DNA of 64,000 bases. Source: Marinobacter sp. Lineage in GTDB: Bacteria > Pseudomonadota > Gammaproteobacteria > Pseudomonadales > Oleiphilaceae. The notes beneath the pieces were generated by a model. It was not told the DNA's origin. It saw only the letters and a program-made list of their open reading frames with translations, and searched no databases. Below, one piece after another: positions 1-64,000 of this stretch. The translations under genes and the position numbers were made by a program. The stretch is taken from assembly GCA_018066865.1 (NCBI GenBank), contig JAGPVT010000184.1:1-64000 (forward strand), given 5' to 3'. Each line of letters begins with the position of its first letter. The first letter of the stretch is position 1.

Positions 1-105
1 CTGCCGCCGGATGTGGCGGAAGCCTTGCAGATTGAATCGGGCGATCCGGTGCGGCTGGCGCCCCTGAAAGACAGAGCAAAGACAGCGGTAAAGGCGGCAG
101 GCTGA
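1..105 (+). CDS. astA: arginine N-succinyltransferase, C-terminal end (partial)
   Basis: The first 34 codons form an open frame that ends in TGA at 103-105 and enters from outside the window. The residues (LPPDVAEALQIESGDPVRLA, then a basic tail) resemble the end of AstA/AruF-AruG subunits. AstA starts the arginine succinyltransferase pathway by succinylating arginine with succinyl-CoA. The next gene, 35 bases downstream on the same strand, is astD, the usual order in this pathway. Only the tail is visible, so the call rests mostly on context. Confidence 0.7.
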   Translation: MPPDVAEALQIESGDPVRLAPLKDRAKTAVKAAG

Positions 106-134
106 AGTCCTTTAAAATCCAGTATCGGAGGTGA

Positions 135-1619
<1,485 letters not shown>

Positions 1620-1672
1620 ATTGCAGTTACTGAGCCTCATTCCCTGAATCCGGATGGACGGAACTCTAAACC

Positions 1673-3013
1673 ATGGTTAAGCATGCAGTAGAAGCAAACT
1701 TTGATGGCCTGGTTGGCCCCACCCACAATTACGCGGGCTTGTCCTGGGGTAATGTGGCATCGAAATCCAATGTGAATGCGGTATCCAATCCACGGAAGGC
1801 GGCGCTTCAAGGGCTGGCCAAAATGAAGCGGCTGGCAGATCGCGGTTATGTTCAGGGCATTTTGCCTCCCCATGAGCGCCCTCATATTCCATCGCTGAGA
1901 GCGCTCGGCTTCAGCGGCACGGATGCACAGATTCTGGAACGGGCCGCTAAATCCAGCTCGTCCATTCTGGCGGCCGTGTCTTCGGCTTCCTCAATGTGGA
2001 CAGCCAATGCCGCCACCGTTTCACCCAGTGCCGATACCACCGATCACCGGGTACATTTCACGCCAGCGAATCTGAGCGCCAAGTTCCACCGCTCCATTGA
2101 GCACGCCGTGACCGGCCGTACTCTGAAGTCTATCTTCGCGGACGACGGATATTTTGCCCATCACCCGGCACTGCCTTCGGTCGGCCATTTTGGCGATGAG
2201 GGCGCGGCCAATCATACCCGGCTTTGTGGGCGTTACGGTGAGCCAGGGGTGGAGCTGTTCGTGTATGGCCAGGCGGCCTTTAATGAGCAGGCACCGGCAC
2301 CGCAAAAATACCCGGCGCGGCAGACCCTCGAGGCCTCGCAGGCCATCGTTCGTCTGCACGGCCTGAAAGACGGGAACCGGGTGTTTGCCCAGCAGAATCC
2401 GGCAGCCATTGATGCTGGCGTATTCCATAACGACGTTATTGCCGTGGGCAATGGCAACACCCTGTTTTACCACGACATGGCGTTTCTGAACGAAGAACAG
2501 GTATTGTCAGATATCCGTGCGCGCCTTACCGGAGCGGAACTTGAGGCAGTTCGTGTAAGCAGTGCGGAGGTGCCCCTTGAAGACGCAGTCGCCTCGTATC
2601 TGTTCAACAGCCAGCTACTGAATACGCCTGATGGCATGCTGCTGGCGGTTCCGGGGGAGTGCCGCGAAGTGGCCTCTGTCAGCAAATATCTGGATAAGCT
2701 GCTAGCCGCGGGCGGGCCGATTACGGCGGTGGAAGTGTTTGATGTGAAGCAGTCCATGCGCAACGGAGGCGGCCCTGCCTGCCTGCGCTTGCGTGTGGTT
2801 CTGAATGACGACGAGTTGCAAGCCATGCATCGCGGCGTGATTCTCACCGATAAGCTATACGAACGCCTGACTTCCTGGGTTGCAGCGCATTACCGTGATC
2901 AGCTTGCCCGCGAAGATCTTGCCGACCCTATGCTTCTGGATGAAGTGCGCAAGGCACTGGATGAGCTGACCGGTATTCTGGGTTTGGGCTCTATCTACGA
3001 CTTCCAGATTTAG
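1673..3013 (+). CDS. astB: N-succinylarginine dihydrolase
   Basis: This 446-residue protein matches AstB over its whole length. AstB hydrolyses N2-succinylarginine to N2-succinylornithine, 2 NH3 and CO2, and belongs to the guanidino-group-modifying superfamily. The family N-terminus [19 protein letters not shown] is clear, and the nucleophile cysteine lies in NGGGPACLR at about residue 370. It follows astD by 53 bases on the same strand. The next gene (tetR) is convergent, so the ast operon probably ends here. astC must lie outside the window. Confidence 0.96.
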
Positions 3014-3031
3014 GCGCTTTTCAGTGCCTCA

Positions 3032-3670
3032 TCAGGAGGCGGCGATTGACGATGTCAGCATATCCATAGTGTGCCGGATCAGATTCTCGGCGGGAAAGCT
3101 GTCGCCGCTCTCACCGGCTTCCGACTGGCATAGCAAAATGACACCGTGCAAGGCCCCGCGCAGATAAAGAGCGGTCTGTTCCGGGCTTTTGATACGCTGG
3201 CGGCTCATCGTACCGTCCTCAAGCCCCAGTTCGATGGCCTCTACCATCAGCTCCATAAGTTCTGATTTCGAGCAAAGCATCTCCATGGTCTGGGTCTCGT
3301 CGGCCTCTGCCATGGCGGTTGAAGCTTTGGTGAGTGCTGAGAAATAATCCGGCTCGTCCAGGTAGAAGCGGTAGTAGGATTCTCCCATAGCCCGTATTTG
3401 CGCCAGCCCCGTATCAGCGGTGTGTTTCGCCTTTCGGAAGCGCTCAGACAGGCTGTGCCCGGCCCTCAGCATAATGCCTCGCTGAATAGCGGCCTTGTCC
3501 TTGAAGTACACATACAGCAGTGCCCGGCTCAGGCTGGCCGTGCGTGCAATGTCGTCCATGGATGTGCGCTCGTAACCCTTCTCCGAGAAAGCCCGCTCTG
3601 CGGCATCCAGAATGGCATCATAACGGGCCTGCTTCTCTCGTTCGCGGCGTGTTTTCAGAACTTCAGTCAT
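3032..3670 (-). CDS. TetR-family repressor of the adjacent RND pump
   Basis: A 212-residue TetR/AcrR regulator. The N-terminal helix-turn-helix is clear (about residues 10-57, with TSMDDIARTASLSRALLYVY as turn and recognition helix). The C-terminal ligand domain is unassigned. It is divergent from the RND pump genes, and the shared gap (3671-3832) holds a perfect inverted repeat that is the likely operator. The expected role is repression of the pump and of itself until an unknown ligand binds. Confidence 0.88.
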   Translation of the reverse strand: MTEVLKTRREREKQARYDAILDAAERAFSEKGYERTSMDDIARTASLSRALLYVYFKDKAAIQRGIMLRAGHSLSERFRKAKHTADTGLAQIRAMGESYYRFYLDEPDYFSALTKASTAMAEADETQTMEMLCSKSELMELMVEAIELGLEDGTMSRQRIKSPEQTALYLRGALHGVILLCQSEAGESGDSFPAENLIRHTMDMLTSSIAAS

Positions 3671-3733
3671 CCGGTCCTCTCATCAGAGTCTTTCACAGGC
3701 TATTTGCCAGTGGGAGAATGAAAGCCGATTATT

Positions 3734-3762
3734 GACATAATGTCAAAGAATGACATTATGTC
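3734..3762. promoter_or_regulatory. perfect inverted repeat, probable TetR operator
   Basis: Two 12-base arms, GACATAATGTCA and TGACATTATGTC, are exact reverse complements separated by AAGAA. Each arm is itself nearly palindromic (TGACAT-A-ATGTCA), so two repressor dimers could bind side by side. It sits between the divergent tetR gene and the RND adaptor gene. Confidence 0.75.
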
Positions 3763-3832
3763 GAGATCGATAACCGGATTTCCGCAGGAAGCGGTATCGA
3801 CATCAACTTGAGCAAGGACGAAAGGATACCTT

Positions 3833-4912
3833 ATGACACCATTCCGCATCCCTGTTGCCCTTATTTTTCTCGCTGCCAGCGGCCTGTTTCTTTCCGGTTG
3901 CATGGCCGATGATGTACAGAAGGCACCTGGCGAGCATTTGGTGTCAGTGCGCGTTTCAGAAGTCACCGGAGGTGAAGCTCAGGAAATAACCCTGCGGTTT
4001 TCCGGGATTGTGCGCTCAACCCAGAGGGCAACCTTGACGTTCCAGGTCAGCGGCACACTGAGAGAGCGTGCGGTAGAACTGGGCCAGACCGTTGCCGCTG
4101 GCGATATACTCGCCAGGGTATATAACCCGGCGCTGGAGCCTGCACGGGATTCAGCCAGAGCCAGGCTGGACGAACTGAGAACCGGATACGATCAGGCTAA
4201 ACGTGAATGGGAGCGGTCCAGCCGTTTGCATGAACGTGGTGTGGTCTCTGAGCAGAACCTGGAGCAGATCGCTGCCAGACGCGATTCTCTGAAAGCCAGC
4301 GTTGCGACAGCCCAGGCCTCGCTTTCAGAGGCCACTCAACTGCTGCAAGAGAGCACCCTGAGAGCGCCGTTTGGCGGGCGCGTTGAGGCGCTCCTGGTCG
4401 AAAATGACGAGTTTGTCGCCGCCGGTCAGCCGGTTATGCGCTTGTCTTCGCCGGAAGGTAAGGAAGTGGAAGTGCGGGTGCCGGCTTACCTGTTGGCTCA
4501 TGTGGCGGTAGATCAGGAGCTACCGGTGTGGTCTGTGCAGAATCGCATTGAGGCCCCGGTGACCGGCTCTGTTGTTGAAATTGCCCAGGCGGGTGCAATC
4601 CGTGGTGAACTTCACCCGGTTCTGGTCAGCCTGCCGGTCAACACCCTGGATACGGGTGAACCGGTGGAAGTAGGTATTACACCGCTTCGCGAATCTGCGC
4701 TTACCGTGCCACTCCTATCGGTTATCCGCAGCGCGGACGGTATGAGGGTATTCCGGGTGCGCGATGGCGTGGCACGCCGTGTACCTATAGACGTTGAGCG
4801 GGTGGTTGGCGAGCGTGTTGTAGTGCGCACAGGTGAGCTGGAGCCCGGCGATCAGGTGGTGTACGCGGGCATAACCCGCCTCGCAGACGGTGATGCCGTG
4901 GAGGTGCGTTAA
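3833..4912 (+). CDS. RND efflux periplasmic adaptor lipoprotein (MFP)
   Basis: A 359-residue membrane fusion protein. A lipoprotein signal ends at LSGC (Cys23). It is followed by a lipoyl-like/beta-barrel region (VSGTLRERAVELGQTVAAGD), a helical hairpin (about residues 100-165) and a second lipoyl half (LRAPFGGRVEALLVENDEFV). It would bridge the inner-membrane pump to an outer-membrane factor. No outer-membrane TolC-type gene is present nearby, so a shared one is probably used. The stop overlaps the start of the pump gene, indicating translational coupling. Confidence 0.92.
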   Translation: MTPFRIPVALIFLAASGLFLSGCMADDVQKAPGEHLVSVRVSEVTGGEAQEITLRFSGIVRSTQRATLTFQVSGTLRERAVELGQTVAAGDILARVYNPALEPARDSARARLDELRTGYDQAKREWERSSRLHERGVVSEQNLEQIAARRDSLKASVATAQASLSEATQLLQESTLRAPFGGRVEALLVENDEFVAAGQPVMRLSSPEGKEVEVRVPAYLLAHVAVDQELPVWSVQNRIEAPVTGSVVEIAQAGAIRGELHPVLVSLPVNTLDTGEPVEVGITPLRESALTVPLLSVIRSADGMRVFRVRDGVARRVPIDVERVVGERVVVRTGELEPGDQVVYAGITRLADGDAVEVR

Positions 4913-7900
4913 TGACGCGCCGGTTGCTCAACTTCCAGCGTTTATTGGGTATGGTGGTTACTATGCTTTGCCTGTTGGGCTTGGCTGCGTACAGCACCAT
5001 GCCGCGGCAAGAAGATCCCTCGTTTCCATACCGCGCCGGCCTGATCTCGGTGAGCTATCCCGGCGCCAGTGCCGATGCGGTAGAGCGATTGGTGCTCAGG
5101 CCGCTGACAGACGAGCTGCGCCAGGTGGAAGAAGTGGACATATCCCAGGGCACAGCCCGCACAGGCGTTGCGCTCGTCAGATTGCGCCTCAATGATGACA
5201 TCTATGATACAGACCCGGCCTGGGACCGCATTCGCCAGGCGATGGAGCGTGCGAGACAGGATTTCCCGGACGATGTCGGCCAGATGGTTCTGGATGATCG
5301 GCTGATCGACAACCCTGCTATTGTGCTGGCAATTGGCGGCGCGCCTTCGGTGAGTGAATTGTCTGATGTGGCCGAACGACTTAAACAGAGCCTCGCCGAT
5401 ATTGCCGGTGTTTCCCGCATTGAGCTGGAAGGGGATGCCGACGAACAGATTACTCTTGCGCTGGACGATGCTGCGCTGTACCGGTTGGGTATCTCACCAG
5501 CCCGGATTCTGCAAACCCTGGCTCAGCGTAACCAGACTACGCCCGGCGGCTTTGTGGTGGTGGACGGTCGTCGGTTATCAGTGCTTCCCAATACCGAGTT
5601 TGCCGATATTGATGCCATTCGCGCTACCCCCATTGAGCTTCCCGATGGATCCCAGGTGCCGCTCGCAGCGGCGGCTGACGTATGGCGTGGCCCCGCCGAG
5701 CCGCGTCAGCCGGAAACCTGGTTTGATGGCGAGCGGGTTGTACTGCTGTCGCTGATCATGGAAGAAGGCACGACGGATGCGATCCGTTTTGGTGAGCGGG
5801 TGCGGGAGCGGGTTGCGCAAATTCGTCCTGACTTTGAGCCTTACGAAATCCGTGAAATGTTCTTCCAGCCGGATAAAGTCTCGGATCGTCTGGATAACCT
5901 CGCCTGGAGCCTGGTGCTCTCTGTTCTGATCATTGTGGCGGTGGTGTTCACCGGGATGGGCATTCGAATGGGGCTGTTGGTGGCTTCGATCCTGCCGATG
6001 GTGGCGTTGATCAGCGTTGGACTTTACGACCTTGGCGGCGGCGTACTGCACCAGATTGCGGTGATCGGCATGGTGATCTCTCTGGGCATTCTGATCGACA
6101 ACGCTATTGTTATTGTTGAGAACATTCAGGGCCACCTGGACGAGGGCATACGCCGCCTGGATGCCCTGCGCAAAGCTGTCAGCGAACTCGCCGGGCCACT
6201 TGGCGCCTCCACCGGCACCACACTGGCCGCCTTTGCGCCTCTGCTGCTTGCCAAAGGTGGGGCGGCAGACTTCACCCGGGGTGTGCCAGTGATGATCATG
6301 CTCACTCTGTCCGTCAGTTATCTGCTGGCGATTTCCGTGGTGCCTCTGCTGGCGGCCCGCTTCCTCAAGCCTCGCCGCAATGCCGAGGCTGACCGGTTGA
6401 TTGGTTTGGCCCGGTTTCTCGGTGGACTGGTTTATCGTCACCCCCGGCGACTGATCGCGACCGGTATCTTGCTGGTTGCCATGAGTCTGGCCATGACGCC
6501 GTTTATGGCGCAGCAGTTCTTTCCCAATGCCGACCGGCCCCAGGTGATTGTTGAACTCTTCATGCCCGAAGGCACAGACCAGTCGCGCACCGCAGAAGCC
6601 GCTGCCGATCTGGAGCAAGCCATACGCACACGGCCGAATGCGCTGAAAATCCATCGGTTTGTCGGCTTTACCGGCCCTGCGTTCTATTACAATCTCCAGC
6701 GTGCACCCCAGGCGCCGAACAGAGGCAGGCTCGTGGTAACAACGCCAACGCTGGAAGACACCACCGAAATGATCCGCTGGATCCGTGCTCATGTGAATGA
6801 ACAGATGCCCCAGCTGGATGTAACGGTAGGCGTTCTTGGGCAAGGGCCGCCAAGCATTGCTCCGGTGGAGGTGCGCGTTTACCACGCCGATGATCAGGCG
6901 CGCACGCACGCGGTAGAGCAGTTGTTCAGCGCGTTACGCCAGGTGGAGGGCACCGTGGATGTTCGGCACGATCTGGACATTGGCGTACCCAGCATTGCAA
7001 TCAACGTAGACGATGCCACCGCTGCAAGATACGGGCTTACCCGGGCGGACGTCGCGCAGAGCCTCTACGGCCAGAGTTTTGGTGTTGTCGCTGAGCGCTA
7101 TCGCCAGGAAAAAGATCCGATTCCATTGGTTTTGCGGTCGCAGGAAGGCACATCATTGCCCCTGGAGCGACTGCTTTCGGTGAATATCTACAACGATCGC
7201 GGACAAGCGGTTCCTCTGTCTGCCGTTGCCAGCGTGGAAACCGCATGGGAACCAGCCGCACGTTATTTGCGCAACGGTACCCGGCTTAACACCGTTACTG
7301 CCAACCTCCTGACCGGCTACAGCTTCAGCCAGGCACTGAGCGGCCTTGGGCTCGCGCTGGAAGAAAACCCTCTGCCTGAAGGTACTCGTCTGGAAATGGG
7401 CGGCGATGCCGAAGGTTCCGGCGACGCGAACGGTGCTTTGCTGACAGCAGCTCCGATCGGCATACTCTTGCTGTTGTTTTTCCTGCTGCTGCAGTTCAAT
7501 TCGTTCCGGCGTGTTGGCATCATCCTGTTAACCGTGCCCCTGGCAACGGTAGGTATTTTCCCGGGCCTGGTGCTCTCGGGATCACCCTTCGGATTCCAGT
7601 CATTGCTTGGTGTGATTGCACTGGTAGGCATTGTGGTGAACAACGCCATCGTGCTGCTTGATGTGATGGACAGAGAACTGGAGAACGGTGAGAACATACA
7701 CGAAGCCATGCGCAAAGCCGTTGTGCAAAGAACCCGGCCCATCCTGCTGACCACGGCAACCACCGTGGCCGGCCTGCTGCCGCTGGCCTTCTCCAGCTCC
7801 ACACTCTGGCCGCCCATGGCCTGGGCGATTATTTCAGGCTTGCTGGCCTCAACCATACTGACCCTGCTGGTGATCCCTGCGGTATGCACGCAGTTGATCA

Positions 7901-7938
7901 AGGTGAAGGTTGCCGAGCCGGAAAACGCCCCGGCATAG
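4912..7938 (+). CDS. RND-family efflux permease
   Basis: A 1008-residue inner-membrane proton-driven pump with the duplicated RND layout: a membrane helix, a periplasmic loop, a helix bundle, and the same again in the second half. The TM4 relay motif reads GILIDNAIVIVEN, so only one of the two acidic residues of AcrB-type pumps is kept and the second is Asn. Many proteobacterial RND pumps share this. The start ATG overlaps the adaptor stop by one base. The substrate is unknown; the divergent TetR gene suggests an inducible toxic compound. Confidence 0.93.
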   Translation: MTRRLLNFQRLLGMVVTMLCLLGLAAYSTMPRQEDPSFPYRAGLISVSYPGASADAVERLVLRPLTDELRQVEEVDISQGTARTGVALVRLRLNDDIYDTDPAWDRIRQAMERARQDFPDDVGQMVLDDRLIDNPAIVLAIGGAPSVSELSDVAERLKQSLADIAGVSRIELEGDADEQITLALDDAALYRLGISPARILQTLAQRNQTTPGGFVVVDGRRLSVLPNTEFADIDAIRATPIELPDGSQVPLAAAADVWRGPAEPRQPETWFDGERVVLLSLIMEEGTTDAIRFGERVRERVAQIRPDFEPYEIREMFFQPDKVSDRLDNLAWSLVLSVLIIVAVVFTGMGIRMGLLVASILPMVALISVGLYDLGGGVLHQIAVIGMVISLGILIDNAIVIVENIQGHLDEGIRRLDALRKAVSELAGPLGASTGTTLAAFAPLLLAKGGAADFTRGVPVMIMLTLSVSYLLAISVVPLLAARFLKPRRNAEADRLIGLARFLGGLVYRHPRRLIATGILLVAMSLAMTPFMAQQFFPNADRPQVIVELFMPEGTDQSRTAEAAADLEQAIRTRPNALKIHRFVGFTGPAFYYNLQRAPQAPNRGRLVVTTPTLEDTTEMIRWIRAHVNEQMPQLDVTVGVLGQGPPSIAPVEVRVYHADDQARTHAVEQLFSALRQVEGTVDVRHDLDIGVPSIAINVDDATAARYGLTRADVAQSLYGQSFGVVAERYRQEKDPIPLVLRSQEGTSLPLERLLSVNIYNDRGQAVPLSAVASVETAWEPAARYLRNGTRLNTVTANLLTGYSFSQALSGLGLALEENPLPEGTRLEMGGDAEGSGDANGALLTAAPIGILLLLFFLLLQFNSFRRVGIILLTVPLATVGIFPGLVLSGSPFGFQSLLGVIALVGIVVNNAIVLLDVMDRELENGENIHEAMRKAVVQRTRPILLTTATTVAGLLPLAFSSSTLWPPMAWAIISGLLASTILTLLVIPAVCTQLIKVKVAEPENAPA

Positions 7939-7959
7939 CCGCCCCCTGTGCCGGCGGGC

Positions 7960-8991
7960 TTACCTGGGCTTTATCATCAGGCCCACCCGCTGGCCAACCG
8001 GTACATCCCGGTTCGGAAACACAATCGCCTGAGGCGAAAGCTCTACCCGATAACAGGTATCGTCATCCTCCCAGATGACGGTGCCTGGCGGGTATTCGGT
8101 AAAATTGGCCACGTCATCTGGAATGTGAAACCGGAAGTTCTTCCCGGTATTCAGAATTTCATGCACCACCTCAAAAATCGTGAGATGGTCAAACGGTGCT
8201 TGCTTTGCCGAGCATGGCTTGCCACAAAAACGCTGCCGCAAAGCTTTCTTGATCCCCTCAAAACGCTGCAGATCATTCTCTCCGAATGGCCTGACCTTGC
8301 CCAGCTCCACGGTAAAGCTTTCAGCCCCCAGCGCGGATGAAGAAAATGACGAAAAGGTGGTTCCTGCCTTATGCTGCAGCAACAAGGCTTCCACCTCCGC
8401 TTCCAGCAGAAAATCGCACTGCCCCTCCGGCACCTGTCGGCCCTCAACAAACGGGTAAAGCGCAAACTTCTCTCGTTTAGATGGCCTTATGGCCGTGTGC
8501 AAATCGTAATGGGACAAGGCTTGCGGATGCGCCATGGCAAACTGACGGCAAGCTTCTTCAAGAAACTGTGCCCGAGCCGCTTCCGGCAAATCAGCATACT
8601 CATGCTTGCCATGAGCACCGTTGAACAACCGGTTAAGATTCGCATCCAGAAACCGCTCTCCGGCCACCATGGCTGGCGGGTTCCCCAGAATCAGTAACAA
8701 CGGACATGCCAGTAGCCACTCCCCGTTCAGCAGTTCGCTGACCAGCGCGTTCAGAACCTCAATAGGTGCAGTTTCATTGCCATGAATGCCGGCAGAGACT
8801 AACAGTGTTTCCTGATTCGGATTGCCGCGATCAGCTGGCGGACTGATATGCAAAACACCGACATTTTTGCGGTTGATACGAGTGCCATCCGGGAGCGTGG
8901 TTTTGATTTCCGGAAGGTCGGCTGTGGCGTGGGTGAGAGTGTGCGACAACCAGTTAGAACTGGATTCAAAAAGATCTGAATAAGCAGCCAT
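7960..8991 (-). CDS. astE: succinylglutamate desuccinylase
   Basis: A 343-residue zinc carboxypeptidase-like enzyme of the AstE/aspartoacylase family. It would hydrolyse N-succinylglutamate to glutamate and succinate, the last AST step. Zinc ligands are visible in GIHGNE (H70, E73) and HYDLHTAIR (near H161-H165), and the substrate-binding NLNRLF is present. It is the last gene of the leftward aot transporter operon, 16 bases after the permease. In Pseudomonas an AstE-like gene (aotO) is found in the aot cluster, so the placement is known. It is convergent with the RND pump. Confidence 0.9.
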   Translation of the reverse strand: MAAYSDLFESSSNWLSHTLTHATADLPEIKTTLPDGTRINRKNVGVLHISPPADRGNPNQETLLVSAGIHGNETAPIEVLNALVSELLNGEWLLACPLLLILGNPPAMVAGERFLDANLNRLFNGAHGKHEYADLPEAARAQFLEEACRQFAMAHPQALSHYDLHTAIRPSKREKFALYPFVEGRQVPEGQCDFLLEAEVEALLLQHKAGTTFSSFSSSALGAESFTVELGKVRPFGENDLQRFEGIKKALRQRFCGKPCSAKQAPFDHLTIFEVVHEILNTGKNFRFHIPDDVANFTEYPPGTVIWEDDDTCYRVELSPQAIVFPNRDVPVGQRVGLMIKPR

Positions 8992-9007
8992 AGAACCTCC
9001 GAAGGGC

Positions 9008-9733
9008 TCAGGAACCCACAGGCCGCTGATGCCTCAACAAATGATTTTCAAGCTTGCGGAACGCAAATACCAGGATGAACGTCAGCGCCATGTAGCAAAG
9101 TGCCACAAAGATAAACGCATCAAACGGCGCGTAAAACCGCGAGTAAATATTCCGCGCTGCACCCGTCAGATCCACAATGGTTACCACGCTTGCAATCGCG
9201 CTCGAATGCAGCATGAAAATCACCTCATTGGAATACGCCTGAACCGCACGCCGCGCCGCACTGGGAAGCACAATGCGCCGCATCCGCATAAACCAGTTCA
9301 TACCGTAAGCCTTCGCTGCTTCAATCTCACCGTGAGGCGTTGAAACAATCGCACCACGAATAATCTCCGTGGTATAGGCGCAGGTATTCAAAGTGAAAGC
9401 CAACAGCGCAGGGTAGAAAGGTTCCCGGAAAATCTCCCACCAGAAGGTTTGCTGGATACCAGGAATCTGAGCAACGCCATAGTAAATAATATAAAGCTGA
9501 ATCAGCAGCGGCGTGCCGCGGAAAAGGTAGGTGTAAAGCCACACGGGGCCAGACACAAACGGATTTTTAACCGTGCGAAGAATCGCCAGCGGAACCGCAA
9601 AAACGAGCCCGATAATCAGGCTCAGAAACACCAGTTGAACAGTTGTAACCATCCCATCCCAGTATTCCATGATGGTCAGGGCGGTAAAAATGTCGTTTTT
9701 GTTCAGCCAGGCGGCGATAAAGTCGGGTGGCAT
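9008..9733 (-). CDS. aotM: arginine/ornithine ABC transporter permease (AotM-like)
   Basis: This 241-residue polar amino acid permease of the HisM/ArtM group carries the EAA loop that contacts the ATPase (EIEAAKAYGMNWFMRMRRIVLP). It is the second of the two permeases of an aot-type importer, 2 bases downstream of aotQ. Arginine or ornithine as substrate is inferred from the neighbouring ast genes, and lysine or histidine cannot be excluded. Confidence 0.88.
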   Translation of the reverse strand: MPPDFIAAWLNKNDIFTALTIMEYWDGMVTTVQLVFLSLIIGLVFAVPLAILRTVKNPFVSGPVWLYTYLFRGTPLLIQLYIIYYGVAQIPGIQQTFWWEIFREPFYPALLAFTLNTCAYTTEIIRGAIVSTPHGEIEAAKAYGMNWFMRMRRIVLPSAARRAVQAYSNEVIFMLHSSAIASVVTIVDLTGAARNIYSRFYAPFDAFIFVALCYMALTFILVFAFRKLENHLLRHQRPVGS

Positions 9734-9735
9734 TA

Positions 9736-10440
9736 TCAGCTCTCCTGAATCACGCCGGCGTTAGCTCGTTTATCGAGCCACTTGATAAACAGCTCCGAGC
9801 CTGCCGTGAGGGCGAGGTACACAAACGCCACCGGAATGAAAAAGTGGAACGGCATGCGCTCTGCCTTCGCTGCTTCCTCCGCCACACGCACCATATCTGT
9901 GAGGCCAATAATGGAAACCAGCGCTGTAGTTTTGAGCAGCACCTGCCAGTTGTTACCGATGCCGGGCAGGGCATGGCGGAGCATTTGCGGAACCATAACC
10001 CTGCGGAAGGTATGCCAGTTGCTGAACCCGTAGGCACGTGCCGCTTCGATCTGGCCGGTTTCAACCGCGAGAAAGGCACCGCGGAAGGTTTCCGTCATGT
10101 AGGCGCCAAAAATCAGTCCGATCGTCACCACGCCGGAAATGAACGGATTAAACTGGAAGAAGAAATCGACTTCGTAGGTTTCCCAAATATAGTCGGAGAG
10201 CATGTTTACGCCCACCTGACCACCGTAATAGAACAGCAGCATCATCACCAGATCGGGAACACCACGAATCAGCGTGGTGTAGGCCGTAGCGATGCCAACC
10301 GCTGCACGGCTGTTCGACAGCTTTGCAGCCGCGCCAATCAGCCCGAGGGCTAATGCGAGGGCAAGAGACAGGAAGGCAAGTTCTATGGTGACAACTGCTC
10401 CGCTAAGCAGTTCCGGCCCATAGCCTTTCAGATCAAACAT
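9736..10440 (-). CDS. aotQ: arginine/ornithine ABC transporter permease (AotQ-like)
   Basis: A 234-residue HisQ/ArtQ-type inner-membrane permease with the EAA motif QIEAARAYGFSNWHTFRRVMVP. It pairs with the AotM-like permease just downstream to form the channel. A strong stem-loop separates it from the upstream binding-protein gene and probably lowers its expression relative to that gene. Confidence 0.88.
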   Translation of the reverse strand: MFDLKGYGPELLSGAVVTIELAFLSLALALALGLIGAAAKLSNSRAAVGIATAYTTLIRGVPDLVMMLLFYYGGQVGVNMLSDYIWETYEVDFFFQFNPFISGVVTIGLIFGAYMTETFRGAFLAVETGQIEAARAYGFSNWHTFRRVMVPQMLRHALPGIGNNWQVLLKTTALVSIIGLTDMVRVAEEAAKAERMPFHFFIPVAFVYLALTAGSELFIKWLDKRANAGVIQES

Positions 10441-10457
10441 GGGAGTGTCCGGTGATC

Positions 10458-10482
10458 AGGGGCAGTCATAATGGCTGCCCCT
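10458..10482 (-). other. intercistronic stem-loop between aotJ and aotQ
   Basis: AGGGGCAG and CTGCCCCT form an 8-base-pair stem around a 9-base loop, with no following U-run on the minus strand. Such hairpins after binding-protein genes usually protect the upstream message from 3' decay. This would allow more AotJ than permease to be made. Confidence 0.55.
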
Positions 10483-10495
10483 GAGGCTTGTGTGT

Positions 10496-11272
10496 TCAGA
10501 TCTTTACGTCGTACGCGAAGTATTTCTGCATGATGGTGTCATAGGTACCATCTTCTTTCAGGGTGCGAAGAGCAGAATTCACGTCCCGGGCAATATCTGC
10601 GTCGCGCTTGCGCATGGCAACACCCACGCCTTCACCCAGCTTGACCGCCTCGCCAACTTCTTTGAAGCCTTCCTTGGAGAGTACAGTCTGTTCGCCCACC
10701 GGATAGTCTACGAAGACCACATCCAGACGCTGGCCTTCCAGATCCAGAACCATGTCATCTGCGGTGGTGTAACGCTTGATGGTTACTATGCCGCTCATTT
10801 CCTCGGTCACATAGGTGTCCATAGTGGTGCCACGCTGAACACCGACCGTTTTGCCTTTCATGGCGTCCATATCGGTAACATCGGCGTTGAAGCCCTCAGG
10901 GCCAAACCATCCGCCCGGAGTGTTGTAGTAGGGCTCAGAGAACAGAACTCGCTCCGCACGCTCTGGAGTGATCGACATGGACGACATGATCAAATCGAAC
11001 TTGCGAGCGAGCAGGCCGGGGATCATGCCGTCCCATGCCTGGATCACGAACTTGCAAGTTGCGTTCATCTGCTCACACATCGCCTCAGCCAGTTCCACTT
11101 CGAAACCGGTCAACTCGCCATTTTCATCTTTGTATTCGAAAGGCTCATAAGGCACGTCGAATGCGATGCGCAGGCTTCTGGGGTCGGAACTTCCGATGCT
11201 CGTGTCCTGGGCTTGAACACCTCCCGCCATAAAGGCGAAAGCACAGCTTGCCGCGATAAACAGGTTTTTCAT
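10496..11272 (-). CDS. aotJ: arginine/ornithine periplasmic binding protein (AotJ-like)
   Basis: A 258-residue ArgT/HisJ-type solute-binding protein with a Sec signal peptide (about residues 1-21, MKNLFIAASCAFAFMAGGVQ). The family patterns SLRIAFDVPYEPFEYKDENG and FDLIMSSMSITPERA are clear and belong to the ligand cleft for basic amino acids. It lies between aotP (85 bases upstream) and aotQ. Confidence 0.9.
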   Translation of the reverse strand: MKNLFIAASCAFAFMAGGVQAQDTSIGSSDPRSLRIAFDVPYEPFEYKDENGELTGFEVELAEAMCEQMNATCKFVIQAWDGMIPGLLARKFDLIMSSMSITPERAERVLFSEPYYNTPGGWFGPEGFNADVTDMDAMKGKTVGVQRGTTMDTYVTEEMSGIVTIKRYTTADDMVLDLEGQRLDVVFVDYPVGEQTVLSKEGFKEVGEAVKLGEGVGVAMRKRDADIARDVNSALRTLKEDGTYDTIMQKYFAYDVKI

Positions 11273-11357
11273 GTGTCACTTCTCCAGTGGATCGCCTCGA
11301 GGGCGTTATTTTTTGTGGAAGTTCTATATCCAAGAACAGTTACGATAGCACTGCACA

Positions 11358-12128
11358 TCAAAACTTGGGAGCCAGGAACTGTTTCATGCGTTCCGAGTCC
11401 GGATGGTCAAACACCTTCTCGGGTGTTCCCTGTTCCTCGATAACGCCTTGATGCAAAAACAGCACCTGGGTCGACACATCCTTTGCGAACGCCATTTCGT
11501 GGGTTACCACGATCATGGTGCGGCCTTCCTCAGCCAGGCTTTGCATAACCTTCAGCACTTCTCCGACCAGTTCCGGATCCAGCGCCGAGGTCGGCTCATC
11601 AAACAGCATTACCTCCGGCTCCATGGCCAGTGCCCGTGCAATGGCCGCCCGCTGCTGCTGGCCGCCAGACATCTGCGCCGGATAATAATCCTTGCGCTCA
11701 TAGATGCCGACTTTGTTCAGGTAAGCTTCGGCGCGCTCAATGGCTTCTTTTTTGGGAACCTTGAGAACGTTGATGGGCGCTTCGGTAATGTTTTCCAGCA
11801 CCGTCATGTGTGACCAGAGGTTAAAGCTCTGGAACACCATGGAAAGCTTGGCGCGAATGAGCTCTACCTGCTTGTTGTCTGCGGGAATCCGGTCACCCTT
11901 GCGGTTGTTGGTAAACCGTATGGGGTCGCCGTGCACAATAATATCGCCCGAGGTGGGTGTTTCCAGCAGGTTGATGCAACGCAGGAAGGTACTTTTTCCG
12001 GAACCGGAACTGCCAATCAGTGAAATCACATCGCCTTTTTTTGTCTCCAGCGAGATACCTTTGAGTACTTCAAGCTGGGCAAAGGTTTTGTATATGTCCC
12101 TGCAGATCAAAGGCGCTTGGTCCGCCAT
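11358..12128 (-). CDS. aotP: arginine/ornithine ABC transporter ATPase (AotP-like)
   Basis: A 256-residue HisP/ArtP-type ATPase. It has Walker [10 protein letters not shown] (residues 39-47), signature MSGGQQQR, and Walker [15 protein letters not shown]. It is the first gene of the leftward operon aotP-aotJ-aotQ-aotM-astE, whose promoter should lie in 12129-12283. Confidence 0.92.
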
Positions 12129-12264
12129 GCGTGGCTCCTGAAGCTGTCATTCAAAGGCGATTGTTTTACGGACTGTAGCGCTGGAAATCAATACCTTGTG
12201 CACACAGTTTAACGGTTTTTCAGCGACAATTTCCGCAGCTTATTGTGGCGCAATGAGTGTTCAA

Positions 12265-12280
12265 TGCAAGCATTTTGCCG
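12265..12280 (-). promoter_or_regulatory. weak sigma-54-like -24/-12 element upstream of aotP
   Basis: Read on the minus strand the bases are CGGCAA-AATGC-TTGCA. The GG and GC have the required 10-base spacing and the -12 half is perfect, but the -24 half has two mismatches to TGGCAC. It is about 140 bases upstream of aotP and abuts the end of gntR. A low-confidence candidate. Confidence 0.3.
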
Positions 12281-12283
12281 GTT

Positions 12284-13042
12284 TCAATCCTGGGCGTTTT
12301 GATGGCTAACCGCAGCCTCCTGCTCAACCGGAACACGGATCAACGTGCTGCCTTCCAGTTCCAGGTCTCGCATGGACTTGCTGACGAAGCGCACGTGGGC
12401 CATGGCCAGTTTTTGTGCGCTGGCTGGCCTTCCGGAAATAATGGCGTCGTATAGCTGGCGATGCTGAAGCACAATTTTCTTGCGCATTTCGGCGCGCGGA
12501 TTGAGATTGGCGACCGATGCCTGCACGGTCATAAGCATCATGTTTTTGAGGCTGTTCAGCACATGAACCAGAATCGGGTTGTGGGAGGCCTCCACAATCG
12601 CCTGATGAAAACCGTGATCCGGGCGGGCATTGCTCAGAGGGTCTGTTTCTTCCAGCGCGCGGAAGGCTTTGGTTATCCGGTGGCGGTCAAGGCTGGTCGC
12701 TCGCTGCGCGGCCAAGCAGGCTGCCTGCCCCTCGAGCTGCTCTCGAACTTCCAGCAAATCGTAAAGCGTTCGCGGATGACCTTCGAAAAGGTGCATCAGG
12801 GGACCTTGCTCACGGAGATCACCAGACCCGGGTACCATTGTGGAAACAAAGGAGCCTTTGCCGTGGCGGGTTTCGATTACACCACGCCCCTGCAGTTCGT
12901 GGAGCGCTTCACGGATAACCGATCGCGATACCCGCAGGCGCGCTGCAAGTTGCCGTTCTGAAGGTATTTTTTGTTCCGGCGCCAGCCCCCCGTCGAGGAT
13001 CAGCCTTTCCAGCCGGTAGGAGATTTCCTGTGAAATAGCCAT
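12284..13042 (-). CDS. GntR-family (FadR subfamily) repressor of the glc/TRAP locus
   Basis: A 252-residue regulator with an N-terminal winged helix (KIPSERQLAARLRVSRSVIREAL) and a C-terminal FCD ligand domain. It resembles GlcC/LldR-type sensors of glycolate or lactate. I chose ATG 13042 (MAISQEISYRLERLIL). Upstream starts would translate through the operator at 13061-13078. It is divergent from the TRAP/glc operon, and two identical operators lie in the gap. It probably represses (or, like GlcC, activates) glycolate/2-hydroxyacid genes. Confidence 0.87.
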   Translation of the reverse strand: MAISQEISYRLERLILDGGLAPEQKIPSERQLAARLRVSRSVIREALHELQGRGVIETRHGKGSFVSTMVPGSGDLREQGPLMHLFEGHPRTLYDLLEVREQLEGQAACLAAQRATSLDRHRITKAFRALEETDPLSNARPDHGFHQAIVEASHNPILVHVLNSLKNMMLMTVQASVANLNPRAEMRKKIVLQHRQLYDAIISGRPASAQKLAMAHVRFVSKSMRDLELEGSTLIRVPVEQEAAVSHQNAQD

Positions 13043-13060
13043 TTTGTTGCCTGTGCGATC

Positions 13061-13078
13061 ACTGGTCTGACCAGTGCC
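13061..13078. promoter_or_regulatory. GntR operator, copy 1
   Basis: ACTGGTCTGACCAGTGCC contains the perfect palindrome ACTGGTC-T-GACCAGT. Its core, TGGT-N3-ACCA, is the known FadR-subfamily half-site arrangement. It is 19 bases upstream of the gntR start codon, fitting autoregulation. Confidence 0.8.
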
Positions 13079-13177
13079 TGTTGTCATTATTGTTATTAGG
13101 CCTACGCTTCCAATTGCATGCAAGCCCTCTGAATATGGCTGGTCCGGAGGGGTTCGTCCATTTTTACAAATTCAAAA

Positions 13178-13195
13178 ACTGGTCTGACCAGTGCC
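13178..13195. promoter_or_regulatory. GntR operator, copy 2
   Basis: This is an exact repeat of the same 18 bases, 117 bases from copy 1 and 118 bases before the dctP start. Two identical 15-base palindromes in a 270-base divergent gap suggest cooperative binding or separate control of the two promoters. Confidence 0.8.
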
Positions 13196-13312
13196 CTCTT
13201 TGCTGGACTAAACAGGTGTCGCCTACGAGTATTCTTTTGGGTGCCGGGTATTATGCTGGTGCCACTCTGACTTTTATAAAAGCATAACAACAATTTCAGC
13301 GGAGATGTCTCA

Positions 13313-14449
13313 ATGAAATCGAGCAAGACCATTACAAATAATTGCGGAGCCGGTGCGGTTTCGCAGCGTAGACGTTTTCTCAAAATCGCAGCCCTTGGTG
13401 CAGCCTTCGCTGGCGCGTTGATGATGGGTGCTGGCCAGGCTTATGCTGCAACAACCTGGAAGATTCAGTCGGTCTGGGATGCCGGTACTGTCGGTTATGA
13501 TCTGTTTGAAGAATGGTGCGAGAGCATCGAGGAAAAAAGCGGCGGAGAGCTTATTTTTAAACCCTTCCCCGCCAAAGCCGTTGCAGCGGATAACAACGCG
13601 CTGTTTGAGGCTGTGCGCAATGGCGTATTGCAGGGCATGAATCCGTTCACTCTTTACTGGTCTGGAAAAATCCCGGCATCGGTCTTTCTGTCCTCTTATC
13701 CTGCGGGTCCGGATCAGCCGCACCAGTGGGACACCATGTTCTACTCTCTGGGAATGTTGGAGAAGACTCGCGAAATCTATAAAAAATTCGGCCTGTTTTA
13801 CGTTGGACCGATCCAGCACGATTCCAACATCATTCACTCCAAAAAGCCGGTTAACAGCCTGGCCGACCTTAAGGGCATGAAGATTCGCGTGCCGGGTGGG
13901 ATGGTTGCGGAAGTGTTCCAGCAGTTCGGTGTGTCTACTGTCAGCTTGCCGGGCTCTGATATTTTCCCGGCTCTGGAGAAAGGCACCATTGATGCGGCGG
14001 ACTATGTTGGTCCTGCGGTGAACTACGAACTGGGCTTCTCCCAGGTTACCGACTACATCATGTTCGGCCCTCCGGGTGTTATGTCCATCTACCAGCCGGT
14101 GGACTTGATGGACCTTACCGTCAACTTGCGGAACTGGAACAATCTGGACCCGAAACTGCAGAAGCTGGTGGAGGATGAAGTCCGTAATTACTCCCAGATT
14201 CACTATCTCACTATTCAGAAGCGCAACATTGAAGCCATGAAGAAGTTCAGGGCCGATGGCGACACCGTGACCCGGCTCAGCCAGGACGACCTTGCAGAGT
14301 TCCGCCGTGCCGCGATTCCCATCTGGTACAAGTGGGCTAACAAAGACGAGGATGCACGCGCAATCTTCGACATGCAGCTTGAGTACATGATGAACGATAC
14401 CGTTGGTTATGTGACCGAAGCTGATCTTGAAGGCGTCGAAGGCAAGTAA
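13313..14449 (+). CDS. dctP: TRAP transporter solute-binding protein (DctP family)
   Basis: A 378-residue periplasmic binding protein. The N-terminus has a twin-arginine-type signal (SQRRRFLKIAALGAAFAGAL). The mature part has the TRAP signature region (LADLKGMKIRVPGGMVAEVF) and resembles the 2-oxo/2-hydroxyacid-binding group (TakP-like). Because glycolate oxidase genes follow, glycolate or lactate is the likely ligand (inference). It is the first gene of the rightward operon. Confidence 0.88.
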   Translation: MKSSKTITNNCGAGAVSQRRRFLKIAALGAAFAGALMMGAGQAYAATTWKIQSVWDAGTVGYDLFEEWCESIEEKSGGELIFKPFPAKAVAADNNALFEAVRNGVLQGMNPFTLYWSGKIPASVFLSSYPAGPDQPHQWDTMFYSLGMLEKTREIYKKFGLFYVGPIQHDSNIIHSKKPVNSLADLKGMKIRVPGGMVAEVFQQFGVSTVSLPGSDIFPALEKGTIDAADYVGPAVNYELGFSQVTDYIMFGPPGVMSIYQPVDLMDLTVNLRNWNNLDPKLQKLVEDEVRNYSQIHYLTIQKRNIEAMKKFRADGDTVTRLSQDDLAEFRRAAIPIWYKWANKDEDARAIFDMQLEYMMNDTVGYVTEADLEGVEGK

Positions 14450-14482
14450 GCCTGCGTTATCTGACAACAATAAAAGCATAGT

Positions 14483-14536
14483 AGGGAAGGGCAGGGACTG
14501 CTCCGGAAAAGAGGAGTTCCACCTTCCCTGTTTTTT
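14483..14536 (+). terminator. hairpin with U-run between dctP and dctQ
   Basis: AGGGAAGG (14483-14490) pairs with CCTTCCCT (14522-14529), with further pairing inside, and is followed by TTTTTT at 14531-14536. It looks like a Rho-independent terminator, but the operon clearly continues. It therefore probably acts as a partial terminator that keeps the binding protein in excess of the membrane subunits. Confidence 0.7.
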
Positions 14537-14554
14537 GGCTGAGGTAGTAACAAC

Positions 14555-15259
14555 ATGTCTGACCTAGAAGGCTTCGGATTTGTAATGCCGCACTGGTTGT
14601 ACTGGGGCTGGCTGGCGGTGATGCCGCTGATCATGATGGCGTGGCACAGGTGGTCTCGCGCCCGGGGCGGGGAGCCCGCAGACCCTGGCATGACGCCTGG
14701 CGAGCTGCAGGCGGAGGAAGACGACCCTTTGATTTACCTGAAGTTTGAAGGTAACTGGTTTACCCGCATGATTGACTGGACCAGTGAGATGTCGGGCGAG
14801 TTTGTGGCCTTCTGGACCGTCAATGCGGTCGTGTTCTATTTTTTCGAAGTGATCATGCGTTACCTGTTCAACCAGCCAACTGTCTGGGTGCATGAGGCCA
14901 GTTTCCTGCTGCTGGGAATGCAATACCTGCTGGCTGGTGCGTTTGCAATGCTGCATGGTGCCCACGTACGTGTAGATGTGGTTTACAACCTTTTGCCGGT
15001 GCGAGGCAGGATCGGCATGGATATTTTCACCTCAATGTTTTTCTTCGTATTTGCGCTGGTACTGATGACTACGTCCTGGACCTTTTTCGAGAACTCCTAC
15101 TCCATGAGTGAAACCACAGTTGAGACCTGGGGGATTCAGTACTGGCCGGTTAAAGGCATGATGATGCTCGGCTCTACCCTGCTGCTGCTCGCGGGCATAT
15201 CCAAGCTTATCAAGGATATTGTTCTGTTTATCCGCCTCGGACAGGAGCGTGTCGCATGA
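14555..15259 (+). CDS. dctQ: TRAP transporter small permease (DctQ)
   Basis: A 234-residue membrane protein longer than many DctQ subunits because of an N-terminal helix and linker (about residues 1-75). The four-helix DctQ core follows, with the family segment FNQPTVWVHEASFLLLGMQY. It forms the TRAP membrane complex with the large subunit, whose start overlaps its stop by 4 bases (ATGA). Confidence 0.85.
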   Translation: MSDLEGFGFVMPHWLYWGWLAVMPLIMMAWHRWSRARGGEPADPGMTPGELQAEEDDPLIYLKFEGNWFTRMIDWTSEMSGEFVAFWTVNAVVFYFFEVIMRYLFNQPTVWVHEASFLLLGMQYLLAGAFAMLHGAHVRVDVVYNLLPVRGRIGMDIFTSMFFFVFALVLMTTSWTFFENSYSMSETTVETWGIQYWPVKGMMMLGSTLLLLAGISKLIKDIVLFIRLGQERVA

Positions 15260-16791
15260 GCACCAGCCCAACGATTGCTTCAGGCCCAAATCTGTCGGGT
15301 AAGCTTGGCACCTGGCTGATGATTCTGGCCACCGTAGGATTCGGTTTGATCATCTGCGTCGAGATGATCAACATCCTGTTCTACGATCCGTTCAGCGATG
15401 AGGAATTCCTCTTCAAGTTTGCAGGCAGCCTTGCCAGTGTCGAAATCGGCCCACTGACATACCTGATGTTTGGCTCGCTTTTCGTGGCTCTGATGATGGG
15501 CTTGCCGCTGGCCTTCGTGACGGGCGGCCTCGGGGTTCTGTTCGTCTATCTGGTGGGTGACGCGATGATGTTGAACATCGTACCCAGCCGAATCTTCCCG
15601 ATGATGACCAACTCCGATCTGGCCGCGATTCCCCTGTTTATTTTCATGGCGTCCATGCTGGAACGTGCCGGCCTGATCGAGGAAATGTTCAGCGTGGTCT
15701 ACAAATGGATGGGCGGGCTTAGCGGCGGTCTGGCAACGGCAACCATACTGGCCTCCACTCTTCTGGCTGCTATGGTCGGGGTGATCGGTGCTGCGGTTGT
15801 AACCATGGGCATCATTGCATTGCCTGCGATGCTTAAACGTGGTTACGATCACAAAATCGCTATTGGTTCGATTATGGCCGGCGGTACGCTGGGCATTCTT
15901 ATTCCGCCCTCTATCCTTGCCATTTTGTATGCGGTGGTGGCCCAGCAATCCGTGGGCGAGCTTTATCTGGGTTCTGTGATACCCGGGTTGATGCTTTCGA
16001 GCTTGTATATTGCGTATGTTCTGATTCGTAGCTGGTTAAATCCGAGCCTGGGGCCACCGGTACCGGAAGACGAGCGTATCTCCCTGCGTGAAAAACTGGC
16101 GCTTCTCAAGGGCCTTATTGCGCCGCTGATTCTGGTTGGCCTGGTTCTTGGCTTACTGTTCGGCGGTATCGCAACACCGGTTGAGGCTGCGGGTATCGGG
16201 TCGTTCGGTGCCATTGTGGTCGCTATGATGCACGGCAAGTTCAGCATCGGTGGCCTGCGTGAGGCCTCGATAACCACGGCCAAAGCCTCCGCTATGGTGT
16301 TGTGGATCATGTTCGGGGCTTCCGTGTTTGTAGGCTTCTACATTCTCCAGGGTGGCCAGCAGTTCGTAACAGACGCCATTCTGAGTACGGGCATGTCCTC
16401 CTACGGCATTCTGTTTCTGCTGATGGGGCTGCTGATAGTGCTGGGCATGTTCCTGGATTGGGTTGGTATTCTCCTTTTGGCTGTTCCAATCTTTATCCCG
16501 ATCGTGAAGGCGCTGACGTTTGAGGGTCTTTTCGGCTTGCCGCCGGTAGATGGGGATGATGTAGTGCTCTGGTTCGGGGTGCTGTATCTGGTCAACATGC
16601 AGATGTCATTCCTCAGTCCACCCTTTGGCTATGCACTGTTTTACATACGTGGCGTGTGCCCGCCGGAAATATCCATGGGCACTATTTTCAAATCTTCTCT
16701 GGTGTTCCTCGCCATTCAGGCCCTCGGTCTGATGGTCTGCATCGCTATTCCGGGTGTTGTGACGTGGTTGCCGGGGTTGGTTTACGGCTGA
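15256..16791 (+). CDS. dctM: TRAP transporter large permease (DctM)
   Basis: A 511-residue polytopic DctM subunit, the sodium-coupled transport channel. Typical family segments include GLPLAFVTGGLGVLFVYLVG, GTLGILIPPSI and FLDWVGILLLAVPIFIPI. It overlaps dctQ and is followed within 21 bases by glcG, so uptake and oxidation genes form one operon. Confidence 0.92.
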   Translation: MSTSPTIASGPNLSGKLGTWLMILATVGFGLIICVEMINILFYDPFSDEEFLFKFAGSLASVEIGPLTYLMFGSLFVALMMGLPLAFVTGGLGVLFVYLVGDAMMLNIVPSRIFPMMTNSDLAAIPLFIFMASMLERAGLIEEMFSVVYKWMGGLSGGLATATILASTLLAAMVGVIGAAVVTMGIIALPAMLKRGYDHKIAIGSIMAGGTLGILIPPSILAILYAVVAQQSVGELYLGSVIPGLMLSSLYIAYVLIRSWLNPSLGPPVPEDERISLREKLALLKGLIAPLILVGLVLGLLFGGIATPVEAAGIGSFGAIVVAMMHGKFSIGGLREASITTAKASAMVLWIMFGASVFVGFYILQGGQQFVTDAILSTGMSSYGILFLLMGLLIVLGMFLDWVGILLLAVPIFIPIVKALTFEGLFGLPPVDGDDVVLWFGVLYLVNMQMSFLSPPFGYALFYIRGVCPPEISMGTIFKSSLVFLAIQALGLMVCIAIPGVVTWLPGLVYG

Positions 16792-16812
16792 TTTTTTTTG
16801 GAGATGAAGAAT

Positions 16813-17238
16813 ATGTTAACGATTAAAAGACTGGATCTGTCCGAGGCTCGGCTGCTGATTGCAGGAGCGGCTGAAAAGGCCCGGGAAATTGGCGTACCCA
16901 TGTGCATTGCCATTGTGGACGAGTCCGGCAACCTGATCGCCTTCGAGCGTATGGATGGGGGCAAAATCACAAGCGTTACGATTGCCCAGGACAAAGCGTT
17001 CACGGCGGCAGCTGCAAAGAAAGCCACGCACGATTACAACGCCGTCAACGTTCCGGGCAGTCTGGCCTTTGGTATTCACACCGAAGTGGGTGGGCGGTTG
17101 AGCTCGGTGGGCGGTGGCTTGCCGGTGATTATCGACGGTGAGGTGGTCGGCGGCATCGGGCTGAGTTCCGGCACGCCGCAACAGGATATGGATTGCGCCC
17201 AGGCGGGGATCGACTACTTCGAAACCCAGCGTGGCTGA
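16813..17238 (+). CDS. glcG: GlcG/HbpS heme-degrading-like domain protein
   Basis: A 141-residue GlcG family protein (MCIAIVDESGNLIAFERMDG, then GGLPVIIDGEVVGGIGLSSG). I start it at ATG 16813, where GGAG sits 9 bases upstream; an upstream TTG at 16798 is possible. The family is found in glycolate (glc) and propanediol operons, but its reaction is not established. Here it lies between TRAP transporter and glcD, supporting an accessory role in 2-hydroxyacid use. Confidence 0.85.
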   Translation: MLTIKRLDLSEARLLIAGAAEKAREIGVPMCIAIVDESGNLIAFERMDGGKITSVTIAQDKAFTAAAAKKATHDYNAVNVPGSLAFGIHTEVGGRLSSVGGGLPVIIDGEVVGGIGLSSGTPQQDMDCAQAGIDYFETQRG

Positions 17239-17262
17239 GACAGGTGGGTTGAGGCAGATCTT

Positions 17263-18738
17263 ATGACTACCAAAACGAAAATCAGCAAAGTGGAGTTGGC
17301 TGAACAGCTCCGGACGTTTGTTGATGCGGACTTCGTTATCACCGATGACGAGACCATGAAGCCCTACGAATGCGACGGCATGTCAATGTACTGCGAAATG
17401 CCGTTGCTGGTGGTGCTGCCTGAAACCGTAACTCAGGTGCAGCGGATTATGCGCATCTGCCATGAGTATGGGGTTCCGGTCGTTGCCCGGGGGGCGGGAA
17501 CGGGCCTCAGCGCCGGTGCCATGCCGAATAAAGAAGGCGTGGTGCTCTCGTTGGCCAAGTTCAACCGCATTCTGCACATCGACCCGCTGGCACGAACGGC
17601 GAGCCTGCAGCCGGGTGTTCGCAACCTTGCCATCAGCGAAGAGGCGGCTCAATACGGCCTCTATTACGGCCCGGATCCTTCGTCGCAGATTGCCTGCACC
17701 ATTGGTGGCAACGTGGCGGAAAACTCGGGGGGTGTGCACTGCCTGAAATATGGGCTGACGGTGCACAACATTCTCAGCGTGGAGATGGTGACCGCTGAGG
17801 GCGATGTGGTGACAGTCGGAAACGATGGGCTGGACAGCTGTGGTATGGACCTTCTTGCCCTTCTGACCGGGTCGGAAGGCCTGCTGGGAATAGTGACGGA
17901 AGTGAAGATAAAACTTCTGCCCACGCCTGAAGTCGCGCAGGTGGTGATGGCTGGCTTCGACAGCGTACAGAAGGCTGGTGATGCGGTAGGCGGCATTATT
18001 TCCCATGGCATTATTCCCGCCGGGCTGGAGATGATGGACGGCCACGCCATTGTGGCTGCTGATGACTTTGCCGGCGCCGGTTACCCCCGTGAAGCCAAAG
18101 CGCTGCTTCTTTGCGAAGTGGACGGCACCGAAGAGGAAGTGCACGAGCACATCGCCGAGGCTGAGGCGGTTTTCCGCAAGCTCGGTGCCACCTCGGTTCG
18201 CACTTCACAAAGTGAACAGGAGAGGGCATTGCTCTGGCTGGGCCGGAAATCCGCGTTCCCGGCGGTTGGCCGCATTTCTCCGGATTATTACTGCATGGAC
18301 GGCACGATTCCCCGCCGTCATATCGCTCACGTACTGACAGAGATGCAGAAACTGTCTGAAGAATTTGGCCTGCGCGTGGCCAACGTGTTTCATGCCGGCG
18401 ATGGCAACCTGCACCCGCTGATCCTTTTTGATGCAAACGTACCCGGGGAATTCGAGCGTACAGAAGCCTTTGGGGCCAGCATCCTGAAAATGTGCGTGGA
18501 GGTCGGGGGCTGCATTACCGGTGAGCACGGTGTGGGCGTGGAGAAGGTTCGCCAGATGGCGATTCAGTTCAACGATCAGGAGCTGCAGCAGTTTCACGAT
18601 GTGAAGGCGGCCTTCGATCCAACGGGCATTCTCAACCCTGGTAAAGGCGTACCCGCCCTGAAATTCTGTCAGGAATACCGTTCGCTCGAATACAAACAAC
18701 ACAAGCATGAACACACGGAAGCCGCACAACATGGGTGA
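17263..18738 (+). CDS. glcD: glycolate oxidase FAD subunit GlcD
   Basis: A 491-residue FAD-linked oxidase, close to the E. coli GlcD length. It has the PCMH FAD-binding core (VVARGAGTGLSAGA, and IGGNVAENSGGVHCLKYGL) and the C-terminal FAD-oxidase domain ending NPGKGVP. With GlcE and GlcF it oxidises glycolate (or D-lactate) to glyoxylate (pyruvate) at the inner membrane. Glyoxylate is also the expected end product of the purine pathway coded later in this window. Confidence 0.95.
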   Translation: MTTKTKISKVELAEQLRTFVDADFVITDDETMKPYECDGMSMYCEMPLLVVLPETVTQVQRIMRICHEYGVPVVARGAGTGLSAGAMPNKEGVVLSLAKFNRILHIDPLARTASLQPGVRNLAISEEAAQYGLYYGPDPSSQIACTIGGNVAENSGGVHCLKYGLTVHNILSVEMVTAEGDVVTVGNDGLDSCGMDLLALLTGSEGLLGIVTEVKIKLLPTPEVAQVVMAGFDSVQKAGDAVGGIISHGIIPAGLEMMDGHAIVAADDFAGAGYPREAKALLLCEVDGTEEEVHEHIAEAEAVFRKLGATSVRTSQSEQERALLWLGRKSAFPAVGRISPDYYCMDGTIPRRHIAHVLTEMQKLSEEFGLRVANVFHAGDGNLHPLILFDANVPGEFERTEAFGASILKMCVEVGGCITGEHGVGVEKVRQMAIQFNDQELQQFHDVKAAFDPTGILNPGKGVPALKFCQEYRSLEYKQHKHEHTEAAQHG

Positions 18739-19798
18739 TATCTCGCAACAACTGCAGGAGCAAGTGCTCCAGGCCCGCTCGGGCGGGGAGAAACTCAACA
18801 TTGTCGGTGGTGGCACCAAAGCCTTTATGGGCCGAGAGTCCAGCCCGGATGCCGGCATTCTCGACGTGGGCGGGCACACCGGGATTGTGGATTATCACCC
18901 CGTTGAGCTGGTAATGACGGTTCGCGCAGGAACGCCTCTGAGTGACATTGAAGCCGCGCTTGCCGAACAGGGCCAGGCTCTGCACTTTGAACCTCCTCAC
19001 TTTGGCCCTGAATCGACTATTGGCGGCACGCTGGCCTGCAACCTCTCTGGGCCCGGCAGGCCCTGGGCCGGATCGGTGCGCGATCAGGTGCTGGGCATAC
19101 GTCTGCTAAACGGTAAAGGTGAGCACCTTCGGTTTGGCGGTGAAGTGATGAAAAACGTAGCCGGTTACGATGTTTCCCGGCTTCAGGCGGGAGCCCTGGG
19201 CACGCTGGGGCTTATCACTGAAGTCAGCCTGAAAGTGATGCCCAGCCCGGCTGCCAGCCTGACTCTGGTGCAGGACATGGCAATGGACGAAGTGCTGCAC
19301 TGCATGAACAGCCGTGCCGCAGAGCCCAAACCCATCACCGCCGCCTGCTGGGTCGACGGCAAGGTTTACCTTCGCCTCTCCGGTGCCAAATCGGCGGTAG
19401 AAGCAACCGCGGAAAAATGGAGCGGTGACGTCATGGAAAACGGCCAGGCTTTCTGGCGCTCTGTGCAAGACATGCAGCACGAATTCTTTACCGGCAACGA
19501 TTCACCACTTTGGCGCTTCTCCGTGGGATCCACGGCTGCTAATCCCGCGATAGAAGGCAAATGGTTCATCGACTGGGCCGGCTCCCAGCGCTGGTTCCGG
19601 GGTGCGGGAGAGCTTAGCGATATGGAGCCTCTGGCACGCACCGCTGGTGGACAGGTAAGCCTGTTCCGGGGTGGCGATCGCAGCGGGGAGGTGATGCACA
19701 GTCAACCCAATGCGCTTAAAACGATCCAGTGTCGGGTGAAAAACTCGTTTGATCCAGATGGGATCTTCAACCCGGGCCGACTGTATAGCTGGTTGTAG
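18731..19798 (+). CDS. glcE: glycolate oxidase FAD-binding subunit GlcE
   Basis: A 355-residue protein matching GlcE, with segments VRAGTPLSDIEAALAEQGQ, WAGSVRDQVLGIRLLNGKG and FGGEVMKNVAGYDVSRL. I prefer ATG 18731, with GGAAG 9 bases upstream and overlapping the glcD stop by 8 bases. ATG 18707 is the alternative. It is the second flavin subunit of the glycolate oxidase complex. Confidence 0.93.
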   Translation: MGDISQQLQEQVLQARSGGEKLNIVGGGTKAFMGRESSPDAGILDVGGHTGIVDYHPVELVMTVRAGTPLSDIEAALAEQGQALHFEPPHFGPESTIGGTLACNLSGPGRPWAGSVRDQVLGIRLLNGKGEHLRFGGEVMKNVAGYDVSRLQAGALGTLGLITEVSLKVMPSPAASLTLVQDMAMDEVLHCMNSRAAEPKPITAACWVDGKVYLRLSGAKSAVEATAEKWSGDVMENGQAFWRSVQDMQHEFFTGNDSPLWRFSVGSTAANPAIEGKWFIDWAGSQRWFRGAGELSDMEPLARTAGGQVSLFRGGDRSGEVMHSQPNALKTIQCRVKNSFDPDGIFNPGRLYSWL

Positions 19799-19864
19799 AT
19801 CTACCAAGGCCGGACAAGCGGCTCGGTCGCTAAAACACCGAATGAGAGTCTAAGCAGGTAAAAC

Positions 19865-21073
19865 ATGCAAACAAACCTGGTTCAGCAATTTGCCAACACA
19901 ACGGAAGGACAGGAAGCGGAAGCCATCCTGCGGGCCTGCGTCCACTGTGGTTTCTGTACCGCAACCTGCCCTACCTACCAGGAACTGAACGATGAGCGAG
20001 ACGGCCCCCGCGGGCGCATCTACCTCATGAAAATGTTCCTTGAAGGCGCCGAAGTAACCGAGAAAACCCGTGAGCATCTCGACCGCTGCCTAACCTGTCG
20101 TAGTTGCGAAACTACCTGTCCTTCTGGTGTTCAGTACGGTCGCCTGGTGGATATCAGCCGGGGCCTTATTGACAAAGAACTGCCCCGTGCGCCGAAAGAC
20201 AAATGGATGCGCTGGGCCCTGGCGCGGGTTCTGCCCAACCGGGTGTTGTTCGGATTCCTGCTGCGCCTTGGGCAGACGTTCGCCCCTATCTTGCCCGGCA
20301 AGCTGCGAGCCAAAGTGCCGCCCAAAAAGCAGGCCAGCCCCTGGCCGGCCGCGAGTCATGACCGGATTGTTCTGGCCTTGGCCGGTTGTGTGCAGCCGTC
20401 CGCAACACCGAACACGAACGCCGCGGCGGCTCGTGTGCTGGACAAGCTCGGAATTACGATGGTTGAAGCCCCGGAGGCCGGGTGCTGTGGCGCGGTGAAT
20501 TATCATCTCTCCGAGCACGAAAAAGGCCTCGACCGCATGCGCCAGAACATTGATGCCTGGTGGCCAGCTATTGATGCCGGCGCAGAGGCGTTGGTGATGA
20601 CGGCATCTGGTTGTGGGGCCATGGTGCAGGACTACGGTCACCTGTTGAGAGACGACCCGGTCTATGCCGCGAAGGCCGAGAGAGTCAGCCAGCTGTGTAC
20701 CGACCTTGGCGGATTTCTGCTGGCACAGGATCTTGAAAGCCTGAAGCTGCAGAACACTCCTGGCAAAGTCGCGTTTCATTGCCCCTGCACACTGCAGCAC
20801 GCCATGAAACAAAGCGGGATTGTGGAGCAGGTGCTCACCAAAGCGGGCATCAACCTGGCCGTCACCAAAGAAAAGCATCTGTGTTGTGGTTCAGCAGGCA
20901 CCTATTCGGTGTTGCAGCCAGAACTCAGTCAGAAACTGCTGAGTAATAAACTCAAAGCGTTGACCGTGGATAATCCTGATCGCATCGTAACGGCCAACGT
21001 CGGTTGCCAGATGCACCTTGAGACGAAAGCCCAGGTGCCAGTTCAGCACTGGATCGAACTGCTTGATCAGTAA
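19865..21073 (+). CDS. glcF: glycolate oxidase iron-sulfur subunit GlcF
   Basis: This 402-residue subunit has two 4Fe-4S ferredoxin motifs, CVHCGFCTATCP (C25-C35) and CLTCRSCETTCPSG (C75-C85). Two cysteine-rich CCG-type domains follow (EAGCCGAVNYH and HLCCGSAGTYS). It carries electrons from GlcDE to the quinone pool. It completes the operon dctPQM-glcGDEF. Confidence 0.95.
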   Translation: MQTNLVQQFANTTEGQEAEAILRACVHCGFCTATCPTYQELNDERDGPRGRIYLMKMFLEGAEVTEKTREHLDRCLTCRSCETTCPSGVQYGRLVDISRGLIDKELPRAPKDKWMRWALARVLPNRVLFGFLLRLGQTFAPILPGKLRAKVPPKKQASPWPAASHDRIVLALAGCVQPSATPNTNAAAARVLDKLGITMVEAPEAGCCGAVNYHLSEHEKGLDRMRQNIDAWWPAIDAGAEALVMTASGCGAMVQDYGHLLRDDPVYAAKAERVSQLCTDLGGFLLAQDLESLKLQNTPGKVAFHCPCTLQHAMKQSGIVEQVLTKAGINLAVTKEKHLCCGSAGTYSVLQPELSQKLLSNKLKALTVDNPDRIVTANVGCQMHLETKAQVPVQHWIELLDQ

Positions 21074-21158
21074 ACAGTAGGCCAAGCCTGCCTTACACTT
21101 CCTGTGGTAATCGTTATACTGCCTTGGCAATTAACGTCACCACAGGGAGTGGAAAGTT

Positions 21159-21602
21159 ATGCCAGGGATTATGGCAGCTGCAGTGTTTTTATTAATGTTC
21201 GCCTCGTCGGCTACTGCCGGAATCTATACCTGGACAGACGCCAGCGGCGTGGTTCATTTCACCGATACCCCGCCACCCGATAAAAATCACCGGCCCGTTG
21301 AAGTTGCCGCCCCGGTTACCGTGCCAATGGCGGATAATCTTGGTCAGCACCGGCGTGTCTCAGAGATACGCGAGCAGGTGCAGAGTATGCTCGTATCTGA
21401 TCGCAAGCGTGATTCAACGCGTAGTAAGTCGAAAGCAAAAGCAGCTGCAAAGCAGGAGAAAACCTGCACCAGCTACCGGCGTAAACTGGCGCAGGTTCAG
21501 TCTCAGCTCCGGTCAGGCTATGGTAATGGCAAAGGGAACAACCTGCGCCGCAAACGGCGCAAACTCAGTCAATCACTAAGCCGGGAGTGTATTTTGCGCT
21601 GA
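21159..21602 (+). CDS. DUF4124 domain secreted protein
   Basis: A 147-residue protein with a signal peptide (about residues 1-21). The DUF4124 signature follows (GIYTWTDASGVVHFTDTPPP), and then a strongly basic, Lys/Arg-rich C-terminal half. The function of this widespread gammaproteobacterial envelope domain is unknown. It stands alone between glcF and the exporter gene. Confidence 0.8.
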   Translation: MPGIMAAAVFLLMFASSATAGIYTWTDASGVVHFTDTPPPDKNHRPVEVAAPVTVPMADNLGQHRRVSEIREQVQSMLVSDRKRDSTRSKSKAKAAAKQEKTCTSYRRKLAQVQSQLRSGYGNGKGNNLRRKRRKLSQSLSRECILR

Positions 21603-21685
21603 TGATGTAGACTGTCATGTGATGAGCACCCTAACAATCTAAGGTTTTTCATGTTCTGTCTGGTTACTCTTGCCTGGATACCGGT

Positions 21686-22903
21686 TTGGAAACTGGTTTG
21701 AAAACGACACCCTTATCGCATTTTCAGCTAGCCATTCTTCTGGGCATGACCGTTGCCTTGGGGCCGTTGGCGCTTGACGCCTACTTGCCAGCGTTTCCGG
21801 AAATTGCCGATGAGCTGGGCGTTGGCCATGGAAGTGTCGGGCTGACTCTTAGCGCCTATGTCGGAGCGCTTGGGCTTGCTCAGTTGCTAGGCGGTCCTTT
21901 GTCAGACCGCTACGGCCGCCAACAGATTCTGTTCACAGGGCTGGCGGTATTTGCCAGTGCTGCCTTCATGATTGCACAGGCACAAACACTACCGGAGATG
22001 CTGGGCTGGCGGATTGTGCAGGGCATTGGTGGAGCCTTCTGCGCGGTATCCGTTCCTGCCATCGTTCGTGACCAGACCAGCGGACAGGACGCCGCGCGTC
22101 TGTTCGGGCTTATTGGGCTCGTGATGTTTATCGCACCGGCAGCCGCACCCTCAATTGGCTCGATGTTGCTTTATTTCAGTGAGTGGCATTCGATCTTCCT
22201 GATGCTGGCCGTCTACGGCGCGCTGTTGGCAATTGTGCTGCACTTCGTGTTGTTCCGGCGCCTCCCGCCTCGGCAAAAAGACCCTACGCCGGTTTCAACG
22301 TTGATTACAAACTATGCGTTTGTACTTCGTCACCGCTTAACCATGCGGTTCGTCGGGCTGCAGGCTTTATGTTTCAGCGCCATACTTGTGTTTATTACGC
22401 ATGCGTCGTTTATTTATCAGGAATGGTTCGGGCTATCAAATGCCACGTTCTCTGCGTTATTCGCGGCAAATATAGTGGCCATGGCCAGCCTGAGCCTGCT
22501 CAACCGGCGCCTGCTCAACAAGTATCAATCGGTGCAGATTCTCAGGGTTTGTGTGTTCCTGCAGGCCATTGCCGTTAGCGTACTGGTCATTTATGTCTGG
22601 GCTGGCGCACCCTACTGGGTGATTGCGGCCTGCATTATTGCAGTTGTCGGATTCATGGGGGCTATTATTCCCAATAATATGGCCAATGCGTTGGAGTTTT
22701 TCCCCCATCTCGGCGGGACTGCTGCGGCGATGCTCGGAGCTGCGCAGTTCACTATTGCAGGCGCGATAAGCGCGCTCTCGGCTACTCTGGCTGGTGGGGC
22801 GCTATTGCCCATTGTGCTGGTTATGGCGATCTGTATATACGGTGCAGCCATACTCGCTGCAGGCGGGCCGGGTGCGGTTGAGCGAGAGACTGGTTCAGCT
22901 TAG
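21686..22903 (+). CDS. Bcr/CflA-family MFS drug exporter
   Basis: A 405-residue, 12-helix major facilitator protein. The drug-proton antiporter motifs are present: GPLALDAYLPAFPEI in helix 1, LGGPLSDRYGRQQIL in loop 2-3, and WRIVQGIGGAFCAVSVPAIVRD in helix 4-5. Starts are TTG codons at 21686 or 21698, the latter with GGAA just upstream. It is convergent with the SulP gene and the two stop codons overlap. Confidence 0.88.
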   Translation: METGLKTTPLSHFQLAILLGMTVALGPLALDAYLPAFPEIADELGVGHGSVGLTLSAYVGALGLAQLLGGPLSDRYGRQQILFTGLAVFASAAFMIAQAQTLPEMLGWRIVQGIGGAFCAVSVPAIVRDQTSGQDAARLFGLIGLVMFIAPAAAPSIGSMLLYFSEWHSIFLMLAVYGALLAIVLHFVLFRRLPPRQKDPTPVSTLITNYAFVLRHRLTMRFVGLQALCFSAILVFITHASFIYQEWFGLSNATFSALFAANIVAMASLSLLNRRLLNKYQSVQILRVCVFLQAIAVSVLVIYVWAGAPYWVIAACIIAVVGFMGAIIPNNMANALEFFPHLGGTAAAMLGAAQFTIAGAISALSATLAGGALLPIVLVMAICIYGAAILAAGGPGAVERETGSA

Positions 22904-24639
22904 TGCCGCCGGGCTTTTGCAGCGTTGCTCTGTTTGGCGATCGCCGCTCGCGAGCTGATACCCTGATCAATGTACAGCACGGCGTCTGTTATCTGGGGGA
23001 ACATATGCTCATCCAGCACATACTCGCGCAGAGCCGCAGAGTGTGTGAGGGTATCGCGAACGGGGCCTATGAGGCTGACCAGGTATAACTGGATGCCCTG
23101 TTCCCGCAGGTTTTCGATCACGCTTTCCAGCATGATCAGTGACGTGCTGTCGATGCTGCTTATGGCTTGAGCATCCAGTATTACGGCTTTCAGGGCGCCT
23201 TCAGGGCGCCGCTTTATCAAGCTGTATAGCCGTGTCATGAAATAATCTTTGTTGGCAAAATACAGCGGCGCATCAAAGCGGAATATCAGCAGGTCCTTAC
23301 GCACACTGATGCTTTCAAAGCGGTGGATGTTCCGGTAGAGCTCCTCACCGTCGAGCTTGCCCAGCTCGGTTATGTGTGGAGTTGTGCTGTTGTAGATGAC
23401 CAGTATCAGCGACACTGCAACGCCCACCAGCAACCCCTGTTGAACACCCAGCAGTAATGTGATCAGGAAGGTGACCAGAAGGATCAGGAACTCCTTTCGG
23501 TCCTGCCGGAACAGGATCTTCATCTCTTTGTATTTGAACAGCCCCAACACCGACATCACGATGATCGCAGCCAGAACGGCTTTGGGTAAGGGGTAGTCGG
23601 TAAACAGAGGTGTCAGAAAGACGACTGTAATGGCAATCAGGGCTGAAGAGACGACGGCTGCAACCTGCGTCAGCGCGCCGGCCTCGCGCAGCGCAGCGCT
23701 GCGTGAAAAGCTGGCAGAAACCGGAAAGCTTCGGAACATGGCGCCAAGGGCGTTGGCCAGGCCAAGCGCTATCAGCTCCTGGTTCGGCTGTACGCTGCGT
23801 TTGTCCTTTGGCGACTCCTGCGATTTGCATATCGACATGGTGCCCACGAATCCCATGAGGGCTACAGTAAACGCCACGGGCAACAAATCACCAAGCCTCG
23901 CGAAGTCAATAAACGGAATCTGCAGCGCCGGAAAACCACGTGGTACCGAGTTGATAACCTCTACGCCTGCTTGCCCGGCCTGGAACAGCCCTGATAGGAG
24001 CATGGTACCAACCAGCAGAATCAGAGCGTTAGGCAGCTTTGGCAGGTGCCGTTTGCAGAAAAAGATAAACAGCAGGCTTGCCACCGCGATCCCCACCGTA
24101 ACGACGTGCCAATCGTTTATGTGCATCAGCAGCTGCCAGGAAAGATCCAGTACATTGGCGCTATCCAAATGAACGCCTGTCAGACTCTGGAGCTGACTGC
24201 CGATGATAATAATGGCCGCGGCGGAGGTGTAGCCAACAACAACCGGGTAGGAGAGAAAATTGACGATAAACCCGAACCGCAACAGCCCGAACAGAAACTG
24301 TATCAAGCCCACCAGCAGAGTCAGCTCAATCGCAAGTTGAAGGTATTGATCCGAGCCAGGCTTGGCCAGCACGCTGAGGCCAGAAAGAATGAGAATGGCA
24401 TCCAGCGCTACTGGTCCAACGGAAATCTTGTTGGATGTTCCCAGCAATGCGTATAGAAGCGGTGGAAAAATCGAGGCGTAAAGCCCGAACTCAGGTGGCA
24501 GCCCCGCGAGCACTGCATAGCCCATGCTTTGCGGGATCAGCATGACGCCAATCACAAGGCCCGACACCACATCCTGCCTTAACGTATGGGCCGTGTATCC
24601 TTGCAGCCAAAGCAGACCAGGCAATAATTTGTAGAGCAT
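22900..24639 (-). CDS. SulP-family anion transporter with STAS domain
   Basis: A 579-residue SLC26/SulP transporter. The membrane domain spans about residues 1-410 (GLVIGVMLIPQSMGYAVLAG; FPVSASFSRSAALREAGA). A cytoplasmic STAS domain covers about 430-555 (VILDAQAISSIDSTSLIML). Substrates of relatives include sulfate, bicarbonate and dicarboxylates; nothing here tells which. No operon partner is seen. Confidence 0.92.
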   Translation of the reverse strand: MLYKLLPGLLWLQGYTAHTLRQDVVSGLVIGVMLIPQSMGYAVLAGLPPEFGLYASIFPPLLYALLGTSNKISVGPVALDAILILSGLSVLAKPGSDQYLQLAIELTLLVGLIQFLFGLLRFGFIVNFLSYPVVVGYTSAAAIIIIGSQLQSLTGVHLDSANVLDLSWQLLMHINDWHVVTVGIAVASLLFIFFCKRHLPKLPNALILLVGTMLLSGLFQAGQAGVEVINSVPRGFPALQIPFIDFARLGDLLPVAFTVALMGFVGTMSICKSQESPKDKRSVQPNQELIALGLANALGAMFRSFPVSASFSRSAALREAGALTQVAAVVSSALIAITVVFLTPLFTDYPLPKAVLAAIIVMSVLGLFKYKEMKILFRQDRKEFLILLVTFLITLLLGVQQGLLVGVAVSLILVIYNSTTPHITELGKLDGEELYRNIHRFESISVRKDLLIFRFDAPLYFANKDYFMTRLYSLIKRRPEGALKAVILDAQAISSIDSTSLIMLESVIENLREQGIQLYLVSLIGPVRDTLTHSAALREYVLDEHMFPQITDAVLYIDQGISSRAAIAKQSNAAKARRH

Positions 24640-24745
24640 AAAAGCAGTTTTTCGCTTGAGGGCTGGTCTGCAAGTGTGTGGAAATCAAGGAGCTGAATCA
24701 AGAAGTATCAGCACTGCTGGCGGGGCGCTCTGTGTGGCGAACTTG

Positions 24746-24976
24746 TCAGTAGGCATCCCGGATCAGATCGATTCCCGGAGTCAGTACTTCTTTCCACGCG
24801 TTTTAAAGATCCTTTGTGTACTCAGGATCGTGGCTGCGTACGGTTTTCATCAGCGCATCCAACAACAACGAATACCATTCAGGCTTGATGGCATCTGAGC
24901 TCGATATGAAGTGGTCGTAGAAATCGACGAAAGATTTGTCACGGCTACAGCACCCGTCTTAATTGGCGCATTTCAT
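24746..24976 (-). pseudogene. decayed single-domain globin gene
   Basis: Read on the minus strand, the frame gives SFVDFYDHFISSS, then directly AIKPEWYSLLLDALMKTVRS, HDPEYTKDL, an internal stop (24803-24805), and NAWKEVLTPGIDLIRDAY before the true stop. These are the A/B helices and the G/H helices of a bacterial globin. The middle part, which should carry the heme-ligating helices, is missing. A second in-frame stop lies at 24959-24961. The pattern is an internal deletion plus nonsense changes, so no working globin can be made. Confidence 0.75.
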
Positions 24977-25052
24977 TGCCGGACCTAAGTGCTTGCTGAA
25001 AAAGTTTTTGGTTTTCTATACCGAAAGTGCTTGCTATCAGATGCCCAATAAA

Positions 25053-25072
25053 AACTGAGTAGTTGGCCAGTT
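25053..25072. promoter_or_regulatory. degenerate RutR-like palindrome before the BMP gene
   Basis: AACTGAGTAGTTGGCCAGTT has outer arms AACTG and CAGTT that match the flanks of the other TGACCA-N2-TGGTCA sites, but the left inner half is poor. It overlaps the -24 element at 25064. Confidence 0.4.
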
Positions 25073-25079
25073 TTTTGCA
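25064..25079 (+). promoter_or_regulatory. sigma-54-type promoter of the BMP binding-protein gene
   Basis: TGGCCA-GTTTT-TTGCA: the -12 half is perfect, GG and GC are spaced by 10, and the run of T before the GC is typical of strong sigma-54 promoters. It is 66 bases upstream of the chosen start. Confidence 0.6.
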
Positions 25080-25144
25080 AAAGACCTTTTGAAGTCTTTT
25101 CACTTCAGAAATTATCTGAAATGCAATCAGCAAGGAGAAGTTTG

Positions 25145-26212
25145 ATGACACTAAAGTCTGGTTTATTGCTCGCTGCGATACTGACTCTGCCTGTGAACGC
25201 TCTGGCAGAGGACCCTATGAAAGTTGGCTTTGTCTACGTTGGTCCGATCGGAGACCACGGCTGGAGCTACCAGCATGATCAGGGGCGCCTTGCGCTGGAG
25301 GATCATTTCGGGGAAAAGGTAGCAACAACCTACGTTGAAAATGTCAGTGAGGGCGCGGATGCGGAGCGTACAATAAGACGCCTTGCACAAGCGGGTAACG
25401 ACATCATCTTTACCACCTCTTTTGGTTTTATGAACCCTACTGCTCGGGTCGCAAAGGAGTATCCGGACATAACGTTCCTGCATGCGACCGGGTACAAAAG
25501 AGATGAGAATCTGGGTACCTATCTGTCAGTCACCTATGAGGGGCGTTATGTGACGGGCACCGCTGCAGGCCTGGTAACAGAGACCGATACCCTTGGTTAT
25601 ATTGCATCCTTCCCGATTCCTGAAGTCATCCGTGATATCAATGCTGTGTATCTCGGTGCCAAGGAAGTGAACCCGGATATCGAGCTTAAAGTTGTGTGGG
25701 TGAACACATGGTTCGACCCCGCCAAAGAGGCCGATGCGGCCAACGCATTGATGGACCAGGGTGCCGACGTGATTATTCAGCATACGGATAGTCCGGCGCC
25801 CTTGATCGCAGCCGACAAACGCGGTAACTGGGGTGTAGGTCAGGCCTCGGATATGCGTGGATTTGGCGGAGACGCGCACCTGCTGTCTGTTGTTAATAAC
25901 TGGGGGCCTTACTACATCGATACCGTGCAATCTGTTATGGATGGCACTTGGGAGCCTGCCGATTATTGGGGTGGTATGTCAGAGGATACCATTGAGGTTG
26001 TGGGCCTGAGTGACCGCTTGTCAGGTGAGCAGCAAGAGAAAGTCAACTCGGTGATCGATGCCTTGAACAACGACGAGTTCCATCCGTTCATCGGGCCGCT
26101 GAAAGACCAGTCGGGTAAGTTGCGGGTTCCTGCAGGCGTTTCCATGACTAACGAGGAGCTGGCGGTTATGGATTGGTACGTGGAGGGTATGACCGCAACC
26201 TTGTCTGAATAA
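25145..26212 (+). CDS. BMP-family (PnrA/Med-like) nucleobase/nucleoside-binding protein
   Basis: A 355-residue periplasmic binding protein. I use ATG 25145 (MTLKSGLLLAAILTLPVNALA), which has AAGGAG 7 bases upstream and begins directly with the signal peptide. Family features are VGFVYVGPIGDHGWSYQHDQG and GADVIIQHTDSPAPLIAADK. BMP proteins feed nucleosides or nucleobases to RbsA-like ABC importers. Its probable partner is the ABC operon at 37.6-41.2 kb, which lacks its own binding protein and has similar promoter elements. The gene ends at a strong terminator and is a single-gene unit. Confidence 0.85.
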   Translation: MTLKSGLLLAAILTLPVNALAEDPMKVGFVYVGPIGDHGWSYQHDQGRLALEDHFGEKVATTYVENVSEGADAERTIRRLAQAGNDIIFTTSFGFMNPTARVAKEYPDITFLHATGYKRDENLGTYLSVTYEGRYVTGTAAGLVTETDTLGYIASFPIPEVIRDINAVYLGAKEVNPDIELKVVWVNTWFDPAKEADAANALMDQGADVIIQHTDSPAPLIAADKRGNWGVGQASDMRGFGGDAHLLSVVNNWGPYYIDTVQSVMDGTWEPADYWGGMSEDTIEVVGLSDRLSGEQQEKVNSVIDALNNDEFHPFIGPLKDQSGKLRVPAGVSMTNEELAVMDWYVEGMTATLSE

Positions 26213-26238
26213 GGCAAGTTGCTTAGCGGGTTACCCGG

Positions 26239-26268
26239 GCCGGCAGGAGAGAATCCTGCCGGCTTTTT
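26239..26268 (+). terminator. Rho-independent terminator after the BMP gene
   Basis: GCCGGCAGGA and TCCTGCCGGC form a perfect 10-base-pair stem with loop GAGAA, followed by TTTTT. Confidence 0.92.
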
Positions 26269-26280
26269 GCGTTTTAACGG

Positions 26281-27642
26281 TCAGGCATGGCGCAGAAGCC
26301 TGGAAACGCTGTCCTGGACATTCCGGGTCAGCTCGGCTTCGTCCAGTCCATTTATTCTTCTGTTTTTTACTATCTGGCACCCCTGAACGAAGCTGTCCCG
26401 CACATGCACAGGTTCTCCACACATCAGCGGAGCCATTAGAGGGCTGTGGACACCGGCGAAGCGGGGCTGGTCAATGTCGTACAAAACCAGGTCCGCCGCT
26501 TTACCAACGTCTAGAGTACCGGTGTCATGCAGCCCCAGCATCTGAGCGCCATTGCGGCTGCCCCATTGAAGAACCTGTTCCAGCGTAGTGGCCGTTGGGC
26601 CTTTCATTGCACGATGAATCAGCCAGGCAAGGTTGAGCTCCTGGAGCATCGAACCAGACTCCGCCGACGCTGAACCGTCGACGCCCAGGGATATCTGTAT
26701 ACCGGCCGCCTCCATATCAATGACCGGAGCGATGCCGCTGCCCAGCCGGCAATTTGATGTAGGGCAATGGGCAATGCCTGTACCGGTAGCCGCCAGACGA
26801 CTGATTGCGTGGGGGTCACTGTGAACCAGGTGGGCATACCAAACGTCTGGCCCCAACCATTCGCAGGACTCTGCGTAGTCGATAGCGCTCATGCCGTATT
26901 TGCTTTGGGCCTGGCCCTCATCGAACCCGACTTCGAGCAGATGGGAATGCATTCTCAGCTCATTTTCTCTGGCCCATCGGGCCTGGGCTTTAAGCCCCTC
27001 CGGTGAGCTCGAATGAATCAGGCTGGTGGGCGCGACCACGAGCTTCTTCATGGCATCAGGGCCGGCTTGATGATGCTTCTTTCGGGTGGCATCCAGGCGG
27101 TCGATGATTTGTTCAATGCTTTCCGGTGCAACTCCGTGCTTTATCATGCCTTCGTGGGACCCCGTTTCTGTCGCGCTGCCCCGGCAAAGCACCATACGGA
27201 CTCCCAGTTCTTCTGCAGCCTGCCAGACCGCTTCCTCAAGCTCTGGGCTGGTGGTGCTGTGGTAAAGATAATGATGATCTGCGCAGGTTGTGGCTCCGGA
27301 CCGGATCAGCTCGTACAAGCCCAGGCGTGCGGCGTGATACATGATGTCTGGTGTTATCTTGGGCCAATAGCGATAAGGCACGCTGCTTAGCCATTCGCCA
27401 AGGTTGTGGTTTAGCCCCTCGGGTACACCTTTCATGATCGATTGGGCCAGGTGGTGGTGAGTGTTGACCAAGCCGGGCCATATGACACAGCCGGAGGCGT
27501 CAACAAGGGCCTCCGCGTCCTCTGGCGTTGGGGTCAGGTTGCGGCCCATTTCGGCAATGCGGCCATCACGAATGCGGATATCCCGGGCATCCGGATCCGT
27601 GCCGGACGCTATGGCTTGAGCGTTCTGGATGAGGTAGTTCAA
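26281..27642 (-). CDS. 8-oxoguanine deaminase-like amidohydrolase
   Basis: A 453-residue ATZ/TRZ-type metal hydrolase, often misnamed hydroxydechloroatrazine ethylaminohydrolase. It would deaminate 8-oxoguanine to urate, feeding the pathway coded next to it. The metal motif is NTHHHLAQSIMKG (H62, H64), with later ligands in HSHLLEVGFDE, AHLVHSD and LGVDGSASAES. The start is TTG 27642 with AAGGAG 6 bases upstream. The promoter has a sigma-54-like element and a RutR-like palindrome. Substrate specificity is inferred from similarity and context. Confidence 0.8.
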   Translation of the reverse strand: MNYLIQNAQAIASGTDPDARDIRIRDGRIAEMGRNLTPTPEDAEALVDASGCVIWPGLVNTHHHLAQSIMKGVPEGLNHNLGEWLSSVPYRYWPKITPDIMYHAARLGLYELIRSGATTCADHHYLYHSTTSPELEEAVWQAAEELGVRMVLCRGSATETGSHEGMIKHGVAPESIEQIIDRLDATRKKHHQAGPDAMKKLVVAPTSLIHSSSPEGLKAQARWARENELRMHSHLLEVGFDEGQAQSKYGMSAIDYAESCEWLGPDVWYAHLVHSDPHAISRLAATGTGIAHCPTSNCRLGSGIAPVIDMEAAGIQISLGVDGSASAESGSMLQELNLAWLIHRAMKGPTATTLEQVLQWGSRNGAQMLGLHDTGTLDVGKAADLVLYDIDQPRFAGVHSPLMAPLMCGEPVHVRDSFVQGCQIVKNRRINGLDEAELTRNVQDSVSRLLRHA

Positions 27643-27748
27643 TGCTTGCTCCTTTACGTTACCAAGAGCAATGTCCCGAGGCTGGCGCTAATCTGCTGCA
27701 CCTCTGACAGCTTCTACTCTTTTGCTGGGTGTTTACCTGTGAACCGGA

Positions 27749-27764
27749 TGCAAGAACTCTTCCA
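27749..27764 (-). promoter_or_regulatory. sigma-54-type promoter of the 8-oxoguanine deaminase gene
   Basis: On the minus strand: TGGAAG-AGTTC-TTGCA, with GG and GC spaced by 10 and a perfect -12 half. It is about 110 bases upstream of the TTG start. Confidence 0.5.
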
Positions 27765-27769
27765 TTTAT

Positions 27770-27783
27770 TGACCGTGTGGTCA
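27770..27783. promoter_or_regulatory. RutR-like palindrome before the deaminase gene
   Basis: TGACCG-TG-TGGTCA differs by one base from TGACCA-N2-TGGTCA, the reported RutR consensus core. It lies just upstream of the -24 element of the leftward promoter. Confidence 0.6.
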
Positions 27784-27938
27784 GCTCAGTGATCCGGGCC
27801 GCATGACGTTCGTGTCCGGGTACCAGGTTGGGGCAAAAACTCAGGGCGCGCCCCGGATTGGTTCGTTTCGGAGCATCTTCTGACGCGGGTTAATTCCTCT
27901 CAGGCTGAAAATTACAGGGGTTTTATGACGAGGGATGC

Positions 27939-27954
27939 TGGCATGGATTCTGCT
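27939..27954 (+). promoter_or_regulatory. sigma-54-like element upstream of the oxygenase gene
   Basis: TGGCAT-GGATT-CTGCT has the GG-N10-GC spacing and one mismatch in each half. It is 229 bases upstream of the ATG, so the leader would be long. A poorer match lies at 28095-28110. Confidence 0.4.
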
Positions 27955-28182
27955 GCGTGTCGGGGGTTAGGGCAGGCGTCCAGGTTGATGGCCTGCCATT
28001 CTGAGTAGAAGCTGTCAGGGATCCTCTGATGAAAGGGGTTTCGGGTCATTGCTCAGTCGCTGATCGGATGCGCAACAGGCGTGGTTGGCGGCGACGGCTA
28101 TGAATTTGCCTGACCGCCCGGTTTTCACGCCAGTTTGCCTCCGAGCACTGTTTATTCGCTGACGTTATGCCCGGGAGGCACA

Positions 28183-29214
28183 ATGACCAACCCTCAAGAA
28201 AAGTACGCACTCAAAGAGCTGAACCTGGAAACCACTTTCGGTGGTATGGGTAAGGAAATTGAGTGTGATGTCCCCGTGATCGACCTGACCGATTTTGATC
28301 TGCGCCGGGAAGAGATTACGGATCAACTGTGGCGAGCGGCCACGGAAGTCGGTTTTTTCCAGTTATCAGGGCATGGATTGGACCTGGCGCTGATAAAGCA
28401 GGCCTTCGGTCTGTCTGAACGTTTCTTCGCTCTGCCGGAGTCGGAGAAACAGCGCTACCCGCTTAAGAAAGGCCTCAACTCGGGCTGGGAGTTCAGATCA
28501 CAGGTGCGGCCATCCACCGGTACAGCGGATGATAAGGAGTCATTCCAGATCACTCTGCCGCACATGGATGACCTTTGGCCAAACCAGACAGTGGTACCTG
28601 AATTTCATCGGGTTATGCTGGATTTCGAACACAAGGCTTGGCAGTTGGGCATGAAGGTCTTGTCGTGTTTTGCAGAGCGATTGGGTTTTGAGCGAGACTT
28701 CTTCACTCGTGCCCATGACCGGGGCCACGAAGAGTATCAGAGCACGCTACGCCTGTTGCATTACTTGCCGCTACCCGAAGGCACAACCCCCGATGCGTCT
28801 ATCTGGCGGGCGGGGGCGCACACAGACTTCGACTGCCTCACAATGGTGTTCCAACAGGAGAACCAGGGCGGCTTGCAGGTTAGCCCGGGCAAGGACGCTG
28901 AAGGAAAAGGTGATGAGCGTGAGTGGTTCACGGTTACTCCGAAGGAAGAGCGTATTACCTGTAATATTGGCGACATGCTGATGCGCTGGAGTGATGATCG
29001 TCTGAAATCCACTCTGCACAGAGTGCGGATGCCGAAACCGGGTGACTACAATGGTCCTCGCTACAGCATGGCGTTCTTCTGCCAGGCCAACAAGGATCAG
29101 ATCATTCGGGGCCCGGAGGAGAAGTATCCTCCGATTTCAGCCCGTGATTACCTCATGCAGCGTATTCAGGCGAACTTCGATTCGGCTGAGAAAGCAGCAA
29201 CAGCAATGAAGTAA
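28183..29214 (+). CDS. 2-oxoglutarate/Fe(II)-dependent oxygenase (IPNS-like)
   Basis: A 343-residue enzyme of the isopenicillin N synthase-like family, starting at ATG 28183 with GGGAGG upstream. The iron triad is H213-x-D215 (GAHTDFDCL) with H279 (STLHRV). The 2-oxoglutarate-binding R293-x-S295 (PRYSM) is present. The reaction is not known. Its place inside a purine catabolism island suggests hydroxylation or N-demethylation of a purine or a breakdown product. It is unrelated to the TauD-type xanthine hydroxylase XanA. Confidence 0.85.
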   Translation: MTNPQEKYALKELNLETTFGGMGKEIECDVPVIDLTDFDLRREEITDQLWRAATEVGFFQLSGHGLDLALIKQAFGLSERFFALPESEKQRYPLKKGLNSGWEFRSQVRPSTGTADDKESFQITLPHMDDLWPNQTVVPEFHRVMLDFEHKAWQLGMKVLSCFAERLGFERDFFTRAHDRGHEEYQSTLRLLHYLPLPEGTTPDASIWRAGAHTDFDCLTMVFQQENQGGLQVSPGKDAEGKGDEREWFTVTPKEERITCNIGDMLMRWSDDRLKSTLHRVRMPKPGDYNGPRYSMAFFCQANKDQIIRGPEEKYPPISARDYLMQRIQANFDSAEKAATAMK

Positions 29215-29243
29215 CCAAAGCCATGAGGTGAAAGCACCACTCG

Positions 29244-29277
29244 AAAAAAAGCCTCCTGTTGGGGGCTTTTTGTTTTT
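29244..29277. terminator. terminator between the oxygenase gene and puuD
   Basis: AAAAGCCTCC pairs with GGGGGCTTTT around TGTT. There is a T-run on the plus side and an A-run on the other, so it can end transcription from both convergent genes. Confidence 0.85.
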
Positions 29278-29282
29278 CTCTG

Positions 29283-30485
29283 TTACTCCGGTTGGTTGGT
29301 TATCAGCCATTGTCCAAGTTGCTGGCGTTCCTCGTCGGTCATGCCGGTAACGTTACCCAGCGGCATGTAATGGGAGTCAACAGCAACTTGTCGAACCTTG
29401 CCAGCGTGGCTTGCCAGCAGTGATAGCTCATCAAACATAATGCCCGCTGGCGGCGACTGGAATGCCGGATGGCTGGGGGCGTTGGAGTGGCAGGCCACAC
29501 AGTGAGTGCTGATGATGGCACTTGCCGTTTCGTCACTCACGACCTGGCCATCGGCAGCTACTGATGTGACTGGAGCCGGGGCGATAGCCCAGATCAAAGT
29601 GGCGGTGAGGAGGGCGGCAACCACCAGTATCCATGGCTGGTTGATGTCCCTGTGTCGCAAGTTGAAGTAATGCCTGGCAAAAGCGGCAATAAATCCAATT
29701 GAGGCAAGAACGGCCCAGCCATGGGGATGACCATAAAGTAACGGGTAATGGTTACTGATCATGATCAGCAGAATTGGCAATGTCAGGTAATTGTTGTGGG
29801 TCGACCGCAGCTTGGCAAGCATGGCCAGGCGGGCAACCCGCGCGCCCGGATCACCACCTTTTTCAATTGCTTTTACCAGTGCTCTCTGGGAAGGAACGAT
29901 TCCCAGGAAGACGTTGGCGACCATGATGGTTCCGATAATGGCGCCCACATGAATATAAGCACCACGCCCGGTGAACACCTGGAACAGGCCCCAGTCTGCC
30001 AGAACGAGAATGGCGAATAGCGTCAGGCCAAAGGCCTTGCCGTTATCCGCCAGAGGGCTGCGAATCAGCGCTTCGTATATGGCCAGCACGACGGCGATGG
30101 TGCCCAGGCCAATGGCTATGGCGGTGCCGATACTGATGTCTGCTTTCGACGGATCAATCAGGTAGCCGGGTGACCCCATGTAGTAGACAACGAACAGCAG
30201 AGCCAGGCCGCTGAGCAGTGTCGAGTATGCTTCCCATTTGAACCAGTGCAGTTCATTGGGCATTTCCTTGGGGCTGAGCTTGTACTTGGCAATTTCGTAA
30301 ATGCCGCCGCCATGGATCGCCCAGAGATCACCTTTGATGCCTTCCTGCTTTTTCCATTCCGGCGGTTCCCGCAGATGGTTGTCCAGCCAGACAAAGTAGA
30401 ACGAAGCACCGATCCAGGCGACTCCGGCAATTACATGGAACCAGCGAACCAGAAGGGATAGCCATTCACTCAGGTATGCTTCCAT
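29283..30485 (-). CDS. puuD: urate hydroxylase PuuD (membrane urate oxidase with cytochrome c domain)
   Basis: A 400-residue protein with an N-terminal multi-helix Urate_ox_N domain (about residues 1-300) and a C-terminal cytochrome c domain with CVACH (C329, C332, H333). It converts urate to 5-hydroxyisourate, passing electrons to the respiratory chain rather than making H2O2. It is the last gene of the leftward purine operon, 3 bases after guaD. Confidence 0.93.
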   Translation of the reverse strand: MEAYLSEWLSLLVRWFHVIAGVAWIGASFYFVWLDNHLREPPEWKKQEGIKGDLWAIHGGGIYEIAKYKLSPKEMPNELHWFKWEAYSTLLSGLALLFVVYYMGSPGYLIDPSKADISIGTAIAIGLGTIAVVLAIYEALIRSPLADNGKAFGLTLFAILVLADWGLFQVFTGRGAYIHVGAIIGTIMVANVFLGIVPSQRALVKAIEKGGDPGARVARLAMLAKLRSTHNNYLTLPILLIMISNHYPLLYGHPHGWAVLASIGFIAAFARHYFNLRHRDINQPWILVVAALLTATLIWAIAPAPVTSVAADGQVVSDETASAIISTHCVACHSNAPSHPAFQSPPAGIMFDELSLLASHAGKVRQVAVDSHYMPLGNVTGMTDEERQQLGQWLITNQPE

Positions 30486-30488
30486 GGG

Positions 30489-31877
30489 TCAGCCTCCTTG
30501 CATGGGGGAAAGGGGGAGCGAGGCCTCGGATTGGGGTATGGCGGGCCTTTGATGCCGTACTTTACCGGCCACCACTGTGGCGGCGACGGCCCGGTCATCT
30601 CCGAGAATCATCAGGTTGAACAGTGTTTCCGAAAGGTTGTTTATATAGGGCTCCTTCATGCTCAACATCGGGGAGGCGTGGTGATCCAGCACCACAAAGT
30701 CAGCCAGGTTTCCGGGCTGGAAGTTGCCGCACTCATCATCCCGGTGAAGGATTCGGGCGTTTCCCAGAGTGGCCAGGTAGAAGGCTTGCCAGGGGGTCAT
30801 GGTTTGGCCTCGCAGGCGGCAGACTTTGTAGGCCTCAGCCATGGTGGCCAGCATTGAAAGACTGGTGCCGCCGCCGACATCTGAGGCGAGACCGACGGCT
30901 ACGTCTGCATTGCGGGCGGCGCGGAAATCGAACAGGCCGCTACCAAGAAAGGTGTTGGATGTGGGGCAAAAGGCAACCCGGCTGCCGGTGTCTGCCAGTC
31001 GCCGGCGATCTTCATCGTCGATGTGGATGCCGTGGGCCAGCACGGTATGATCTCCGAGCAGCCCATAGTGATCGTAGATGTCGAGGTAGCTTGTGCGTTC
31101 GGGGAAGAGTTCGCGGACCCATGTGATCTCCCCGATGTTCTCGGCCCAGTGGGTCTGCACCATGGCATCCGGATACTCCTCAGCCAGCTGTCCGGCGAGG
31201 GCTAACTGCTCCGGTGTGGAGGTGGCGGCAAAGCGGGGCGTAATGGCGTAACGCTGGCGGCCACGGCGGTGCCACTTCTTCAGCAATGCCAGGCTGTCAG
31301 TGTAGCTACCGGAGGTCGTGTCTTTCAGATCTTCCGGTGCGTACCGATCCATCATCACCTTGCCGGCGGTCAACCCCATGCCACGCTCTTCGGCGGCCTC
31401 GAACAAAGCGTCGACCGACTCGGGGTGTGACGTGCAGAACACCAATGCCGATGTAGTGCCGTGGCACAACAGCAGATCGGTGAACCGGCGGGCTTCGACC
31501 CTGGCCCAGTCAACATCGCTGAAACGTGCCTCGTGCGGGAATGTGTAGGTTTCCAGCCAGTCGAGCAGTTGTGCGCCATAGCTGGCCATAACGCCAAGTT
31601 GTGGCATATGTACGTGTGTGTCGATAAAACCGGGAACAATCAGGCCGTCCTGCCAGCAGGTAACCTGAGTGGCGGCTGGCAACCGTGGCAGCCATTCGCT
31701 GGCCGCGCCTGCGGCAATCACCTTGCCCTGATGCAGAACAAGCAGGCCGTCCTCGAAGTACGCCATGCTGTGCGGCCTGGGCTCCGGATCATTGCCGGGA
31801 TCGTCCAGGAAATGCAGCAGGGCCCCACGATGCGCTTCGCAGCCATCGGGCAGTGTTGTGTCGGAGAATGTGCTCAT
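30489..31877 (-). CDS. guaD: guanine deaminase
   Basis: A 462-residue amidohydrolase converting guanine to xanthine. Zinc ligands lie in DTHVHMPQ, the HWAEN motif, AHGIHI and SDVGGGTS, all typical of GuaD. I start at ATG 31877, which overlaps the uraH stop by one base. The longer upstream frame has no better ribosome site. Its product is the substrate of XdhAB in the same operon. Confidence 0.94.
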   Translation of the reverse strand: MSTFSDTTLPDGCEAHRGALLHFLDDPGNDPEPRPHSMAYFEDGLLVLHQGKVIAAGAASEWLPRLPAATQVTCWQDGLIVPGFIDTHVHMPQLGVMASYGAQLLDWLETYTFPHEARFSDVDWARVEARRFTDLLLCHGTTSALVFCTSHPESVDALFEAAEERGMGLTAGKVMMDRYAPEDLKDTTSGSYTDSLALLKKWHRRGRQRYAITPRFAATSTPEQLALAGQLAEEYPDAMVQTHWAENIGEITWVRELFPERTSYLDIYDHYGLLGDHTVLAHGIHIDDEDRRRLADTGSRVAFCPTSNTFLGSGLFDFRAARNADVAVGLASDVGGGTSLSMLATMAEAYKVCRLRGQTMTPWQAFYLATLGNARILHRDDECGNFQPGNLADFVVLDHHASPMLSMKEPYINNLSETLFNLMILGDDRAVAATVVAGKVRHQRPAIPQSEASLPLSPMQGG

Positions 31878-32221
31878 CAGCTTCCCCGGTAGGTTGAGAA
31901 GCCCCACTGGTTCAGCAGCAGAGGGACGTGGTAATGGGCGTCAGGATCATTGACTTGAAAATCCAGGCAGACCTCGGGGAAGAAGGTGCTCAGCCCACGG
32001 GACTGATACCAGTCGCCGGTGGCGAACCGGAGCCGGTAGTGGCCGGGCTCAATGGGCGTGTCGAACCAGTTCATTACGCGCCCGTCGTTGTCGGTAGTGC
32101 CTTGGGCGATGCTGGTTTCTTGCTGGTCTTTGATCCGATACAGGGAAACGCTGACTCCGGCAGCGGGATTGCCGCTCCCCAGGTCCAGAATGTGCGTGGT
32201 CACGGGGCTCTTCAGGCTCAT
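31877..32221 (-). CDS. uraH: 5-hydroxyisourate hydrolase (transthyretin-like)
   Basis: A 114-residue protein with the N-terminal HILDLGSGNPAAGVSVSLY and the C-terminal signature YRGS that defines this family. It opens 5-hydroxyisourate to OHCU. There is no signal peptide, so it is cytoplasmic. It is coupled by overlaps to uraD upstream and guaD downstream. Confidence 0.95.
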   Translation of the reverse strand: MSLKSPVTTHILDLGSGNPAAGVSVSLYRIKDQQETSIAQGTTDNDGRVMNWFDTPIEPGHYRLRFATGDWYQSRGLSTFFPEVCLDFQVNDPDAHYHVPLLLNQWGFSTYRGS

Positions 32222-32718
32222 AGCAGTTTCTCCAGTCGTAGTTCGGTGATTTTTGCCTGTTCGGCGGCCGCGGTCGCTATTTCCTGAGCTCGGGTCTGAG
32301 TCAGGCGTGATTCCAGAAGCTCCAGCATTTCCTCGGCGGATTTACCGGTGGCACACACAATGAAGATAAAACCGAATTTCTCCTGATAGGCGTCGTTGCA
32401 GGCCTTCAGTCGCTGCAGAATTTCCTCCGGGGCCTGGCGGGCACCTGCCTGTTCACCGCTGGCCATTGCCCGCGTGCTGGCGTATTTCGCTCGCAGGCTG
32501 TCGATATCGCCTATTTTCGGGTGCGCGCTGAAGGCCTGAAGCCAGTCCTGTTCTGTCAGCTTTGGCCACAGGTCACGGCTTTGGGTGATCAGGGCGCTTT
32601 TGTCACGATAGGGCAGGCCTTCCAGCATGCCCTCTACCCAGGTTTCAGCGGCACAGCAGTTTCGCAGCTGAGCTTCTGCTTCATCCCGGGGCAGGGTGTT
32701 GAGTGTTTCTGCGGTCAT
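32218..32718 (-). CDS. uraD: OHCU decarboxylase
   Basis: A 166-residue 2-oxo-4-hydroxy-4-carboxy-5-ureidoimidazoline decarboxylase making (S)-allantoin. The catalytic histidine lies in SAHPKIGDID, and KFGFIFIVCATGKSAEEML is the usual C-terminal signature. It overlaps xdhC and uraH by 4 bases each. Confidence 0.95.
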   Translation of the reverse strand: MTAETLNTLPRDEAEAQLRNCCAAETWVEGMLEGLPYRDKSALITQSRDLWPKLTEQDWLQAFSAHPKIGDIDSLRAKYASTRAMASGEQAGARQAPEEILQRLKACNDAYQEKFGFIFIVCATGKSAEEMLELLESRLTQTRAQEIATAAAEQAKITELRLEKLL

Positions 32719-33578
32719 TCGGAGATGTCTCCTGTCTCAGTGTTTTTGATCAGCCCCTTGAGCTCCTTCCAGGGCAGGCCCCGGCGTGCTGGTGTTGTCT
32801 GAGAGGGCGAGACGGCCAGGCTGAGGAGTTCGGCACTGATGGAAACAGCGACCTCCATCGGGCGCTTTCCAGGTACATCGGTGCGCCCGACGGGGCAGCG
32901 AATGCTGTTAATGTCGGCGGCACTGAAGCCCCGGTGGTCCAGTCGTTTGCGGAACCGCTCGGCCTTGGTGTCCGAGCCAATCAGGCCAATGCCTGCGCAC
33001 TCTCCTTTGGTCAGGAGGGTGCGACAGAGTTCGAAGTCCAGCTGGTGGTTGTGGGTCAGGATCAGCACTTGTTTGCCGGCACACAATGCCGGGGCATCGC
33101 CGACAGGATCATCTGTGTGGTGAATCCGGACATTGCCCGGGCAATCAGCCGGAAACTGTTCGGCGCGTTCATCTACCCAGGTAATTCGCCAGGGTAATCC
33201 GCCAAGAATTGTCACCAGGGCTTTAGCTACATGGCCAGCGCCAAAAATAACCAGTTCCTGTTCGCACCCCGGGTTAGCCTCCAGGAGAACCGAGACGCTT
33301 CCGCCGCAACACTGACCAAGGCTCGCGCCCAGGGGGAAATTGGCCATTTCGCTGGTAAAGTCCTGCCTGGCCAGGCGCTCCCTTGCCTGTTGGCAGATCC
33401 GGTATTCCAGGTGTCCGCCACCAATGGTGTCGTAGCTCTGCGAGCCCGTGACCACCATCTTGCTGGAGGGCTCGCGGGGCACTGAACCTGTAACTCCCAG
33501 TACCGTCACCAGAACATAGGGCTCGCCTTGGTCTTCACACAGAGCAACGGCCTGGTACCAGTTAAGCCGGCGATCCAT
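32715..33578 (-). CDS. xdhC: xanthine dehydrogenase accessory protein XdhC
   Basis: A 287-residue XdhC/CoxI protein that binds molybdenum cofactor, assists its sulfuration and inserts it into XdhB. The Rossmann motif is VIFGAGHVAKAL and the N-terminal domain has CCGGSVSVLLE. It follows xdhB with a one-base overlap. Confidence 0.93.
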   Translation of the reverse strand: MDRRLNWYQAVALCEDQGEPYVLVTVLGVTGSVPREPSSKMVVTGSQSYDTIGGGHLEYRICQQARERLARQDFTSEMANFPLGASLGQCCGGSVSVLLEANPGCEQELVIFGAGHVAKALVTILGGLPWRITWVDERAEQFPADCPGNVRIHHTDDPVGDAPALCAGKQVLILTHNHQLDFELCRTLLTKGECAGIGLIGSDTKAERFRKRLDHRGFSAADINSIRCPVGRTDVPGKRPMEVAVSISAELLSLAVSPSQTTPARRGLPWKELKGLIKNTETGDISE

Positions 33579-35932
33579 CAGGCACTCTCCTTATGCTGTT
33601 CCTGCGATGCCTGACACGCGGTGATCGCAGCCAGTACCCGCTCTGGCGTTGCAGGGGTGTCCAGTGGCGGGCTGAAGCGATAGTCGGTGATGCTGGAAAC
33701 CGCGTCGCGGAGCGCGCTCCATACAGCGATGCCGAGCATCAGCGGTGGTTCGCCCACGGCCTTGGAATGAAATACCGTGGCTTCGCGGTTCGGGCTGTTT
33801 GGCAGCAACCCGACGCGCAGATCCGGCGGGCAGTCTGATACCGCAGGAATTTTGTAATTGGCGGGGCCAGTGGTCAGCAGCTTGCCATCATTGCTGTAAA
33901 CCAGTTCCTCGGTCGTGAGCCAGCCCATACCCTGGACAAAACCACCCTCAATCTGGCCAATATCGATCTCCGGATTCAGCGAACGTCCGGCGTCGAAAAG
34001 GATGTCGGTGCGCATTACCCGGTATTCCCCGGTTAATGTATCCACCACCACTTCGGAACAGGCTGCGCAGTTTGAGTAGTACAGAAACGGGTGTCCCGTA
34101 CCTGTTTTGGGATCGTAGTGGATCTTCGGTGTGGCGTAGAAACCGGATGATGAAAGGGGAATCCGGTTCATGTAGGCGGACTGAATAAACGTTTCCCAGG
34201 ACATTGTCAGGTCGTTGATCTGTACCTGATTGTCCGCAAATGTCACGTCTTCAGGTGCAGCGGACCAGTGGCTGGCCGCAAATTCCGTCAGGCCGGCCAT
34301 AAGCTTCTCGCAGGCATCCAGCGCTGCCATGCCGTTCAGGTCAGAGCCCGATGATGCGGCAGTAGGTGAGGTGTTGGGCACCTTGTCGGTACGGGTTGCG
34401 GATACCTTTACGCGTTCAATGTCGACCTGGAAGGCCGATGCGACAACTTGCGCCACCTTGATGTAAAGGCCTTGCCCCATCTCGGTACCGCCATGGTTTA
34501 CCTGGATACTGCCATCTGTATAAATGTTTACCAGAGCGCCCGCCTGGTTGAGGTGCTTGGCGGTGAACGATATCCCGAATTTAACCGGCGTCAGAGCCAG
34601 TCCATGCTTGAGTATCGGGCTGGACTGGTTGAAGGCAGTAATGTCACTGCGCCTTTTGCGGTAGTCGGAGCTGGCTTCGAGTTTCTCGAGGAGTTCCGGG
34701 AGTACGTGTTGTTCAATTGTCTGGCCGTAGTGGGTCGTATCCCGCCCCGGCCGGTAAAGGTTGAGTTTGCGGATGTCGAGTGGGTCCCGGCCGAGATGGC
34801 GGGCAATATCGTCCATGGCGTGCTCAATGATCATCATGCCCTGTGGGCCACCGAACCCCCGGAATGCCGTATTGGATACCGTGTGGGTTTTGCAGCGGTG
34901 ACCGGTCACCCTTGCCTGGTCCAGGTAGTAGGCGTTGTCGGCGTGGAACATGGCCCGGTCAACTATGGCGTCAGACAGGTCCGGGGAATTGCCGCAACGC
35001 CCGGCAACCATAAGGTCAGCGCCGAGGATCAGGCCATCGTCATCAAAGCCTATGTCGTAGGTGTTGTAAAAGTCGTGTCGTTTGCCGGTCTGGATCATGT
35101 CATCCGGGCGGGACAAACGGTATTTCACCGGCCGGTTGGTGGCATTGGCAAGCAGTGCCGCGATACAGGCCACAGGTGCGGCCTGGGTTTCCTTGCCACC
35201 AAAACCTCCACCCATTCTGCGAACCTCAGCATGAACTTCGTGGATGGGCAGCCCCAGTACTTCAGCCACCAGCTTCTGAACTTCAGAAGGGTGCTGGCTT
35301 GAGGTATGAACGAACATGCCCCTGTCTTCGGTAGGCTCGGCCAGCGAGGCCTGGCCTTCGAGATAAAAGTGTTCCTGACCACCCACGAACTGTTCTCCGC
35401 TGAGGCGGTTAGGTGCCTGTGCCAGCGCTTGGTCAGGTTGACCTCGTTGTTGTGTCTGGCTGGGGCGAACAAAGAATTCTTTGTTGAGCGCCTGGGTAAC
35501 GGTTACGACGGCATCAAGGGTCTCGTACTCAACCTTTGCCAGCTTCGCTGCCTTGCGGGCCGCTTCATGGGAAGTTGCGGCGACGGCGAAGACCGGCTGG
35601 CCGATGTATTCAACGATGTTGTCAGCGAGAACCGGGTCGCCCGGAAAAACCGGCCCGATATCCAGGTGCCCGGGTACGTCTTTGGCGGTAATGACTGCAA
35701 TAACACCGGGGTATTGGCGAACCGCGTCCAGGTCCATGGACACTATGCGGGCATGAGCCTGTTCGCTGTGGCCCACAGCTGCGTGGAGAATGCCCTCGGG
35801 CGTGGGCATGTCATCAATATAGCGCGCCTGGCCACTGACGTGTTTCCAGGCACTGTCGTGCTTGACGCTGTGACCAGCCAGCCCGCGGGCGCTGTGCGCC
35901 GGAGCCGGCGTGTTCAGGGGGAGTTTACGCAT
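33578..35932 (-). CDS. xdhB: xanthine dehydrogenase molybdenum subunit XdhB
   Basis: A 784-residue large subunit with molybdopterin-binding segments GGGFGGKETQ and NTAFRGFGGPQGM and the active-site glutamate in KAVGEPPLMLGIAVWSA. It oxidises hypoxanthine and xanthine to urate. It overlaps xdhA by 8 bases. Confidence 0.95.
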   Translation of the reverse strand: MRKLPLNTPAPAHSARGLAGHSVKHDSAWKHVSGQARYIDDMPTPEGILHAAVGHSEQAHARIVSMDLDAVRQYPGVIAVITAKDVPGHLDIGPVFPGDPVLADNIVEYIGQPVFAVAATSHEAARKAAKLAKVEYETLDAVVTVTQALNKEFFVRPSQTQQRGQPDQALAQAPNRLSGEQFVGGQEHFYLEGQASLAEPTEDRGMFVHTSSQHPSEVQKLVAEVLGLPIHEVHAEVRRMGGGFGGKETQAAPVACIAALLANATNRPVKYRLSRPDDMIQTGKRHDFYNTYDIGFDDDGLILGADLMVAGRCGNSPDLSDAIVDRAMFHADNAYYLDQARVTGHRCKTHTVSNTAFRGFGGPQGMMIIEHAMDDIARHLGRDPLDIRKLNLYRPGRDTTHYGQTIEQHVLPELLEKLEASSDYRKRRSDITAFNQSSPILKHGLALTPVKFGISFTAKHLNQAGALVNIYTDGSIQVNHGGTEMGQGLYIKVAQVVASAFQVDIERVKVSATRTDKVPNTSPTAASSGSDLNGMAALDACEKLMAGLTEFAASHWSAAPEDVTFADNQVQINDLTMSWETFIQSAYMNRIPLSSSGFYATPKIHYDPKTGTGHPFLYYSNCAACSEVVVDTLTGEYRVMRTDILFDAGRSLNPEIDIGQIEGGFVQGMGWLTTEELVYSNDGKLLTTGPANYKIPAVSDCPPDLRVGLLPNSPNREATVFHSKAVGEPPLMLGIAVWSALRDAVSSITDYRFSPPLDTPATPERVLAAITACQASQEQHKESA

Positions 35933-37388
35933 AGTCGGTCACCATCAGTTGTTCGCCGGGCAGGGAGGTAGACGCCAGTAAGGTACGTCGTAACAGGTTG
36001 CCAGCAACCTGCAGTCGATAGCCGGAGGAGGCGCGAACATCGCTCAGAGGCGAGAAATCACTGGCCAGGGCTGTCATTGCAGTCTGCAAGGTTTCTTCGT
36101 TCCAGGGCTGGCCGGTCAGGGCGGCTTCTGCATGGGCGGCTCGCGCAGGGATGGCTGCCATGCCACCGAAGGCGAGGCGGCAGGCACGGACAACGCCGTT
36201 ATCGACCGTCAGGCGGAAGGCTCCCAGAACCGCCGAGATATCATCATCCAGGCGTTTGGAGACCTTGTAGATGTAAAGGGTCTCGTTGGCTTCGGGTACT
36301 GGCACCCGCACCGAATGAATGAACTCGCCGGGCTGGAGAGTGGTCTGTTTATAGCCCTGGAAAAACGCTTCCAGTGGCAAGCGGCGTTCGCCTTTGGGGC
36401 CATCCAGTACCAGTATCGCACCGAGCGCGATCAGGGGAGGCGGCATGTCACCAACAGGCGAGGCGTTGGCAATATTGCCCCCCAGCGTACCCCGGTTGCG
36501 GATCTGAAGAGATCCCAAACGGTCCAGCATGGCATCAAAAGCCGGCCAGAGTTCACACAGGGACGCCCGGAACCGCTGGTAAGTTGCGGCAGCGCCGATC
36601 ACCAGTTCATTCCCGTCCAGAGTGCAACCTTGCAACTCGGGTATGCGCTCCAGGCTTATCAGATGGTTCAGGGTCCTGAGTTGCTGGGTAATCTCCAGCA
36701 TCAGGTCGGTGCCACCGGCCACCAGCCGTGAGTCGGGGGCTTCGCGGCGCAGGGTACGGAGTTCTTCCAGGCTCACAGGTGAGTCATAGCGGGTGCCTTG
36801 AGGCGTGTTCAGTGTAAAACTTTCCTGGTGAATCCCCGCCAGTTCCGGTGCCGGGAGCCTGTTGGTCATTGCTGCCGCAGGATGATCCGAATCCGGCTTC
36901 CATTCCTCAACCATGGCCTGGTGGCTCGCCTCAATAATAGGCCGGTAGCCGGTACACCGGCACAGGTTGCCAGACAAGGCTTCAAGAATCTGGCCGTTAC
37001 TGGTCTCACCTTCTTTTCGATTGGCGTGCAGGGCGGCCAGGGACATAACGATGCCGGGTGTGCAGAAGCCGCACTGAGCACCGTGCTTTTCTACCATGTT
37101 GCTCTGAACGGGATGGCCAGGCTCCTGCTGGAAGGCTTCAATGGTGATGAGTTCCTTGCCGTGAAGACTGCCTAGAAGGGTGATGCAACTGTTTATTGCC
37201 TGATAGCAGGTGCTCCCTCTCGGGCCAGGTGTACCGGTAATGACAGTGCAGGCGCCACAGTCACCGGAGGCGCATCCCTCTTTGGTGCCGGTAAGTCGCA
37301 TTTTGGTGCGTAACCATTCCAGGATGCTCAAATTTGGGTCGACCTGGTCAAGTTTTTCAATTTGACCGTTTAGAAGGAATTCGATCAC
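35925..37388 (-). CDS. xdhA: xanthine dehydrogenase small subunit XdhA (2Fe-2S and FAD)
   Basis: Starting at GTG 37388, with GGAGAG just upstream, this gives 487 residues, the usual XdhA length. The frame is open further upstream but without family sequence. It has the plant-type 2Fe-2S motif (CASGDCGACTV), the second 2Fe-2S domain (CGFCTPG, CRCTGYRP) and an FAD-binding domain (LVAGGTDL; RNRGTLGGNIANASP). It is the first gene of a seven-gene leftward operon with overlaps or minimal gaps throughout. Confidence 0.93.
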   Translation of the reverse strand: MIEFLLNGQIEKLDQVDPNLSILEWLRTKMRLTGTKEGCASGDCGACTVITGTPGPRGSTCYQAINSCITLLGSLHGKELITIEAFQQEPGHPVQSNMVEKHGAQCGFCTPGIVMSLAALHANRKEGETSNGQILEALSGNLCRCTGYRPIIEASHQAMVEEWKPDSDHPAAAMTNRLPAPELAGIHQESFTLNTPQGTRYDSPVSLEELRTLRREAPDSRLVAGGTDLMLEITQQLRTLNHLISLERIPELQGCTLDGNELVIGAAATYQRFRASLCELWPAFDAMLDRLGSLQIRNRGTLGGNIANASPVGDMPPPLIALGAILVLDGPKGERRLPLEAFFQGYKQTTLQPGEFIHSVRVPVPEANETLYIYKVSKRLDDDISAVLGAFRLTVDNGVVRACRLAFGGMAAIPARAAHAEAALTGQPWNEETLQTAMTALASDFSPLSDVRASSGYRLQVAGNLLRRTLLASTSLPGEQLMVTDYA

Positions 37389-37478
37389 AGCTCTCTCCGC
37401 TAGCAGTCTATTTGCGGTGTTTCGGGGTGTCCTGCCTTTGGCTACAGGCAGGCTGCTCAATGTTTCATGAAGGGTTTC

Positions 37479-37494
37479 TGCAAAAAGCTGACCA
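37479..37494 (-). promoter_or_regulatory. sigma-54-type promoter of the xdh operon
   Basis: On the minus strand: TGGTCA-GCTTT-TTGCA, with GG and GC spaced by 10, a perfect -12 half and a T-run. It is about 90 bases before the xdhA start. Confidence 0.6.
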
Positions 37495-37502
37495 ATTGGT
37501 TT
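37489..37502. promoter_or_regulatory. RutR-like half-perfect palindrome at the xdhA promoter
   Basis: TGACCA-AT-TGGTTT: a perfect left half and four of six bases in the right half. It overlaps the -24 element of the leftward promoter, so a bound repressor would block it directly. Confidence 0.55.
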
Positions 37503-37533
37503 ATTTCATTGTTTTTTGAAGTTCATTAATTTT

Positions 37534-37549
37534 TGGCAAGCATATTGCT
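37534..37549 (+). promoter_or_regulatory. sigma-54-type promoter of the purine ABC operon
   Basis: TGGCAA-GCATA-TTGCT has the GG-N10-GC spacing, a good -24 half and a consensus -12 half. It predicts a start of transcription near 37560. Confidence 0.6.
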
Positions 37550-37563
37550 GATACCCAAAATGT

Positions 37564-37577
37564 TGATTGTTTGGTCA
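37564..37577. promoter_or_regulatory. RutR-like palindrome at the ABC operon start
   Basis: TGATTG-TT-TGGTCA: a perfect right half and a poor left half. It lies at the predicted transcription start, the same relative position as the site at 52993. Confidence 0.5.
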
Positions 37578-37626
37578 GTTTATGAGTTTGGCGGCCAGAT
37601 ACATTGGAATGAACATGGGGCTGTGT

Positions 37627-39162
37627 ATGACTGCGGCGATACGCCTGAAACTGGAAAACATCGTCAAGGAATACCCGGGGTGCCGGGCCAACGACGGCAT
37701 TGACCTCACTGTAGGCGCGGGAGAGATTCATGCGCTTCTGGGTGAGAACGGTGCTGGCAAGAGCACTCTGATGAAGGTGATCTATGGCGTGATCCAGCCG
37801 GATCAGGGACGGATTGTCTGGAATGGCCATGAAGTGCAGGTGGATAACCCCGCCCAAGCTCGCCGTATGGGTATTGGTATGGTGTTTCAGCACTTCTCGC
37901 TGTTTGAGACCCTGACGGTGGCCGAAAACATTGCGCTCAGTCTTCCGCCAGACGAAGCCCGCAACCGCAATCAACTGAACCAGCGTATACGCGAGGTTTC
38001 TGAGCGGTACGGTATGGCTTTGGACCCCAGGCGTTACGTCAGCACTTTGTCGGTTGGGGAGCGTCAGCGCGTGGAAATTGTTCGATGCCTGATTCAGGAA
38101 ACAACTCTGCTGATTCTGGATGAGCCAACATCGGTGCTTACACCGCAGGAAGTTTCCGCCTTGTTTGCGACACTACGAAAGTTGTCGAAAGAAGGCTGCA
38201 GTATTCTGTTTATCAGTCACAAACTGGAAGAGGTGCGTAGCCTGTGTCACACCGCTACGGTGTTGCGCCAGGGGCGGGTCAGCGGCGATTGTCAGCCTGC
38301 AGAAATATCGGCGACTGACATCGCACGCCTGATGGTGGGTGACGACACTCCGATTTCTACTCAGGTTACTGCTGCGAAACCGGGAGCTACTCTGGTGGAA
38401 ATCAGAGGCCTTGGCTGGAAGAGCAAGGACCCCTTCGGAACCAGTCTCAGTAATGTGAACCTGGATTTACATAAGGGCGAGATCGTTGGTATTGCCGGAG
38501 TTGCCGGTAATGGCCAGGACGAGCTTCTCAAAGCCTTGTCCGGTGAAATCCGCTCCGGAACCGGAACTATCAGCCTGGAAGGATTGAATATCGCAAGCCT
38601 GTTTCCGGATCAGCGCCGGAAGCTGGGCGTGGCAATTGTGCCGGAGGAGCGCCTTGGGAGAGGTGCTGTGCCCGACATGTCTCTCGCTGATAACGCCCTG
38701 TTGACCGCTTCCGGGCAGGGATTAGTAAGTCGGGGTCTGATTCGTTCTGGCCGGGTTCGGGCGTTTTCCCGTGAGGTAATCCGTCGGTTTGGCGTTCGCT
38801 GCACCGGTGAAAACAACACTGCCGGGAGTCTGTCCGGTGGCAATCTGCAAAAATACATTATTGGTCGCGAAGCTCTGCAGAACCCCCGTCTTCTGGTGGC
38901 ATCGCATCCCACCTGGGGCGTTGATGTGGGGTCAGCCGTCGCCATCCATGAATCCCTGGTACGGCTTCGGGATGAAGGTGCCTCTATTCTGTTGATCTCC
39001 GAAGATCTGGATGAACTTTACCGGCTGTGTAATCGCCTGGGCGCACTTTGCGATGGCCGGTTGTCACCACTGGCCCCCACGTCAGAACTGCACATCGAGC
39101 AGCTTGGGCAATGGATGGCCGGGGAATTTGAATCCGGGGAGGTTGCCCATGCTGTTGCTTGA
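37627..39162 (+). CDS. purine/nucleoside ABC importer, double ATPase subunit
   Basis: A protein of about 511 residues with two RbsA-like ATPase domains. The first has Walker A GENGAGKST, signature LSVGERQRVEIVR and Walker B LLILDEPTSVLTPQE. The second is degenerate, as usual in this family (GVAGNGQDELL; SGGNLQKYIIGREAL). I prefer ATG 37627 (MTAAIRLKLENIVKEYPG); ATGs at 37609 and 37615 are possible. The longer frame from 37567 would include the operator. With the next two permeases and the BMP protein at 25.1 kb it likely imports purine bases or nucleosides. Confidence 0.88.
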   Translation: MTAAIRLKLENIVKEYPGCRANDGIDLTVGAGEIHALLGENGAGKSTLMKVIYGVIQPDQGRIVWNGHEVQVDNPAQARRMGIGMVFQHFSLFETLTVAENIALSLPPDEARNRNQLNQRIREVSERYGMALDPRRYVSTLSVGERQRVEIVRCLIQETTLLILDEPTSVLTPQEVSALFATLRKLSKEGCSILFISHKLEEVRSLCHTATVLRQGRVSGDCQPAEISATDIARLMVGDDTPISTQVTAAKPGATLVEIRGLGWKSKDPFGTSLSNVNLDLHKGEIVGIAGVAGNGQDELLKALSGEIRSGTGTISLEGLNIASLFPDQRRKLGVAIVPEERLGRGAVPDMSLADNALLTASGQGLVSRGLIRSGRVRAFSREVIRRFGVRCTGENNTAGSLSGGNLQKYIIGREALQNPRLLVASHPTWGVDVGSAVAIHESLVRLRDEGASILLISEDLDELYRLCNRLGALCDGRLSPLAPTSELHIEQLGQWMAGEFESGEVAHAVA

Positions 39163-40255
39163 GCGCCGCCCTGTCGCATCGTCCCTGATGCGCTGGGCAT
39201 CGCCGCTGTTGGCACTGATTCTGACCATCATTACCGGCTTTGTGCTGTTTCTGGTGATGGGGAAAGATCCGGTGGAAGGCCTGAAATTCTTCTTTATAAC
39301 GCCAGTCAGCGATCTGTCAGGACTCTCAGAACTGGGCCTGAAAATGGCGCCGTTGCTGTTGTGCGCCGCCGGGTTGACCGTTTGCTATCGCGCCAGGATA
39401 TGGAACATTGGTGCTGAAGGTCATTTCCTGATGGGTGCTCTGGGCGCCAGTGTGATGGCAGTGCAACTCTCGGCGTCGAGTGGGTTCTGGGTGTTGCCTC
39501 TTGTGCTACTGACAGGTGTTCTCGCAGGCATGCTCTGGGCCGCGATTGCCGCGGGGCTGAAAACCCATCTGCACTGCAATGAAATCCTCACCACCATCAT
39601 GCTCAATTACATTGCCCTGAACCTTCTGTTGTTCACCGTGCACGGACCACTCAAGGACCCGTTTGGGTTTGGCTTTCCTCAATCAGTGATGTTTGCCGAC
39701 TCGACACTACTGCCGGCATTGATTCCAGGTACCCGTTTGCACCTGGGGCTGGCGTTCGGTTTGCTGGCTGCGGTGGCAGTCTGGGTTCTGTTTGCCCGCA
39801 GCTTTATTGGCTTCCAGCTGAATGTTGTTGGCCAGGACCACCGGGCGGCTGCGTTCGCCGGCTTTAGTGTTCGCCGCCTGACCTGGTTTGCCTTTCTGGT
39901 TGGCGGAGCTACTGCTGGTCTGGCCGGAGCCTCGGAAGTAACAGGACCTATTGGTCAGCTGGTACCGCAGGTGTCCCCCGGATACGGCTACACCGCGATC
40001 ATTGTTGTGTTTCTGGGGCGAATGGATGCTTTGGGTATTGTTGCCGCCAGTGCCCTGCTGGCGCTGACCTTCATCGGCGGGGAAATGCTGCAGATCGCCA
40101 TGCATATGCCCAAGGCCGTGACAGGCTTGTTCCAGGGGCTGTTGCTGTTTTATCTGCTCACTTGCGATGCCTTTATCCATTACCGGATCCGGCGCAAGAA
40201 AACGGCCCTGCAACCCCTAAGTGCGGCAGTCACGACTGCGCCGCAGGAGGCTTGA
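39149..40255 (+). CDS. purine/nucleoside ABC importer permease 1
   Basis: A 368-residue permease of the BPD_transp_2 (NupP-like) family. The start is ATG 39149, with GGGGAGG upstream and a 14-base overlap with the ATPase gene. It has IWNIGAEGHFLMGALGAS and CNEILTTIMLNYIALNLL, characteristic of this group. Confidence 0.88.
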   Translation: MLLLERRPVASSLMRWASPLLALILTIITGFVLFLVMGKDPVEGLKFFFITPVSDLSGLSELGLKMAPLLLCAAGLTVCYRARIWNIGAEGHFLMGALGASVMAVQLSASSGFWVLPLVLLTGVLAGMLWAAIAAGLKTHLHCNEILTTIMLNYIALNLLLFTVHGPLKDPFGFGFPQSVMFADSTLLPALIPGTRLHLGLAFGLLAAVAVWVLFARSFIGFQLNVVGQDHRAAAFAGFSVRRLTWFAFLVGGATAGLAGASEVTGPIGQLVPQVSPGYGYTAIIVVFLGRMDALGIVAASALLALTFIGGEMLQIAMHMPKAVTGLFQGLLLFYLLTCDAFIHYRIRRKKTALQPLSAAVTTAPQEA

Positions 40256-40256
40256 A

Positions 40257-41177
40257 ATGGAACTGATCATTAATGTACTGGCCGCAACCGTGGTTGCCGG
40301 AACCCCTCTGTTACTGGTAGCCCTGGGCGAACTGATCTGTGAGCGCTCAGGGGTTCTCAATCTGGGCCAGGAAGGCATGATGCTGATGGGTGCGGTGGCT
40401 GGATTTGCTGCGGCGCTCTCCAGTGGGAGCCTGCTCGTCGGGGTTGCCGCAGCCATTGTGGCCGGTATTGGTATGTCCCTGCTGTTTGCGTTCATGGCGG
40501 TCACTCTGGCGGCAAACCAATACGCGGCAGGACTGGCACTGACGATATTCGGCACAGGCCTGAGTGCGTTTCTCGGGGCGGGGTTTGTGGGCTCATCCAT
40601 TGATGGTTTTTCTCGGGTGGCCATTCCGTTGCTGAGTGATATTCCCGTATTGGGCCGTGTATTTTTCGATCAGGATCCGCTGGTTTACGTCTCTTTTGTT
40701 GCCTTTGCAGGCGTGGCGCTGTTTCTGCGTTACAGCCGGGGCGGCCTGCTGTTAAGAGCTATTGGCGAGGATCCGGAAGCGGCTAACGCCAACGGCCTTC
40801 AGGTTTTGCTGGTGCGTTACCTGGCGGTGGCTTTTGGCGGCGGTATGGCTGGGCTTGCAGGTGCATACCTGTCCCTGGCCTACACCCCGCTCTGGACGGA
40901 AAACATGACAGCCGGGCGCGGCTGGATAGCTCTGGCTCTGGTGGTGTTTGCCACCTGGCGGCCGGAGCGTTTGATTCTGGGTGCCTACCTGTTTGGTGCG
41001 GCCAGTATCCTGCACCTGGTGCTTCAGGGCATGGGCTGGAAAAGCTCCACGGAGTTGCTGGCCATGCTGCCTTATCTGGTTACCATTCTGATGCTGGTTC
41101 TGCTGTCCTGGAACCCGGCCCGAACCCGACTCAATACTCCACTTTCCCTTGGTCAGCCATACCGGCCGGGATCCTAA
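40257..41177 (+). CDS. purine/nucleoside ABC importer permease 2
   Basis: A 306-residue NupQ-like permease starting at ATG 40257 with CAGGAGG upstream. Family features are CERSGVLNLGQEGMMLMGAV and AGRGWIALALVVFATWRPER. It forms the heterodimeric channel with permease 1. Confidence 0.88.
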   Translation: MELIINVLAATVVAGTPLLLVALGELICERSGVLNLGQEGMMLMGAVAGFAAALSSGSLLVGVAAAIVAGIGMSLLFAFMAVTLAANQYAAGLALTIFGTGLSAFLGAGFVGSSIDGFSRVAIPLLSDIPVLGRVFFDQDPLVYVSFVAFAGVALFLRYSRGGLLLRAIGEDPEAANANGLQVLLVRYLAVAFGGGMAGLAGAYLSLAYTPLWTENMTAGRGWIALALVVFATWRPERLILGAYLFGAASILHLVLQGMGWKSSTELLAMLPYLVTILMLVLLSWNPARTRLNTPLSLGQPYRPGS

Positions 41178-41240
41178 CAATAACGATCAGCAGTGTTCCA
41201 ACCCTAATGAAATGAAGAAAATAACCATTGAGGATTAACG

Positions 41241-42017
41241 ATGAATGCATTTCGCAAAACACTGATTGCCAGCTGTGTGGCTGCAGCCTCTTTCGCTCCT
41301 GCGGTCCATGCTGAGAAGTTCTTCGGAGGTTCCAGTATCTCGATCCTGCAAAGCAACCAGTATGAAGGTGTCAGATTTGATGCCGGCGGTAACGGCGGTT
41401 TCGAGTACGAGGCGACTTTTTTTACCTTCGAAAATGCCACCGCTCACAACTGGGGTAGCACCTTCTTATTCATCGACCGTGAGCAAGGTCAGGGTTCTGT
41501 TGAAGGCGGGGACAATGTCTACGGGGAATTCGCGCCTACTCTGAGCGGTAGCTGGCTGACAGGTTCAAACCTCAGCTTTGGTCCGGTCAAAGATGTAAGC
41601 CTCGCGGGCCAGTATGAGTTTGGTGGCGGTACCGAAGTAAACAACTACCTCGCCGGCTTTGCTCTGTCCTGGGATGTGCCTGGCTTCATGTATTTCAACA
41701 CGGGCGTTTACTACGTCGATAATGATCAGATCAGCGACGACATGCAGTTAACTGTTACCTGGGGTGCTCCGTTCAATATTGGTTCGGCCAAATTCCTCAT
41801 TGATGGCTACATTGATTGGTCCACAGCCGAATCTGATCATGAGTCCGAGTTCCAGTTCACCCCGCAGGTCAAGTTGGACGTGGGTAACTTCTGGGGCGCG
41901 CCGGATATGCTTTACGCCGGAGTTGAATATCAATACTGGCACAACAAGTTTGGTCTCGGTGATACGCTGATGGGTGATCAGAGCTCCGTCAGCGCGTTGG
42001 TGAAATTCCACTTTTGA
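41241..42017 (+). CDS. tsx: Tsx-like nucleoside-specific outer-membrane channel
   Basis: A 258-residue outer-membrane beta-barrel protein. It has a signal peptide (residues 1-24, ending AVHA), alternating aromatic strands and a terminal phenylalanine (VKFHF). The features HNWGSTFLFIDREQ and YGEFAPTLSG fit the Tsx channel family. It would bring nucleosides or bases across the outer membrane for the ABC importer coded just upstream. Confidence 0.82.
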   Translation: MNAFRKTLIASCVAAASFAPAVHAEKFFGGSSISILQSNQYEGVRFDAGGNGGFEYEATFFTFENATAHNWGSTFLFIDREQGQGSVEGGDNVYGEFAPTLSGSWLTGSNLSFGPVKDVSLAGQYEFGGGTEVNNYLAGFALSWDVPGFMYFNTGVYYVDNDQISDDMQLTVTWGAPFNIGSAKFLIDGYIDWSTAESDHESEFQFTPQVKLDVGNFWGAPDMLYAGVEYQYWHNKFGLGDTLMGDQSSVSALVKFHF

Positions 42018-42025
42018 TCCTATGC

Positions 42026-42058
42026 AGGAGTCCGGCAGAATCATAAAGTCGGACTCCT
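42026..42058 (+). other. stem-loop after tsx
   Basis: AGGAGTCCG and CGGACTCCT form a 9-base-pair stem with a 15-base loop and no U-run. It may stabilise the tsx message or damp read-through into the regulator gene. Confidence 0.5.
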
Positions 42059-42086
42059 GGACAAATGGATAACAAGTGAGAGATTC

Positions 42087-42776
42087 ATGACCAATATCAC
42101 CGTTACAGACAGCTCCGCTTCAGACAAGGCGGGTGAGGGCGAGAAAGGCCGAAAGTACCGGCCGGGCAGGATTCGGGTGCGCAACAGGGAGAAGATTCTG
42201 GTTGCTGCCGAAGAAGAGTTTGCTCTTAACGGCTACAAAGGCGCTACGATCCAGAGCATTGCCGAGCGGGCCGGGCTGCCTAAGTCCAACGTTCTTTATT
42301 ACTTCAGTAACAAGACACGAATGTATAGCGCCATGTTTGATGACATTCTGGCGCGCTGGAACAAGGTGTTTACGGAAATCCGGCCAGAGGATGATCCGGC
42401 TGAGGCGTTGGCCACTTTCATCCGGACCAAAGTCGAGATGTCACGAAAGTACCCTTTGTCTTCCCGCCTGTTCGCCATGGAGATCATCCAGGGCGCCCCT
42501 TTTCTTATGGACCACCTGCGCACCAACATGCGTGAGTGGGTTCGGGGCCGGGCTGAGGTCATGCAGTCGTGGATAGACGATGGCCGTATGGCGCCGGTGG
42601 ATCCGGTGCAGCTGATTTTCCTGATCTGGTCATCCACACAACATTATGCCGACTTCCAGGTTCAGATCCTGATGGTTGAGAACAAGGCCGAATATGAGAA
42701 GCGTGACTTTGACCGTGCGGCTGACTTCCTGATCGGCATGATTCTGCGGGGGTGTGGCCTTGAGATCCCGACATGA
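42087..42776 (+). CDS. RutR-like TetR regulator
   Basis: A 229-residue TetR protein of the RutR (YcdC) C-terminal family. The DNA-binding part reads TIQSIAERAGLPKSNVLYYF; the recognition helix GLPKSNVLYYF is very close to that of E. coli RutR (GVSKTNLLYYF, from memory). RutR binds TTGACCA-N2-TGGTCAA and responds to uracil/thymine. The same palindrome occurs in front of several units in this window, so this protein is the best candidate to bind them. Its ligand is unknown; a purine or pyrimidine metabolite is likely. Confidence 0.87.
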   Translation: MTNITVTDSSASDKAGEGEKGRKYRPGRIRVRNREKILVAAEEEFALNGYKGATIQSIAERAGLPKSNVLYYFSNKTRMYSAMFDDILARWNKVFTEIRPEDDPAEALATFIRTKVEMSRKYPLSSRLFAMEIIQGAPFLMDHLRTNMREWVRGRAEVMQSWIDDGRMAPVDPVQLIFLIWSSTQHYADFQVQILMVENKAEYEKRDFDRAADFLIGMILRGCGLEIPT

Positions 42777-43705
42777 ATGAGAACGTCTCATACCCGAGAG
42801 ATATGCGTGGTTATGGGGAGCATCCTCCCCATGCCCGTTGGCCCGGAAACGCCCGGGTAGCTGTTCAGTTTGTACTTAATTACGAAGAAGGCGGAGAGAG
42901 CTGCGTACTTCACGGCGATGAACACTCCGAAACGTTCCTCTCCGACATTATTGGTGCCGAAGCATACCGAGGGCGGCACATGAGCATGGAGTCCCTCTAT
43001 GAGTACGGATCCCGTGCCGGTGTCTGGCGCATCCTGCGGGAGTTCCGCAAGCGGCAGCTACCCCTGACAGTATTCGGGGTGACTATGGCTCTTTCCAGAA
43101 ACCCGGAGGTGGTGCAGGCCTTTATTGACGGTGGACACGAGATTGCCTGCCATGGCCAGCGCTGGATTCACTATCAGGATATGGCAGAGGCCGAGGAGCG
43201 CCGCTGGATGGAACTGGCACTGGAGCAGCATGCCCGTTTGGCCGGAGCACCTGCACTGGGCTGGTATACCGGCCGCGACAGTCCGAATACCCGTCGTCTG
43301 GTTGTAGAGCATGGCGGACTGGAATACGACAGCGATTACTACGGTGATGACCTTCCTTTCTGGACCACGGTCGAAACCCGTGACGGAGAGCGCAAACCCC
43401 ATCTGGTTGTGCCCTACACCCTGGAAGCCAACGATATGCGCTTCAGTTCGCCTCAGGGATTTAACTCGGGAGAGCAGTTCTTTCAGTACCTGAAAGACAG
43501 TTTTGATGTGTTGTACGAAGAAGGTGCAGATGCCCCGAAGATGATGTCCGTGGGCCTGCACTGCCGGGTTGTTGGCCGTCCAGGCCGCTTTCGGGCTTTA
43601 CAAAGGTTCCTGGATTATATCCAGAAGCACGAGCACGTATGGGTGTGCCGGCGTATTGATATTGCCCGCCACTGGAAAAAAGAACACCCCTTTCAGGCGG
43701 ACTGA
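42773..43705 (+). CDS. puuE: allantoinase PuuE (polysaccharide deacetylase type)
   Basis: A 310-residue cofactor-light allantoinase of the PuuE family, hydrolysing allantoin to allantoate. It has the N-terminal RDMRGYGEHPPHARWPGNAR and the NodB-like core GGHEIACHGQRWIHYQDM. It overlaps the regulator gene by 4 bases. It is unrelated to the AllB amidohydrolase type. Confidence 0.95.
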   Translation: MNENVSYPRDMRGYGEHPPHARWPGNARVAVQFVLNYEEGGESCVLHGDEHSETFLSDIIGAEAYRGRHMSMESLYEYGSRAGVWRILREFRKRQLPLTVFGVTMALSRNPEVVQAFIDGGHEIACHGQRWIHYQDMAEAEERRWMELALEQHARLAGAPALGWYTGRDSPNTRRLVVEHGGLEYDSDYYGDDLPFWTTVETRDGERKPHLVVPYTLEANDMRFSSPQGFNSGEQFFQYLKDSFDVLYEEGADAPKMMSVGLHCRVVGRPGRFRALQRFLDYIQKHEHVWVCRRIDIARHWKKEHPFQAD

Positions 43706-43720
43706 CACCGGAGTAAAAGA

Positions 43721-44743
43721 ATGACTGATGCAATAGTGGCACCCGCTGTAGAGGGGCCTGACTTTACCCGTAAAGGCCTGAACCTGGCCGATGGTAGCCT
43801 GGGAGCGGAAGTGACTCAGGTGACCGATGAATTTTTTGCGTCCCGGGAGCGCATGCTGAACCCTGACCAGCCGGTGTTTTACCCCGACCGTTTTGATGAC
43901 AACGGCAAATGGATGGACGGATGGGAAACCCGCCGTCGTCGTACCACCGGTCACGACTGGTGCGTTATTCGCCTGGCGACACCTGGCGTTTTGATGGGTG
44001 TGGATTTCGATACCAGTTTCTTTACCGGAAACTTTCCCCCGGCGGCCTCGCTGGAGGCGTGTTACTGCTCGGATGGCGAGCCCGGCGAAGGCAGCGACTG
44101 GCAAACACTGGTGTCCGCTATCGAATTGCAAGGCAATGACCACCGCTTCTGCGAAATCGCTTCGGATCAGCCGTGGAGCCATGTGCGGGTACACATATTC
44201 CCCGATGGCGGGCTGGCGCGCCTGCGTATTTACGGCAAGCCATTCTGTGACTGGTCCGCACTGCTGACCACAGGCCCTGTTAACCTGCTTGCTCTGGAAC
44301 ATGGCGGTGATCAGGTGGCCTGGAGTGATGCCCACTATGGCGAGCCCCGCAAGCTGCTGCGACCGGGCCGGGGTATCAATATGGGCGATGGCTGGGAGAC
44401 CCGCCGCCGGCGTGAGCCGGGTAATGACTGGTGCATTCTGGCTCTGGGCCACAAAGGTATGGTCGAACGTATCGAGGTGGATACAGCGCACTTCAAGGGT
44501 AATTTTCCTGCGGCCTGTTCTATACAGGCGGCCTGTGTCGAGGCTGGAGAGAGTACTGCCCAGTCTCTCATCACCCAGAGTATGTTCTGGCACACGTTGA
44601 TGGATGATCAGCCGCTGACCGCAGACGCTATCCACCAGTTTACTGATCTGCAGGACCTGGGTGCGATTACCCATATCCGTTTCAATATGATTCCCGATGG
44701 TGGTGTCAGCCGGGTGAGGCTGTTCGGAACGCCGGTGTCATGA
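43721..44743 (+). CDS. alc: allantoicase
   Basis: This 340-residue protein has two repeated jelly-roll halves, each with DGWETRRRR followed by DWCI or DWCV. This is diagnostic of allantoicase. It hydrolyses allantoate to ureidoglycolate and urea. It is 15 bases downstream of puuE and ends the purine operon. No ureidoglycolate lyase or urease gene is seen in the window. Confidence 0.95.
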   Translation: MTDAIVAPAVEGPDFTRKGLNLADGSLGAEVTQVTDEFFASRERMLNPDQPVFYPDRFDDNGKWMDGWETRRRRTTGHDWCVIRLATPGVLMGVDFDTSFFTGNFPPAASLEACYCSDGEPGEGSDWQTLVSAIELQGNDHRFCEIASDQPWSHVRVHIFPDGGLARLRIYGKPFCDWSALLTTGPVNLLALEHGGDQVAWSDAHYGEPRKLLRPGRGINMGDGWETRRRREPGNDWCILALGHKGMVERIEVDTAHFKGNFPAACSIQAACVEAGESTAQSLITQSMFWHTLMDDQPLTADAIHQFTDLQDLGAITHIRFNMIPDGGVSRVRLFGTPVS

Positions 44744-44920
44744 GTCAGCCCCGGACAATCGTCCCGGAATGGCACCGCCCATAACACCGGTACTGCCGGC
44801 CAGCTAATGTTTTGCCAATGCCTGATGTTCTCCCTCAAACAAAAACTATAGGGAAATCAAGAGTGGGTGTGACGCTGAATGTCTGATCACCCATATGACC
44901 TTATGTTATGGAGAGAGTGC

Positions 44921-45997
44921 ATGATGACCAAGACAGTATCTTTTACGACGAAGGCACGACGCCCCGGTCGGGTAGCGACTATGGTGATGGCAGCGGGGCT
45001 GGCCATACTGGCAGCGCCAGGCTCCGTGTGGGCGGATGACCTTGAGAAGGTGACCTTCCGCACCAACTGGTTCCCCCAGGCCGAACACGGTGGCTGGTAC
45101 CACGCGGATTCGCAGGGCACTTATGAGGACTATGGGCTTGATGTTGACATGGCTCCCGGAGGCCCCCAGGTCAACAACCTGCAATTGCTGCTCGGCGGCC
45201 AGGCTGATTTTGTGATGCTTCATTCCAGCGGCCAGATTCTCAATGCTGTTGAGGAAGGTTTGCCTGTAGTGGCGCTTGCGGCGTTCTACCAGAAAGACCC
45301 GCAGATCATCATGACTCACCCGGGTGTCGGGAACGACAGGCTGGAAGATCTCAAAGGCAAGTCGATCCTGCTGTCCCAGGATGCTCACCAGTCATTCTGG
45401 CCGTGGTTGAAGCAGAAATACGGCTATACCGATGAGCAGGTTCGTCCGTATACCTTCCAGATGGGGCCGTTCATTGCAGAGCCTCAGGTTATCCAGCAGG
45501 CCTATGTCACCTCGGAAACGTTTGTAGTGAAACAGGCTGGTATCGAGCCCAATGTGTTTCTGCTGTCTGATCATGGCTGGGAGTCATACTCCACCATGAT
45601 CGTTACCACTCGCAAAACCCTGCAAGAACGCCCGGAAGTTGCCCGCAAGTTTGTGGAAGCGACCATCGAGGGCTGGTACCAATATCTGCAGGACCCGGCA
45701 GCCACCAATGAATACATTCATGGGCTGAACGAGAACCAGGGCCCGGATCAGCTTGCCCATTCTCTCAGGGAGATGGATGAGCGCGGCATTATCCTGTCTG
45801 GCGACGCCCTGACCGGTGGCATAGGCATCATGACCGACGAACGTTGGCAGGATATCTATAAGCAGTTGGTTAGCCTGGATCTGATCGATGAATCCGTCGA
45901 TCCCACCAAGGGCTATACCACAGAGTTCGTTGGTACTGAGGCCATCCACGACATTATGGCCCGATATCCGGACGTGTCCGGTGCAGGCAGCGACTGA
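44921..45997 (+). CDS. NMT1/ThiY-like periplasmic binding protein
   Basis: A 358-residue protein with a signal peptide (ending VWADD), starting at ATG 44921 with GGAGAG upstream. Family features are TFRTNWFPQAEHGGWYHADS and GGQADFVMLHSSGQILNA. Relatives bind pyrimidine thiamine precursors, riboflavin or other heterocycles. No matching permease or ATPase lies nearby. The next gene starts at the base after its stop, so it probably delivers the substrate of the molybdenum hydroxylase encoded next. Confidence 0.8.
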   Translation: MMTKTVSFTTKARRPGRVATMVMAAGLAILAAPGSVWADDLEKVTFRTNWFPQAEHGGWYHADSQGTYEDYGLDVDMAPGGPQVNNLQLLLGGQADFVMLHSSGQILNAVEEGLPVVALAAFYQKDPQIIMTHPGVGNDRLEDLKGKSILLSQDAHQSFWPWLKQKYGYTDEQVRPYTFQMGPFIAEPQVIQQAYVTSETFVVKQAGIEPNVFLLSDHGWESYSTMIVTTRKTLQERPEVARKFVEATIEGWYQYLQDPAATNEYIHGLNENQGPDQLAHSLREMDERGIILSGDALTGGIGIMTDERWQDIYKQLVSLDLIDESVDPTKGYTTEFVGTEAIHDIMARYPDVSGAGSD

Positions 45998-46822
45998 GTG
46001 GTGCCTGTGAACAACGAGGTTACCGAACGGCAGGCGGTCCGGGTTATGCGCCCGGAGTCGCCCCGTCAGGCGGTCAGTTTCGCCAAACGGTTCCGGGCGC
46101 CTTACATCGCTGGTGGCACCTGGCTGCAGCCATCCTGTGAACGTGACCGGCAGTGGCCCGCGCAGCTGGTAGTGCTGAACCCTGACTGGCCGGCATTTCG
46201 TGGCATTCGGGAGACGGATGGTGGTCTCAGCATTGGTGCGCTGACCACGCTGGACGAGCTGGCTCACCACCCTTTGACGGCGCTGTACCTTCCTCCACTG
46301 AACGGTTTGATTAAACGTGTAGCAGGGCCCGGTGTGCGTCATCTGGGCACGGTCGGCGGCAATCTGCTTGCTGGCGGGGACCTGTCAGCGCTGGCGCTCG
46401 CCCTGGACACTGAAGTGGACGTTGTGGGGGGCAAAGGGAGTAACCGCCGGCCTTTGGCTCGATGGTTCCTGGATCGGCCGGTCAGCGACCTGCTCAGATC
46501 TGTCACCGTACCGGATTGCCGTGGCTGGCGAGTCTCTGTGGAAAAACTTGGCTATCGGGAGCGCTTTAGCCCCACCCGGGCCACCGTGGCCTGTGTCCAT
46601 GATGGCGAGCAGGTGCAGCTGGGGGTGTGTGGTGAAGGGGGTTCCGGGCGGCTGATGGTTACCGAAGCCATGCTGAGAGATGAAGGTATTCGTGAACTCA
46701 CGGATCTGGCCATAGTGATGGACAGTGAGCTGGAAGCTCTGGGCTGGCACGATACTCGGCTAAGGCTGGCCGCACGCAGGATGCTGGAGTCCGGATTGAT
46801 GGAAGTGACCCGTGACGCATGA
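45998..46822 (+). CDS. molybdenum hydroxylase FAD subunit (CoxM/XdhB type)
   Basis: A protein of about 274 residues with the FAD-binding pattern PYIAGGTWLQPS and GVRHLGTVGGNLLAGGDLSA. Starts at GTG 45998 or 46007 are both possible, and neither has a clear ribosome site. It forms a heterotrimer with the next two products. It passes electrons from the molybdenum centre via 2Fe-2S clusters to NAD+ or another acceptor. Confidence 0.85.
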   Translation: MVPVNNEVTERQAVRVMRPESPRQAVSFAKRFRAPYIAGGTWLQPSCERDRQWPAQLVVLNPDWPAFRGIRETDGGLSIGALTTLDELAHHPLTALYLPPLNGLIKRVAGPGVRHLGTVGGNLLAGGDLSALALALDTEVDVVGGKGSNRRPLARWFLDRPVSDLLRSVTVPDCRGWRVSVEKLGYRERFSPTRATVACVHDGEQVQLGVCGEGGSGRLMVTEAMLRDEGIRELTDLAIVMDSELEALGWHDTRLRLAARRMLESGLMEVTRDA

Positions 46823-49115
46823 AAATCCACCGGGGATCGCCGGAAATCTGACGACTCTGGACGGGGACTCAGTCCGTAACTCTGCTTCAAAGATGGATCT
46901 GACCCAGCGTATCGAAGGTCGTCTGGCCTACGCCACTGATCAGCGGCACCTCCCGGGGTTGCTGTATGGTGCCATTCTGCGCAGTGCCTGCGCCCACGCG
47001 CTGATCACCCGGGTAGATATCTCCCAGGCTCTGGGAATGCCCGGTGTGCACGCGGTGATCAAGGCGGACGATGTGCCGGGCCTGAATCGCTTCGGCATCG
47101 TGATCCGGGACCAGCCGGTGTTTTGTGATGAGCGGGTTCGCTACGAAGGGGATGCGATAGCTGCTGTGGCGGCGGACACCCCGGAGCAGGCCAGGGCAGC
47201 GCTGAATGCAATCGAGGTGGATTACCAGCCACTTCCGGTGGTCAGTGATGCTGCGTTAGCCGAGCAGCAGATTGCTCTCCACAATTCCCATGAAAAACAC
47301 GGTGGCAGCAACCTGCTGGCCCGGGAAACACTTGAATGTGGCGACATTGACGATGCGTTTGCCCGCTGTGCCGTGGTCGCTGAACACCAGTATCAGACCC
47401 CGCGCCAGATGCACGCTTTTATGGAAACCGAAGGTGGAGTGGCGATTCCGGACGGCAAGGGTGGTGTGCTTTTCCGGGTCGGCTGTCAGTCCGGCCATCG
47501 GGATGCGGAACAGTTGGCCGATATTCTCGGTATCCCCCACGAACAGGTGACCGTAGAGGCCATGGCCACCGGCGGAGCGTTCGGTGGCAAAGATGAACTC
47601 ACAGTGCAGCCGGCTGCCGGATTGCTCGCTTTGAAAACCGGGCGCCCGGTGATGATCCATCTGGACCGATTCGAGTCTTGCCGAACGGGGATTAAGCGCC
47701 ACCCCGTGTCGGTAAAAATGACCACCGGGTGTGATGCCGCAGGTCGTTTGCTGGCCCACAAAGTAGAGGCGATTCTGGACACCGGCGCCTACGCCAGTTT
47801 GGGGCCAGCCGTGCTGGAAAACTATCTGGACCACGCCACGGCGCCCTTGTACCGGATAGAGGCATATCGTGTGTCCGGTCGCCTGGTTTATACCAATAAT
47901 GGTGTATGTGGTGCTTTCCGGGGCTTTGGCGGGAATCAGGCCACCTTCGCAGTGGAATCGCAGCTGGATGCGCTGGCCCACAGCCTTGGCGTTGAACCCG
48001 CGGCCCTTCGCCGGATCAACCTGCGGTCCCCGGGCGATGCCGGCAGCCGCAATCAGACAGTTCGCTGGACCGCGCCGCCCGCCGATGTGCTGACAGCGGC
48101 CGTAGCCTCCCCTCTTTGGTCCCGCCACGACACGGACACTGGCCGCTGGCTCACCGGCACTGGTATGGCGATGGGTGCCCAAGGCAATGGTTTGGGAGAT
48201 GGCTTGCCTGACAGTGGTGGCGGTCGTATCAGCCTGTCACCGGCAGGCCGTATCTGCGTGGAATTCGGGTTCTCGGACTATGGCCAGAACATTGTCGAGT
48301 CCATCACCCGCTCCGTCTGTAATGGGGTGGGTTGCCGGGAGACCGACGTGGAAGTAGCCCTTGGAAGCTCCCGGGGGCCGGATTCCGGGCCCACCAGCGC
48401 CTCTCGCAGCTCCGTGCTGGTACACAGTGTGCTGGCCAGCATTCTGCCCCGCTGGATAGGTGCTGTGCGTGGGCATGCCGCCCGCTTGAGCGGTCACCCG
48501 GAAGAGGGTTTGGAGTTCGGCCCGGGAGGCATGTTTTTCAATGGTCGTCAGGTGTTGAGCTATCGGGAACTGGCTGAGAGCGCCAGCCCTGACGAAATGG
48601 CAGCCAGCGCCAGTCGGGATTTCCCTGTGGCGCCGGACAGTGGACAACCCGTGGGCCGTTATCTGCAACTGCAGATCGCGACTGTGGCCCGGGTTGCGGT
48701 GGATCGTCTCACCGGTCGGGTTCGGGTGACGGATCTTCACCACGTCACGGCAGCCGGACGTGTGATCTACCCGCCCGGTTATCTGGGGCAGATCGAGGGC
48801 GCCGCTGTGATGGGGCAGGGCATGGCGCTGACCGAAGATATGACAACCCGTGACGGCAGCTACCTGGCGGACAACCTGGACCAGTACCTGATCCCCACCT
48901 TTCACGATGCCCCCCTCCAGCGTGTTGATGTTCTGGACGATACACCAGAGGACGATCCTTTCCCGGTAAGGGGCGTGGGTGAGCTGGGTATTGAAGCAGT
49001 AGCACCGGCTATTACCGCTGCGATTGAGGCGGCGACCGGTGTCAGGGTCCGGCGACTGCCGGTAGATCCCGGAGACTTGCTGGTGGCGATGGCTGCAAAG
49101 GAACAAACCCTATGA
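46812..49115 (+). CDS. molybdenum hydroxylase large subunit, substrate unknown
   Basis: A 767-residue molybdopterin-cytosine/guanine-type large subunit. It has GGAFGGKDEL, GVCGAFRGFGGNQATFAVE and the active-site glutamate in RGVGELGIEAV. It is not a CO dehydrogenase, because the AYxCSFR loop is absent. It differs strongly from XdhB at 33.6 kb and resembles the split XdhABC/XdhD group. It probably hydroxylates an N-heterocycle. The start is GTG, overlapping the FAD subunit by 11 bases. Confidence 0.87.
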   Translation: MTHENPPGIAGNLTTLDGDSVRNSASKMDLTQRIEGRLAYATDQRHLPGLLYGAILRSACAHALITRVDISQALGMPGVHAVIKADDVPGLNRFGIVIRDQPVFCDERVRYEGDAIAAVAADTPEQARAALNAIEVDYQPLPVVSDAALAEQQIALHNSHEKHGGSNLLARETLECGDIDDAFARCAVVAEHQYQTPRQMHAFMETEGGVAIPDGKGGVLFRVGCQSGHRDAEQLADILGIPHEQVTVEAMATGGAFGGKDELTVQPAAGLLALKTGRPVMIHLDRFESCRTGIKRHPVSVKMTTGCDAAGRLLAHKVEAILDTGAYASLGPAVLENYLDHATAPLYRIEAYRVSGRLVYTNNGVCGAFRGFGGNQATFAVESQLDALAHSLGVEPAALRRINLRSPGDAGSRNQTVRWTAPPADVLTAAVASPLWSRHDTDTGRWLTGTGMAMGAQGNGLGDGLPDSGGGRISLSPAGRICVEFGFSDYGQNIVESITRSVCNGVGCRETDVEVALGSSRGPDSGPTSASRSSVLVHSVLASILPRWIGAVRGHAARLSGHPEEGLEFGPGGMFFNGRQVLSYRELAESASPDEMAASASRDFPVAPDSGQPVGRYLQLQIATVARVAVDRLTGRVRVTDLHHVTAAGRVIYPPGYLGQIEGAAVMGQGMALTEDMTTRDGSYLADNLDQYLIPTFHDAPLQRVDVLDDTPEDDPFPVRGVGELGIEAVAPAITAAIEAATGVRVRRLPVDPGDLLVAMAAKEQTL

Positions 49116-49657
49116 GTGATCATTATCAGGTACCCGAAACACCGGCACAGGAAAACATCAGTTTCGAGCTGAATGGAGAAGCGGTTACCCGGTCAGCGCC
49201 GAGTGCCGAGACCTTGCTGGATATCCTGCGCGAATCTGGCCAGATCACCTCAGCCCGGGCCGGGTGCCGTGTAGGTCGATGCGGTGCCTGCCAGGTACTG
49301 CTGGATGGTCGTGCTGTGCCGTCTTGTCTGGTGATGGCCTGGCAGCTGCCAGGCCATCATGTGGAAACCGTGGAGGGGTTGAACAAAGATCCCGATTTTC
49401 TCTCTGTACGCGACGCACTGGCAAGTGAGAGTGCCTTGCAGTGTGGCTACTGCACACCGGGTTTTGCGGTCTCTCTGGTTGCGGGCATCAGGCAGCGCCG
49501 ACAGGGAAGTACGGTGGATCTGACGGAATCTGTGGCTGGCAATCTCTGTCGTTGTACCGGTTATGGCGGCCTGCGGCGTGCCATTGATCAACTTTCTGCC
49601 CCTGGCTGTCCGGATGAAGCGGATGGCCAGGGCGCGTCACTATCGGAAAATCAATGA
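49112..49657 (+). CDS. molybdenum hydroxylase 2Fe-2S subunit (CoxS type)
   Basis: A 181-residue protein with the plant-type cluster motif CRVGRCGACQVLLDG and the second cluster motifs CGYCTPGF and CRCTGYGG. The ATG overlaps the large-subunit stop by 4 bases. It completes an FAD-Mo-FeS heterotrimer encoded in the order M-L-S. Confidence 0.92.
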   Translation: MSDHYQVPETPAQENISFELNGEAVTRSAPSAETLLDILRESGQITSARAGCRVGRCGACQVLLDGRAVPSCLVMAWQLPGHHVETVEGLNKDPDFLSVRDALASESALQCGYCTPGFAVSLVAGIRQRRQGSTVDLTESVAGNLCRCTGYGGLRRAIDQLSAPGCPDEADGQGASLSENQ

Positions 49658-50534
49658 TGACTACGACCTTTGCCAGTAAACGCCAGCTCCTGTTGTGCGC
49701 GGACGCCGTGCTGCCCATGACTGCTGGTAATCCCATAGTCCAGGACGGTGCAGTGCTGGTGATGGGTGAAACCATTGAAGCCGTTGGCCCCCGTTCGACG
49801 TTGCTGGAACGTGCCCCGGATGCCGAGGTCCGGGATTACGGTCGCGCGGTGCTGATGCCGGGGCTGGTGGCCGGGTCAACGTATGGGTGGGTCTGGAACA
49901 CCAATACTATGCTACAGAAGCTGCGTGCCGTCGGGCGGTGGATCTGTGCGATCACTACAGCACCGGATTTCATACCCACTCGAACGAAAGCCAGAGCGAA
50001 ATCCCCGAGGCCATGCGCCGGCATGGTATGAGCCCTGTCCGGGCTCTGGAGAAGCTGGGTCTGCTGTCGCCAGAACGGGTATTGCTGGCCCATTGTGTCT
50101 GGCTTGATGATGACGAACTGCAGTTGCTGGCAGCCAACAACATCGGCGTTGCTCACAATCCCTCAAGCAACATGAAGCTGGCCAGCGGTCCGGCGCCTGT
50201 GGAAGCCATGATCGCCGCCGGTATCGCAGTGGGTATTGGCACAGATGGTGAAAAGGAAAACAACAATCTGGACATGTTCGAGGAAATGAAAATCGCCTCG
50301 CTGCTGGCCAAGTTGCGGGCCATGGATGCTGCCGCCTGGAAATCCTGGGATGTCCTGCGGGCGGCTACCATCGATGGTGCCAAGGCATTGGGCATGGATC
50401 GTGATATTGGTTCTCTGGAGCCAGGCAAACAAGCTGATGTGATAGCCGTACGCGCCGCGACCGGTGGCTTGCCTCGAACAGGAAGGGAGTGGCGACGCCG
50501 GTCTAAGCTCTTGCAGAGTAGGCAGGGCGTTTAA
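49654..50534 (+). pseudogene. broken ATZ/TRZ-type amidohydrolase
   Basis: The N-terminal part (49654 to about 49870) ends at AVLMPGLV, just where the metal-binding H-x-H should follow. The sequence then shifts frame and continues from about 49876 as VWVGLEHQYYATEAA, with HTHSNES, LLAHCVWLDDDEL, GVAHNPSSNMKLASG and GIGTDGEKENNNLDMFEEMK. About 110 residues, including the first metal ligands, are missing. The C-terminus also stops early after KQADVIAVRAATGG, without the last strand. Its ATG overlaps the 2Fe-2S gene, so it was once the coupled partner of the molybdenum hydroxylase. Confidence 0.88.
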
Positions 50535-50541
50535 ACGCCCT
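50524..50541. terminator. perfect palindrome between convergent genes
   Basis: AGGGCGTTTAAACGCCCT is an 18-base perfect palindrome that contains the stop codon of the broken amidohydrolase. It lies between converging units and could act as a weak bidirectional terminator. There is no long U-run. Confidence 0.4.
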
Positions 50542-50572
50542 CCCGGTTTATTCCTTTCAGTAACGGGTTTTC

Positions 50573-51463
50573 TCAGACCGAAAGCAGGACAAAGTCATCC
50601 TTGGTAACCAGACATTCCGGGCACACCCAATCATCCGGGATGTCATCAAATGGCGTTCCTGGCGGAATGCCTGAGTCCGGGTCACCTACCGTCTCGTCGT
50701 AGATCCAGCCGCACACCTGACACACCCATTGGGGAGCTGCGCCTTCACTGGCTTGAGCAGGCGGCTGTTCGGCGGAATCGTTGGCCGCTTGTTCGCGGAT
50801 TGCGCCAAGGCGGCGTTCGAATGCCAGCCGGCCCTTCTGTTCCAGCTCAAATGCCCGCAAGACCCTCGCCTCAACGCGCGCCTGCCGGTCCTGGGTGGTG
50901 GCGTAGCGGTGTACGGTCATACGCCCCAGAGAAACATGGAACTTCTCATCAGGAATGATCTTCTGAAGCATCGCACGGGTGCTTTCGGGAATTCGCGGCA
51001 GAAGTCCCTCGAAGGCGTCCATGGCGCCCAGTTCTCCGGTGATGTTGTGGGCCGCTACCCGTTCCAGGGTATCGTCGCCGCTGGCGTAAAATTCGCTGAC
51101 CCACTCAACCCATTCGGGCTCCGGTGACCAGCCCTCCATGGATGCCCCCAGAGACTGCAGGTGGGACAGGATCAGCTTGTAGTGTTTGCCTTCGTCGGCG
51201 ACCTGCTGGCACAGTCCAATAAATACCTCTGGTTCTGGTGTGTCCCGCAGCCACGAACCAATAAATCCAGCGGCTTCCTGCTCATACCAGCACTGGAATT
51301 TAAGCCATTCAAGCAGTTCAGCCCGATCCAGTGGCTGGTAGCCGCCAAAACTCTTTTCCGGCTCGGAGAGAGCATCCCGGCGCTGTTCAAGGCTTCGAAC
51401 CAGATCATCATAGAAAACTTTCGGGTCGACAGCGGGTTTCTGCATGGCGGTAGCGCTACTCAT
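50573..51463 (-). CDS. ferritin-like diiron protein fused to a rubredoxin
   Basis: A 296-residue protein. Residues about 45-225 form a helical ferritin-like domain with candidate iron ligands E61/E63 (WYEQEA), E91 and H94 (DEGKHY), E144 (TGELGA), E173 and H176 (DEKFH). Residues 245-296 are a full-length rubredoxin (C248, C251, C281, C284; [20 protein letters not shown]) of the AlkG kind, not the short rubrerythrin finger. The two parts are joined by an Ala/Pro/Gln linker. It could be a peroxidase or an oxygenase with its own electron donor. It is coupled to the metallohydrolase gene upstream by a 4-base overlap. Confidence 0.82.
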
Positions 51464-52662
51464 ACAGCCTCCTTCAGTTCTGCGGTCTGCTTCTGGTCGT
51501 GAATAGCGTCATACCACTTGCCGTTACGCAGGCATCCCACCGCCCGCAGCCGACGCTGCGCAACAAGTTCCTCATTGCCGTCAGACAGGGTGCAGGGACC
51601 TTCTTCGATATCCAGCACGCTGACTTCAGCCGGCCGCCCGATACTCAGCGAGCCATAGGTGTCCTGCTTGTTGATGGCGCGGGCCGGGTTAATGGTGGTC
51701 ATGGCAATGACCTGATCCAGCGGTACGTCGAGAGCCCAGATTTTGGACATGGTGGTTGACAGCGAGTATACCGGCCCGTCCACGTTGAACACGTTCAGGT
51801 CGGTAGAAATAGTGGTCGGCAGGTAACCCCGTTCGATCAGCCTCCGTGCGGTACGGAAGTGGAAGTCCCCGGCGGAATGACCGATATCCATGAGCACGCC
51901 CCGCTCGTAGGCATCTTTGTAGGCTTTGGTCGGCTCACCGTTCTGGTCGAGCTGCCCACCGCCGCCGCGACAGGCATGGGTTATCATGTCGCCCTTGCGA
52001 AGCTTGTAAAGCAGCTTTTCCGTGTCCAGTACCGGCGTATGTGGGAACGCGCCGAGGTGGATCATGACGGGCAGGTCGGGGGCAATCTGATGGGCAGCTT
52101 CCAGAAATGGCGAACGGTCCGGGTCGTCGGTAATGGTCGCCCGCACCTTGAACCCGACGATAACATCGCGGTTGTCATCCACCACTTTTTTGGCAGACTC
52201 AACATCGATATTGCGCTCATCATCGGCAATGCGCAGGTAGTGGCAGACGAATGTTTTGTTGGCCAGGTAGATCTGCGAAGGGTCGAGAAGAGCGAAGATT
52301 TTGGTTTTGGTATCCGGGTGGTCAATGATGCCCTTGCGGGCGAGCCCGAAAATGGTGCTGCTGGTGGTTCCTGCGTCGACCATGATCGGCACCCCTGAAT
52401 CGACCCCCATGAGATCCGTTGGCAGGCAGAAGTCGCCCAGCCCGGTGTAGCAGTGGGTATGGATATCGATCAGGCCGGGCGTCACAACCTTGTTGGTCAT
52501 GTCCAGAACCCGGGCGTCAGGGTATTGTTGGCCGGCATCCGGTCCAACGGCAATAATGGTGTCACCCTTGGTGACGACGTCGGCAATGCCGTCGAACCCG
52601 TTGGCGGGATCGATAACCCGGCCGCCTTTCAATACCTGCACATCGTTTTGCGCGGAAGGCAT
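51460..52662 (-). CDS. amidohydrolase/deacetylase-family metallohydrolase
   Basis: A 400-residue dihydroorotase-like enzyme of the COG3964 (EF_0837-type) group. Metal-binding DIHTHCYTG, a likely carboxylated lysine in VIVGFKVRA, and [22 protein letters not shown] and [14 protein letters not shown] give the other ligands. Known relatives hydrolyse N-acyl or cyclic amide bonds; the substrate here is unknown. It is the first gene of a two-gene operon with the diiron-rubredoxin fusion, behind a sigma-54-like promoter at 52788. Confidence 0.82.
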
Positions 52663-52787
52663 AGCATTCCTCCAGAATCTCTCGAGAACCGTACGCCAGA
52701 GAGGCGTTATGACAGAGGAATGTCATCTTGACTCAGGAGTCTGATCCAGGAGGTTCTCTCGGCCCGGAAATTCCCTGAGAAAGGCCA

Positions 52788-52803
52788 AGCAGGATACATG
52801 CCA
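52788..52803 (-). promoter_or_regulatory. sigma-54-type promoter of the deacetylase/diiron operon
   Basis: On the minus strand: TGGCAT-GTATC-CTGCT, with GG and GC spaced by 10 and one mismatch per half. It is about 125 bases before the start codon. Confidence 0.5.
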
Positions 52804-52848
52804 GCGATTCCGGAGGCGCCGTTAGTGACCGGGACATCAGGCAATTAA

Positions 52849-52862
52849 TGATCAGATGGTCA
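52849..52862. promoter_or_regulatory. RutR-like palindrome, distal site
   Basis: TGATCA-GA-TGGTCA is one base from TGACCA-N2-TGGTCA. It lies 46 bases upstream of the leftward -24 element and 131 bases from the partner site at 52993. Confidence 0.6.
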
Positions 52863-52967
52863 ATAAAGCCGGCTGTTTATGGTGCAAATTGAAGCGAAAT
52901 GAGCGCTTGCGGTGCGTTTGGAAGCCAGATTCAGGGTGCTCACTGGCAACGGGTGAGGTCTGAGGCG

Positions 52968-52983
52968 TGGCATAGCGATTGCT
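52968..52983 (+). promoter_or_regulatory. sigma-54-type promoter of the ATZ/TRZ deaminase gene
   Basis: TGGCAT-AGCGA-TTGCT has a single mismatch to TGGCAC-N5-TTGCW and the correct GG-N10-GC spacing. The transcription start would be near 52993, inside the palindrome. Confidence 0.65.
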
Positions 52984-52992
52984 TTTAAAAAC

Positions 52993-53006
52993 TGATCAAG
53001 TGGTCA
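52993..53006. promoter_or_regulatory. RutR-like palindrome, proximal site
   Basis: TGATCA-AG-TGGTCA, flanked by AAC and GAT, lies at the predicted transcription start 20 bases before the deaminase ATG. This is a repressor position. Confidence 0.65.
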
Positions 53007-53025
53007 GATAGTATCAGGAGTCAGT

Positions 53026-54372
53026 ATGTCCAGTTTTGCAATCCGCCATGCCGCGATATTCACCGTTGATCCTCGCGATCGGGTGGTTCCGGCTGGCACC
53101 CTGGTGGTGCAGGACGGCATCATTACCCAGATAGGAGATGACCGGGAGGTAAACATCCCGGAAGGCTGTGAGGTGATTGATGCCCGGGGGCACGCCTTAT
53201 TGCCGGGTCTGATCGACTGCCACTCCCATTCCAGCCTGATGCGGGGTGTCACGGAAAACATGCCGCTGATGGAGTGGCTGCCCTGGTACCAACTGGAACA
53301 CCGGGCCATGACAGAAGAGTTCGCCTACCATTCTGCCCGCCTGTGTTATCTGGAAGCCCTGCAGTCCGGCACTACCTGTGTTATGGATATGTTCCGCTTC
53401 ATGGATCGCTGCGCTGATGCGGCTGCCGAGCTGGGCCTGAGGGTTCAGCTGGCACCTTATGTGGCAGACAAGCCTGGTAAGGATTTTTTCTCTACCCGGG
53501 AAGAAAACCGCCGGCTGATTCACAGCCATCATGAAACCCGGAACGGTCGCATCCGTGTATGGATGGGGCTGGAGCATCTGTTTTACTGCACTGGAGACGC
53601 CTATCGCGAAGCTGCGCAGCTGAGTCGGGAGTATGGTGTGGGTATTCACACCCATTGCAGCGAACAGAAAGAGGAAGAGCAGGCGGTTACCGCTGAGCTG
53701 GGGCGCCGGTCACTGGCTATGCTGGATCATTACGGAATTCTTGGTGAACGGACTCTGTTGGCCCACTGTGTCTGGCTGAACGATGACGAAATCGCCCGGG
53801 TGGCTGACACCGGCACCAGCATTGCCCACTGCCCGGTGAGCAACGCCAAACTGGCCAGTGGTGTGGCGCGAGTACCGGAAATGCTTGCGGCCGGTGTGAC
53901 AGTGGGGCTGGGCACCGATGGCCCTGTCTGTAATAACAGCCTGAATATGTTTGAGGAGATGAAGTTTGCCTCCCTCATTCAGAAGGCTGCTCGCCTGGAC
54001 GCCACCACTATGCCCGCCGACCAGATTCTGCGCATGGCTACCATAAACGGCGCAAGAGCCCTGGGGCTGGATGGTGAGATCGGTTCCCTGGAGGTGGGCA
54101 AAAAGGCGGATCTGCTGTTGCTGAATCTTTCCAGGGCCAATATGACACCTGTCAGCGTGAATGAAGAGGGCGGCAACCTGCTGTGGAACCTGGTGTTTTC
54201 TGCCGGTAGTACGAATGTGGCCGGCGTCTGGGTGGATGGCGTTCGCCTGATCGATAACGGTGAGGCCGTGCAGGTTAGCCAGCGTTCAGTTATTGCTGCC
54301 GCCCAGTTTCAGGGGCTGGCCCTGCAGGAGGCATGCCGGACGCTTTCCCATACACGAACCACCATGGTTTGA
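53026..54372 (+). CDS. ATZ/TRZ-family amidohydrolase (aminoheterocycle deaminase)
   Basis: A 448-residue metal hydrolase of the SAH/MTA deaminase-TrzN-AtzA group, starting at ATG 53026 with AGGAG upstream. Metal and catalytic motifs are intact: DCHSHSSLMRG, GIHTHCSEQKEEE, LLAHCVWLNDDE and GLGTDGPVCNNSLNMFEEMK. It is the intact relative of the broken gene at 49.7 kb. It probably hydrolyses an amino or similar group from a purine, pyrimidine or triazine-like ring. The exact substrate cannot be read from sequence. It is a single-gene unit. Confidence 0.85.
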   Translation: MSSFAIRHAAIFTVDPRDRVVPAGTLVVQDGIITQIGDDREVNIPEGCEVIDARGHALLPGLIDCHSHSSLMRGVTENMPLMEWLPWYQLEHRAMTEEFAYHSARLCYLEALQSGTTCVMDMFRFMDRCADAAAELGLRVQLAPYVADKPGKDFFSTREENRRLIHSHHETRNGRIRVWMGLEHLFYCTGDAYREAAQLSREYGVGIHTHCSEQKEEEQAVTAELGRRSLAMLDHYGILGERTLLAHCVWLNDDEIARVADTGTSIAHCPVSNAKLASGVARVPEMLAAGVTVGLGTDGPVCNNSLNMFEEMKFASLIQKAARLDATTMPADQILRMATINGARALGLDGEIGSLEVGKKADLLLLNLSRANMTPVSVNEEGGNLLWNLVFSAGSTNVAGVWVDGVRLIDNGEAVQVSQRSVIAAAQFQGLALQEACRTLSHTRTTMV

Positions 54373-54510
54373 TGCCTCCCCTATGATTTTGGAGCCGCTC
54401 TAGCCTCGACATTGGGCTGAACGAAGATTTTTGCGCACAGCGCCTGATCCTGTCGGTTTTTGTTTTGCTCAGTTCCGTGATGCTGCATTGTCGATCACCT
54501 GAGTAAATAG

Positions 54511-54906
54511 TTATGAGGAGGGTGTCTGCATCACACTGACGTGGGCAGCCACCACCTTCCAGCCTTCAGCGAATCGGACCCAGGTCTGCATCTGGCGACC
54601 GAAGTTGTCTGTTTCGCCATCCCGGAACTGAGTGCTGACGGTGGCGAAGGTGTCACCAAAGGTAGTTACCACCGTGCCATGAAGGGTCCGTCCCGGCCCT
54701 ACTGGCTGACATTGCCGCCGATAGGCTTCTATAGCGTCAGCGCCGTAGAGATTTTCGGCAACGCCAAAGCGGACCGTGAATTCAGAACTCCAGAAATAGC
54801 CGTCAAGTACGTCCAGCTCGTTATCGAGCAGAGCCTTTTCATAGGTCTCGAAGGCATAGGTGACGCTGGCTACTGCGTCGGGTGCATTGACGATCAGATC
54901 AGTCAT
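54511..54906 (-). CDS. AtzH-like (DUF3225, NTF2-fold) protein
   Basis: A 131-residue protein with an NTF2-like fold, resembling the DUF3225/AtzH proteins found with AtzF. I start at ATG 54906 ([15 protein letters not shown]), with GGAG 8 bases upstream and an 8-base overlap with the AtzF gene. Segments such as EFTVRFGVAENLYGADAIEAY and WKVVAAHVSVM match the family. Its role in the allophanate pathway is unsettled. It is the last gene of the leftward operon. Confidence 0.78.
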   Translation of the reverse strand: MTDLIVNAPDAVASVTYAFETYEKALLDNELDVLDGYFWSSEFTVRFGVAENLYGADAIEAYRRQCQPVGPGRTLHGTVVTTFGDTFATVSTQFRDGETDNFGRQMQTWVRFAEGWKVVAAHVSVMQTPSS

Positions 54907-56749
54907 TATCGATCTCCGGGGATGATGGGGTAGTGGGTGGTGCAGGTACGGAGGAAGGCTTAGCCATGTACTGGCGCCAGCCCCCTGTCGCACTGATATC
55001 TGTGGCACCCTCTATGCCGCAGGGTTCGCAGATAAAGCCGGTGCACCAGGTGCCGTCTTCAAGCTCTAGCTGGCCGATGCCCAGAGGGTGAGGGATACCG
55101 GCCACAAAAGTGCCAAACCTGTCTTCCAGCACCCGCCATACTTCCACCTCAATGGCGAAACCGGTGCCCTCAGACCGGATCAGACCAGGTCGATACGGTG
55201 GCCCCCCGGCCAGTGCGTAGAAGCGGTAGTGGGGGGCTGTGCGAGTTTGCCTGACCAGGACGGCGCCTCGTTCGGTCAGCTGGCTGTTTAAAGGGTATCC
55301 TTCCAGATGAGCACCGCAGACCGCTACATCCAGGGTGTTTGGCGTTTGGGAGAGGCTCTCCTTTGGGAGTGGGTCAGTGGTGGCACCAACAGTTTCCGTT
55401 ACCCGTTGGTGGAGTCCGTTGGCCAGGGCGCTCAGCACGGTATCGCTCCAAGCTGGGCCAAACAGGGTGACGCCCCACGGCATGTTATTCGCCAGGAACC
55501 CGGCAGGAACGGACACCGCCGCGTAGTCCAGCAGGTTCATGAAGTTGGTAAATGCTCCAAGGCGCGCATTGAGCACCACGGGATCAGCGATCATGTCGGC
55601 TATGGTGCAGGGTCCGGGGCAGGTGGGCGTAATGATTGTGTCCACCGTTGCCAGGATACGGTCGGCCTCTTGTTTCAGTGTCGCGAGCCGGTACTGGGCG
55701 CGAAATGCGTCGCTTGCGGAGAGCTTGTCGCCATTGGCCACGACATCGCGGACCACAGGGTTGATCATCGCAGGATTGTCTACGAGTTCGCTGATAGCCA
55801 GTTGTCGCTCTGTAACCCAAGGGCCATCATAGAGCAGCTCTGCGGCCTCGGAGAAAGGGCGAAAGTCGATTTCCACGGCTTTCCCGCCAAGGGCCTCGAG
55901 ATGTCCAACTGCGGCTTCGAAAAGCCCTTTCGCTTCCTGGTATTCCTCCAGCGCGAGTTGCCCGGCCGGGGGGATACCGAAAGTAAATATTTTGCCGATC
56001 AGACGGCTGGGGGGTTGGTGGTTTTTTTGCCAGGGATCGGCGGGGTTGTGCTTGTCCGCCAGAGTCAGAACTTGATTGGCCTGAACCATGGTGCGGGCGA
56101 AGATCGATACGCAATCAAGGGTCTGGCACGCGGGTACAACGCCTTCAACGCTCAGCCTTCCCAGGGTGGGCTTGAGACCGGCGATATGGTTGAGTGCTGC
56201 TGGTACCCGACCAGAGCCTGCCGTATCGGTACCCAGCGCGAAGCTGACGATGCCCAGTGCCACCGCCACGGAGGAGCCAGCGGAAGAACCGCCGGAGACC
56301 CAGTCTCCATCAAAGGCATTGCCACAGGGTCCGAAGTCAGAGCGGGTGCCGTTGAGCCCGGTAGCGAACTGATCCAGGTTGGTTTTGCCTACGGGGATGG
56401 CCCCAGCGGCCAATAACTGTTTGACTACAAACGCGCTGTCCTCCGGAAGGATGTTTACATGCCGGTTCGCCACCGTAGTAGGGATCCCCTTCAGGTGGAT
56501 ATTGTCTTTGATGGCAAACGGTACGCCGTACAGCGGTAGTGATTCCGGTGATTCGCCATCAAGGAATTGCAGAAAGGGTTCGCGCTCTTCCGGAGTCAGG
56601 TAGTGAATCCAGATGTTCCGGTCGTGGAAAGCCGTCTGATAGTCGTCTAGCTTCGCCAGCAGTGCTCTGGGAGTCATATCTCCGGAGCGGTACAGGTGCT
56701 GGAGATGATCAATGTCGAGCCTCACAGGTGGTGTAAATCGTTCGTTCAT
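54899..56749 (-). CDS. atzF: allophanate hydrolase (AtzF type)
   Basis: A 616-residue two-domain protein. An N-terminal amidase-signature domain (about residues 1-450) has the catalytic Lys in FAIKDNIH and the Ser-cisSer region in [12 protein letters not shown] and [12 protein letters not shown]. The C-terminal allophanate hydrolase domain (about 465-600) ends at [15 protein letters not shown]. It splits allophanate to 2 NH3 and 2 CO2. No urea carboxylase gene is nearby; the allophanate source is therefore more likely biuret, made by the adjacent cysteine hydrolases. It overlaps the upstream gene by 4 bases. Confidence 0.92.
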
Positions 56750-57432
56750 AACGCCTCCAGTCGTTGGAACAGGCTATTGGAATCGGTAACGGCACCGAAT
56801 ACGCCGCCCTGCATCTGGATCATCTTGATGGCGTGATCATGATTTGCCTGGTCAGTGGCGCCGCAGCAATCTTCCACCAGCACACACTCGAAGCCCCGGT
56901 CATTGGCATCGCGCATGGTAGTGTGAACGCAGACATCGGTGGTGATACCGGTCAGTACCAGGTTCTGGATACCCCGGGTCTTGAGGATCAGCTCGAGGTC
57001 GGTAGCATAAAAAGAGCCCTTGCCGGGCTTGTCGATGATCGGTTCGCCTACGCGGGGAGCCAGTTCCGGAATGATCTCCCAGCCAGGCTCGCCCCGAACA
57101 AGAATGCGCCCGCAGGGGCCGGGATCACCAATCCCTGCGCCGATCTGCCGGGAGCGCCAGCGCTTGTTGGCCGGCAGATCGCTGAGGTCGGGGCGGTGGC
57201 CCTCACGGGTATGGATCACTGGCATGCCCAGAGCACGAAAGCGGGCAAGAAGCTGACTGATGGGCTCGATAGGAGCTCGGGTAAGGGAGAGGTCATAGCC
57301 CATGGTGTCGACATAGCCGCCCTTGCCGCAGAAGTCTGTTTGCATATCGATAATGACCAGGGCGGTGTTGGTCTTGCCCAGGTTGTTGTCCCAAGGCCAG
57401 CTATAGGGACGGGAGTTCAGGGTGTTGGTCAT
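56746..57432 (-). CDS. biuret-hydrolase-like cysteine hydrolase, copy 1
   Basis: A 228-residue isochorismatase-like hydrolase with candidate triad D29 (VIIDMQ), K135 (IIDKPGKG) and C168 (TTDVCVH). The D-K-C spacing equals that I recall for Rhizobium BiuH (D36, K142, C175). BiuH hydrolyses biuret to allophanate and ammonia, exactly the substrate of the AtzF coded next. RutB-type ureidoacrylate hydrolases are the other near group. It follows copy 2 by 21 bases. Confidence 0.85.
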
Positions 57433-57453
57433 GGCTGATTGGTCCTGAATCGG

Positions 57454-58158
57454 TCAAAGGGTGGAAAGGGCTTCAAGGAGTTGTTCGGAGGTCGCCGTGG
57501 CCCCGAACAGTCCGCCCTGCATTTCAGTCATAGTGAAAATTGCATCCCGGTGCCGGGTTTCGGTGGCGGCGGTGCAGTCCCGCAGTATCAGTGTCTCCAG
57601 CCCTCGGTCGTTGGCATCACGGATGGTGGTGTGTACGCACACATCGGTGGTCAGGCCAACGACGATGAGGTGAGTAATGCCTCGCAGCCGCAGAATGTGA
57701 TCCAGGTCGGTGGCGTAGAAAGCGCCTTTTCCGGGTTTGTCGATCACGATTTCGCCAGGGGCTGGCGCCAGCTCCGGAATGATTTCCCACCCCGGTTCAC
57801 CACGCACCAGAATCCTGCCCAGAGGGCCGGCATTGCCGATGCCGGGACAGACCTGTTCGCTGCGCCATTGCTTGTTCGCAGGCAGGTCGACCAGCTCCGG
57901 TCGATGGCCTTCACGGGTGTGGATGACCAGCGCCTCAGGCAGCTTGCGAAACGCTGCCAGCACGCGCTGTATGGGATCGATGGTGGCTCTCGCGGGAGTT
58001 AGATCGACCCCCTGGGAGTCGATGTAACCTCCCGGGGCGCAGAAGTCCTTCTGCATATCGATAACGATCAGCGCCAGTCGTCGAGGCGCCACCGGCGCGA
58101 TGCAAGGCCATGCATAGGGCCTTGCATCTGCTACCGTGAAGGTTGCCGCTTGGCTCAC
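57454..58158 (-). CDS. biuret-hydrolase-like cysteine hydrolase, copy 2
   Basis: A 234-residue paralogue of the gene downstream, about 60% alike by eye, with the same catalytic set ([35 protein letters not shown]). The main differences are in the N-terminus and around the substrate loop. Two such enzymes in tandem may use different ureido compounds or form a mixed complex. It overlaps the binding-protein gene by 4 bases. Confidence 0.83.
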   Translation of the reverse strand: MSQAATFTVADARPYAWPCIAPVAPRRLALIVIDMQKDFCAPGGYIDSQGVDLTPARATIDPIQRVLAAFRKLPEALVIHTREGHRPELVDLPANKQWRSEQVCPGIGNAGPLGRILVRGEPGWEIIPELAPAPGEIVIDKPGKGAFYATDLDHILRLRGITHLIVVGLTTDVCVHTTIRDANDRGLETLILRDCTAATETRHRDAIFTMTEMQGGLFGATATSEQLLEALSTL

Positions 58159-59216
58159 TTAAGCCGCCCCTGGACGCCTTGCACCAGGAAGTCCATCTTC
58201 TCGGTTTCTTCAAGGGTCATGGTGTCACCTTCCTCGACGATCACCGTCCCATCCTGGCCAAACACCGGGCCGGCCCAGACCCGGAACTCCTCGTTCATAA
58301 TCGCTTTCTGGCGATCCAGCACGGTCTGTTGATCTTCTTCACTGACAGCGCTGCCGAAGTCGCTGAGCTTGGCGGCTTCGGTTAGCAGGTCGCCCCTCAG
58401 GTGCTCGGATTTCCAGCTGCCGTCTTTGGCGGAATTGACGATGTCGATCATCATCGGGCCCCAGTTCCAGATTGCTCCGACCAGCCAGCCTTTAGGTGCG
58501 AACTGGCTTGCATCGGCGTGGTAGCCCACGGAGTAGACGCCCCGGCGCTCTGCTACCTGGACATAGTTGATGGGGGAGTCCACATGGCCGGTTAGTACAT
58601 CGGCACCGCCACTGATCAGGGCTTCCGCCGCTTCAGCTTCCCTGGTTGGGTCCGACCAGCTGGAGGTCCAGATTACGGAAGTGGTGACTTCCGGGTTCAC
58701 GCTCTGGGCGCCCCGGGTGAAGGCGTTGATGTTACGAAGTACCTGCGGGATCGGGTGCGCGGCGATAAAACCAAGCTGGTTGGTCCCGGTGGTCAGGCCA
58801 GCGGCGACACCGGCCAGGTACATGGCCTGGTCGATCTCGGCGAAGTAGGTCATCAGGTTGTCAGAGGTCTTTAGGCCACCGGAGTGGGCAAAATGAACGT
58901 CGGGATACTTCTCGGCCACCTTCAGAGCATGGTCAAGATAGCCATAGCTGGTCGGGAAAACCACTTCCACACCGGAGCGAACCATGCGTTCCATGACGCG
59001 TTGTACATCCGCGTTCTCCGGGATGTTCTCGAAGTACAGGGTTTCCACGTCGTCCATGTGCTCTTCCATGTAAAGCCGGCCCTGGTCCTGAGCATAGTTG
59101 TAGCCGTAGTCAGACTTCGGACCAACGTAAATAAAGCCAACCTTGGTCTCTGCGGCGGCCTGGACACTGATTGCCAGGATAGAAGTAGCGAGTAGAGTGC
59201 GGATTACTTTTTTCAT
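58155..59216 (-). CDS. BMP-family periplasmic binding protein of the second importer
   Basis: A 353-residue protein starting at ATG 59216 (MKKVIRTLLATSILAISVQA, a signal peptide) with GGAG upstream. It shares VGFIYVGPKSDYGYNYAQDQG and VLTGHVDSPINYVQVAE with the BMP protein at 25.1 kb, but differs in the pocket region (TGHVDSP against QHTDSP). It supplies the ligand to the two permeases and ATPase in the same operon. Confidence 0.87.
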   Translation of the reverse strand: MKKVIRTLLATSILAISVQAAAETKVGFIYVGPKSDYGYNYAQDQGRLYMEEHMDDVETLYFENIPENADVQRVMERMVRSGVEVVFPTSYGYLDHALKVAEKYPDVHFAHSGGLKTSDNLMTYFAEIDQAMYLAGVAAGLTTGTNQLGFIAAHPIPQVLRNINAFTRGAQSVNPEVTTSVIWTSSWSDPTREAEAAEALISGGADVLTGHVDSPINYVQVAERRGVYSVGYHADASQFAPKGWLVGAIWNWGPMMIDIVNSAKDGSWKSEHLRGDLLTEAAKLSDFGSAVSEEDQQTVLDRQKAIMNEEFRVWAGPVFGQDGTVIVEEGDTMTLEETEKMDFLVQGVQGRLK

Positions 59217-59247
59217 GGTGATTCTCCGTTTGATAATGTCTGGTTGG

Positions 59248-60180
59248 TTATCGGGCACTTTGGAATACCACACTGAGACCGGCTGGCATGCCGCCACCGC
59301 TTGCCCGGAGGCCGCGATAGCTGAGCATCAGCACGCTCAAGGGGATCATGTAAGGGAGGGTTGCCAGCAGGTAGGGAGAAATGTTCACGCCCCACGACTG
59401 CAGTTTCAGGTTGAGGGCTTCGGAGGCGCCAAACAGTAAGGCCGCAGGTAAGGCATACCATGGGTTCCAGCGGGCAACAATGACCAGACCGACGGCGACC
59501 AGCCCCCGGCCTGCGGTCATGCCTTCGACCCAGTTTGCGGTGTAGTCCACCGCCAGTGCGGCACCTGCAAAACCTGACATCAGACCACCAAAGGCAATGG
59601 CGGCCAACTGGTAGTGCACTGGGTTATGCCCGAGGTTGCGGGTGATGTCCTGGGATTCGCCGGTGGAGCGCCAGCGCAGGCCGGTACGGGTCCGAAACAG
59701 GAAAATGGAGATGGCCGGGATAGCGAGCAGGGTGATCAGCACAGTTGGAGTGATGGGGCCGAGAAACTGGCCGAGCAGCGGGATATCGCTGACGAACGTA
59801 TGGTTCAGGTTGCCCAGGGTGTCAATCTTGTCGCCTACGAAAGGCGTGCCATAGTAGGCACTGAGACCACCGCCGAGAATCAGCACGGCAACACCGCTGG
59901 CAATCTGGTTAGCGCCGCACCCGAGTACAAGTATGGCGTGCACCATCGATAGTGCGATGCCGGCAAAGCAGGCTGCCATGACGCCCAGCCAGGGGTCGCC
60001 GGTCACGGACGCCACCGCGAAGCCGGTCATTGCGCCCAGCAGCATCTGGCCTTCCACGCCGAGGTTGATCACACCGCTGCGCTGGGTCATGGCCTCGCCC
60101 AGCACCACGGCGAGCACGGGTGTAGCGCTGCGCAGGGCGGCGAACAGGAGGGTAAGGAGTTCGGTTGCAAAATATTCCAT
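59248..60180 (-). CDS. second ABC importer, permease NupQ-like
   Basis: A 310-residue permease with TQRSGVINLGVEGQMLLGAM and TAGRGLVAVGLVIVARWNPW, parallel to the gene at 40.3 kb. It lies 31 bases upstream of the binding-protein gene. Confidence 0.87.
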   Translation of the reverse strand: MEYFATELLTLLFAALRSATPVLAVVLGEAMTQRSGVINLGVEGQMLLGAMTGFAVASVTGDPWLGVMAACFAGIALSMVHAILVLGCGANQIASGVAVLILGGGLSAYYGTPFVGDKIDTLGNLNHTFVSDIPLLGQFLGPITPTVLITLLAIPAISIFLFRTRTGLRWRSTGESQDITRNLGHNPVHYQLAAIAFGGLMSGFAGAALAVDYTANWVEGMTAGRGLVAVGLVIVARWNPWYALPAALLFGASEALNLKLQSWGVNISPYLLATLPYMIPLSVLMLSYRGLRASGGGMPAGLSVVFQSAR

Positions 60181-60217
60181 ACAGGGTCCTTTGGATTGCT
60201 ATCGGGCCTTGGGCCGT

Positions 60218-61276
60218 TCAGATGTCACGGCGCCGGCCCCACAGGCTTGCCACGGCGAGCACGATGATGAACAGCAGCGCCTGAAGAATGTCGGCACTGG
60301 CTTTGGGAAGCTGGGCATACAGTTGCAGAGAGTCAGCGGAGGCCAGCAGCCCGCCCATCAACACCGATAGAGGAATGATTCGCAGGAAATGCTGTCCGGC
60401 GAGCCATGCCACCAGAAAGCCGGTCATGCCATAGCCGCTGGCCAGACCATCCTGCAGACGGTTCTGGATCACAGAGGCTTCGGCGATACCGGCGAGGCCA
60501 GCCAGTAATCCGCCCACGGCCATGACAATGAGTACGTTGCGTTCGTAGGAAATGCCGGCGGTCGCCCCGACTCGTGGGTTGCTGCGGCTGACTTGAAGTC
60601 CAAGGCCCCAGCGGCTTCGGGTTACCAGTATGTGCAGGATGATGGCGGCTACTATGCCGAACACCAGCCCCATGTGGACCCGGGTGTCGAAGAATTGCGG
60701 CAGGATCGCCCCGGCCGGAAACTCAATAGTGGCGGGCCATCCAAGAGAGTTAGGGTTTTTCCAGGGGCCATGAACCACAAAGCTGACCAGGAGGATGCCC
60801 ACGTAGTTCAATAACAGGGTGGATATGGTTTCATTGACTCCGAGACGGGTCTTGAGCAGCCCGGGGATAACGCCCCAGAGCGCGCCGCCAGCCATCGCGC
60901 CGGCCAGCATCAGCGGCATCAATATCCAGCCCGGTTGATCCACCGCGGCCAGCACGGCCCCGGTGCCAAACAGGGCGCCCAGGTAGAGTTGCCCTTCGCC
61001 ACCTACACTGATCAGTCCAAGCCGGGCGGGTAAAGCGACTGCCAGTGCGGTCAGCAGGATAGGGGCGGTTTTGACCAAGGTTTCACTGAAGGAATAACTG
61101 TCGCCAAAGGCACCCATGACCATTTCCTGGAACAGGGAAACCGCTTCACGGCCGTTGATGGCAAAGAATGCCAGGGTCGCCACCACGAAAATGGTTGCCA
61201 TGCCCAGAACGGCACCGGCCGGGCCCCTGAGCAATCGCAGGCCGAGTTTTACAGGGAGTTGGGTTGCATTTGTCAT
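60218..61276 (-). CDS. second ABC importer, permease NupP-like
   Basis: A 352-residue permease with LGLISVGGEGQLYLGALFGT and LGVNETISTLLLNYVGILLV, parallel to the gene at 39.1 kb. It overlaps the ATPase gene by 4 bases. Confidence 0.87.
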   Translation of the reverse strand: MTNATQLPVKLGLRLLRGPAGAVLGMATIFVVATLAFFAINGREAVSLFQEMVMGAFGDSYSFSETLVKTAPILLTALAVALPARLGLISVGGEGQLYLGALFGTGAVLAAVDQPGWILMPLMLAGAMAGGALWGVIPGLLKTRLGVNETISTLLLNYVGILLVSFVVHGPWKNPNSLGWPATIEFPAGAILPQFFDTRVHMGLVFGIVAAIILHILVTRSRWGLGLQVSRSNPRVGATAGISYERNVLIVMAVGGLLAGLAGIAEASVIQNRLQDGLASGYGMTGFLVAWLAGQHFLRIIPLSVLMGGLLASADSLQLYAQLPKASADILQALLFIIVLAVASLWGRRRDI

Positions 61277-62841
61277 GATGCGGCCCTCACTCGCGGGTCG
61301 GCGGGTTTCTGCTCAGGTGGTCGTTGGGTTCTGGCAGGCTGATGTTCGCCAGTCATGGCTCGGCCGATGTCGAGCCGGTCGCATTCCCGTGGGTCGAAAA
61401 TCCCGGAAATCCGGCCGCCCTGCAGCACGGCAATGCGATGGGCGTAAGACATGAGATCGTCCAGGTCTTCCGAGATCCACAACACCGCAGCGCCTTCGTT
61501 TGCCTTGGCAAACAGGGCCTGGTAAATGTCATGGGCAGCGCCGGCATCCAGCCCCATGGTGGGGTAGGCGGCGACGATCAGGTCTTTGTCTCCCTCCAGT
61601 TCTCTGCCCACCACCAGTTTCTGGAGGTTGCCGCCAGACAGTTGGCCTGCCGCCAGGGCCGGGTTGTCGGGGCGTACCTGATAGCGTTGGATAATGTTCC
61701 GGGTCAGTTGTTCTTCCGGTGCCCAGGCGGGGAAAAAGCTGAGATGCCTAAAATGAGAGAGCGCCACATTGGTTGTCAGCGACAGATCCGCCGCGACCGC
61801 ATTGACTGCCGGTTGTTCCGGTATATAGGAAACCCTGCCTGAGGTGCTCGGGGGGCGACTGGCGGACTGCAGGAGATAGCCGTCGATGATGACTTCTCCC
61901 CTGGCCAGCGGGGTCAGGCCCACCAGTGCGTCTGCCAATAGGTGCTGGCCATTGCCGGAAACGCCGGCAACCCCGAGAATTTCGCCGGGCGCAATATCCA
62001 GTCGGATGTTCTCCACTGACTGTGCTCCGTGACGGGCATGGAGGTCCCGGATGGAAATCCGGGGCGGCCGGTTGGCGAAGGCTTCACGAGGCGTGACTTC
62101 AATGGCGGAGCGCTGGTTGCTGTCCCCCATCATCAGGCTGACCAAAGAGGATTCGGTGCACTGCTTACGGTCTAGCGTCTGAACCATCCGACCGGCCCGC
62201 ATCACGACAACCCGGTGAGCACAGGCCATCACGTCCTGCATCTTGTGGGTGATAAGCACCACGCTGCGGCCAGCCTCCGCCAGTTTGCGGATAAGTCCCC
62301 ACAGGCGTTCTGCTTCCTGGGGCGGTAGTACTGATGTGGGCTCGTCCAGAATCAGAACCTTTGCATCCAGGTTCAGCACCTTGACCAGTTCAAGTAGTTG
62401 CCGCTGCCCTACGGAAAGGTCGCGCACCAGCGTGTCTGGTGCCAGTCCTGGTGCCAGCTCCTGCAGATAGGTGAGTACGGCCTTGCGAGGAGATGTACGG
62501 AAAAGCCGGCGAAAGGTCCAGAAGGGCGATTTCGGGTAGGCCAGTAGCAGGTTGTCCAGCACGGACAGCGCGGGAACCAGATTGAACTGTTGGAACACCA
62601 TGCCAATGCCCAGAGACATTGCTTTCTGGGGTGACTCAATGGTGGTTTCCCGATCATTAATCAGAATGGCGCCGCCATCCGGAGGATACAGGCCGAACAG
62701 CATCTTCATGAGCGTGCTTTTGCCGGCACCGTTCTCTCCGAGCAGTGCAACCACCTCTCCGGCGCGAATGTCCAGAGAGATTCCGTCATTTGCCGTAACG
62801 TCGCCGAAGCGCTTGGTGATGTTGTAAAGCTGGATATTCAT
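61273..62841 (-). CDS. second ABC importer, double ATPase subunit
   Basis: A 522-residue RbsA-like tandem ATPase. The first domain has GENGAGKST, LSVGQRQLLELVKVL and LILDEPTSVLPPQE. The second has GVSGNGQHLLAD and SGGNLQKLVVGREL. It is the first gene of the leftward operon that runs through the importer, two cysteine hydrolases, atzF and the AtzH-like gene. Its promoter carries a sigma-54-like element and a putative GntR operator. Confidence 0.9.
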   Translation of the reverse strand: MNIQLYNITKRFGDVTANDGISLDIRAGEVVALLGENGAGKSTLMKMLFGLYPPDGGAILINDRETTIESPQKAMSLGIGMVFQQFNLVPALSVLDNLLLAYPKSPFWTFRRLFRTSPRKAVLTYLQELAPGLAPDTLVRDLSVGQRQLLELVKVLNLDAKVLILDEPTSVLPPQEAERLWGLIRKLAEAGRSVVLITHKMQDVMACAHRVVVMRAGRMVQTLDRKQCTESSLVSLMMGDSNQRSAIEVTPREAFANRPPRISIRDLHARHGAQSVENIRLDIAPGEILGVAGVSGNGQHLLADALVGLTPLARGEVIIDGYLLQSASRPPSTSGRVSYIPEQPAVNAVAADLSLTTNVALSHFRHLSFFPAWAPEEQLTRNIIQRYQVRPDNPALAAGQLSGGNLQKLVVGRELEGDKDLIVAAYPTMGLDAGAAHDIYQALFAKANEGAAVLWISEDLDDLMSYAHRIAVLQGGRISGIFDPRECDRLDIGRAMTGEHQPARTQRPPEQKPADPRVRAAS

Positions 62842-62870
62842 GACTTACGACTCTTGCGCGTTTATTTCTG

Positions 62871-62880
62871 TTGTATGCAA
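62871..62880. promoter_or_regulatory. putative GntR operator, site 1
   Basis: TTGTATGCAA, a near-palindrome of the kind bound by FCD-type GntR proteins, lies at the predicted start of the leftward importer operon. Nine of its bases (TGTATGCAA) recur at 63083-63091. Confidence 0.5.
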
Positions 62881-62883
62881 GAC

Positions 62884-62899
62884 TGCATGGATCATGCCA
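62884..62899 (-). promoter_or_regulatory. sigma-54-type promoter of the importer/biuret operon
   Basis: On the minus strand: TGGCAT-GATCC-ATGCA, with GG and GC spaced by 10 and one mismatch per half. It predicts initiation near 62873, within the GntR site. Confidence 0.5.
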
Positions 62900-62933
62900 T
62901 ATGAAGGAGAGGCGCATGGTTGAGATGTTTGTA

Positions 62934-62961
62934 TTCCGGTTCGTTCAATAACTAACCGGAA
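62934..62961. repeat. 12-base-arm inverted repeat in the divergent gap
   Basis: TTCCGGTTCGTT and AACTAACCGGAA are reverse complements with one mismatch, separated by CAAT. It could be a binding site for an activator of either divergent promoter, or a leader hairpin of the gntR message. Confidence 0.55.
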
Positions 62962-63082
62962 CCACAGTGAAAATCGGTCGAAACAATGTTTTATTTTGGT
63001 GCAATAAGTCCGGGTATGCACAGAAGGAGGACGTGGATATGGGGATGGAGTCGATTGAAAAGTATCCGGTTATAGTTAATGA

Positions 63083-63092
63083 TGTATGCAAC
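63083..63092. promoter_or_regulatory. putative GntR operator, site 2
   Basis: TGTATGCAAC repeats site 1 over nine bases and sits 19 bases before the gntR start codon, suggesting autorepression. Confidence 0.45.
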
Positions 63093-63110
63093 AAAAGGAA
63101 GGAGCGAAGC

Positions 63111-63800
63111 ATGACTGTATCAACACGGAAGTGGACCACCGATCGCATCTACGACAATCTGCGTCAGGGTATTATGACTCTCGAGTTGTATCCGGGTAGC
63201 CGGGTCACAGAGACGGAGTTGGCGCAACGGTTTGGCGTCAGCCGGACACCGGTTCGCGAAGCGCTGCAACGGCTGGCTGTGGAAGGGTATCTGACCATTC
63301 GTCCCAAGCACGGTTGCTATATTCGCCAACTCGATGTTTTTGAACTGGCGGAATACTACGACGTGCGGGTTGGGCTTGAGCTGGAAGGGGTGGCGCTTAC
63401 AAGCCAGCGGGTACCCTACCGGGAATTAGCACAGCTTGCGGACGACTGGGACCCGCGGAAGCTGATGTACGGTTCCGAAGGAACGGAATGTTTCAAGGAT
63501 GCCGAAGAGGCTTTTCATATCCGGCTCGCCAGCCTCAGCGGCAATACGGTGCTGGTGCAGTACCTGAAGGGTGTGAATGACCATATCAGGATTGTTCGGC
63601 GCCTGGGGCTGCCCGATACGGAAAGCGTGATGAAAACCTACGAAGAACATTATGAGATCTGTCAGAGAATCCTTGCCAACGACCTGTCTGCGGCCACCAA
63701 TGTGCTGCGAGCTCATATTCACGAAAGTCAGGCCAAGAGTCGTGAAGTGACTCTGGCTCAGTTGGAAACCCGTCGGCGTTTGAGGGAATTGGAAGGGTAG
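63111..63800 (+). CDS. GntR-family (FCD) regulator of the biuret/formamidase locus
   Basis: A 229-residue regulator starting at ATG 63111 with AAGGAAGGAG upstream. A longer frame back to 62967 exists but lacks a good ribosome site and family sequence. It has a winged helix (RVTETELAQRFGVSRTPVREAL) and a C-terminal FCD domain. It is divergent from the importer/biuret operon and upstream of amiF, so it is likely to sense the imported nitrogen compound or its product. Confidence 0.87.
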   Translation: MTVSTRKWTTDRIYDNLRQGIMTLELYPGSRVTETELAQRFGVSRTPVREALQRLAVEGYLTIRPKHGCYIRQLDVFELAEYYDVRVGLELEGVALTSQRVPYRELAQLADDWDPRKLMYGSEGTECFKDAEEAFHIRLASLSGNTVLVQYLKGVNDHIRIVRRLGLPDTESVMKTYEEHYEICQRILANDLSAATNVLRAHIHESQAKSREVTLAQLETRRRLRELEG

Positions 63801-63822
63801 TTCGGGCGGACGCTCAATCTGA

Positions 63823-63838
63823 TGGCACGGTTCCTGCT
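63823..63838 (+). promoter_or_regulatory. sigma-54-type promoter of amiF
   Basis: TGGCAC-GGTTC-CTGCT has a perfect -24 half, GG-N10-GC spacing and one mismatch in the -12 half. It is 45 bases before the amiF start. Confidence 0.6.
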
Positions 63839-63845
63839 CAATAGC

Positions 63846-63862
63846 TTTCATTCCGAATGAAA
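63846..63862. promoter_or_regulatory. perfect palindrome at the amiF transcription start
   Basis: TTTCATTC-C-GAATGAAA has 8-base perfect arms. It lies about 12 bases after the -12 element, where transcription should begin, so it is a likely repressor operator. Confidence 0.5.
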
Positions 63863-63882
63863 CCGACAAGACTGGAGGCAGT

Positions 63883-64000
63883 ATGAGTGGATTAGGTGGG
63901 TTGAATAAATCTCCCAATGGCGTTGTGTTAGGTCTGGTTCAGCTGCAGCTACCGGACGTGGCCACGCCAGAGCAGCTGGCGACTCAGACCCGCCGCGTGT
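63883..64000 (+). CDS. amiF: formamidase, N-terminal part (runs off the window)
   Basis: ATG 63883, with GGAGG upstream, opens a frame to the window end. It encodes MSGLGGLNKSPNGVVLGLVQ and LQLPDVATPEQLATQTRRV. This matches the conserved beginning of AmiF-type formamidases of the nitrilase superfamily, which release formate and ammonia from formamide. The catalytic residues lie beyond the window. Confidence 0.85.
   Translation, partial: MSGLGGLNKSPNGVVLGLVQLQLPDVATPEQLATQTRRV

What the first reader, a model, noticed from the sequence alone, without database searches (positions are those of the whole stretch)
54511..62841. Importer operon with two biuret-type hydrolases, allophanate hydrolase and an AtzH-like protein
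A complete BMP-type ABC importer is co-transcribed with two tandem cysteine hydrolases that keep the D-K-C spacing recalled for biuret hydrolase, followed by AtzF and an AtzH-like gene. There is no cyanuric acid hydrolase, urea carboxylase or AtzE in view. BMP transporters are known for nucleosides and bases, not for biuret or triazines. The operon may define uptake and mineralisation of biuret or another ureido compound, possibly a pyrimidine/purine product.
Basis: partly seen in the sequence, partly recalled or inferred. Interest (0 to 1): 0.8.

Follow-up and report, generated by a model that had tools for sequence, protein, structure and literature searches.

The report
Biuret-scavenging operon with an altered hydrolase
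A marine bacterium carries, beside its genes for breaking down purines, a nitrogen-scavenging operon that appears to import and digest biuret-like compounds; this kind of operon is already known, but here one of the two digesting enzymes has an altered lid and may act on a different, unidentified substrate.

Summary
The eight genes are real and form one unit: ATPase, two permeases, BMP binding protein, hydrolase A, hydrolase B, AtzF and an AtzH-like protein. The host is a Marinobacter-type bacterium. The core is known in kind: BMP importer + BiuH, often with TrtA, recurs in other bacteria and is in print (PMC12625717, PMC7948467).

Hydrolase B looks like an ordinary biuret hydrolase. Hydrolase A is not a tandem copy of it. 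It sits on a long side branch of the BiuH family, occurs in 8 of 124 Marinobacter genomes (beside B in all 8), is under purifying selection, and keeps the catalytic and substrate-binding residues checked. Yet the gate tyrosine, invariant in 114 of 114 BiuH rows typed, is valine, and the lid is remodelled. No TrtA-type gene was found in these 8 genomes. Best guess: A does TrtA's job (triuret) or takes a related ureide.

The binding protein has the Tyr45/Gln165 pocket common in biuret operons; purine-locus BMPs have Trp45/Glu165. A conserved sigma-54-like site and two operator-like sites suggest nitrogen control. The operon abuts a purine/urate cluster.

All substrates are inferred. New variant of a known kind.

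The parts
61273..62841 (-). ABC importer ATPase, first gene of the operon
   Evidence: PF00005, two stretches; NF047930 393.6 bits, below its cut-off of 670
60218..61276 (-). ABC importer permease 1
   Evidence: PF02653; overlaps the ATPase by 4 bases
59248..60180 (-). ABC importer permease 2
   Evidence: PF02653
58155..59222 (-). BMP-family periplasmic binding protein with Tyr45/Gln165 pocket (AtzT numbering)
   Evidence: PF02608; nearest solved structures AtzT 6pi5 276.9 bits and 3s99 256.9 bits; pocket residues YSYMQNWHD
57454..58158 (-). Hydrolase A: BiuH-family cysteine hydrolase with altered lid and gate (Val51 for Tyr); substrate inferred, triuret or a related ureide
   Evidence: NF050097 349.9 bits, cut-off 370; residue tables; tree
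56746..57432 (-). Hydrolase B: biuret hydrolase BiuH
   Evidence: NF050097 413.8 bits, cut-off 370; best solved match 6azo (R. leguminosarum BiuH), 377 bits; BiuH residues Y Y S D T Q V
54899..56749 (-). Allophanate hydrolase AtzF
   Evidence: TIGR02713 720.3 bits, cut-off 511.05; PF21986 C-terminal domain
54511..54906 (-). AtzH/HpxZ-like protein, candidate decarboxylase
   Evidence: PF11533 168.9 bits; HpxZ 159 bits; AtzH 6bjt 110.3 bits with the catalytic Tyr and Arg kept
62884..62899 (-). Sigma-54 -24/-12-like site TGGCATGATCCATGCA, conserved in the 5 Marinobacter loci aligned
62871..62880 (+). Operator-like site TTGTATGCAA, just downstream of the sigma-54-like site
63082..63091 (+). Second operator-like site ATGTATGCAA, just before the regulator gene
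63111..63800 (+). GntR/FCD regulator, divergent (start inferred from an AAGGAG-type site; the ORF list gives 62967)
   Evidence: PF00392, PF07729; sequence
25121..54372 (.). Neighbouring purine cluster: purine-type BMP protein, 8-oxoguanine-deaminase-like amidohydrolase, urate oxidase (Urate_ox_N), guanine deaminase, XdhABC, second importer, Tsx-like porin, PuuE allantoinase, allantoicase, XDH-like subunits, TRZ/ATZ amidohydrolases
   Evidence: XdhA and the second importer's subunits were named by reading the ORFs, not by a family scan

Best explanation
A nitrogen-scavenging operon for flat neutral polyureas. Under nitrogen limitation a sigma-54 promoter drives one transcript, which the divergent GntR protein probably represses through TTGTATGCAA-type sites (inferred). 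The BMP protein captures a biuret/triuret-class ureide in a pocket that keeps the aromatic sandwich of purine binders but has glutamine for the purine-reading glutamate, and the ABC importer takes it in. Hydrolase A, a BiuH relative with a remodelled lid, most likely removes ammonia from a longer or substituted ureide (triuret the leading candidate), giving carboxybiuret. The AtzH-like protein, or spontaneous decarboxylation, then gives biuret. Hydrolase B (BiuH) converts biuret to allophanate and AtzF converts allophanate to ammonia and CO2. The neighbouring purine/urate genes suggest urate oxidation as one source. Shown here: gene content, order, residues, conservation. Inferred: every substrate and the regulation.
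For: B meets the BiuH model cut-off and has the BiuH signature residues. AtzF meets its cut-off and is the only near-full-length AtzF match in this genome, which is 87.6% complete. A BMP gene lies on 58 of 83 biuH loci, and with TrtA as well on 44. Tyr45+Gln165 binding proteins: 5 of 6 fetched loci lie in BiuH+TrtA operons; Trp45+Glu165: 0 of 14 fetched. A keeps D, F, E, K, K, C, Q of the substrate site and is under purifying selection, dN/dS 0.03-0.08. No TrtA-type gene among the matches of 40% identity or more in the 8 genomes with A. Conserved sigma-54-like site and operator pair.
Against: No substrate is measured for A, for the binding protein or for the AtzH-like protein. A lacks TrtA's signature residues (F, N, E, Y, I) and has BiuH's Y, D and T at three of them. 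The overlap of A's changes with TrtA/BiuH-discriminating sites (5 of 9) is not unique: the Firmicutes control gave 4 of 5. Two of the 8 genomes with A are only 87.6% and 82% complete, and matches of 28-37% to TrtA were only partly typed. The Tyr45/Gln165 pocket is not universal: 9 of 63 BMP rows from these loci have Ser or Met at 165, 7 of them with Trp45. In 3 of 8 genomes with A, AtzF lies outside the operon. The purine link is a Marinobacter feature: 1 of 76 other loci had a purine gene by my criterion.
Confidence: 0.75

Rival explanations
1. Hydrolase A is just a second biuret hydrolase, for example a kinetic isoform that works at another biuret concentration.
For: It branches on the BiuH side (98 rows, support 98), not with TrtA, and has BiuH residues Tyr45, Asp172, Thr199.
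Against: Tyr51 is invariant in 89 of 89 BiuH rows and in 25 of 25 more but is Val in 9 of 9 A rows. A departs at 9 to 12 of 108 BiuH-invariant sites, any BiuH row at no more than 5 (the sites were chosen on the BiuH rows, which favours them). It is kept beside a BiuH in 8 of 8 genomes.
Confidence: 0.25
2. Hydrolase A takes another small ureide or amide, such as formylurea, and stands in for the formamidase that lies next to biuH in several canonical operons.
For: In R. johnstonii 3841 and five other loci the gene just before biuH is a formamidase (L081, L082, L083, L118, L187, L188), which is the slot A fills here. None of the operon's eight genes is a formamidase. TrtA itself has slight formylurea activity (PMC7948467, Table 2).
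Against: A keeps the residues that hold biuret and triuret. Whether formamidase is part of the biuret pathway is not known, and L189-L191 have no formamidase match.
Confidence: 0.25
3. The importer brings in ordinary purine bases or nucleosides for the neighbouring purine cluster, and its linkage to the hydrolases is incidental.
For: The relatives AtzT and 3s99 hold guanine and adenine (PMC6834077); the aromatic residues Tyr45 and Trp194 are kept.
Against: The window has a separate BMP protein of purine type, WSFREDWHD, in the purine cluster. Among fetched loci the Tyr45+Gln165 type lies in BiuH operons in 5 of 6, the Trp45+Glu165 type in 0 of 14.
Confidence: 0.15
4. Hydrolase A is a guanylurea hydrolase (GuuH).
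For: GuuH belongs to the same family and its pathway ends in allophanate hydrolase (PMC9800807, passages).
Against: The hydrolase on pMET-2 that I take to be the characterised enzyme (the one cysteine hydrolase in the 50 kb viewed, beside a deaminase gene as the paper says) has Tyr for Lys132 and Glu for Gln202; A keeps Lys and Gln. None of the operon's eight genes is a guanidine carboxylase or carboxyguanidine deiminase.
Confidence: 0.04

Closest known systems
Biuret/triuret operon of Rhizobium johnstonii (leguminosarum) 3841 and Herbaspirillum (BiuH, TrtA; PMC7948467)
   Same: BMP protein, two permeases, ATPase, BiuH, a second isochorismatase-like hydrolase, GntR regulator (R. johnstonii)
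   Different: There: formamidase and AtzD present, second hydrolase is TrtA, a cupin gene after it, different gene order. Here: no TrtA, no formamidase, A and B in tandem, AtzF and an AtzH-like gene inside the operon.
biuH-trtA-atzF-trtB-bmpA-nupABC clusters of nitrifiers (PMC12625717, section 8 part 1 and passages)
   Same: BMP importer beside biuH with a proposed purine origin of the substrate
   Different: The paper reports no upstream purine degradation genes in its nitrifier MAGs; here such genes adjoin the operon, and TrtA was not found.
AtzT binding protein of Pseudomonas sp. ADP (PMC6834077, 6pi5)
   Same: Nearest solved relative, same aromatic sandwich (Tyr45, Trp194)
   Different: AtzT has Phe98, Thr139, Glu165, Asn218, Asn220; this protein has Tyr, Met, Gln, His, Asp.
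AtzH of Pseudomonas sp. ADP (PMC6219798, passages)
   Same: PF11533, with the catalytic Tyr22 and Arg46 kept
   Different: No AtzD, AtzG or AtzE in the operon; here it follows AtzF in a biuret operon.

Membership tests
BiuH (biuret hydrolase), hydrolase B | NF050097 equivalog score at or above 370 | tested here: met
   413.8 bits
BiuH, hydrolase B | Signature residues Y35, Y41, S134, D160, T187 (TrtA numbering; BiuH consensus in PMC7948467) plus triad and Gln202 | tested here: met
BiuH, hydrolase B | Activity on biuret | not testable with these tools
   bench assay needed
BiuH, hydrolase A | NF050097 score at or above 370 | tested here: not met
   349.9 bits
BiuH, hydrolase A | Gate Tyr at position 41 (TrtA numbering) | tested here: not met
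   Val in 9 of 9 rows from 8 genomes
TrtA (triuret hydrolase), hydrolase A | Residues F35, N41, E160, Y187, I205 | tested here: not met
   Y, V, D, T, L; outside the 55-row TrtA clade, support 99
TrtA, hydrolase A | Activity on triuret | not testable with these tools
   bench assay needed
GuuH, hydrolase A | Tyr for Lys132 and Glu for Gln202, as in the MET enzyme (a single sequence, identified by its place) | tested here: not met
   Lys and Gln kept
AtzF (allophanate hydrolase) | TIGR02713 equivalog score at or above 511.05 and the AH_C domain | tested here: met
   720.3 bits; PF21986 168.7 bits
AtzH/HpxZ | PF11533 above its cut-off | tested here: met
   168.9 bits, cut-off 27
AtzH | Catalytic Tyr22 and Arg46 (PMC6219798) | tested here: met
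   Tyr and Arg of AtzH at chain positions 44 and 68 of 6bjt align with Tyr and Arg here; register fixed by the R73K variant chain 6d63, which differs at chain position 95
TrtB (carboxybiuret decarboxylase) | Homology to the characterised TrtB of Herbaspirillum | not tested
   Aukema 2020 is not held; the family of TrtB could not be established here
Purine-type BMP binding protein | Glu165 (AtzT and 3s99) | tested here: not met
   Gln

The most novel reading that the evidence does not exclude
Hydrolase A is an independently evolved polyurea hydrolase: in Marinobacter the triuret step (or a step on another urate-oxidation ureide) was taken over by a BiuH relative through remodelling of the lid, and the whole route from purine ring to ammonia by way of oxidised urate lies in one genomic island under nitrogen control, fed by a BMP importer specialised for ureides.
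Probability: 0.35. Interest if true: 0.65.

Novelty: new variant of a known kind. Interest (0 to 1): 0.45.

Why it matters
The natural source of biuret and triuret is unsettled; [quoted passage not shown] An operon for such compounds that abuts urate oxidase, xanthine dehydrogenase, allantoinase and allantoicase genes makes it testable in one cultivable genus. Hydrolase A offers a natural experiment on how BiuH and TrtA tell two very similar substrates apart; in PMC7948467 no single mutant turned TrtA into a biuret hydrolase. The Tyr45/Gln165 versus Trp45/Glu165 pocket gives a testable sequence rule for ureide against purine importers.

Tried and rejected
Hydrolase A as TrtA: rejected on residues and tree. 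A as GuuH: rejected on two substrate-binding residues. A and B as a recent tandem duplicate: rejected, because B groups with Bradyrhizobium-type BiuH (support 90) and A with Salinisphaera, Sideroxydans and two other BiuH rows (support 74, 77, 97 and 92 on successive nodes, quick method, SH-aLRT alone); the exact sister of A is not firm. A as a decaying copy: rejected, dN/dS 0.03-0.08 against five distinct genomes, though dS is above 1 for two of them. The enrichment of A's changes at BiuH/TrtA-discriminating sites (5 of 9, P 0.005) is kept only as weak support, because control groups show it too (Firmicutes 4 of 5, Pantoea group 2 of 4, B 0 of 1, side branch 0 of 1, Bradyrhizobium group no change). 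Purine linkage as a general rule of biuret operons: rejected, 1 of 76 non-Marinobacter loci (matches over 100 bits to urate oxidase, guanine deaminase, Xdh, PuuE or allantoicase within the held flanks). The chance figures are for patterns written after the sites were seen, so they are descriptive, not tests. Structure prediction was not run: the fold is not in doubt and coordinates are not returned. The 'Marinobacter biuret' paper hit (PMC6379940) concerns only the biuret protein reagent in its passages. In one search my pattern did not find the ATPase start of L001, so the promoter footprint rests on 5 of 6 loci tried. L001-L004 are taken to be the same genomes as G077, G055, G090 and G051 (same scores), so the 9 A rows stand for 8 genomes.
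Full report
What is there. On the minus strand from 62841 to 54511 lie eight genes in one unit: ATPase, permease, permease, BMP binding protein, hydrolase A, hydrolase B, AtzF, AtzH-like. A GntR/FCD regulator is divergent on the plus strand. The nearest named relatives of hydrolase A are Marinobacter records (L001 96%, L002 91%, L003 90%, L004 92%), and 124 genomes, the window's own included, were searched as its genus, so I call the host Marinobacter-type; its own record is unnamed.

How common the theme is. They were chosen by similarity to A or B, not at random. Of these 84 loci, 83 hold a BiuH-type gene by residues, 58 of the 83 also a BMP protein on the locus, 52 a TrtA-type gene, 44 all three (partial contigs are counted). 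A usual order, as in Rhizobium johnstonii 3841, is BMP, permease, permease, formamidase, BiuH, (AtzD), ATPase, TrtA, cupin; in 12 of the 52 loci with BiuH and TrtA an AtzH-like gene lies within 3.5 kb after the start of TrtA. An mSystems 2025 paper (PMC12625717; section 8 part 1 and passages read) reports biuH with bmpA-nupABC in nitrifiers, and the TrtA paper (PMC7948467; parts 1-3 of 6 and passages read) reports operons with TrtA, BiuH and AtzF. So the importer-biuret link itself is not new.

Hydrolase B. It passes the BiuH equivalog cut-off (413.8 against 370), its best solved match is 6azo (377 bits), which PMC7948467 names as the Rhizobium BiuH structure, and it has the BiuH residues which that paper lists against TrtA.

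Hydrolase A. It scores 349.9 on the same model, below the cut-off. In the tree of 157 rows (quick method) the 9 A rows form a clade (support 100) on a stem of 0.89 substitutions per site, on a side branch of BiuH; B lies in the main BiuH clade. The BiuH side (98 rows, A and B included) has support 98 and the 55 TrtA rows form one clade, support 99. A keeps the triad (D34, K141, C174) and the substrate residues F39, E83, K144, Q214 (positions). I compared 9 A rows, 89 BiuH rows and 55 TrtA rows, the last two classed by positions 45, 172 and 199 only. Position 51 (TrtA 41, at the active-site entrance) is Val in 9 of 9, Tyr in 89 of 89 and Asn in 55 of 55. Positions 46 and 49, in the same lid stretch, are Ile and Gln in 9 of 9 A rows against Val and Met in 89 of 89 BiuH rows. 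A phylum sample of 398 genomes returned 29 new loci of its best matches; they type as 25 BiuH, all with Tyr, 3 TrtA and 1 other. A departs at 9 to 12 of 108 BiuH-invariant sites, any BiuH row at 5 or fewer (the sites were picked on the BiuH rows, which favours them). dN/dS against relatives is 0.03 to 0.08, like that of B, so A looks like a working gene.

Where A occurs. 8 of 124 Marinobacter genomes carry A at 81% identity or more, and all 8 have B next to it; in G051 B is frame-broken. Outside the genus no match in the phylum sample exceeded 62% identity. A TrtA search of these 8 genomes and two more gave, at 40% identity or more, only A, B and a third type in the 8 (typed); weaker matches of 28-37% were only partly typed, and G000 and G077 are 87.6% and 82% complete. 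G096 has a 58% TrtA but no A or B. AtzF matches are present in all 8: within the operon in G000, G034, G073, G077 and (broken) G051, elsewhere in G055, G082 and G090. A thus takes the TrtA place in the gene set, which is the main reason to propose triuret; no activity has been shown.

The AtzH-like protein. It keeps the Tyr and Arg that PMC6219798 (passages read) found important in AtzH (Tyr22, Arg46). It is a candidate for the carboxybiuret decarboxylation step, by analogy only; whether published TrtB belongs to this family I could not check.

The binding protein. Its nearest solved relatives are AtzT (6pi5) and 3s99. PMC6834077 (parts 1-3 of 5 read) gives the AtzT ligand residues. At positions 45, 97, 98, 139, 165, 169, 194, 218, 220 the window protein reads YSYMQNWHD. 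Of 63 BMP rows from these loci and the window, 51 have Gln165, 9 Ser or Met (7 of these with Trp45), 2 Glu and 1 Val; the commonest string is YSFQQNWHD, 44 rows. The 2 Glu rows are second BMP genes on loci that also have a Gln row. The window holds another BMP protein at 25121-26212, in the purine cluster, that reads WSFREDWHD. As a test I used BMP hits in 145 relatives and 185 class genomes: 53 loci were returned, while 18 further rows came without a locus and were not typed. All 6 Tyr45+Gln165 loci outside the A operons were fetched and 5 of 6 lie in BiuH+TrtA operons (the sixth, L192, lies beside another isochorismatase-type gene). Of 30 Trp45+Glu165 loci 14 were fetched: 0 of 14 have BiuH or TrtA in the 11-19 kb held, and 8 of 14 have Xdh-like genes. 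Three Trp45+Gln165 loci were not fetched. The pocket therefore tracks the operon type in this sample; the ligand itself is inferred.

Control. Aligning the ATPase-regulator gap of five Marinobacter loci shows, in otherwise diverged DNA, TGGCA[TC]GA[TA]CCATGCA (GG and GC ten bases apart, as in sigma-54 promoters, a motif I recall) and two copies of a TTGTATGCAA-like site, one just downstream of it and one before the regulator. A looser promoter pattern occurs 5 times in the window against 1.2 expected (3 of 100 shuffles reach 5); two other copies, at 52788-52803 and 52968-52983, point at the neighbouring amidohydrolases. The operator pattern occurs twice against 0.2 expected. Both patterns were written after seeing the sites. 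PMC6834077 states that both atz operons are sigma-54 dependent and induced by nitrogen starvation, which fits a nitrogen-scavenging role.

Neighbours. From 25 to 50 kb lie an 8-oxoguanine-deaminase-like enzyme, a urate oxidase (Urate_ox_N), guanine deaminase, XdhABC, an importer, a Tsx-like porin, PuuE allantoinase, allantoicase and XDH-like subunits, and glycolate oxidase genes lie at 17-21 kb. Some of these neighbours recur beside the operon in L002, L003, L004 and L127, but not in L122, and L001 shows only weak matches. Outside Marinobacter 1 of 76 loci has a purine gene by the criterion.

Judgement. The core is a known kind of operon. What is new to me is hydrolase A, the pocket rule and the purine island. 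My ten searches of the held library listed no paper that I recognised as describing a Marinobacter biuret operon or such a hydrolase; only the top rows of large listings were seen, most subscription papers are not held, and Aukema 2020 could not be read.

Noticed in passing
own genome G000 contig C13:39030-45377 (L123, L129): An AtzD homologue (52% to R. johnstonii AtzD) lies with an NMT1-type ABC importer, a HupE/UreJ-like gene (named by its likeness to L120) and a third isochorismatase-type hydrolase with Gly, Thr, Gly, Pro, Glu, Tyr at BiuH/TrtA signature positions. A similar hydrolase sits beside nitrile hydratase genes on a Stutzerimonas plasmid (L120; Asp for the first Gly), which might fit cyanamide-type compounds.
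   Followed up: partly
L121 (E. coli plasmid p135-3); searches list many Escherichia plasmid records: A TrtA-type hydrolase (F, N, A, E, Y) sits beside fdrA, DUF1116, DUF2877, carbamate kinase and cytosine permease genes, an oxalurate-type cluster, on a plasmid typed as conjugative. Only this one record was opened.
   Followed up: no
49654-50534: A TRZ/ATZ-type amidohydrolase appears broken: its N- and C-terminal parts lie in different frames.
   Followed up: no
52788-52803 (-) and 52968-52983 (+): Sigma-54-like sites point into the amidohydrolases at 51460-52662 and 53026-54372, suggesting shared nitrogen control.
   Followed up: no
   Followed up: partly
   Followed up: no
L081, L082, L083, L118, L187, L188: A formamidase gene lies just before biuH in these operons; its role in the pathway is unexplained.
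   Followed up: no
50573-51463: A protein with a C-terminal rubredoxin domain and a ferritin-like N-terminal part (by eye), next to the amidohydrolases; matched also in L002 and L004.
   Followed up: no
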